Shown in pieces: positions 1 to 32,446 of a DNA stretch of 32,446 bases. The notes under the pieces were generated by a model. It worked only from the letters and a program-made list of their open reading frames with translations, ran no database searches and had not been told where the DNA came from. The stretch spans positions 1 through 32,446 of the forward strand of contig JAGLPW010000032.1 of NCBI GenBank assembly GCA_023137125.1, in the 5' to 3' direction. The position numbers were made by a program, and so were the translations under genes. This DNA is from Candidatus Cloacimonadota bacterium. Its GTDB lineage: Bacteria > Cloacimonadota > Cloacimonadia > Cloacimonadales > TCS61. Each line of letters begins with the position of its first letter. Within the stretch, counting starts at the first letter, position 1.

Positions 1-219
<219 letters not shown>

Positions 220-238
220 TAAATAAACGGAGGAAACA

Positions 239-613
239 GTGCCAACAATTAATCAGTTGATACGTAAAGGCAGAAAGAAGATAGTGAAGAAGAAGCAAAA
301 CAGAGCTCTCGATTCCTGCCCACAAAGAAGAGGTGTGTGTACAAGAGTTTACACAACCACACCAAAAAAGCCGAACTCAGCTCTTCGTAAAGTTGCCAGA
401 GTACGCCTTACTAATGGTGCAGAAGTAACAGTTTATATTCCTGGAGAAGGTCACAACCTGCAGGAACACAGTATCGTTCTCGTTCGCGGTGGAAGAGTTA
501 AAGACTTACCTGGTGTTAGATACCATATCGTTCGTGGTGCACTTGACACAGCAGGTGTTGATGGTCGTATTCATTCTCGTTCGAAATACGGAACGAAGAG
601 ACCTAAGAATTAG
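239..613 (+). CDS. rpsL: 30S ribosomal protein S12
   Basis: S12 sits in the decoding centre of the small subunit and controls tRNA selection accuracy. The 124-residue length is typical. The invariant segments [12 protein letters not shown] (about 41-51) and [14 protein letters not shown] (about 83-96) are intact. The two lysine sites where streptomycin-resistance changes occur (K43/K44 and K88) are wild type, and D89 is the residue methylthiolated by RimO in other bacteria. The start is GTG, preceded by GGAGG (229-233) at proper spacing. It lies between rpoC and rpsG in a canonical str operon. Confidence 0.98.
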
Positions 614-623
614 GAGGATGTAG

Positions 624-1094
624 ATGTCAAGAAGACGAAAAGCAATTGAAAGAGAGATATATCCTGATCCAAAATATAAGAGTATTGTTTTAAGTAAATT
701 CATCAATGCTGTTATGAAAGAAGGAAAAAAGAGTTTAGCAGAGAAGATCGTTTATGGTGCATTAGAAATTATCGAAAAGAAAACAGGTGAACCTGCACTG
801 GACGTTTTTACTACTTCAGTAGATAATGTAAGACCTCTTATCAAAGTGGTTTCACGTCGTATTGGTGGATCAAACTATCAAGTTCCTACAGAAGTTAATA
901 AGAAAAACGCTCAAGCAATGGCATATAGATGGATCATTTCTTTCTCCAGACAACGAGCGGAGAAAACCATGGTTGAACGCCTTGCAGGAGAACTTCTGGC
1001 TGCTTATAAAAAAGAAGGTGCAAGCATAAAACGCCGTGAAGATGTTCATAAAATGGCGGAAGCTAATAAAGCATTTGCTCACTTTAGAGTTTAA
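624..1094 (+). CDS. rpsG: 30S ribosomal protein S7
   Basis: S7 is the primary 16S rRNA binding protein that nucleates assembly of the 30S head and contacts the E-site tRNA. The 156-residue length is standard, and the start MSRRRKAIER and the core segment RRIGGSNYQVPTEV are diagnostic. The AGGAGG ribosome binding site (612-617) overlaps the rpsL stop codon, so the two genes are closely coupled. The gene is followed after 15 bases by fusA. Nothing is unusual. Confidence 0.98.
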   Translation: MSRRRKAIEREIYPDPKYKSIVLSKFINAVMKEGKKSLAEKIVYGALEIIEKKTGEPALDVFTTSVDNVRPLIKVVSRRIGGSNYQVPTEVNKKNAQAMAYRWIISFSRQRAEKTMVERLAGELLAAYKKEGASIKRREDVHKMAEANKAFAHFRV

Positions 1095-1109
1095 AGAAAA
1101 AATCGCATT

Positions 1110-3206
1110 ATGTCAAAGAACAGAGATTTATCTGAGATACGTAATATTGGCATAATGGCTCATATTGATGCCGGTAAAACAACAACTACCGAAAGGATAT
1201 TGTTTTATACCGGCATCATTCATAGAATGGGGGAAGTTCATGATGGAAATGCTGTGATGGACTGGATGGCACAAGAAAAAGAACGTGGCATCACGATCAC
1301 TTCAGCTGTAACTACCTGCTTTTGGAAAAAGAAACAAATTAATATTATTGATACTCCCGGTCATGTAGACTTCACAGCCGAAGTTGAAAGATCTTTAAGA
1401 ATATTAGATGGAGCTATTGGTATATTCTGTGCAGTAGGCGGTGTGGAACCGCAATCCGAAACAGTTTGGCATCAGGCTGATAGATATAAAGTGCCGCGTA
1501 TAGCTTTTATTAACAAAATGGATCGATCGGGTGCAGATTATGAGCATGCTATAGATATGATTAACGACCGTCTTACAAAAAATGCGCTTGCTGTTCAACT
1601 ACCAATTGGTCAAGAAGACAAGTTTGAAGGCATTATCGACCTTATCAGCATGAGAGCTGTCTATTTCGATCAGGAAACAATGGGTCTAAAATATCATACT
1701 AAACAAATTCCTGATGAATTATTAGAAACTGCTGAGAATATGCGAAACAAGCTTTTAGAACATATTTCAGAATACGATGATTTAATCATGGAAAAATATC
1801 TTGAAGAAAAAGAGATCTCAGAAGTTGAGATCATTTCAGCTATCCGCAATAGTGTAATCAAGCATCAATTTGTTCCAGTATTATGTGGTTCTTCTCTCAA
1901 AAATAAGGGAGTACAACTTTTATTGGATGCTATCAATAATTATCTACCATCCCCTCTGGATATTCCACCTGCAATAGGTACAAAAGGAGATGGTACTGAA
2001 GAAGTTCTTGTTCAACCCGATCCGAAAGGGCAATTCTCTGCTTTAGCTTTTAAGGTTCAGATCGATAAATATGTTGGAAAACTAATTTATGTCAGGGTCT
2101 ATTCCGGTTCAATTAAACGCGGAAGTTCAATTATGAATCAATCAACCGGCAAGAAAGAACGTATCTCTCGTGTTCTTCAGGTTCATTCCAATAAAAAGAA
2201 AGATATCCTTGATTTGGAAGCAGGTGATATTGCTGCTCTTGTTGGTCCTAAAGGTATTCAGACTGGTGATACCCTCACCTCAGATGGTCTCGACTTACTC
2301 CTCGCACCTATCACTTTTCCCGATTCTGTAATTTCCATAGCAATTGAACCAAAGACACAAGCTGATAAAGAAAATCTGGATATCTCTTTAAAAAAATTGG
2401 AAGAAGAGGATCCAACCTTTAGGGTTTCCCAGCATAAAGATACAGGTCAAACACTTATCTCAGGTATGGGAGAACTGCATCTTGAGATCATTATCGACAG
2501 GCTTAAACGGGAATTTAATGTTAAGGCAAATGATGGGAATCCACAAGTTGCATATCGTGAAAGTATTATAAATGAAGTGATAACAGATGGAGAATTTATT
2601 AGAGAGATGAATGGGAAGGGGCATTATGCTGTGGTCAAATTAAAACTTACCCCACTCAAATTTGATGAACTTAAACCGGGAGAAAAGAACAGATTTATAA
2701 ATTCCATAGATCAGGAAGTTATTCCTAAAGAGTTTTGGAAAGCAATTCGGAATAGTTCACTAAATGCATGTCTGGATGGTCCTTTAATGAGCAGCCCGAT
2801 AGAACGTGTTAGAATAGAGCTGATAGGCGGAAAATTCAACGAAGTTGATTCCAGCGAAACTGCTTTCAGTATTGCTTCTTCTATTGCTGTTAATAATGGT
2901 CTTAGAAAAGCAAAAGCTGTAATCATGGAACCTATCATGCTTATTAGTATTATTTCTCCAGAAGATTTTGTAGGAGAGATAATTGGAGATATTAATGCTA
3001 AACGCGGCAGGATCGAGCATATTAGAAATGCAAATCAGAAACAAGAGATCACTGCTCATGTTCCTATGAGCGAACTATTTGGATATTCTACCAGATTACG
3101 ATCGATTTCGCAAGGCAGAGCCGATTATACAATGGAATACCTCAAGCACGAGAAAACTCCTGCTAATATTCAAGAAAAGATCTTAAAAAAAGTAAGAGGA
3201 TATTAA
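1110..3206 (+). CDS. fusA: Elongation factor G
   Basis: EF-G is the GTPase that drives ribosomal translocation and, with RRF, ribosome recycling. At 698 residues it is full length. GTPase motifs appear in order: G1 AHIDAGKTT (about 17-25), G2 RGITIT, G3 DTPGH, G4 NKMD. Domains II to V follow, including the domain IV segment with [10 protein letters not shown] and the domain V segment [13 protein letters not shown]. The ribosome binding site is weak (AAAGAAAAA before 1110), which suggests coupling to rpsG. In many bacteria tuf follows; here prmC follows after 74 bases with no visible terminator. Confidence 0.98.
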
Positions 3207-3280
3207 TAATCAAAATATTGTCCCAAAGTATTTAATGGTTCATTCTACAGAGTGGACCTTTTATTTTATAGGAGAGTAAC

Positions 3281-4120
3281 TTGAGAGTCTGGACGATTCG
3301 GAAGTTGTTAGATTGGCTTACAGCACAACTAAAGAAAAATGAAATTACAAGTCCAAAACAAAATGCAGAAACTATAATTTCCCATGTTTTACAAATGAAG
3401 CGACTTGATATATATCTTCAGCCTGAGAAAGAGATCTCAGAAGCCCAGCTTAAAATAATTTTAGAAATTACCACTCGCAGAAAAAAGCACGAACCTCTCC
3501 AATACATCTTGGGAGAGACAGAATTTTACGGTTATAAATTCAAAGTTTCCAATAGTGTATTGATCCCTCGTCCCGAAACAGAATTACTGGTTGAAAAAAT
3601 AATTCATGAAGAGAAAAACATAGATAATATCCTGGATATAGGCACCGGTTCCGGTGCAATTATAATTGCATTGGCCAAAAATCTGGATACTGAAAACATT
3701 GATGCAGTTGATATATCCGAATCTGCATTGAAGATAGCTCAACAAAATGCTGACTTGAATAATGTTGAGATCAATTTTTTCCGATCTGATATCTATGAAA
3801 ATATCACTAACAAATATGATCTGATAATCTCTAATCCCCCCTATATTTCTCAGGATGAATACGAACTGCTACCTAAAGAAATTAAGGATCACGAACCAAG
3901 ATCTGCACTTCACGCTGAGAATAATGGTCTGTATTTTTATAAAAAAATCTTACAAAATGCAAAAGAACATTTGACGGAATTTGGTAAAATATATTTTGAA
4001 ATAGGATATGATCAGGCTGAGAAGATAACTGGAATTGCTAAAGAAAACGGATTTAGTAAAATTCAGGTTTTTAAAGATCTAAATGGTTTTGATAGGATCA
4101 TGAGAATAATTAATAGATAA
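3281..4120 (+). CDS. prmC: Peptide chain release factor N5-glutamine methyltransferase
   Basis: PrmC (HemK) methylates the glutamine of the GGQ motif in release factors RF1 and RF2, which raises termination efficiency. The 279-residue protein has an N-terminal helical domain (about 1-75) and a Rossmann methyltransferase domain. The SAM-binding loop is DIGTGSGAI, and the catalytic NPPY tetrapeptide is in ISNPPYISQDEY. The HEPRSAL segment after it is also family-specific. The start is TTG, chosen because GGAGAG (3271-3276) sits 4 bases upstream and the N-terminus then matches the family. It is 14 bases from murA, so the two are probably co-transcribed. Confidence 0.94.
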   Translation: MRVWTIRKLLDWLTAQLKKNEITSPKQNAETIISHVLQMKRLDIYLQPEKEISEAQLKIILEITTRRKKHEPLQYILGETEFYGYKFKVSNSVLIPRPETELLVEKIIHEEKNIDNILDIGTGSGAIIIALAKNLDTENIDAVDISESALKIAQQNADLNNVEINFFRSDIYENITNKYDLIISNPPYISQDEYELLPKEIKDHEPRSALHAENNGLYFYKKILQNAKEHLTEFGKIYFEIGYDQAEKITGIAKENGFSKIQVFKDLNGFDRIMRIINR

Positions 4121-4134
4121 AGCAATGAGGATAT

Positions 4135-5388
4135 ATGGATAAATTTGTAATAACCGGTGGTAAGAAATTAGCTGGAGATGTTAAGATAAGCGGTGCAAAA
4201 AATGCTATTTTGCCAATTATGACTGCCGCACTTTTGGCAAAAGGAAAATCAATATTTCATAATGTTCCACATCTTAATGATATTAAAATGATGGCCCATG
4301 TCCTCAGGGTTTTGGGAGCTCGGGTAGAATATGAAAATGAGACTTTAAGTATCGATACAACTCATGCCGATTATTATGAAGCACCTTACGAACTGGTAAG
4401 TAAGATGCGCGCATCGATCTATGTATTAGGTCCCTTGTTGGCAAGATGTGGTAAAGCAAGAGTCTCTTTTCCCGGTGGATGTGCAATTGGAACTCGCCCT
4501 GTAGATCTTCATTTAAAGGTGATGGAAGCTTTGGGTGCTACGATCGATATCGAGCATGGTTATATAAATGCTGCCTGTGAACATCTTGAAGGAGCCAAAA
4601 TAAGATTTGAAAAGGTAAGTGTGGGAGCTACTGCTAATGCTGTTATGGCTGCGGTTCTTGCTGACGGTATTACAAATTTACATAATGTAGCCAAAGAACC
4701 TGAGATCGGAAGTCTAATTAATTGTTTAGTGTTAATGGGCGCTAAGATTGAAGGAAAAGATACAAACCATATTCAGATCACCGGTGTTAAAGAATTGCAA
4801 CCTATCGAAACTGAAATGATACCGGACAGGATCGAAGCCGGTACTTTTCTAATTGCAGGTGCTATAACAGGAAGTAGAATATCTATCTCAAATTGTATCC
4901 CCGAACATATTCAATCACTGTTGGATAGATTGATCCAGGCAGGTTGTAAACTGAATATCGGCAAAATGAAAGTGGAGATAATTCCGCCATCTGAAATACT
5001 TCCGGTTAATATTGTTACCTATCCTTATCCTGATTTTCCTACTGATCTGCAAGCACAGTTCATGGCTCTAATGACTCTCGCTAAAGGAGAATCCAGAATT
5101 GAAGATACAATTTTCCCTGACAGATTAATGCACGTGGCAGAACTTAACAGATTGGATGCTGATATATCACTAGAAAAACATGTTGCAGTTGTGAATGGTG
5201 TGAACTCATTAAGTGGTGCAATGGTAATGGCAACAGACCTAAGAGCAAGTGCTGCACTGGTTCTGGCCGGACTCGCCGCGATGGGTGAAACAACAATTTC
5301 CAGGATCTATCACATCGATAGAGGCTACGATAAAATAGAGGTTAAACTGCAAAAACTTGGAGCAGAAATAAAAAGGATCAAGGGGTAG
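4135..5388 (+). CDS. murA: UDP-N-acetylglucosamine 1-carboxyvinyltransferase
   Basis: MurA transfers enolpyruvate from PEP to UDP-GlcNAc, the first committed step of peptidoglycan synthesis in the cytoplasm. At 417 residues it is full length. The N-terminal GAKNAILPI segment supplies the catalytic lysine K22. The mobile loop FPGGCAIGTRPVDLH carries Cys116, the residue alkylated by fosfomycin, so this is the normal sensitive-type Cys form rather than the Asp variant. PDRIEAGTF and the C-terminal HIDRGYDKIEVKLQKLGA are family signatures. The stop codon directly abuts a remnant of an unrelated secreted-protein tail. Confidence 0.97.
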   Translation: MDKFVITGGKKLAGDVKISGAKNAILPIMTAALLAKGKSIFHNVPHLNDIKMMAHVLRVLGARVEYENETLSIDTTHADYYEAPYELVSKMRASIYVLGPLLARCGKARVSFPGGCAIGTRPVDLHLKVMEALGATIDIEHGYINAACEHLEGAKIRFEKVSVGATANAVMAAVLADGITNLHNVAKEPEIGSLINCLVLMGAKIEGKDTNHIQITGVKELQPIETEMIPDRIEAGTFLIAGAITGSRISISNCIPEHIQSLLDRLIQAGCKLNIGKMKVEIIPPSEILPVNIVTYPYPDFPTDLQAQFMALMTLAKGESRIEDTIFPDRLMHVAELNRLDADISLEKHVAVVNGVNSLSGAMVMATDLRASAALVLAGLAAMGETTISRIYHIDRGYDKIEVKLQKLGAEIKRIKG

Positions 5389-5483
5389 ATAACACTTATC
5401 AACCTGTTACTTCCGGAATTTATCTGTATAAATTGAAGCACGGCTGTTATACTTCTACTAAGAAAATGATCCTGATGAAATAA
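5388..5483 (+). pseudogene. Orphan T9SS-type sorting-domain tail (gene remnant)
   Basis: In a frame different from murA, and beginning at its stop codon, the sequence reads DNTYQPVTSGIYLYKLK and then STKKMILMK followed by TAA. From 5400 to the stop this matches, codon for codon and at the same length (84 bases), the end of the beta-helix protein gene at 21571-21654 (QPVSSGIYLYKLK ... TKKMILLK). No start codon, ribosome binding site or upstream domain belongs to it. It is therefore the 3' end of a deleted secreted-protein gene that kept its terminator. Homology is seen directly; the deletion history is inferred. Confidence 0.8.
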
Positions 5484-5496
5484 AAAATCTTTAGAT

Positions 5497-5538
5497 AAAA
5501 AAAGCTCCCTTCATTGTTGAAGTGAGCTTTTTTTTATT
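5497..5538. terminator. Bidirectional intrinsic terminator
   Basis: The hairpin AAAAAAGCTCCCTTCA / TGAAGTGAGCTTTTTT has one mismatch, a TTGT loop, and A and T tracts on its two sides. It can end transcription of murA (plus strand) and of the methionine operon, whose last gene stops at 5549 (minus strand). It probably came with the deleted secreted-protein gene whose tail lies just before it. Confidence 0.85.
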
Positions 5539-5548
5539 TGCTATCGAA

Positions 5549-7870
5549 TTATTTTCTCAGTAATTTTTCACACATCTCTACAACATTTATGGCATTCGGA
5601 CAATAGCCATTGCAGCCAAATTTCACTGCCAGGTTTTCATTCATGGAAGCACCACCTGCAACAAGGATGACCTTAATTCCTTCTTTTTTGATCAACCCTG
5701 CTATTTCTTCTATCCGGTCTATCGTAGTTGTCATCATTGCAGATAAACCTAAAATGTCAGCATTGTATTCTTTTACTGCTTCAATGATCTTTTTGGCAGA
5801 GATATCTGTTCCAATATCGATTACTTCAAATCCACCACTTTTTAGAACTGTTCCTACAATTTTTTTTCCAATATCATGAATATCACCTTCCACAGTTGCG
5901 ATCACTACTTTTGCCTTATATCTCTTCGATTCCGAAGTCAGAGAGTTCAAATAATCAAAAACCGGTTGAGTAGTATCATTTACCATAAGTAATTGTGGAA
6001 GATATATCTTTCCCTTTGCATAAAGGTTTCCTACTTTTTCCATTGCTTTACCCAGAATATTCTGACTGATCTCGATGGGAGTATGATCCGACAGCATTTT
6101 TTCGATTTCCTGTTTTAATATTTGCGTTTCACCTGTAAACATCAGCTTCAATATCGGGTCATCAATTTCTAATTTAGATGATGGACAGAGTTCCTGCCCC
6201 TTTAGTTTAAGAGAACCATGTAAATTATCCATAACAAAATTATCACCTGAATTCATTATCGCTGCATTCAGACCACTGTTCACACATTGAGCTATAAATG
6301 CACCGTTCAGGTAAGATCGATCCGGTAGGCCAAAACTGAGGTTGGAAAGACCGATTACTGTCTTAATACCAAGTTTGGAAAGTTGCCTGATAGTTCTGCG
6401 GGTAATCTCAGGATCATTATTAGCACCCAGGGAAAGTACCAGAGCATCGGCAAATACACGATCGCGGGATATTCCGTTTTCCTCGAGAACTTTTATTCCT
6501 TCCAATATCAGCTGAACACGCTCATCAACAGTTTCCGGAATCTGTTTGCCCATAGCCAACAAGATTAACATACCACCATACTTTTTCAGGAGTTTACTTT
6601 TCCTTTCCAGGCTTTTAGGTGTTATTCTGGCAGAATTGATAAGCGGACGACCGGGATATTCGCGTAAACACTGCTCAAGGTATTTGTTGGTTTGAATATC
6701 CATAGATAAGGGTAAGGAAGATTGTTTGTCTAATTTCCTGATAACATCCTGAAAGTGTGAGAAATCCAACATTTTTTCTATTCCGAGATTAATATCCAAA
6801 ACAGTTGCACCTTCATGTTTCTGCGCTTCTGCTTCCTGCAGGACAGTAGAAAAATCTCCATCAATGATCTGTTGCTGAAACTTTTTTCTCGAAGCCGGGT
6901 TAATCCGTTCCCCGATGATTGTGAATGGAGTTACATCCTTGATAATTGTTCGAGATGATAATGTTTGCTTCACCGTTTTATTTCTTGGTTTTGGTTTATA
7001 TTTTTTGGCAAAGCGATGAACTAGTTTAATATGATCCGGTCCTGTGCCGCAGCATCCTCCGATAATATTGGCACCCAGATTTATAAAATCTTCTACGTGG
7101 ATAGCAAACTCTTCCGGTGAAGTTTTATAGAATAGGCTATTGCCATCATAATACGGGTTGCCTGCATTTGGTTCCACAGAGAGGAATTTACTGGTGTTTT
7201 CTGCTACTTCCCGGAAGACATCCAGCATTTCTTCAGGTCCTGTGGAGCAGTTAATGCCAATCACATCTACGTCTAGGTCGTCAAACACAGTTGCAAAGAT
7301 TCGGGCAGAAGTTCCGGTTATAGTGCGCGCATTAGATTCAAAGGTCATTTGGACGATTAACGGCAATTCTTCCGTAACTTCACGAATACCCCAGACAACA
7401 GCTTTCAGTTCTTTGATATCGGAAAAGGTTTCTACAATGAAGCCGTCAACTCCGGCTTCCAATAAGATTTCAGCCTGTTTGCGAAAACTCTCTACAGCAT
7501 CTTCAAAATTCTGTGATCCCAATGGCTGTGGGAATTTACCTGTAGATGAAATATTCCCAAAAACAAGTACCTTGCCATTTGCTGCTCTCTTGCTGATCTT
7601 AACTGCTTCCAGATTGATTTTTTCAAAAAGATCTTTATAACCCAGTAATGCCAGTTTAGCAGGATTAGCATTAAAAGTATTTGTCAGTATTATATCGGCA
7701 CCACTTTTTACATAGTTTCTCTGCAAAGCTTCCACAACTTCCGGATGTTTGATGTTTAGGATTTCACCAGGAACATTTCCATAGCCCATTTTGAAGTATT
7801 CGGTTCCATATCCACCGTCCAGGATAAGAATTTCCTGCTCCAAACGTTGCTTAAATTTATCTCGATTCAT
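5549..7870 (-). CDS. metH: Cobalamin-dependent methionine synthase, short form without activation domain
   Basis: It transfers the methyl group of methyl-tetrahydrofolate to homocysteine through methylcobalamin. The 773 residues contain, in order: a homocysteine-binding barrel (about 1-290) with zinc ligands C208, C273 and C274 (INCSTGP and GGCCGTG); a pterin-binding barrel (about 312-555, GERINPASRKKF, NSGDNF); the B12 cap (about 560-640, YLPQLLMV); and the Rossmann B12 domain with GDIHDIG, whose H665 is the lower cobalt ligand. The protein stops after this domain and lacks the fourth (SAM-binding reactivation) domain of E. coli MetH. That domain is encoded separately just upstream, overlapping by 14 bases. 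The layout resembles Thermotoga maritima MetH. Confidence 0.95.
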   Translation of the reverse strand: MNRDKFKQRLEQEILILDGGYGTEYFKMGYGNVPGEILNIKHPEVVEALQRNYVKSGADIILTNTFNANPAKLALLGYKDLFEKINLEAVKISKRAANGKVLVFGNISSTGKFPQPLGSQNFEDAVESFRKQAEILLEAGVDGFIVETFSDIKELKAVVWGIREVTEELPLIVQMTFESNARTITGTSARIFATVFDDLDVDVIGINCSTGPEEMLDVFREVAENTSKFLSVEPNAGNPYYDGNSLFYKTSPEEFAIHVEDFINLGANIIGGCCGTGPDHIKLVHRFAKKYKPKPRNKTVKQTLSSRTIIKDVTPFTIIGERINPASRKKFQQQIIDGDFSTVLQEAEAQKHEGATVLDINLGIEKMLDFSHFQDVIRKLDKQSSLPLSMDIQTNKYLEQCLREYPGRPLINSARITPKSLERKSKLLKKYGGMLILLAMGKQIPETVDERVQLILEGIKVLEENGISRDRVFADALVLSLGANNDPEITRRTIRQLSKLGIKTVIGLSNLSFGLPDRSYLNGAFIAQCVNSGLNAAIMNSGDNFVMDNLHGSLKLKGQELCPSSKLEIDDPILKLMFTGETQILKQEIEKMLSDHTPIEISQNILGKAMEKVGNLYAKGKIYLPQLLMVNDTTQPVFDYLNSLTSESKRYKAKVVIATVEGDIHDIGKKIVGTVLKSGGFEVIDIGTDISAKKIIEAVKEYNADILGLSAMMTTTIDRIEEIAGLIKKEGIKVILVAGGASMNENLAVKFGCNGYCPNAINVVEMCEKLLRK

Positions 7871-8486
7871 TTATTTCACCTCTTTCATTTAACCAGCCGA
7901 TAAGGCAGATTGTGCTTTTTTTCGGAGTTAATATTCCCGTTTCTTTATCAGCAACTATTGCATTTATTTTTAGGAAGTCAGTCATCAATTCATTATTATA
8001 TGTAATTGGTAAATCATCATAACCGGGAGAGAATCTCATAGTTCCTTTTCCTGATCGGGCACGCAATTTGCCGTCAAACCATTTATTCAATGCTTCCACA
8101 GATTCCGATGCCCAGGCATCCAGCAAAGTGGCTTCTAAAATTTTTTCTTCACCAATAAATTGTTTTATTTGTTGATCAATTTTAGAACCAAGTGTAGAAG
8201 CAAAAAGTGTTATGCTGGAAGACCCTTCTAACCTGGAAGGGATCAAATATATTGGAAATGCACTGGTTTTTTTATCATTTCCCGGATTTTCAATTTCAAC
8301 AGGAAAATCCTGCCAGTAAATCACTGGCTCAGACAACTCCAATCCTTTTTTATATATTCTATTGATAACGCTGTTCAATGCTTTCGGGATAGCAGTAGAA
8401 TGCTTCATAGCTACTCTGAACAGATAGCGCTTTTTTGTAGGCATGATCACATTCTTATCTGGTATAAGTATGTTGGCTGTTTTCAT
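7857..8486 (-). CDS. Stand-alone MetH activation domain protein
   Basis: This is a 209-residue protein without strong overall similarity that I can name. It contains R-F-S-P-G-Y (151-156) followed by a helix and then a strand (TGILTPKKSTICLIGW). This matches the RxxxGY SAM-binding signature and the following region of the MetH reactivation domain. Its neighbour is a MetH without that domain, and the start of metH lies inside its last 14 bases. The inferred role is reductive reactivation of cob(II)alamin on MetH using SAM and a flavodoxin or ferredoxin electron donor. The ATG has AGAGGA upstream. The motif is seen; the function follows from the family and position. Confidence 0.82.
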   Translation of the reverse strand: MKTANILIPDKNVIMPTKKRYLFRVAMKHSTAIPKALNSVINRIYKKGLELSEPVIYWQDFPVEIENPGNDKKTSAFPIYLIPSRLEGSSSITLFASTLGSKIDQQIKQFIGEEKILEATLLDAWASESVEALNKWFDGKLRARSGKGTMRFSPGYDDLPITYNNELMTDFLKINAIVADKETGILTPKKSTICLIGWLNERGEINESR

Positions 8487-8503
8487 TTTATCCTCTTAAA
8501 GAA

Positions 8504-9466
8504 TCATTGCCGAAGAAATCCTTTGATGTTTTCCAACAGAGCTTTGGCCGATCTTCCTTTTCCCATAGTAAAAAGGTGAATAGCTGGAACACCATAATCT
8601 ATTAGCTTTTCCACCAGAGAAGTCATATAATGTGTTCCTGCCAGAAATTCTTCTTTTTCTGTACGTGCTTGCTCGAAGGCAGCAACAAGTTCCTGAGGAA
8701 TATCAATATAAAAATCTCGTGGAATCCTTTGAAGGGATTTTCTCCTGATCACGGGTTTTATTCCCGGAATAATTGGAATAGTAATGCCAATTTTCCTGGC
8801 TTTTTCCACAAACCTCCTGTAGTAATCAAAGTTAAAAAAAATCTGAGTGATAATATAGTCGGCACCTTGATCCACTTTGTACTTGAGAGATTGAAGATCT
8901 TTTTCCATATTCATCGCTTCGAAATGTTTTTCAGGATATCCTGCTACGCCTATACAAAAGTCGGAAGCATTAGCGGATTCGATGGGATAGGTGAAAATAC
9001 CTTTGTTCATGTCGGAGATTTGCTTTACGATTTCACTGGCATAAGAGAAGTTATCTTGTTCAGGATTGGACACATAATTATTAGGTACAGGATCTCCCCT
9101 GACGACAAAGAGATTCTGGAAATTAAGAAACTGAAAATCGATAAGCAAGTTTTCTAATTGAAAACGGTTACTACCGCTACAGATCAAATGAGGAACTGGT
9201 TCAATATTATACCGCTGTTTGATGGCACTTGCCAATCCTACAGTACCTGCATGTTTATTATGGGGAATTTTGTGAATTTCATTCCCAACCTCCTGAAAAG
9301 TGAATGATGTTTGATGATTAGTTACATTGATGAAAAGCGGATTGAAAGGCAGCAATTTTTCGATGGGAAGGAATATATTTTCTAATTTACTGCCTTTCCT
9401 GGGTGGAATAATCTCAATAGATAGAAAGGGCTTCTGTTTTAAATTCAGTGCTTCAGTTAATTTCAT
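8504..9466 (-). CDS. metF: Methylenetetrahydrofolate reductase
   Basis: MTHFR reduces 5,10-methylene-tetrahydrofolate to 5-methyl-tetrahydrofolate with FAD, making the methyl donor for MetH. The 320-residue protein is a single barrel. Visible signatures are SIEIIPPRKG with the catalytic glutamate near residue 18, the VRGDP segment with the aspartate that contacts folate, GVAGYPEKH, and the QIFFNFDYY strand. It overlaps the upstream UPF0280 gene by 14 bases and is 17 bases from the activation-domain gene, so it is central in the operon. No NADH-binding partner (MetV type) is adjacent. The electron donor cannot be read from the sequence. Confidence 0.95.
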   Translation of the reverse strand: MKLTEALNLKQKPFLSIEIIPPRKGSKLENIFLPIEKLLPFNPLFINVTNHQTSFTFQEVGNEIHKIPHNKHAGTVGLASAIKQRYNIEPVPHLICSGSNRFQLENLLIDFQFLNFQNLFVVRGDPVPNNYVSNPEQDNFSYASEIVKQISDMNKGIFTYPIESANASDFCIGVAGYPEKHFEAMNMEKDLQSLKYKVDQGADYIITQIFFNFDYYRRFVEKARKIGITIPIIPGIKPVIRRKSLQRIPRDFYIDIPQELVAAFEQARTEKEEFLAGTHYMTSLVEKLIDYGVPAIHLFTMGKGRSAKALLENIKGFLRQ

Positions 9467-10244
9467 TTATTCCCTCCAAAATCGGGCTGTTTTCTTTTGG
9501 TGAAAGAGCTTTTAATTCAAGCTTTCCCTGAACCCCCAACTTATTATTCTTTATAATAAGAACATTTAATATATCGTCAAATACTTTTGTTCTTAATAAA
9601 GTTTTGGAAATATCCTCTTCGGTTTGAACCTGGTTACAGAATGCCGTCGCGAAAACATCTGCCAAAGCTGTATTTTTACATGCCACCACTACAGCATCCG
9701 CTTTTCCTTTACTGAAAGAGTGACCAAAGGTTCCGGCTGATGTACATATACCCAAAGGTGAATATACAGGCAGTATGTTTAATCCAACCTTACCAGAAAG
9801 AAGAGATGATCCTGCATATACTGAAATTGTGATAGGCTTATCGATTTTTATGAAAAGATCACCCCCGTTTTCTATGATCAATTCTCTCGGATTGAATTTA
9901 TCAATAATAGCCTTTCCAACTTCCTGTGCGAATAATCCGGCTACTGCTGCCATGGGTCCGATATTAGCCTTTGATGCAGCTTTTGCCATTTTCTTAATGT
10001 TGTCCGATGCAGTTCGGGCAATTTCCAACGGAACCAGGCTTGTCCTGAATTCCGGGTTTTCAACGTTATATGTATCCAGTTCCCCTCGAAGGGTGATTAT
10101 TTTTCTTCGGACAAAAGTCGGAATTTCTTTGCGATATGAATCCGGATCGATCCCTATCCAGAGGTCGGATTCCTTCCATATCACACAGAAACTGACAAAC
10201 CGGTTTGTTCCCATTCCTTTACGGTAAAATCTTGGATGATACAT
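9453..10244 (-). CDS. UPF0280 (COG2122) ApbE-like protein
   Basis: This 263-residue protein belongs to UPF0280, a family related in fold to the ApbE flavin transferases. Signatures include GPMAAVAGLFAQEVG (about 97-111), IIENGGDLF, SVYAGSSLLSGKVGL and LGICTSAGTFGHSFSKGKAD. As I recall, COG2122 proteins have been linked to homocysteine formation from sulfide in methanogens, beside DUF39 and NIL-ferredoxin proteins, and exactly those genes precede it here. The biochemical role is not settled; flavin attachment or a redox step for the DUF39 enzyme is inferred. It starts 2 bases after the ferredoxin gene stop. Confidence 0.9.
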   Translation of the reverse strand: MYHPRFYRKGMGTNRFVSFCVIWKESDLWIGIDPDSYRKEIPTFVRRKIITLRGELDTYNVENPEFRTSLVPLEIARTASDNIKKMAKAASKANIGPMAAVAGLFAQEVGKAIIDKFNPRELIIENGGDLFIKIDKPITISVYAGSSLLSGKVGLNILPVYSPLGICTSAGTFGHSFSKGKADAVVVACKNTALADVFATAFCNQVQTEEDISKTLLRTKVFDDILNVLIIKNNKLGVQGKLELKALSPKENSPILEGINEIN

Positions 10245-10246
10245 TG

Positions 10247-10657
10247 TTACTCTTCAAACTGTAATTGGAATAGTTGCAAGGGGCATGCTTTCACACATAA
10301 ACCGCAAGCTACACATTTATCCGGAGTAAAGACAAGCTCACTTTTTTCATTAAGGATGCTCAGGGCACTGGTGCAACAAACAGCTGTACAGGCTCCGCAA
10401 TGCACGCATTTCTCAATTTCGAGATGGATCCGTTTCTCAAATGGGATCACTTCGATATCTTTGTGCTGCAAAAAGGAAATAGCTTGTTTCAATTTTATAC
10501 TATTGGCGTCTAATTCTACCAACATAATTCCACTTTTTCCGGGATATATCTCTGCTCTCAGGATATTCACTCGAATATCGTACTCCTTTATCAGACAGTA
10601 TGTAACTGGTTCTTCAACAGCACTGGGACGGAACTTTAATATATATTTTTTACTCAT
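10247..10657 (-). CDS. NIL domain, 2[4Fe-4S] ferredoxin protein for homocysteine synthesis
   Basis: The 136-residue protein has an N-terminal NIL domain (about 1-75, an ACT-like fold also found in methionine ABC transporters) and a C-terminal two-cluster ferredoxin. The cluster motifs are CVHCGACTAVC and CVACGLCVKACP. In the first motif the residue after the fourth Cys is Cys rather than the common Pro. Such NIL-ferredoxins accompany DUF39 proteins and supply electrons for sulfur insertion in homocysteine synthesis (established for methanogen homologues, inferred here). Its start lies 8 bases inside the end of the DUF39 gene, a sign of translational coupling and joint function. Confidence 0.93.
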   Translation of the reverse strand: MSKKYILKFRPSAVEEPVTYCLIKEYDIRVNILRAEIYPGKSGIMLVELDANSIKLKQAISFLQHKDIEVIPFEKRIHLEIEKCVHCGACTAVCCTSALSILNEKSELVFTPDKCVACGLCVKACPLQLFQLQFEE

Positions 10658-11813
10658 AGTCTTTACCTCTTATCTTTAATCCATTCAGAGATGTATTTTT
10701 AGGGAAGAGTTGCACCGGTTCAGTCAGGAAAAACTTCTTCCGTTGAATTCGGTTTTTCAAGTCTTCAGCAATTATTCGTGCTTTATACAGACTGGAGAGG
10801 GGTGCTGTTTGGATCCTTTCGCCACCCAATTCAATATAGCCGGATTGCAGCTGCTGATAATTGGTTTTCCCCAAAGCCGGATGTCCATTCCTTCCATAAT
10901 CACAGATCGTAGTTTCTATCTGTTCATTGCGAATGGAAACAGTCCGGACAATATCTTTATTCAGAAGCGGGATTGGAATACCAATACCGACAAAAATACT
11001 CACACCGTATTTTTCATAAACGGCAGGTCTAATGAATTCGGTGCTCATATCTTTCATATTTCCAATAACAGCCAGAGTAGCTGCATTAATGGTTGGAATA
11101 CCAAATTTATTTTTGGGACGTACAGTATTGAACTGGGTGCCGTTCCAGGCCACAAAGCCCTCTGCTCCTCCCAAAAGGATTTTTGTGCCGATCCCGATTG
11201 TTCTTAATTCAGGATCATTCAGTAACGGACTCAATTCACCGGATGTTGAATACGTTACATTTCCTAACCCCGGTAGCAGGATTCCCATATATGTGTATTT
11301 TGTTGAACTTGTTGTGTTAGTTGCTGCCGGATAATTCTGATACGCATTTCTCGGATTGAATAGAATCATTTCATTGATTTCCTTTTTGTTGATATATGTA
11401 TCAATCTCTTTCCTGGGATAACAGTCGGTTCCTTTAGCTCTTGCTTTAAGTAGCACATCTTTCCCGTCGATCAAATCATAAATGACATGTGCTCCACCGT
11501 AATAAGGGTCGTCTTTTGCTGTTTCCGTTGCTCCGATAAAGGTATCTACAGCTGCGAGTCCACCGGATGCAGGCACATTATTCAGCGAGATTTCTTCCAT
11601 ACGGATCGGGGGATCTGAATGGCCAAAGTTGAGGAAAGCTCCGGATGAGCACATTGGTCCAAAAGTAGCTGTAGTAACCACATCGACCTCATTAATAATC
11701 TCTTCAGGAGATAATGTCAGAGCCATTTTAGATACTTCCTCCGCTGTAATTACAACAGCGTCACCCTGCCTGATTTTCTTGTTAATTTCTTCAACTGTTT
11801 TGTTAGATTTCAT
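10650..11813 (-). CDS. DUF39 homocysteine biosynthesis protein
   Basis: DUF39 (COG1900) proteins make homocysteine from aspartate semialdehyde with sulfide-derived sulfur, bypassing homoserine activation and cystathionine. The 387-residue protein holds the two conserved cysteines of the family, C55 in TFGPMCSSGAF and C131 in KGTDCYPRK. It also has the conserved ASGGLAAVDTFIGAT and LLGGAEGFVAWNGTQF segments. No C-terminal CBS pair is present; the ferredoxin partner is a separate downstream gene. It overlaps the end of the aspartate kinase gene by 11 bases. Family assignment is firm; activity is inferred from characterised homologues and the operon. Confidence 0.93.
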   Translation of the reverse strand: MKSNKTVEEINKKIRQGDAVVITAEEVSKMALTLSPEEIINEVDVVTTATFGPMCSSGAFLNFGHSDPPIRMEEISLNNVPASGGLAAVDTFIGATETAKDDPYYGGAHVIYDLIDGKDVLLKARAKGTDCYPRKEIDTYINKKEINEMILFNPRNAYQNYPAATNTTSSTKYTYMGILLPGLGNVTYSTSGELSPLLNDPELRTIGIGTKILLGGAEGFVAWNGTQFNTVRPKNKFGIPTINAATLAVIGNMKDMSTEFIRPAVYEKYGVSIFVGIGIPIPLLNKDIVRTVSIRNEQIETTICDYGRNGHPALGKTNYQQLQSGYIELGGERIQTAPLSSLYKARIIAEDLKNRIQRKKFFLTEPVQLFPKNTSLNGLKIRGKDYE

Positions 11814-13215
11814 TGATTTCCTCCTTTATATTTAATTTTTCAATATTGCAAAAAAATTCTTCGTGAATGGCTTTAACAGCTTGTATTTTATCGTTTTTAG
11901 ATACTATAAAATAGATCGCCACATCAGACGCTCCGGCTGAGATCAACCGGACATTTATTCCCCGAGTAAATACAGCCTGAAATGTTCTGGCAGCGATTCC
12001 GGGTTGATTCAGAATTCCTTCTCCAACAACGGCTATCAGTGAGATATCGTCTTCGGTTTTAATCTCATCAAGTGTAATCAAATGAAGGCTCTTTGCCAAC
12101 TGATAACCTTTATCAATATCAGACTTGGAAAGAAGAAGTTTGATCTTTGTCTGTGTGGTTATAATTGATTTAATATTGATATCATATTCGTTCAGAATTG
12201 TGGTGACTTCAGCCATAATTCCTGGCTTAATACCAACACCCGGTCCATTGAGTTCCAGTATGGCAAAATCATCGCTGTATGTAACACTTTTGATAATGGA
12301 AGGCGTAATGACTTTTGTATCTGCAATATAAGTAACCGGTTGCAGTTCTCCGCTGAATGTGTTTATATTGAAGATACGCAACGGGATGGAGTGATGAAGT
12401 AAAGGTTCGACTGTTTGTGGATGAAGTATTTTTGCGCCAAAGTAGGAAAGCTCAGCAGCCTCGCTATAATTAAGTTTTTTTATAGGAATGGCATTATTTA
12501 GTATTTGTGGATCCACACTGGAAAAACCGGATACATCTTTCCATAAATCAAGCGATTCTGCTTGAACACATCTTGCTATCGCTGCTGCGGAATAGTCACT
12601 ACCACCTCTTCCCAGAAGTGTAACCTTACCCTCTTTGGAAACACCATAGAAACCAGGGATAATATAAGTTTTGTTTTCAGATAAAGTTTTTTGTACAGTA
12701 GGAATAGAAGCTTCGAAATCAATGCAAGCGTTGTTAAATATACCATCTGTGATTAATCCTATATCTTCCGGTAATGCTTCTGTAGCATCAATACCGAATA
12801 CGTTCAGTAGAGAGCAGAGTAACAAGGAAGAGAGTCTTTCCCCAAAGCTTAAGACCCAGTCATGGACAAAATCGGGAACTTCACCGAAATAATTGATACC
12901 TTTGAACTTTTTCTCTAGTTCCTCAATCCTGACTTCAATTCTTTTGCAGAGTTCTTTTTGTTTTTCGGATTCATCGATGTATTGTTTAATGATATTAAGA
13001 TGTGTATCTTTTAGAAATACAATGATCTCTTTTATTTCTTTCCGACTTTTTTGAATCCGTCTGAGAGCATCATTCAAACGATCCGTAATCCCATAGAGAG
13101 CTGAAACAACCACGATAACAGGTCTATCATAGCTTTTCAACACTTTGATGATCCTGAAAAGATCTTCTCTGGATTTCAGGTTTGAACCTCCGAATTTGAT
13201 CACAACATATTTCAT
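11803..13215 (-). CDS. lysC: Aspartate kinase
   Basis: It phosphorylates aspartate, opening the route to aspartate semialdehyde, lysine, threonine and methionine. The 470-residue protein has the amino-acid kinase fold with VIKFGGSN (5-12), VVVSALYGITDRLN, GFYGVSKEGKVTLLGRGGSD and the SVDPQ segment, followed by two ACT domains (about 315-460) with GVGIKPGIMAEV and GEGILNQPGIAART. The long helical insert around residues 75-115 resembles monofunctional or ThrA-type kinases. It is the first structural gene of the methionine operon and sits directly behind two Met-rich attenuators. This suggests the isozyme is dedicated to methionine supply. The ribosome binding site AAGGAG is 9 bases upstream. 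Confidence 0.95.
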   Translation of the reverse strand: MKYVVIKFGGSNLKSREDLFRIIKVLKSYDRPVIVVVSALYGITDRLNDALRRIQKSRKEIKEIIVFLKDTHLNIIKQYIDESEKQKELCKRIEVRIEELEKKFKGINYFGEVPDFVHDWVLSFGERLSSLLLCSLLNVFGIDATEALPEDIGLITDGIFNNACIDFEASIPTVQKTLSENKTYIIPGFYGVSKEGKVTLLGRGGSDYSAAAIARCVQAESLDLWKDVSGFSSVDPQILNNAIPIKKLNYSEAAELSYFGAKILHPQTVEPLLHHSIPLRIFNINTFSGELQPVTYIADTKVITPSIIKSVTYSDDFAILELNGPGVGIKPGIMAEVTTILNEYDINIKSIITTQTKIKLLLSKSDIDKGYQLAKSLHLITLDEIKTEDDISLIAVVGEGILNQPGIAARTFQAVFTRGINVRLISAGASDVAIYFIVSKNDKIQAVKAIHEEFFCNIEKLNIKEEINEI

Positions 13216-13232
13216 AGTATTTTTCTCCTTAT

Positions 13233-13272
13233 TATAAAAAAAACCGCTGGTTTAAAATAACCGGCGGTTTTT
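13233..13272 (-). terminator. Attenuator terminator T2 before aspartate kinase
   Basis: Read on the minus strand, AAAACCGCCGGTT and AACCAGCGGTTTT pair with one C/A mismatch around a six-base loop, followed by a run of T. It lies between the stop codon of leader peptide 2 and the aspartate kinase ribosome binding site. Any transcript that enters the operon must read through it. That is the position expected of an attenuator and not of an end-of-gene terminator. Confidence 0.85.
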
Positions 13273-13306
13273 GTCGTTTATATTTCTTTAAATGGTTATT
13301 CTAAAC
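13250..13306 (-). promoter_or_regulatory. Candidate antiterminator pairing for T2
   Basis: On the minus strand, GTTTAGAATAACC (13306-13294), which covers the last codons and stop of leader 2, is complementary to GGTTATTTTAAAC (13262-13250) over 13 positions with one G-U pair. The second segment is the top of terminator T2, so the two structures exclude each other. A ribosome at the leader stop would cover the first segment. A ribosome stalled at the Met cluster (13326-13343) would leave it free. Confidence 0.7.
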
Positions 13307-13418
13307 GTTCGTAAAATAAGTATAGCATGGCCATCATAGACATCCCGGAAAAAGATACGAAACCGTGTATAGTATTAGCATTTGATAGGTTGCGAAAAAC
13401 TGATTTATTCTTCTTCAT
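13296..13418 (-). CDS. Met-rich leader peptide 2 of the methionine operon
   Basis: A 40-codon ORF with an AGGAG ribosome binding site (13424-13428) six bases before ATG. Most of the peptide is unremarkable, but residues 26-31 read MSMMAM, four Met codons in six, located about 19 bases before the antiterminator segment. Terminator T2 follows the stop codon by 24 bases. I read it as a ribosome-sensing leader peptide for charged Met-tRNA. A small membrane-associated protein is an alternative, but the placement directly between two terminators argues for a regulatory ORF. Confidence 0.72.
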   Translation of the reverse strand: MKKNKSVFRNLSNANTIHGFVSFSGMSMMAMLYLFYERLE

Positions 13419-13451
13419 ATCTTCTCCTAAATATTTATAAAATTTTAAAGC

Positions 13452-13488
13452 AAAAAAAAACCGTCAACCCAGAAAAGATTGACGGTTT
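13452..13488 (-). terminator. Attenuator terminator T1
   Basis: On the minus strand, AAACCGTCAA and TTGACGGTTT form a perfect 10-bp stem with an 11-base loop, followed directly by at least six further T. It lies 15 bases after the stop codon of leader peptide 1 and 33 bases before the start of leader peptide 2. Its position inside the leader of the operon, with no finished gene before it, indicates attenuation. Confidence 0.88.
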
Positions 13489-13512
13489 ATTTATAAATTT
13501 ATCTTATTCTGA
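13469..13512 (-). promoter_or_regulatory. Candidate antiterminator pairing for T1
   Basis: On the minus strand TCAGAATAAGAT (13512-13501), spanning the end and stop codon of leader 1, can pair with ATCTTTTCTGG (13479-13469) using one bulged base and one G-U pair. The target is the loop and the top of the T1 stem. The pairing is weaker evidence than for T2, because it takes only one base of the stem. The lack of a linker between loop pairing and stem should still make the two structures incompatible. Confidence 0.45.
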
Positions 13513-13572
13513 ATATCGTTTTAGAAAGGGCATCATTATGCCGTGCATCATCTGCATTATCATATTTTGCAT
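13504..13572 (-). CDS. Met-rich leader peptide 1 of the methionine operon
   Basis: A 22-codon ORF with AGGAG (13579-13583) six bases before ATG. Seven of its 22 residues are Met, at positions 1, 4, 6, 8, 9, 13 and 14, the densest Met run in the window. A small hairpin GGCAT-AATG-ATGCC lies within the Met codons, and terminator T1 follows the stop. Composition, length, ribosome binding site and terminator fit a leader peptide that measures Met-tRNA supply for the methionine operon downstream. It is too short and polar to suggest another role. Confidence 0.82.
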   Translation of the reverse strand: MQNMIMQMMHGIMMPFLKRYSE

Positions 13573-13604
13573 AATTAACTCCTTCTTTTTTTTTAATTAG
13601 TTTT

Positions 13605-13633
13605 TAGAAATTTTTTCTGCTACTATTTGTCAA
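13605..13633 (-). promoter_or_regulatory. Possible promoter of the methionine operon
   Basis: A consensus TTGACA lies at 13633-13628 on the minus strand, 55 bases before leader peptide 1. The -10 hexamer at 17-base spacing (TTTCTA, 13610-13605) is poor, so only the -35 element is convincing. No S-box, cobalamin riboswitch or T-box signature was recognised between here and the aspartate kinase gene. Confidence 0.4.
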
Positions 13634-13717
13634 GTAAAGAATAAGAAGCCATTATAAACTACCACATAAAAGAATTAATTATTTGCATTTGAGAAGATCA
13701 AAGATTAAAACATTTCA

Positions 13718-13776
13718 TGTCATCCCGAGTAGAGTCGAAGGTAACAATATCCCAAGCAATCAAGGCATTCTGATAT
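13718..13776. repeat. Possible dispersed intergenic repeat
   Basis: The gene-free stretch 13634-13852 contains TGTCATCCCGAGTAGAGTCG, with GTGACA-type sequence about 55 bases later. The first 13 bases (TGTCATCCYGAGT) recur at 21495-21507 inside the beta-helix protein gene. Sequences of this type are common dispersed intergenic repeats in related genomes, as far as I recall. The boundaries are approximate and only one other partial copy is in the window. The rest of this stretch holds nothing I can identify. Confidence 0.35.
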
Positions 13777-13852
13777 GTGACATCAGTGATCTTGCATTCT
13801 CTAATTTGATTCCCGCTTCCCCGAGAATAAAATAATTAATGAATTAGAGAAA

Positions 13853-15769
13853 TTATTTCTCATCTTTATAATTCCATCGCACGTTTATCTTTCGCTCAGG
13901 TTCTTTCTTTATCTGATTAAAAAATCCTGTATTCGTGCAATTTGTTTTGTGTATCGTAATTCCTTTTCCGCGAGTAATATAACCGATGATCTCATCACCC
14001 GGAACGGGATTACAACATTTGGCATAACGCAAAAGAATGTCCCGTATATCTTCAATAATAATCCCGTCAGTTTTTTTTCGCTTCAATTCTAATTCATCCT
14101 GAATAATTTTGGGTGCTTCGATGAATTCTTTTTCTTTCAGTACTTCTTTGATGTCATCGAAAGTGATCTCATTTTTTCCCAAAGCTGCAAAAAAAGAACG
14201 AACATCACTTATCTTGAAGTTACGTGCGATTTCCGCAATGTCTTCATCAGTTTTTGCTTTCAAATGTATTTTTCTGGCTCTTTTAAAGAACAGCTCTTTC
14301 CCTGTATCTATGAATTCCTGTAATTCCAATTTCTTGAAATACGAACGTATCTTCTGACGAGCTTTAGGCGAAGAGAGGAAATTCACCCAATCTTTACTCG
14401 GCTTTGCCTGCGGGGAAGTGAGTATTTGCACCACATCTCCAGAATATAAACGTGAGCGTAAAGGAACAAGTTTACCGTTCACGAAAGCACCCTTGCAATG
14501 AAATCCCACATCAGTATGGACTTTGAAAGCATAATCTATCGGTGATGAATGTTTCCGTAATTTTATATAATCGTTTTGAGGAGAAAGCACGACTATGATA
14601 TCAGGATGCAGATTCATTTTCAGCGAATCGATAAAAGTTTCCGAGTCTTTTTGGTCATTCAGGAAATTACGAATTCTAAACAGTTGCTTTTCAAATTCTT
14701 CATGAATTTGAGCTTTTGTTTCCTGCCCTTTGTATCGCCAATGTGCAGCAATTCCTTCTTCTGCGATAAGGTGCATTTCTTTTGTCCTTATTTGAAATTC
14801 GAACCTTTGACCTTCAGCATTTTCGGCTACGAGATGTAGTGAGCGGTAATTATTCGGTTTGGGACGCGTGATATAATCTTTCCTGCTTTTTTCCAGTGGA
14901 ATAAATTCTGTCTGTATAACGCCCAAAACTTTATAGCAGTCACTCACTGAATCCACAATAATGCGGACAGCAGCAAGATCCAGAATATCTTCATAAGAAA
15001 TGTTTTTGCGTTTGTTCTTATGAAAAATGCTGTAAAAATGTTTGCTTCGTCCGGTCACAGTTCCGGAAATATCGTTGTTTTTCAATATCAACTTAATCTG
15101 TGAAACAGCATTTTGTATCATCAGATCTCGTTCATCTTTTTTTATCGAAACTTGTTTTACCAGTTTTTTATATTCATCGGGAAAAAGATATTTGAAACTC
15201 AGATCTTCCAGTTCCCATTTGATTTTTGCAATTCCGAATCGATTTGCCAAAGGTGCATAAATATCTATTGTCTCTCGGGCAATTCGCTGTTTTTGTTTGT
15301 CCGTCATATATTCCAGAGTTCGCATATTATGAAGTCTATCGGCAAGCTTAATCAGAATTACGCGGATGTCTTTGGTAATTGATATTAACAGCTTTCGGAA
15401 GTTTTCTGCCTGTTTATCGGTTTCCTTTGCTCTGTATCGAAACGATTCTATCTTAGTTACACCATTTACAAGCTCAGTTATCTCTGCTCCGAATTTGTTT
15501 TTCAGATCTTGTGATGTGATGTTCGTATCTTCCAAGACATCGTGTAAAAGAGCTGAAGCAATTGTTATTGAGTCCAATTTCATCTCTGCCAAGATGTATG
15601 CTACGTTCACGGGATGAATTATATAGGCTTCTCCCGATTTGCGTTTTTGCGTTTCGTGAGCAGAAGATGCAAAATGCAAAGCCTCCTGCAGAAGCTCATT
15701 GTTCGCATAGATCTTAAGTTTCCCGATCTCATCAAGAAAATTATCTTTTCCGATATTTTTGTATTTCAT
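13853..15769 (-). CDS. rel: Bifunctional (p)ppGpp synthetase/hydrolase, no ACT domain
   Basis: A long RelA/SpoT homologue that makes and degrades the stringent alarmone. The hydrolase HD domain is intact (H52 in IIHPVNVAYIL, HDVLEDT at 76-82, LIKLADRLHNMRTL). The synthetase domain has GRSKHFYSIFHKNKR, YRSLH and AEEGIAAHWRYK. TGS (about 395-455), helical and zinc-finger-like (YAKCCNPVPGDEIIGY, GKGITIH) domains follow. It ends after RKINVRWNYKDEK at 638 residues, where typical Rel proteins continue with an ACT/RRM domain of about 80 residues. No ACT-like coding was seen downstream. Both enzyme activities are expected; amino-acid and ribosome sensing may differ. Confidence 0.93.
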   Translation of the reverse strand: MKYKNIGKDNFLDEIGKLKIYANNELLQEALHFASSAHETQKRKSGEAYIIHPVNVAYILAEMKLDSITIASALLHDVLEDTNITSQDLKNKFGAEITELVNGVTKIESFRYRAKETDKQAENFRKLLISITKDIRVILIKLADRLHNMRTLEYMTDKQKQRIARETIDIYAPLANRFGIAKIKWELEDLSFKYLFPDEYKKLVKQVSIKKDERDLMIQNAVSQIKLILKNNDISGTVTGRSKHFYSIFHKNKRKNISYEDILDLAAVRIIVDSVSDCYKVLGVIQTEFIPLEKSRKDYITRPKPNNYRSLHLVAENAEGQRFEFQIRTKEMHLIAEEGIAAHWRYKGQETKAQIHEEFEKQLFRIRNFLNDQKDSETFIDSLKMNLHPDIIVVLSPQNDYIKLRKHSSPIDYAFKVHTDVGFHCKGAFVNGKLVPLRSRLYSGDVVQILTSPQAKPSKDWVNFLSSPKARQKIRSYFKKLELQEFIDTGKELFFKRARKIHLKAKTDEDIAEIARNFKISDVRSFFAALGKNEITFDDIKEVLKEKEFIEAPKIIQDELELKRKKTDGIIIEDIRDILLRYAKCCNPVPGDEIIGYITRGKGITIHKTNCTNTGFFNQIKKEPERKINVRWNYKDEK

Positions 15770-15789
15770 AATACCTTTTTGTGCTGAAC

Positions 15790-15867
15790 TTAAAGTACAG
15801 GCGGATTTTGTGAGAATAACATTAGTGAAATAATTAAGAAAATTGAGATTATTATCATTTGTTTCAT
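15790..15867 (-). CDS. Small hydrophobic ORF upstream of rel
   Basis: A 25-codon ORF with a strong ribosome binding site (GAGGAG, about 6-11 bases before ATG) that ends 20 bases before the rel start. The peptide begins MKQMIIISIFLIISLMLFSQ and ends in NPPVL. This resembles a signal peptide that stops just after the cleavage region, so it is either the surviving start of a deleted exported-protein gene or a genuine small membrane or leader peptide for rel. I recognise no family. Confidence 0.5.
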   Translation of the reverse strand: MKQMIIISIFLIISLMLFSQNPPVL

Positions 15868-16018
15868 AAAACTCTCCTCAAAAAACTCTCTATTCAATCC
15901 GGATCATTATTACAAAATTGAGAATGCGGAATTGAAAATGAATGTCAAGTATTTAGATATTCAAGCTCATACTATCACCTTTTTTTTTACGATTAGAATT
16001 TGCATGGAAAAAAATAAA

Positions 16019-16047
16019 TTGACAGTTTTTTCATTCATAAATAAATA
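16019..16047 (+). promoter_or_regulatory. Promoter of the first TrmB/secreted-protein module
   Basis: TTGACA (16019-16024) and TAAATA (16042-16047) are spaced by 17 bases in a T-rich stretch, 26 bases before the ATG of the regulator gene. The palindrome 16047-16070 starts at its 3' edge. The gene-free interval 15868-16018 holds no other recognisable feature. Confidence 0.6.
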
Positions 16048-16070
16048 TACCCCCATGGTGGTGGAGGTAT
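16047..16070. promoter_or_regulatory. Palindrome over promoter edge and ribosome binding site, candidate operator
   Basis: A 24-base imperfect palindrome with outer arms ATACCCCCA and TGGAGGTAT-type complement: 8 of the 9 outermost base pairs match. It lies between the -10 region and the start codon of a TrmB-like regulator and includes the GGAGG ribosome binding site. It could be an autoregulatory operator or an RNA hairpin that hides the ribosome binding site. Confidence 0.45.
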
Positions 16071-16073
16071 AAA

Positions 16074-16904
16074 ATGAATGGAGATAGTAAATTTCTAAAT
16101 AGCCTGAAAAATTTAGGCTTTAGTGAGCGACAGGCTAAGGTTTATGCAGCGTTATTAGAAAAAAGGGATGCATCTCTTACTGATCTGCAAAAGATCTCGG
16201 GAGTTCCGCACAGCAAAGTAAGCGAGGTAGTTAATTACCTGCTGCGCGAAGGATATTGCAGTGCAAAAAAAATCGGCAACAGAAGATATTTTAATGTTGT
16301 CAGCCCAAAATCTTCATTTAGCAGCTCTTTGAAAAACATGGAAGATAATTTGAATGAAAGTTATAAACTAACCAATGAAATGGAAGAAATGTATAATAAT
16401 TCCGATAAAATTAAAGAACCTTTTGAATACATAGAAGTTTTTCATGGAAATAATAATATTCATCAAAAATTCTGCTCGTTATTGAAAAATGCTAAAAATG
16501 AGGTATTATCTTTTACTAAACCACCATGGGCAGATGTTACACCTGAAGAAATAAAGGAGCAGGCAGATTTGCAAAAAACTTACCTTGAAAATGGTGGTAT
16601 TAGTAAAACTATTTACGAGATATCAAGTAAGGATGATAATTGTATAATTGGTATCATGGAAAGAGATCTTAAAATTGGTGAACAATCTAAGATCTCACAG
16701 GTTCTTCCGCTCAAAATGTTCATTTTTGATCGGAAAGAATTACTAATTGCTGATTCATCATCTTTAGCTCCTACAAATGAACTCCGAATGGCACTCATCA
16801 AACAGCAGACTATTGTAAATGCATTTATTGCTTTATTTGATTTTTTCTGGCAGCAATCTATGGATAGTAAATCATGGAAAGCGCAGCAAAATAAAGAAAA
16901 ATAA
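16074..16904 (+). CDS. TrmB-family transcriptional regulator
   Basis: A 276-residue protein with an N-terminal winged helix (about 8-75: LGFSERQAKVYAALLEKRDA, KISGVPHSKVSEVVNYLLREGYC). A short coiled segment and a C-terminal alpha/beta domain (about 115-265) of the PLD-like TrmB type follow. TrmB proteins bind palindromic operators and usually sense sugars or other small ligands; the ligand here is unknown. The ribosome binding site is GGAGG. The stop is 10 bases before the start of the candidate selenoprotein gene, so the two form an operon, and the regulator probably controls itself and that gene. A paralogue starts another secreted-protein module at 19405. Confidence 0.85.
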   Translation: MNGDSKFLNSLKNLGFSERQAKVYAALLEKRDASLTDLQKISGVPHSKVSEVVNYLLREGYCSAKKIGNRRYFNVVSPKSSFSSSLKNMEDNLNESYKLTNEMEEMYNNSDKIKEPFEYIEVFHGNNNIHQKFCSLLKNAKNEVLSFTKPPWADVTPEEIKEQADLQKTYLENGGISKTIYEISSKDDNCIIGIMERDLKIGEQSKISQVLPLKMFIFDRKELLIADSSSLAPTNELRMALIKQQTIVNAFIALFDFFWQQSMDSKSWKAQQNKEK

Positions 16905-16914
16905 AGGAGGAAGT

Positions 16915-19119
16915 ATGAAAAAACAATTGTTAGTTTTCGTTCTATTATTGCTTACAATGTCATTGTTTGCAGCTCCCAGACAATATGTTTTGTTTGAAGT
17001 TGTAACTGGAACCTGGTGAGGTGCTTGCCCTGCGACTGCGGTGCTGGTCGATCAAATGTTTGATGAAGGATATCCCATTGCTGTAGCATGTCATCACAAT
17101 ATGGACGAATTTGAATGTGATGATTCCATTGCAAGGATTGGTGAAATGGGGATCAATCTTTATCCCACCCTGATCCCGGATGGCGGACCCGAACCTACAT
17201 ATCCGTACACTCATCAAATCCTGGAAAATAAGATCAATGAACGAATGGCCATACCTTCTCCTTGTACTATAGCAATATCCGGGCAGTTGATAGATAATGA
17301 ACTGACCGTTAATGTTTCCGTCGTTAAAGATGCAGGTGCAGAAATGCCCAATGCCAGGGTTCAGGTTGTAATTACTGAAATTGATATTCCTTATAATGAT
17401 CCTAATTACAATTACGAAATGAATTTCGTAAATCGAGATATGATTCTTGACCATAATGGTACTGTTCTTACTTTTAATGGAAATTTAGCAGAAGTTTCAG
17501 TTACAGGAGTACTCGATCCTTCCTGGAACCAAGGCAATATTATTGTTGTTGCTTTCGTAGAAAACGGGGCAACTCTTGAAGTATTCCAGGCATCCAGAGA
17601 AGATATTGAGATGTTCCTGGCAGATCCAAATGCTCCTGCAATTCCCACCGATTTTGTTACAACTCCCGATCCAACAGGTACGTTATCCTGCGACCTGAGC
17701 TGGACGAATCCTTCTCTTGATTTCTCTGGGAATCCTCTTACTGAATTATTGGAAATGAGATTGTATCGTGATGGTGATCTGATCTATACCGATTCAAATC
17801 CGACTATTGGTGGAGCAGGCAGTTATACTGATGTTCCTTCTGATCCAGGGTTGTACAATTATATGATTTTGGGGTATAATTCCTTTGGAGAAGGACCAGG
17901 TGCAGTTGCAACTACATGGATTGGAGAAGATGTTCCCAATGTTGTTGAAGATCTTGAATTGGAAAATGTAGGTAACCAGGCCTATGTTTCCTGGACAAAT
18001 CCAACAACAGGATTTCATGGTGGAGTTTTTAATAATCCCATTCTCGGCTATACTATCGAGAGAAATGATGGAACTGTAGTTGATCTTCAGGGCATTGCAA
18101 CAGATTTTACAGATACAGTACCTACTGCTGGATATTATCAATATACGATTACACCTTATAACGTGATTGGAGATGGTGGAACTGCAACAACAAATCTTGT
18201 CTGGATTGGTGATGGTTTTAGTGGTATCGTAATTTGTGATCTTGATCCAACTCCTACAGGTGATGTGCTGCAAAGTGCGTTCCAGAACTATTATACGGGT
18301 TCCGTCGTTGTTACAAACGATATAAATGGATACCCACTGACGACCGACGTGGATGCAGTATTTGTTCTTCTGGGAATTTACTCAAATAACTTTGTTCTTA
18401 CAGAAACAGAAGCCACACTTCTGGCAGCATATCTGGAAAATGGTGGGAATTTGTATATGGAAGGTGGTGATACCTGGTGTTATGATACTCAAACATCAGT
18501 TCATCCATATTTCAACATCGATCCCTTATCGGATGGTTCTTCCGATCTATCGAATGTTGATGGACACGACTTCTTAGATGGATTGAGTTGGACCTATACA
18601 GGAGAAAATAACTACATCGATCAGCTTGCACCGATAGAACCTGCCGTTACTATCTTCTCAAATCCAACAATTGGTTACGATTGTGGTATTGCCTACGATT
18701 CCGGAACCTACAAAACAGTAGGAACATCTTTCGAGATAACTGGTCTTGGTGGGACAAACAGCCTAGATGACGCTATAGAAGGAATAATTAATTTCTTTGG
18801 AATTGGAGGAGTAGATGCAGATGATGAGATAGTTCCTGTAACAAGCACATCTTTAAACCAGAATTATCCAAATCCATTTAATCCCACAACTACGATAAGT
18901 TTTTCACTTAAAGAAGCAGGTCATGTTTCAATTAAGATTTACAATATGAGAGGTCAGCTTGTTAAGACCCTTGTAAATGCAGAACTTGAAAATGATTATC
19001 ATGAGATCGTGTGGAATGGTAAAGATAACAGTGGTAAGAATACAGCTAGTGGTGTTTACTTCTACAAAATGAAAGCTGGCAAGTTCGTTACAACCAAGAA
19101 GATGATTCTGATGAAATAA
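16915..19119 (+). CDS. Exported Omp28/thioredoxin-like protein with probable selenocysteine and sorting domain
   Basis: One reading frame of 735 codons with an AGGAGG ribosome binding site, interrupted only by TGA at 17017-17019 (codon 35). Domains: signal peptide (about 1-19), thioredoxin-like domain (about 22-95), Omp28-like beta domain (to about 235), two fibronectin-III-like repeats (about 240-440), an amidotransferase-like fold (about 445-640) and the sorting tail (NQNYPNPFNPTTTISFS to KKMILMK). The TGA falls in TGTW-U-GACP, where family members have TGTWCGxCP, so it replaces the first Cys of CxxC; the second is C38. NLYPTLIPDG is the cis-Pro loop. Recoding to Sec is inferred. Alternatives are a nonsense mutation, or separate expression of a short secreted peptide. 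Confidence 0.82.
17020..17047 (+). promoter_or_regulatory. bSECIS-like hairpin after the in-frame TGA
   Basis: Directly downstream of the TGA, bases 17024-17047 can form a hairpin with inner stem CTGC/GCGG (17030-17033 with 17038-17041). It continues past single mismatches through 17028-17043, 17027-17044, 17025-17046 and 17024-17047. The apical loop is GACT (17034-17037), with G first. The loop begins 15 bases after the TGA, near the short end of the spacing known for bacterial SECIS elements, and a G at the start of the loop is their main sequence requirement. Confidence 0.55.
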
Positions 19120-19141
19120 TAGCTTGTAAGCTATATAATAG

Positions 19142-19170
19142 AATGCCCTGGTTTCGATCAGGGCATTTTT
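19142..19170 (+). terminator. Intrinsic terminator of the selenoprotein gene
   Basis: AATGCCCTG and CAGGGCATT pair perfectly around an eight-base loop and run into TTTTT. It follows the stop codon by 22 bases and ends the first regulator/secreted-protein operon. Confidence 0.9.
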
Positions 19171-19182
19171 GATTTCATTACT

Positions 19183-19206
19183 TCTGACCACTCACGAGTG
19201 GTCAGA
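19183..19206. repeat. 24-base near-perfect palindrome
   Basis: TCTGACCACTC and GAGTGGTCAGA are perfect 11-base inverted arms separated by AC. There is no T-run, so it is not a terminator. It lies between the terminator of the selenoprotein gene and a sorting-tail remnant, and is followed at 19208-19229 by a second hairpin (AACTTGTC/GGCAAGTT). It could be a repeat marking a deletion junction, or an operator. Confidence 0.6.
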
Positions 19207-19218
19207 GAACTTGTCTTC

Positions 19219-19263
19219 GCAGGCAAGTTTGTTTCAACCAAGAAGATGATTCTTATGAAATAG
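19219..19263 (+). pseudogene. Second orphan sorting-tail remnant
   Basis: The frame ending at TAG 19261-19263 reads AGKFVSTKKMILMK. It nearly duplicates the end of the preceding gene (AGKFVTTKKMILMK, 19075-19119). The similarity continues past the stop (GCTGTAAGTTA here against GCTTGTAAGCTA there), and both tails are followed by a terminator. There is no start or upstream coding. It is the 3' end of a lost paralogue, either by tandem duplication followed by deletion or by recombination between tails. Confidence 0.75.
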
Positions 19264-19282
19264 GCTGTAAGTTACTACTTTT

Positions 19283-19319
19283 AAAGCCCCATCCGGCAAT
19301 TGCTAGATGGGGCTTTTTA
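19283..19319 (+). terminator. Intrinsic terminator after the tail remnant
   Basis: AAAGCCCCATC and GATGGGGCTTT form a perfect 11-bp stem with a 12-base loop, followed by TT and more T-rich sequence. It originally ended the lost paralogue whose tail lies at 19219-19263 and now separates the two TrmB modules. Confidence 0.9.
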
Positions 19320-19330
19320 TCCATACGATA

Positions 19331-19355
19331 ATTTTGCACCTATGAGGTGCAAAAT
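19331..19355. promoter_or_regulatory. Perfect inverted repeat, candidate TrmB operator
   Basis: ATTTTGCACCT and AGGTGCAAAAT are perfect 11-base inverted arms around ATG, 50 bases upstream of the second TrmB-like gene. TTGCAC within the left arm and TATTAT (19355-19360) at the right edge could serve as a poorly spaced -35/-10 pair, so a bound dimer would cover the promoter. A terminator lies just upstream, and the hairpin has no adjoining clean T-run, so an operator is the better reading. Confidence 0.6.
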
Positions 19356-19404
19356 ATTATTTTTTAGGAATGAAAGTTGCATTATAAAAAATCAGGAGGT
19401 GTTA

Positions 19405-20220
19405 ATGGAAGATATGATCAGTGAATTATTGGAAATCGGATTAACCGAATATGAAGCAAAAGCATATTTAGTATTATTGAAACAGAATGTTGTCACTGCT
19501 ACAGAAATAACTAAGATCAGTAATATTACGCGCGGAAGAATATATGATATTTTAAATCTTCTCATTGAAAAAGGATTTTGTATCACCATTCCCGGAACTA
19601 TCAAAAAATTCCAAGCTGTAGATCCTGAAGTTGCAATTAATAACCTGCTAGAATTGCATAAAAAAAAAGAACAAAGAATGAAAGAAACTGCCGTAAAATT
19701 ACATGAACTGTATGATAACCAGGAAGACACATCTTCTCCTTTAGATTATATTCATATTCTAACATCCAAACCCAGTATGATCAAAAAGCATCATGAACTG
19801 GATAATATTTCTAAAGAAATAGTAAGAACATTCAATAAAGGACCTTATGTTGAAGTTCTGGATCCTGCATCAGTAATGGATCGTAGTGCATTTCTTGAAG
19901 AAAGTTTAAAGAAAGGTAAAATTGAAAAATCATTATATGAAATAGATAAATACAATACTGATGATTTTATTAAAGAATTACAATTTTTCATCGATCCCCG
20001 TGAAGAGATCAGATTATGTGATCATCTTCCCATGAAAATGATCATTTCTGATAATAATGCTGTTATGATCTCTTTACGCAACAATGGGAATCCAAAGCTC
20101 AAACTAACAGCGATGATCGTTGAGCACTCCGATCTTACCGATGCTCTCATTGAATTATTTGATATTTATTGGGAAAAAGCCATCCCATTGGATGAGTATA
20201 TAAAAAATCAAAATCAATAA
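19405..20220 (+). CDS. TrmB-family transcriptional regulator, second copy
   Basis: A 271-residue paralogue of the regulator at 16074, with a winged helix at the N-terminus (about 5-75: IGLTEYEAKAYLVLLKQNVV, ISNITRGRIYDILNLLIEKGF). A linker and a C-terminal alpha/beta domain (about 110-260, DYIHILTSKPSMIKKHHELD, LPMKMIISDNNAVMISL) follow. The frame is open further upstream, but the start at 19405 has AGGAGG at ideal spacing and matches the paralogue's N-terminus. It is followed after 39 bases by a secreted beta-helix gene and then a C25 protease gene, with no terminator between them. It probably regulates this operon; the ligand is unknown. Confidence 0.86.
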   Translation: MEDMISELLEIGLTEYEAKAYLVLLKQNVVTATEITKISNITRGRIYDILNLLIEKGFCITIPGTIKKFQAVDPEVAINNLLELHKKKEQRMKETAVKLHELYDNQEDTSSPLDYIHILTSKPSMIKKHHELDNISKEIVRTFNKGPYVEVLDPASVMDRSAFLEESLKKGKIEKSLYEIDKYNTDDFIKELQFFIDPREEIRLCDHLPMKMIISDNNAVMISLRNNGNPKLKLTAMIVEHSDLTDALIELFDIYWEKAIPLDEYIKNQNQ

Positions 20221-20259
20221 TTAAAATCAGAATTCAGTTATTAAAAAGGAGAATAAAAA

Positions 20260-21654
20260 ATGAAAATGCTTATTGTTATTTATGCTTTAATGTTGTCATT
20301 AAGCTTGCACTCAACGATCATTAATATCCCGGCAGATTACAGCACTATTCAAGCAGGGATCAACGCTTCGGCTGATACGGACACAGTTCTCGTCCAACCC
20401 GGAACCTATGTTGAGAACATTGATTTCAACGGACACCTGATAACTCTCGGTTCGCTATTTCTAACCACTGCAGATACATCTTATATCTCTCTGACAGTGA
20501 TAGACGGCAATGCTGACGGCTCAGTTATCACGTTTCAGAGCGGAGAAGATTCTACTGCAGTAATCACAGGATTTACTATTCAGAATGGGATGATTGCAAC
20601 TATGTTAATCGATGGTGGTGGTATTCAATGCGATTCATCCAGTCCGACAATCAGCAATAACATCATCAAGGACAATATAGCTGAAATGGGTAGCGGGATT
20701 CATTGTTTCAATTCGAGTGCAAAAATTATCAACAATGTCATTCGCAATAATAGTAATATAGTTGGATACTCTCCTCCCGGGGGTGGAATTTTTTGTGAAT
20801 CATCCACTGATTGTTTAATAATGAATAATATCATCCATGACAATGTGAATATGGATGGTGGTGGTATAGCATGTTATTTGTCAAATGGAATTATTATCAA
20901 CAATAATGTCTTTTATAATAACCTTGCCCAGCATTTAGGCGGGGCTATTCGTTTTAGACAAGCCTCAGCTACTCTTTCAAACAACACTTTCTATGATAAT
21001 GATGCAATAGATGGCCTTTGTCTTTATATTGAAAATGGTTGTGATATTACAATAACAAATTCTATAATTTGGAACCATGATGTATCAAATGAAGATGTGA
21101 TATTTCTGGGGCATACATCAACGTTTTCGATTATCTATTCCAACATTGAAGATTGTATCTGGGGCGGTATTGGTAATATTGATGAAGACCCGCTTTTTGT
21201 TGATCCTGATAATGATGACTTTCATTTACAAGAGAATTCCCCTTGCATCGATGCCGGAGATCCAAATTCACCTTTAGATCCTGATGGTACAATTACTGAT
21301 ATGGGAGCTCTATATTTCAACCAAGGAACTTCTATTGAGAATGACGAATTACAAATTACGAACTACGAATTGAGTAACTATCCCAACCCTTTTAACCCAA
21401 CAACGACTATTTCTTTTTCATTAAACACCGAAAACACTGAAGACACCGAATTGATAATTTATAACCTGAAAGGGCAGAAAATCAAAACATTTCCTGTCAT
21501 CCTGAGTCCCGAGTCTGTGTTCGGGAAAGGACAATCTTCAATTGTTTGGGATGGAACAGACCAAACAGGACAACCTGTTTCATCGGGAATATATCTGTAT
21601 AAATTAAAATGCGGCAGATATTCTTCTACCAAAAAGATGATCCTGTTGAAATAA
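20260..21654 (+). CDS. Secreted right-handed beta-helix protein with T9SS-type sorting domain
   Basis: A 464-residue protein with a signal peptide (about 1-18), then IPADYSTIQAGINASADTDT and VLVQPGTYVENI, the usual opening of pectate-lyase-like or surface beta-helix proteins. Four or more coils carry GGGI and NNxIxxN motifs (DGGGIQCDSS, GGGIFCESS, GGGIACYLS, GGAIRFRQ). The tail has SNYPNPFNPTTTISFSL and ends in STKKMILLK. It has no recognisable catalytic residues, so binding or adhesion is as likely as polysaccharide cleavage. The linker before the tail is built of degenerate repeats (ENDELQITNYELSN), and part of the tail (VILSPESVFGKGQ) appears to be an in-frame repeat insertion. A GGAG ribosome binding site precedes ATG. 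Confidence 0.87.
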   Translation: MKMLIVIYALMLSLSLHSTIINIPADYSTIQAGINASADTDTVLVQPGTYVENIDFNGHLITLGSLFLTTADTSYISLTVIDGNADGSVITFQSGEDSTAVITGFTIQNGMIATMLIDGGGIQCDSSSPTISNNIIKDNIAEMGSGIHCFNSSAKIINNVIRNNSNIVGYSPPGGGIFCESSTDCLIMNNIIHDNVNMDGGGIACYLSNGIIINNNVFYNNLAQHLGGAIRFRQASATLSNNTFYDNDAIDGLCLYIENGCDITITNSIIWNHDVSNEDVIFLGHTSTFSIIYSNIEDCIWGGIGNIDEDPLFVDPDNDDFHLQENSPCIDAGDPNSPLDPDGTITDMGALYFNQGTSIENDELQITNYELSNYPNPFNPTTTISFSLNTENTEDTELIIYNLKGQKIKTFPVILSPESVFGKGQSSIVWDGTDQTGQPVSSGIYLYKLKCGRYSSTKKMILLK

Positions 21655-21701
21655 AAATATAATTGTGAAAAAACATTAAAAAGTATTATAAAGGAGATTG
21701 T

Positions 21702-24700
21702 ATGAAACACGGTTTAATTATTGTAGTGTCGATGCTTTGGATTTTCCTGTTTGCAGGAAATGAACAATTGCACGCCGACTCGGATTTATTTTCATTTGAG
21801 GATCAGAGAAACGGAGAAATGATTGTAAACTTTGAAACAGATGATTACAATTTGCAAACAATCAGCAAAAACGGACAAAATTACACAAAAGTAATTCATG
21901 AATCGGCAGTGACATTCGTTGAAAAAGGGAAACCTGAATTACCGAGATTTTCCCAGTTAATAACGATCCCGCAGGGAGCTGATGTAGAAGTAGAAATAAT
22001 TTCAATGCAGGAAAGAACGATTTCAAATGTCACACCGTATCCTTTCCAAAGTTTTCAATTGGAAAGCAGTAAAGATAATACAAAATTTGAAATAGATGAA
22101 GAATTTTATGCAGGTTCGGAAATTTTCCCTACAAAAATTACTCAACTCGATGAACCTGCAATAATGCGTGATCTGCAAGTCGTGAATCTAACTGTGAACC
22201 CGGTTCGATATAATGCCGGAACAAAAGAACTGACAATAATAACAAACATAACGGTAAAAATTAAAATTTCAGGAGGAAAAAATAACCCGGATAAACTTTC
22301 GAGAGCCTTTCTACCCTTATACAAATCATCCATATTGAATTTTACTGAAACAAAGCTAAGGACGGAAGATATTGGACAACCCACATATCTATTCATCTAT
22401 CCAGATAATGATGATGTGTTTGCTACATTAGAAATTCTTTTAGATTGGAAAATTGAAAAGGGATTCAATGTGGTTTGTGCAAGCACTGCCGAAACCGGAA
22501 TTACTTTAAATCAAATAAAAAGTTATATCCAGGATGCTTATGATAATTGGGAGAACAAACCCGATTTCATCTGCCTGGTTGGTGATGCATCCGGTAGTTT
22601 CAATATTCCTACGGCTTATACTTTTGGTGGAGAAGGAGATCATTATTACACAATGCTGGAGGGAGGCGATATCCTGGCAGATGCTTTTATCGGAAGGCTA
22701 TCGTTCAATACAATTACGGAATTACAAACAATAGTCAGTAAAATTCTGCATTATGAAAAAGAACCTTATCTCGAACAAACAGAATGGTATGAAAAAGCAC
22801 TTTTAGTTGGAGATCCTTCGGATTCAGGTACTTCCACAATAGATACAAATATATTCATCAAAGATATGATCTTGCAGCACAATCCTGATTTTGACATCAC
22901 AGAAGTATATTTTGGACCTTGGGTTTCGCAAATGGCTAATGGATTAAACGGTGGTGTAAGTTATTTTAATTATCGCGGATTTGCAGGAATGAGCGGTTGG
23001 GGAAATGGTTCCACATATAGTTTAAATAATGGTTTTATGCTCCCCTTAGTTGTATCTCTTACTTGTAATACAGGTAATTTTGCTTCGGGAACTTCCTACT
23101 CGGAAGCTTTCTTAAAAGCCGGTTCACCGTCCGTTCCCATAGGTGGTATAGCTGCTGTCGCTACTGCTACTCCTTATACACACACCTGTTTCAATAATAT
23201 TGTCGCTGCCGGAATTCACCATGGCATCTTTTCCAAAGGTATCTATAATCCCGGTGGTGCTTTAGTACATGCAAAAAATGAATTGTATAGAAGTTATCCG
23301 GGAAACCCCTATGATAAAGTAACACAATTTTCTTATTGGAATAATCTAATGGGTGATCCCGGAATGGAGCTTTGGACTGCAATTCCCGAAGAGATGAGCC
23401 TTGATGCTCCTACAGAAATAAATGTCGGAAATAATTTTACGGAAATCCTGGTCACGGATTTAAGTCATAATATACTTATTGATGCTTGGGTTACAATAGT
23501 TATGAACGATATTCAAACTACTGCATTTTCTGATGAAAACGGTTTTGTATTACTTCCATTTGAACCGGAAGAAACAGGAACGGCAACTCTTACCGTAACG
23601 AAACATAATTTTATTCCTAACATATCAGAGATCAACATAATAGAGAGTGAATTATATATCAGCTCTACCGAAATTCAAATTGACGATTCGGCAGGAAATA
23701 ATGACGGAAACATCAATGCAGGAGAAAATATCGATCTGAATGTTTGTTTAAAAAACTTTGGTTCTTTAATCGGTAATAATATAAATGCCGTGCTTTCCTG
23801 TGAATCTGCAGATATCTCGATTACAAATAATTCTGTAAACTACGGTCAGATAAACGCAGGTGAAGAGATCTTCCCTGAAACTCCTTTCTCATTTACGGTT
23901 GGTGGTGCTGTTTACGGAGGTCAGGAAATAGTTTTTGACATGGAGATAAACGACTCAGATTCCAATGTTTGGAATGATAATTTTGTTCTGAATATGTTTG
24001 CCCCTAACCTGGTAATAATTAATTATGAAATTCAGGGAAACGGAGTTATAGAACCCGGAGAATCTGCAAATCTGACTATTACTCTCGATAATATCGGGCA
24101 AGTATCGGGAAATAGTGTTACGGCACAACTAGCTTGTTCGGACAATAGAATTACCATAACTGATGATTATGGAAGTTACGGCGACATTGATATAGGCGAA
24201 AATGTAGAAAACGAAACTGATCAATTTACAATTTCTGCAAATGAAACATTGATCACGGGAATGCAGATTCCGTTTGAGCTGTACATCAATGATTCGACCG
24301 GTTATGATGAAGTTCAAACTTTTCTTCTTATGATTGGAGAAATTTCCGTTGATGACCCGCTCGGTCCCGATGAATATGGCTATTTCTGCTATGATGACGG
24401 TGATGTGGGATACGACGAAGCTCCTGAATATGATTGGATCGATATAAGTAGTACAGGGACAAATTTAAATTTTATCGATTATGGAAATACAGGACATACC
24501 GCCACGATTGATCTACCAATCGAATTCCGATTTTACGGTGAAGCATATGATCAATTATCGATTTGTTCAAACGGATGGGCAGCACCCGGGAGTACGGAAA
24601 ATGAATCATTTATGAACTGGAATATTCCAGGTGCGTTGGGTCCTTCTCCGATGATTGCAGTTTTTTGGGATGATCTGAAAACAGGAACCGTTTATTTTCA

Positions 24701-25358
24701 ACATGATATTGATTTGAATGTTTTTATAGTTCAGTGGGAAAATATGCTTAACGAGTATAATAATAATATTGAGACATTCCAGGTAATTATCTATGATGTG
24801 AGCTCATATCCTACCCCGTTAGGTGATAGTTTTATTAAGATGCAATACAAGGAAGTTCATAATGTTGATGCCGGTGAATATTGGAGTATGTTCGGTAATT
24901 CTCATGGCTTATATGCCACTGTGGGAATCGAAAATCCAAACGGAACTATAGGAATTGGCTATACTTGTAATAATCAATATCCCACAGCAGCGAAACAATT
25001 ACAGAACGAAATGGCAATAGTTTTTACCAATGTGCACCTCTCACTTACAGAGTCGGATAATAATGAGATCATCCCTGCAAACACAAGTCTGTATTCGAAT
25101 TATCCCAATCCTTTTAATCCGACTACAACGATTTCGTTTTCAGTAGCACAATCGTCCTCGTTTGTGAATCTTGATGTTTACAATCTTAAAGGACAGAAAG
25201 TGAAACAGCTTGTCAGCGATGAGCTGACGATCGGTCAGCACTCTGTAGTTTGGGATGGTAAAGATGAAAGTGGAAAAGGCGTATCCTCAGGAATTTATTT
25301 CTATAAACTGAGGGCTGGAACATATACTTCTACAAAGAAAATGATACTGTTGAAATGA
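21702..25358 (+). CDS. Gingipain-like C25 family peptidase with sorting domain
   Basis: A 1218-residue exported protein: signal peptide (about 1-25), C25 propeptide-like region (about 40-215, FVEKGKPELPRFSQLITIPQ) and C25 caspase-like domain (about 225-560) with LVGDASG and GRLSFNT. After it come an Ig-like domain, two CARDB-like repeats (GNINAGENIDL, GVIEPGESANL), a lectin-like domain (about 885-1110) and the sorting tail (NYPNPFNPTTTISFSV). The Cys nucleophile is present as C455 in SLTCNTGNF. The usual catalytic His motif GHG is replaced by R-G-F-A-G-M-S-G-W, with F427 at the His position. The protein may be inactive or use another His. It lies 47 bases after the beta-helix gene in the same operon. 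Confidence 0.88.
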   Translation: MKHGLIIVVSMLWIFLFAGNEQLHADSDLFSFEDQRNGEMIVNFETDDYNLQTISKNGQNYTKVIHESAVTFVEKGKPELPRFSQLITIPQGADVEVEIISMQERTISNVTPYPFQSFQLESSKDNTKFEIDEEFYAGSEIFPTKITQLDEPAIMRDLQVVNLTVNPVRYNAGTKELTIITNITVKIKISGGKNNPDKLSRAFLPLYKSSILNFTETKLRTEDIGQPTYLFIYPDNDDVFATLEILLDWKIEKGFNVVCASTAETGITLNQIKSYIQDAYDNWENKPDFICLVGDASGSFNIPTAYTFGGEGDHYYTMLEGGDILADAFIGRLSFNTITELQTIVSKILHYEKEPYLEQTEWYEKALLVGDPSDSGTSTIDTNIFIKDMILQHNPDFDITEVYFGPWVSQMANGLNGGVSYFNYRGFAGMSGWGNGSTYSLNNGFMLPLVVSLTCNTGNFASGTSYSEAFLKAGSPSVPIGGIAAVATATPYTHTCFNNIVAAGIHHGIFSKGIYNPGGALVHAKNELYRSYPGNPYDKVTQFSYWNNLMGDPGMELWTAIPEEMSLDAPTEINVGNNFTEILVTDLSHNILIDAWVTIVMNDIQTTAFSDENGFVLLPFEPEETGTATLTVTKHNFIPNISEINIIESELYISSTEIQIDDSAGNNDGNINAGENIDLNVCLKNFGSLIGNNINAVLSCESADISITNNSVNYGQINAGEEIFPETPFSFTVGGAVYGGQEIVFDMEINDSDSNVWNDNFVLNMFAPNLVIINYEIQGNGVIEPGESANLTITLDNIGQVSGNSVTAQLACSDNRITITDDYGSYGDIDIGENVENETDQFTISANETLITGMQIPFELYINDSTGYDEVQTFLLMIGEISVDDPLGPDEYGYFCYDDGDVGYDEAPEYDWIDISSTGTNLNFIDYGNTGHTATIDLPIEFRFYGEAYDQLSICSNGWAAPGSTENESFMNWNIPGALGPSPMIAVFWDDLKTGTVYFQHDIDLNVFIVQWENMLNEYNNNIETFQVIIYDVSSYPTPLGDSFIKMQYKEVHNVDAGEYWSMFGNSHGLYATVGIENPNGTIGIGYTCNNQYPTAAKQLQNEMAIVFTNVHLSLTESDNNEIIPANTSLYSNYPNPFNPTTTISFSVAQSSSFVNLDVYNLKGQKVKQLVSDELTIGQHSVVWDGKDESGKGVSSGIYFYKLRAGTYTSTKKMILLK

Positions 25359-25400
25359 CCGAACATCTATTGTTCTAATTGACATTAACTGAAATATATA

Positions 25401-25436
25401 AAAAATAACACAGATTTTAATCTGTGTTATTTTTTG
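25401..25436 (+). terminator. Intrinsic terminator of the second secreted-protein operon
   Basis: A 16-bp perfect stem, AAAAATAACACAGATT with AATCTGTGTTATTTTT, a two-base apex (effective loop about four to six bases) and a T-tract. It lies 42 bases after the C25 gene and closes the module that began with the second TrmB-like gene. Confidence 0.92.
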
Positions 25437-25470
25437 TTTTGGATATATTCGTTATTACCAAGGAGAAAAA

Positions 25471-26448
25471 ATGAAAAAATTAATTTTTTATTTAATACTT
25501 TTTTGTTTGCTTCTTATCCTATCTTCCTGCAGCAATAAAAATGACCCCGATGAAATGGAATATAAGCAGGAAATGAGAGAGTTTGTAATTGGTATCAGTC
25601 AATATGCACGATCTATTAATTCTGATTTTATAATAATTCCTCAGAACGGTATTGAGTTAGTAACCGAGGGTGGAAATGAAGCTGATGAACCTTGTCCCGA
25701 ATACTTAAGTGCAATTGATGGACATGGGCAGGAGGATCTTTTTTTCGGTTATGATAATGATGATGAACCAACACCAGCTAGTGAAACACAGTATTTACAA
25801 ATTTTTCTGGATATTTCCCACAATAACGGCAATACGATTTTGGTTACCGACTATTGTTCAACTCATACCAACATGGATGAATCCTATACTTTAAACAACA
25901 CAGCAGGATATATCTCTTTTGCTGCAGATCAAAGAGAGTTGAATAATATTCCTATATATCCTGTACCTATTTATAATTCGAATACCGATGATATAGTTGT
26001 TTTAGATGATGCCAAGAATTTTCTCTATCTGATAAATCCGGAAAATTATCCTTCCAAAAATGATTTTATTAATGCGGTTACCAATACAAATTACGATCTA
26101 TTGATCATGGATCTTTTCTTTCATGATGGAACGGAATTCACTCAATCTGAGATCGATCAATTGAAAAGTAAATTAGATGGAGGAACCAGATTACTGATAT
26201 GCTATATGTCTATCGGTGAAGCAGAAGATTACAGATATTACTGGCAAACAGAGTGGAATACAGATCCTCCCGGATGGCTGGATGAAGAGAATCCCTACTG
26301 GGAAGGAAATTATAAGGTTAAATATTGGGATAGTGAGTGGCAGGCTATCATTTTTGGAAATGAGAATTCCTATTCGAAGAAAATACTAGATGCCGGATTT
26401 GACGGAGTTTATCTGGATATAATAGATGCTTTTGAATATTATGAGTGA
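25471..26448 (+). CDS. GH114/TM1410-like lipoprotein
   Basis: A 325-residue lipoprotein with a lipobox ending in LSSC (C20) after a hydrophobic stretch. From about residue 170 on it matches the TM1410 / endo-alpha-1,4-polygalactosaminidase (GH114) barrel: YDLLIMDLF, GGTRLLICYMSIGEAEDYRYYW, GWLDEENPYWEGNYKVKYWD, and GFDGVYLDIIDAFEYYE at the very end. Family members usually continue beyond this strand, so the barrel may be short at its C-terminus. The N-terminal 150 residues also resemble the start of the barrel (ISQYARSINSDFIIIPQNG). It may attack galactosamine-containing exopolysaccharide. The gene stands alone behind a terminator, with AAGGAG before ATG. Confidence 0.83.
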   Translation: MKKLIFYLILFCLLLILSSCSNKNDPDEMEYKQEMREFVIGISQYARSINSDFIIIPQNGIELVTEGGNEADEPCPEYLSAIDGHGQEDLFFGYDNDDEPTPASETQYLQIFLDISHNNGNTILVTDYCSTHTNMDESYTLNNTAGYISFAADQRELNNIPIYPVPIYNSNTDDIVVLDDAKNFLYLINPENYPSKNDFINAVTNTNYDLLIMDLFFHDGTEFTQSEIDQLKSKLDGGTRLLICYMSIGEAEDYRYYWQTEWNTDPPGWLDEENPYWEGNYKVKYWDSEWQAIIFGNENSYSKKILDAGFDGVYLDIIDAFEYYE

Positions 26449-26474
26449 TAATAACAATGTTCTATTTGACATCA

Positions 26475-26502
26475 TTGACACTTATAAAATTTCTAATACT
26501 AG
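26475..26502 (+). promoter_or_regulatory. Possible promoter for the mnmA region
   Basis: TTGACA occurs twice in near-tandem (26464-26469 and 26475-26480). The second is followed after 16 bases by TACTAG, a weak -10. The position 22 bases before the PP-loop fragment fits, but the -10 is poor. Confidence 0.35.
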
Positions 26503-26523
26503 GTTCATTATTAAAGAGGAGAT

Positions 26524-26673
26524 ATGAAAATAGCTGTCGCCATGAGTGGCGGCGTCGATAGTTCGGTCGCTGCAGCTCTATTAAAAAAAGAAGGTCATGA
26601 AGTTTTTGGACTTACCATGCGTCAATATGATGCCAAAAAATCCGGTTATGGAAAAATGGTCACTGAATTATGA
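26524..26673 (+). pseudogene. Truncated MnmA-like PP-loop fragment
   Basis: A 49-codon ORF with its own GAGGAG ribosome binding site. It begins [20 protein letters not shown], the ATP-binding PP-loop start of MnmA-type tRNA thiouridylases, continues to GLTMRQYD and then loses similarity, stopping at TGA. The stop overlaps the ATG of the intact mnmA (ATGA), so the fragment's translation would feed ribosomes to mnmA. It is either the remnant of an mnmA paralogue removed by deletion, or is retained as a coupling leader ORF. The frames differ, so it is not an N-terminal extension of mnmA. Confidence 0.75.
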
Positions 26674-27749
26674 AAAAAGAAAAAATAGTCGTTGGAATGT
26701 CAGGTGGAATTGATTCCTCTGTGTCGCTAATTCTTTTGAAACAACAAGGTTTTGATCCTATTGGAGTTTCTTTAAAATTACCGGTTTGGGAAAATCCACA
26801 AAATCTTTTAAGGGAAAATGTCTGCTGTACAAAAGAATCATTGGAGACTGCAAAAGAAATTTGCGATAGTTTGAATGTTCCTTATTTCGTTTATGATGTT
26901 CAGGAAGATTTCCAGAAAGAAGTCATTGATTATTTTATTTGTGAGTACAAAAATGAGAGAACTCCCAATCCCTGTATAATCTGTAATAGATATTTAAAAT
27001 TTAAGAAATTGTTTGATTTTGCCAAAAAAGAAAAAATAAATAAAATCGCTACCGGTCATTATGCAATTACCAATGAAAATCCCAATTCAAAACAGTTTGA
27101 ACTTTACAAAGCCAAAGATATCAACAAAGATCAGTCATATTATCTGGCTTTCTTAAAGAAAGAATGGCTGCAAAATATTGTTTTTCCTCTTGGAAAGTTG
27201 CTGAAAACCGAAACATATCAAATAGCAGAGCAAAATGATTTAGACCAACTTTTGTGCAAAAAAGAAAGCCAGGATTTCTGCTTTGTTGATGGTAAATCTC
27301 TCAAACCGTTTTTGGAAGAAAAAATAGGAATTCAAAAAGGAAAGATCATCCACGAAAATGGAAAAGTATTAGGTGAACATAACGGTGTACATTTTTATAC
27401 GATCGGTCAAAGGAAAGGTTTACATACTTCTTTGAATACACCATTGTACGTTTCAAAATTGGATAAAAAAAATAACATCGTTTTCGTTACTGATAATCCT
27501 GATGGTCTATTATCACAAAATTTATCTGTGGCAAATATGAACTGGTTAATAGACCTCTCATCGGAAGATTTATCTGATATTCAGGTTCAGGTAAGGTACA
27601 ATAGTTATCCGCTTCGTGTTGATGAATTTATTATTGCAGAAGATGATATGAAAGTAACTTTGAAAGAGCCACATAGAGCTATAACTCCCGGTCAATCAGC
27701 AATATTTTATAAAGACAATAAAGTGCTGGGTGGCGGAATAATAAAATGA
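26670..27749 (+). CDS. mnmA: tRNA-specific 2-thiouridylase
   Basis: MnmA puts sulfur on U34 of tRNAs for Lys, Glu and Gln. The 359 residues include the PP-loop [11 protein letters not shown] (about 8-18), the first catalytic cysteine region [12 protein letters not shown], the tRNA-binding ATGHYA and the second catalytic cysteine in KESQDFCFV. The C-terminal domains contain [10 protein letters not shown] and the [11 protein letters not shown] barrel segment. Length is normal. The ATG overlaps the stop of a PP-loop fragment (ATGA), and no separate ribosome binding site is as good as the one before that fragment. Expression probably depends on coupling. Confidence 0.95.
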
Positions 27750-27784
27750 GGGATTATAGATTAGGGATGAGGGATTTATAAATT

Positions 27785-28906
27785 ATGAGTTTTAAGTTGA
27801 AAAAAGGAAAGAAGAAAGTTCATCTTATTGTTGGAGCAAGACCAAATTTTATGAAAATGGCCCCTCTTTACAAAGAGTTTACAAAATACGATAAAGAATT
27901 TGACGTTAAGCTGATCCACACCGGGCAGCATTATGATGAACGTATGAGCAAGTTCTTCTTTGATGATCTGCAGATGCCAAAACCGGATGAATATTTGGAA
28001 GTGGGAAGTGGAACACACGGACAACAGACTGCAAAGATAATGGAACGTTATGAAGAAGTTCTACTAAAAGATAAACCAGATCTTATTATCGTTGCCGGTG
28101 ATGTGAACAGCACTTCCGCCTGCGCTATCGACGCTGTTAAACTTCATATTCCGGTTGCACATTTGGAGGCCGGATTGCGCAGTTTTGCCCGATCGATGCC
28201 GGAGGAGATCAACCGGATTCTCACAGATGCCATTTCTGATTATTTACTAACTCCATCCACAGATGGAGATGAAAACTTATTGGCTGAAGGTGTTCCAAAA
28301 GAGAAGATATTTTTTGTGGGAAACATCATGATCGATTCATTGATGCAGTACCAAGATAGAGCAAAAAGATCTGATATCCTAAATAGGATTAACATTGATC
28401 CAACACAGGATTATGCACTCATTACTCTACACCGTCCATCTAATGTTGATAATAAGAATGGGCTGCTCACTATCCTGAATGCATTTGAAGAAATTTCAAG
28501 ATCTATCAACCTCATCTTCCCCATCCATCCTCGTACAACCAAACAGATACAAGCTTTTGATTTAGAAGATAAAGTAAAAAAGATGAAGAACCTGCATCTT
28601 ATTCCTCCGGTTGGTTATTACGATTTTCTTAAACTTCAAATGGATGCAAAATTTATTCTGACCGACTCAGGCGGGATCCAGGAGGAATCGACCTATTTTG
28701 GAGTTCCCTGCCTAACCTTAAGACCAAATACGGAAAGACCAATTACTATAACCGAGGGCACAAATATTCTGGTTAAACTTAATACAAATGACATAATAAA
28801 TGAAGCTCAGAAAATTTTATCTGGAAATATTAAGAAGGGTAGCATCCCCAAATACTGGGATGGTAATACTGCCAAGCGGATAGTAGAAATATTCAGGGTA
28901 AAGTAA
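27785..28906 (+). CDS. wecB: UDP-N-acetylglucosamine 2-epimerase (non-hydrolysing)
   Basis: It interconverts UDP-GlcNAc and UDP-ManNAc for surface polysaccharide synthesis. At 373 residues it is full length. Signatures are VGARPNFMKMAPL (about 15-27), LIHTGQHYDE, VAGDVNSTSA, HLEAGLRSF, MPEEINRILTD, TLHRPSNVDN and the C-terminal TDSGGIQEE segment. The end reads PKYWDGNTAKRIVEIF. The spacer from mnmA (27750-27784) is made of degenerate GGGATTAT/GGGATGAG-type repeats and has no strong ribosome binding site. A decayed copy of the wecB 3' end lies at 29716-29787. Confidence 0.95.
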   Translation: MSFKLKKGKKKVHLIVGARPNFMKMAPLYKEFTKYDKEFDVKLIHTGQHYDERMSKFFFDDLQMPKPDEYLEVGSGTHGQQTAKIMERYEEVLLKDKPDLIIVAGDVNSTSACAIDAVKLHIPVAHLEAGLRSFARSMPEEINRILTDAISDYLLTPSTDGDENLLAEGVPKEKIFFVGNIMIDSLMQYQDRAKRSDILNRINIDPTQDYALITLHRPSNVDNKNGLLTILNAFEEISRSINLIFPIHPRTTKQIQAFDLEDKVKKMKNLHLIPPVGYYDFLKLQMDAKFILTDSGGIQEESTYFGVPCLTLRPNTERPITITEGTNILVKLNTNDIINEAQKILSGNIKKGSIPKYWDGNTAKRIVEIFRVK

Positions 28907-28963
28907 TAAAAAGAATTTAACTGGAATTTCTTCCTCAACATCCCGACATTTCCTTTAATTTAT

Positions 28964-28992
28964 TTGACAAAAATAAAATTCAATTCTTATTA
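28964..28992 (+). promoter_or_regulatory. Possible promoter upstream of the YbaK-like gene
   Basis: TTGACA (28964-28969) is followed after 17 bases by TTATTA (28987-28992) in AT-rich sequence, 155 bases before the deacylase gene. A closer -10-like TATAAT (29121-29126) has no good -35. Confidence 0.4.
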
Positions 28993-29042
28993 GTAATGGT
29001 TTTAAGAAAGTAAATATAGAACTTTATAACTGGTTAGATGAG

Positions 29043-29116
29043 TTCTGCAAAATAGATTACTGTAGTAGAATTCCTCTGTGAGATACATTGTAATGACAAT
29101 CTCAAATTTTGCAGAA
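29043..29116 (+). other. Structured 5' region with long inverted repeat
   Basis: TTCTGCAAAAT (29043-29053) and ATTTTGCAGAA (29106-29116) are perfect 11-base complements enclosing 52 bases. Inside lies a second hairpin, ATTGT-AATG-ACAAT (29085-29098), with flanking GAG/CTC pairs. If transcribed from the upstream promoter, this forms a branched leader RNA 31 bases before the ribosome binding site of the deacylase gene's start. It does not fold as a tRNA, and I recognise no riboswitch class. A DNA cruciform or operator is the other reading. Confidence 0.5.
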
Positions 29117-29147
29117 AGTTTATAATGTAAAATAAAAGGAGGTTATC

Positions 29148-29609
29148 ATGCCGGTAAAAAAACTGAAGGATTTTTTGAACAGTCATAAGGTAAAATATGT
29201 GACTATCAAACATTCAACTGCTTATACCACTCAAGAAGTTGCAGCTTCTGCACATATTCCGGGAAAAAAAATGGCAAAAACTGTAATAATCAATGTGGAC
29301 GGTAAAATGGCAATGGCTGTTCTTCCTGCTTCCAACAAAGTAAATTTTGCTCTTTTGAAGAAGAATATTGGAGCAAAAGACATCCAACTTGCCAGTGAAC
29401 AGGAATTTGAATATACATTTCCTAAGTGTGATGTTGGTGCTATGCCACCTTTTGGGAATCTTTATGATATGAAAGTTTATGTAGCAGAAAGTTTAACTGA
29501 AGATGAAGAAATTGCTTTCAACGCTGGTTCACATTCGGAATTAATGAAAGTAGCATACAAAGACTTTGAACGACTGGTTAATCCGAAGATAATCAAATTC
29601 TCATCATAG
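29148..29609 (+). CDS. YbaK/EbsC-family aminoacyl-tRNA deacylase
   Basis: A 153-residue single-domain protein of the YbaK/ProRS-editing family, which hydrolyses misacylated tRNAs in trans. Seen: the N-terminal helix and KHSTAYTTQEVAAS (about 21-34), the family lysine in GKKMAKTVIINVDG, the loop GAMPPFGNLY (about 103-112) and FNAGSHSELMKVAY near the C-terminus. Substrate specificity (Cys, Ala or other) cannot be read from this sequence. AAAGGAGG lies at optimal spacing before ATG. It is probably a single-gene unit with a structured leader. Confidence 0.9.
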   Translation: MPVKKLKDFLNSHKVKYVTIKHSTAYTTQEVAASAHIPGKKMAKTVIINVDGKMAMAVLPASNKVNFALLKKNIGAKDIQLASEQEFEYTFPKCDVGAMPPFGNLYDMKVYVAESLTEDEEIAFNAGSHSELMKVAYKDFERLVNPKIIKFSS

Positions 29610-29715
29610 TAGACATATGTCTTTCTTATCTCATTGCTTCATCTTGTTCTCGACTTGAAAACAATCGGTTTTTAGTATTTTGCATACTCAATGATGAGGG
29701 AATTGATGTGGGAGT

Positions 29716-29787
29716 TCAGGAAGAATTCTTAAATTCTGGGATGGCAAAACTACCGAAAGAATTGTTATAATATACAAGGATAATTAA
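29716..29787 (+). pseudogene. Decayed wecB 3' end
   Basis: In the frame ending at TAA 29785-29787 the sequence reads GRILKFWDGKTTERIV and then six unrelated residues. It corresponds to IPKYWDGNTAKRIVEIF at the end of the intact wecB at 27785-28906. There is no start codon or upstream coding. It indicates that a second epimerase gene once stood here and was lost by deletion, its last codons eroding into the leader of the next gene. The match is short (about 13 residues), so confidence is moderate. Confidence 0.6.
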
Positions 29788-29789
29788 TT

Positions 29790-31004
29790 ATGAAAAGATC
29801 TGTATTTATTCCTGTTGCTTCCGATTTTCTGGGAGAGAAAGAACTTGAGAATATCATAGCTTCTAACTCAGAAAAACTAAACAATTATTGTGAGAAGCGT
29901 ATTGGAAAAACTGATATTCTAAAGACAGAAAAAGTTTATTATTTTATTGTTACCGGCGGTACCGAAGCACAGGTGCTTGATCTGCAGAAAATTAGAGATG
30001 AAAAATTTGAGAATGAAGAGATAGTTCTTCTGGCTTATGAGAGTAACAACTCTCTAGCAGCCAGTATGGAGCTTCTGGCTCGTTTTAACCAAATTGGTAA
30101 AAAAGGTAGAATAATCTATCTCCCTGCAACTGAAAAATCCAAAAGCCAAACTGCAAATATTCAAAAAGTGAATGGGAAAGGACAACTTGCAGGCAATAGG
30201 ATCGGTGAGATCGGTTCACCCTCTGACTGGTTGGTTGCCAGCAGTCCATCTGCTAAAACTGTAAAAGAGAACTGGGGTGCCGATGTAATTCCAGTTAAGA
30301 TGACAGAGCTTAAACAACTATTTTCTGAAATTACGGATGATAATTGTCAGAAGAATTTCAATGAACTCACTGCTAATTCACAAGAGATCGTTGAACCAAC
30401 AAACAAAGATATTCTAAATAACATAAAAGTATATCTGGCTATGAAGAAACTCATTTTAAAATATGATCTGGATGCTGTCACACTGCGCTGTTTTGACCTA
30501 GTGTTGGATCTGGGAACTACCGGATGTTTTGCATTATCACGGTTGAATGATGAGGGAATAATTGCCGGTTGTGAAGGTGACATGGTTAGCACGCTTGGCA
30601 TGCTGTTGGTCTATAAGAAAACCGGTAGAATCCCCTGGATGGCCAACCCTTCACGACTAGATTTGGAAAATAATTCTATCTTGATAGCTCATTGTACAGT
30701 TCCGATCTCCCTTGTTGATAATTATATTATCCGTTCACATTTTGAATCGGGGATCGGTGTGGGAATTCAAGGGACTTTTCCTAGGGGCGATGTGACGATT
30801 TTCCGTATAGGCGGCAACAACCTGGATAAGATCTGGCTTGCAACCGGTGAGATAGTTTCCACCTCCAAAGAAGAAGATCTCTGCCGAACGCAGATCGAAG
30901 TAAAATTGAATTCAAAAGATAATGTAGCTGATCTGCTTACAAATCCACTGGGGAATCATTTGATTATTGTCCCCGGAATTTTTGAGGAAATGCCAATAGT
31001 ATAA
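29790..31004 (+). CDS. L-fucose isomerase-family protein
   Basis: A 404-residue cytoplasmic protein similar in pattern to the L-fucose/arabinose isomerase superfamily. The N-terminal part (about 1-200) is Rossmann-like with VTGGTEAQV and LLAYESNNSLAASMELLA, like a sugar-isomerase domain. The C-terminal part has the superfamily signature series TLRCFDLVL, GCFALSRLNDEGIIAGCEGD, MANPSRLD, ILIAHCTVPISL and HFESGIGVGIQG. The conserved acidic and His residues that bind the metal (E and D in GCEGD, H in HCT) are present. The substrate is unknown. The ribosome binding site (AAGGA) is at 29775-29780, inside the wecB remnant. Confidence 0.75.
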   Translation: MKRSVFIPVASDFLGEKELENIIASNSEKLNNYCEKRIGKTDILKTEKVYYFIVTGGTEAQVLDLQKIRDEKFENEEIVLLAYESNNSLAASMELLARFNQIGKKGRIIYLPATEKSKSQTANIQKVNGKGQLAGNRIGEIGSPSDWLVASSPSAKTVKENWGADVIPVKMTELKQLFSEITDDNCQKNFNELTANSQEIVEPTNKDILNNIKVYLAMKKLILKYDLDAVTLRCFDLVLDLGTTGCFALSRLNDEGIIAGCEGDMVSTLGMLLVYKKTGRIPWMANPSRLDLENNSILIAHCTVPISLVDNYIIRSHFESGIGVGIQGTFPRGDVTIFRIGGNNLDKIWLATGEIVSTSKEEDLCRTQIEVKLNSKDNVADLLTNPLGNHLIIVPGIFEEMPIV

Positions 31005-31014
31005 TTAAATTTAT

Positions 31015-32316
31015 CTAAAACTCTATCACAAATACAGTATAACCATCATCCCGTGTATGTAATGAAAAATTAAATCCATGATTCAATAAAATTTCACGGA
31101 TAAGCGTAAGACCTAATCCTTGCCCGCCGGCTTTTGTGCTGAAGAAAGGTGTGAACAATTTTTGCTGTATCTCTTCTGAAATTTTCTCACCGTTATTCAA
31201 TATCAGTAGTCTTCTTTTTGGATGGTGCCGGGTTTGAATTATGATCTCACCGGTATCTGCGATCGCTTCCACTGCATTTTTGAGAATATTAACCAACACC
31301 TGCTCTATTTGATGAATATCAAGTTCGACTATAATTTCATTATTTGATAGTTCCCATTTCCAATTAATTTCTTTATCTCTTATTTGTGATGAGATCAACA
31401 ATTGAACAGTTTCCAACAATTCATGCAGATCTGAACTGGTTTTTTTGGGTTGTGGGATGCGCACAATATCGGCAAAATTACTCATGAATTTATTTAAATG
31501 CTCATTACGTCTGATCGCCACATTCATCGCATCAACAAAATAGGTTCGGTCTTTTTCATGAATCTGGTTACTATAGTTCAAACTGGAATTGAGGATGGAA
31601 TTTACTGCCCCGATAGAATTATTGATCTCATGTGACATCATGCGGATAACCTTTTCATAAGCTGCACGTTCGGTCTTAAGAAGTTCTTCTGTAAGCTCTT
31701 CGATTATGATAAAACGATTATTAAAACCACGATCAACAAAACTCGCTCTCTGGCAGCGGAAGGTTTTCATACCGCTTATTGGAATTACCACGGGTTCATC
31801 AGTCTCTATCTTACTTATTTCAGCAGATAGCTTACCGGGGATTTCTGCAAATGTTTTTCCGATCAGTTCTTCTTCTTTGTTGTCCATGAATATTTCAGCT
31901 GCGGGATTAACAGATATTATCCTCTCATCAAAATCGAGGATCACAATTCCCGAAGGAGTTGATTCTATCAAGTTTTCCAGGAAAAAGTGTTGCTCTTGCT
32001 GTTTCACCCGCTCCACTCGTAATTGATCTATCATAGTGTTATAAACATCTATTAATTTATCCATTTCATAATGACCTACTTTCACAAATTTCATACTGAA
32101 ATCTTTTTCTTCGATCGATTCGATACCGGAAGTGATCGTATTGACCGGTTGGATAAGCTGACGATATAAAATTATGGATATGATGATCGTGATAATAATT
32201 ACGACTTCGGCAACCAAAAAGAGGTAGATCTTATCGTTGATCAAATTCAGAGAGAGGATGATAAGTGCAATATGAATGAGCGAAACAAAGAGGATATATT
32301 TAGTTCTCAGTCTCAT
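31015..32316 (-). CDS. NtrY-like PAS sensor histidine kinase
   Basis: A 433-residue membrane kinase: two transmembrane helices (about 7-25 and 31-50) with almost no periplasmic loop, a HAMP-like segment (about 51-102), a PAS domain (about 110-205, STPSGIVILDFDERIISVNPA) and the HisKA box MMSHEINNSIGAV with phospho-acceptor H229. The ATPase domain has NILKNAVEAI, LILNNGEKIS and FFSTKAGGQGLGLTL. The short sensor loop suggests that the signal is membrane-borne or internal, sensed by PAS. Its ATG overlaps the stop of the upstream sigma-54-type regulator (ATGA), so the pair forms a two-component system. It converges with the fucose-isomerase-like gene 10 bases away with no terminator visible. Confidence 0.93.
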   Translation of the reverse strand: MRLRTKYILFVSLIHIALIILSLNLINDKIYLFLVAEVVIIITIIISIILYRQLIQPVNTITSGIESIEEKDFSMKFVKVGHYEMDKLIDVYNTMIDQLRVERVKQQEQHFFLENLIESTPSGIVILDFDERIISVNPAAEIFMDNKEEELIGKTFAEIPGKLSAEISKIETDEPVVIPISGMKTFRCQRASFVDRGFNNRFIIIEELTEELLKTERAAYEKVIRMMSHEINNSIGAVNSILNSSLNYSNQIHEKDRTYFVDAMNVAIRRNEHLNKFMSNFADIVRIPQPKKTSSDLHELLETVQLLISSQIRDKEINWKWELSNNEIIVELDIHQIEQVLVNILKNAVEAIADTGEIIIQTRHHPKRRLLILNNGEKISEEIQQKLFTPFFSTKAGGQGLGLTLIREILLNHGFNFSLHTRDDGYTVFVIEF

Positions 32317-32446
32317 AGAGGAATTCCAAATTTCTCCATCCGTCTATACAGGGCAGCTCTGCTGAGCCCAAGTGATTTTGCCGCTTTTGAAATATTGTGC
32401 TGGTAATGATCTAAAGCCTTGATGACCATATTCTTCTCTACTTCAT
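32313..32446 (-). CDS. Sigma-54-dependent response regulator, C-terminal end (partial)
   Basis: The last 44 codons of a gene continuing past the right edge. The segment EVEKNMVIKALDHYQHNISK followed by AAKSLGLSRAALYRRMEKFG is the Fis-type helix-turn-helix at the end of NtrC-family activators. The receiver and AAA+ domains lie outside the window, so their presence is inferred from the family and from the adjacent NtrY-like kinase. The TGA stop overlaps the kinase start. Confidence 0.9.
   Translation of the reverse strand, partial: EVEKNMVIKALDHYQHNISKAAKSLGLSRAALYRRMEKFGIPL

Follow-up and report, generated by a model that had tools for sequence, protein, structure and literature searches.

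A probable methionine leader-peptide attenuator with two candidate gates upstream of an apparently homoserine-independent methionine operon in Candidatus Cloacimonadota

The closest described counterpart of the leader reported here is metL of Campylobacter jejuni, a predicted Met leader located before metBA (PMC3847290), the start codon of which has been seen by Ribo-seq/TIS profiling (PMC11955535). It is a short ORF of 20 codons, three of them Met, that leads a methionine biosynthesis operon; its RNA ends shortly after the stop codon, and ribosome-mediated attenuation has been proposed (PMC3847290). A Met-containing leader ORF, also named metL, has likewise been proposed to attenuate the methionine gene cluster metNIQ of Streptomyces lividans, but the case is weak, with a leaderless transcript, 3 Met in 29 codons and no typical terminator (PMC8079986). 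Leader peptides outside Proteobacteria and Actinobacteria were noted as new by Naville and Gautheret in 2010 (PMC2965389). In Salmonella, the mgtCBR leader RNA carries two short ORFs that each control transcription, as tandem attenuators for two different signals, ATP and proline (PMC3641672). SAM riboswitches (S-box and others) and Met T-boxes also control methionine genes by a choice between terminator and antiterminator. The his, trp, leu and thr leaders of Proteobacteria combine operon-cognate codons, a stop codon near the terminator and an exclusive antiterminator that is freed by the stalled ribosome. The textbook attenuator of E. coli has, in addition, a protective hairpin. Since Met leaders have been reported for C. 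jejuni and S. lividans, the Met-leader principle is not new. The initial annotation of the present locus had stated that no well-described Met leader of its tandem type was known, and this holds for the doubled form: no report of paired attenuators arranged serially for a single amino acid, or of leader attenuation in Cloacimonadota, was found in the open-licence literature, where absence is weak evidence.

The locus lies on the minus strand of a 32,446-nucleotide stretch of DNA from an uncultured Candidatus Cloacimonadota, analysed as a whole and referred to as the window. From 5' to 3', the leader is arranged as a TTGACA block, a first leader ORF (L1) with its terminator (T1), a second leader ORF (L2) with its terminator (T2), and aspartate kinase. 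Its features, including the strands of two candidate antiterminators (AT1 and AT2) and the conservation in G039, the one genome with a homologous leader, are as follows.

13606..13639, minus strand: TTGACA block, putative promoter -35 region; 91% identity to G039, against 57% immediately upstream of it
13579..13584, minus strand: Shine-Dalgarno sequence of L1, AAGGAG, 6 nt before the ATG; from sequence
13504..13572, minus strand: leader peptide ORF L1, MQNMIMQMMHGIMMPFLKRYSE then stop, 22 codons with 7 Met; open and indel-free in G039
13501..13512, minus strand: 5' strand of candidate antiterminator AT1, UCAGAAUAAGAU, with the L1 stop codon inside and one bulged U
13458..13488, minus strand: intrinsic terminator T1 plus U9, a perfect stem; absent from G039
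13469..13479, minus strand: 3' strand of AT1, AUCUUUUCUGG, the end of the T1 5' arm plus the loop
13424..13428, minus strand: Shine-Dalgarno sequence of L2, AGGAG, 5 nt before the ATG; from sequence
13296..13418, minus strand: leader peptide ORF L2, MKKNKSVFRNLSNANTIHGFVSFSGMSMMAMLYLFYERLE then stop, 40 codons; 60% amino acid identity to G039
13326..13343, minus strand: Met cluster of L2, codons 26-31, MSMMAM; 4/4 Met conserved in G039
13294..13306, minus strand: 5' strand of candidate antiterminator AT2, GUUUAGAAUAACC, with the L2 stop codon inside
13275..13280, minus strand: possible competitor segment UAAACG, pairing with 13307-13302 in an RNAfold hairpin; putative role
13239..13272, minus strand: intrinsic terminator T2 plus U8; 83% conserved in G039
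13250..13262, minus strand: 3' strand of AT2, GGUUAUUUUAAAC, the T2 5' arm and loop
13225..13230, minus strand: Shine-Dalgarno sequence of aspartate kinase, AAGGAG; from sequence, with the aspartate kinase ATG at 13215

Both Met-rich leaders that had been noted, each with a ribosome binding site and a terminator, are therefore present as described. No clear TATAAT-type -10 consensus was found downstream of the conserved TTGACA block. Frame 0 of L2 is the only frame open in both the window and G039. On the minus strand T2 contains one C.A mismatch, for which reason a simple terminator scan reported T2 on the plus strand alone; a C-G pair occupies the same place in G039.

Compared with C. jejuni metL, which is a single leader of metBA in another phylum, the locus has 7 Met in L1, a six-codon Met cluster in L2, a serial arrangement of two leaders with two terminators, and identifiable antiterminators. 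The two are presumably related by function only, as their downstream genes differ (metBA versus the DUF39 pathway). Unlike the proteobacterial leaders, the cognate codon here is Met, no clear protective 1:2 hairpin is seen, and the antiterminator uses the terminator 5' arm plus loop; unlike the mgtCBR leader, with its different signals and non-biosynthetic operon, both leaders contain the same regulatory codon. SAM riboswitches and Met T-boxes differ in that no aptamer or T-box was found here, and the sensor would be a translated ORF. We consider it likely that the leader is a ribosome-mediated transcription attenuator sensing charged elongator tRNA-Met through two gates in series. Judged from the sequence, attenuation would be a firm reading of L2 and T2 and a probable one of L1 and T1, which would work in the same way.

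The genes downstream of T2 are listed with their family matches.

11803..13215, minus strand: aspartate kinase (AK), TIGR00657 above cut-off
10650..11813, minus strand: HcyBio (DUF39) homocysteine biosynthesis protein, PF01837, 477 bits
10247..10657, minus strand: NIL/ferredoxin protein, PF09383 plus Fer4
9453..10244, minus strand: PRK04334-type protein, NF003323 at 1.6e-70, below its cut-off
8504..9466, minus strand: methylenetetrahydrofolate reductase (MTHFR), PF02219
7857..8486, minus strand: operon protein with no Pfam or NCBIfam match
5549..7870, minus strand: B12-dependent homocysteine methyltransferase, MetH-like, PF02574, PF00809, PF02607 and PF02310

These families agree with the earlier statement that both leaders precede aspartate kinase and homocysteine/methionine genes. 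The intergenic gaps range from -14 to +17 nt, and aspartate-semialdehyde dehydrogenase is encoded outside the operon, elsewhere in the genome (contig C21). The PRK04334-type protein presumably corresponds to the COG2122 group. The DUF39/NIL/COG2122 route leads to homocysteine without homoserine (PMC5764234), and the operon appears, from its gene content, to be a dedicated homoserine-independent methionine route serving methionine only. The metH model is matched only in part by the MetH-like protein, in which a family search returned no match to the C-terminal activation domain; for this reason, one might guess that the product of 7857-8486 is its reactivation partner.

To place the leader against chance, 1.18 Mb of the same genome (~40% of it), containing 895 gene upstream regions, was scanned for short ORFs that are preceded by a Shine-Dalgarno sequence and end just before a terminator that itself precedes a gene. 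About six separate places fit this pattern, L1 and L2 being two among them. No amino acid is more strongly enriched at any of these places than Met in L1 (p = 5.5e-6), and L2 is enriched in Met with p = 0.012. The ORFs and terminators at this locus are more than chance.

In each leader, the segment around the stop codon can base-pair with the 5' arm and loop of the terminator that follows it; counted from the first base of the last Met codon, the 5' strands of AT1 and AT2 start 21-22 nt downstream. AT2 pairs 13306-13294 with 13262-13250 (13 bp, duplex -14.2 kcal/mol), and AT1 pairs 13512-13501 with 13479-13469 (11 bp and one bulge). When the RNA is cut before the terminator 3' arm, the antiterminators are the minimum-energy structure on folding, in the window as well as in G039. 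None of 2,000 dinucleotide shuffles gave a pairing as strong as AT2, while AT1 reached p = 0.09 against dinucleotide and 0.016 against mononucleotide shuffles, and AT2 of G039 p = 0.05. With the stop codon held fixed, the values are 0/5,000 for AT2, 0.008 for AT1 and 0.056 for AT2 of G039. The AT1 pairing is suggestive and statistically marginal.

The effect of ribosome position was modelled by leaving out the RNA up to ~15 nt past the P-site codon. In this model, ribosome positions up to about codon 34 of L2 all permit AT2, which is lost by codon 37; AT1 no longer forms once the ribosome reaches codon 18 of L1, and AT2 of G039 is most favoured by a ribosome positioned at codons 31-34, where the Met cluster ends. 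The calculations accordingly describe an antiterminator that would exclude the terminator, be hidden while a ribosome sits on the stop codon and be exposed when the ribosome stalls at Met codons, a case that is strong for L2 and has marginal statistics for L1. Once the complete terminator is included, it is always the equilibrium structure in the model, so that the switch would have to be kinetic. The window antiterminators also form in the model without any ribosome. No clear protective hairpin was seen in the window leader, with the exception of a possible weak pairing between 13307-13302 and 13280-13275, and a ribosome-free leader is consequently predicted to read through.

In the mechanism that we propose, ample methionine would let the ribosome on L1, and then on L2, pass the Met codons and reach the stop codon, where it would cover the stop-codon segment; the downstream terminator hairpin could then fold and transcription would end. 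When methionine is short, the ribosome would stall in the Met cluster and leave the stop-codon segment free to pair with the terminator 5' arm and loop before the 3' arm is transcribed, and the polymerase would read on. Only a transcript that had escaped T1 and, after it, T2 would extend into aspartate kinase and the genes for homocysteine and methionine. More speculatively, two Met-sensing gates on one transcript might multiply their termination probabilities and give a steeper response over a wider range; in the absence of a protective hairpin, readthrough might also follow when a shortage of fMet blocks initiation, so that lack of methionine would be sensed at both initiation and elongation. 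We regard this extension as tentative, and rather doubtful.

Homologues were sought with AK, HcyBio, an L2 profile and the leader DNA in up to 125 genomes of the phylum and in two scans of GTDB contigs. Throughout this set the leader was present only in G039 (RS_12_26; another genus of the same family; contig JAGLWO010000365.1); weak matches to the L2 profile (E 0.006 upward per genome) were set aside as chance-level over 125 genomes. BLASTN aligns G039 with window positions 13644-11831, which run from the promoter block through to the end of AK; the neighbouring genes differ, and in G039 asd follows AK in place of HcyBio. L1 of G039 reads MQYMIMQIKNNIMMLFLKRCLE then stop, and its L2 MKNYKWVYNKFSNTNTIPSFVSLFMMSMMSMPYLFYEHLE then stop. 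Both ORFs are open and without indels at a dS of ~0.5, whereas the intervals between them do have indels, and the ORFs, the TTGACA block and T2 are better conserved than the sequence between. The probability that both ORFs would survive random substitution is ~0.03, which by itself is modest evidence for ORF conservation. L2 and AK have diverged equally at synonymous sites (dS 0.51 versus 0.50), and dN/dS is 0.41 for L2, 0.74 for L1 and 0.10 for AK. The L2 cluster reads MMSMMSM in G039, so that 4/4 Met are retained and a fifth is gained; the difference in conservation between Met and non-Met residues is, with two sequences compared, not significant by itself. In the AT2 core, 10/10 pairs are kept and the outer pairs fray. 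The sole changes in this core, A13302G with U13254C, are compensatory (A-U to G-C), via a synonymous Leu codon. In the alignment, base 13280, which is able to pair with 13302, has also changed from U to C, matching A13302G.

The comparison of related genomes suggested in the initial annotation thus has a mixed outcome in the one homologous leader: both ORFs, T2 and the L2 Met cluster are kept while other codons diverge, but L1 has lost 2/6 internal Met codons in G039, and T1 is missing from the G039 leader (lost or never present). A design with two candidate gates in series is seen in the window genome alone, with two complete ORF-terminator units against one in G039; because G039 has no T1 and its L1 is short of two Met, the two-gate form rests on one genome. 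The most serious competitor to our reading follows from this, namely that only L2 and T2 regulate, and that L1 and T1 are a redundant or decaying duplicate acting as a basal brake instead of a second Met-sensing gate. It would account for the missing T1, the less Met-rich L1 and its dN/dS in G039, and for the marginal AT1 pairing. It is harder to reconcile with the Met enrichment of L1, the strongest found, with its good ribosome binding site and the perfect T1 stem, and with a spacing of Met codon, stop codon and antiterminator that is the same in L1 and L2. We consider such a one-gate arrangement possible but less likely than two gates.

It is quite unlikely, in our view, that the terminators answer some other signal, such as an undescribed riboswitch, an RNA-binding protein or the general translation rate, with the Met codons incidental. 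The antiterminators can indeed form ribosome-free, and a leader translated slowly for any cause would read through too. Met, however, is enriched in both leaders and retained while other codons diverge, and the operon serves, as far as its genes indicate, Met only. The leader matched no Rfam family at the gathering threshold, and covariance models of SAM riboswitches and T-boxes matched only far below their gathering thresholds, for which reason a riboswitch or T-box identity was rejected. The earlier proposal of ribosome-mediated attenuation tuned to Met is supported by this result, by the conserved Met cluster, by the one compensatory change and by the antiterminator pairing, which it had not included.

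The 40 residues of L2 include a hydrophobic stretch, and its dN/dS is below 1, as might be expected of a functional small membrane-type protein with terminators that merely tune basal expression. We think this improbable: at equal synonymous divergence the amino acid identity of L2 is 60% versus 89% for AK, nothing clearly similar occurs elsewhere in the 125 genomes of the phylum, and the last L2 codons double as an antiterminator strand. Least probable of all is that T1 (with L1) is the ordinary terminator at the 3' end of the relA-like gene, which lies on the same strand (15769-13853) and ends ~365 nt upstream of T1, since L1 sits between the conserved TTGACA block and T1, and the G039 block (promoter block, L1, L2, T2 and AK) stands beside unrelated genes with no relA upstream.

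As to the origin of the locus, the fusA and murA genes in the window share 85-92% identity with those of same-genus genomes, so that the contig is native to its bin and bin contamination was rejected. A stretch of ~21 kb with the Met operon (window ~5391-26516) is absent at the same site in the same-genus genome G007, where murA is directly followed by sequence matching the window from 26516 onward. Between the window genome (G000) and G039, AK is 89% and fusA 77% identical, and a close AK occurs in no further genome of the 125. This distribution fits a transfer of the AK-plus-leader unit between lineages; differential loss may also account for it. The ~21 kb stretch (5391-26516) also holds the relA-like gene, TrmB-like regulators and secreted proteins. 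At E <= 1e-100 the relA/spoT-like gene (13853-15769) is unmatched in G001, G006, G007 and G039, and hence it may belong to one acquired block with the operon.

Several repeats were seen in these genomes. TrmB-like regulators and large secreted proteins, both named by eye, are paired repeatedly in the window (16074-26448) and in G007:C4 (L209), and in both places the secreted proteins end in a sorting-type tail, NPFNPTTTISFS...KKMILLK. Several copies of a dispersed repeat, ATGATGATAATTAATGGCGTCATAACTCC...GTTATGACGCC..., which includes an inverted repeat, occur in the window's genome; copies lie at G000:C3:9911-9989, C10:59598-59675 and C50:5339-5418, and at G005:C278:3077-3155. A repeated intergenic element contains a short Met-rich ORF (MNSTVMMMVMAMMRGSSPTG then stop, MNFTVMMMAMMRGSPPTG then stop, and similar), at these places.

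G007:C4 (L209), ~4330-4235, 9225-9125 and 14800-14693, minus strand: Met-rich repeat element
G031:C13 (L210), ~6070-6200: Met-rich repeat element
G109:C90 (L211), ~13380-13270, minus strand: Met-rich repeat element

Its stop region, GGGATAAC, and the loop of the terminator, GTTATCCC, are complementary, an overlapping frame (YDAWFTTNGITVF then stop) is equally conserved, and immediately upstream of a PanB-like paralogue there is one copy in G031 and one in G007. The element may be either a second Met-leader family or a mobile terminator repeat. The apparent Met-rich leader of the PanB-like gene was kept apart from the present finding because it recurs as a repeat, with most copies just after secreted-protein genes, and because the overlapping frame seems as conserved.

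If our reading is correct, leader-peptide attenuation for methionine occurs in Cloacimonadota, where it governs a methionine route independent of homoserine, and a single leader can hold two gates that answer to one amino acid. With two gates in one and one in the other, the window genome and G039 would form a natural pair for what the second gate adds. Leaders of this kind would escape Rfam, since their signal lies in the peptide rather than in the RNA; they could be found by the complementarity between the stop-codon region of a leader and its terminator.
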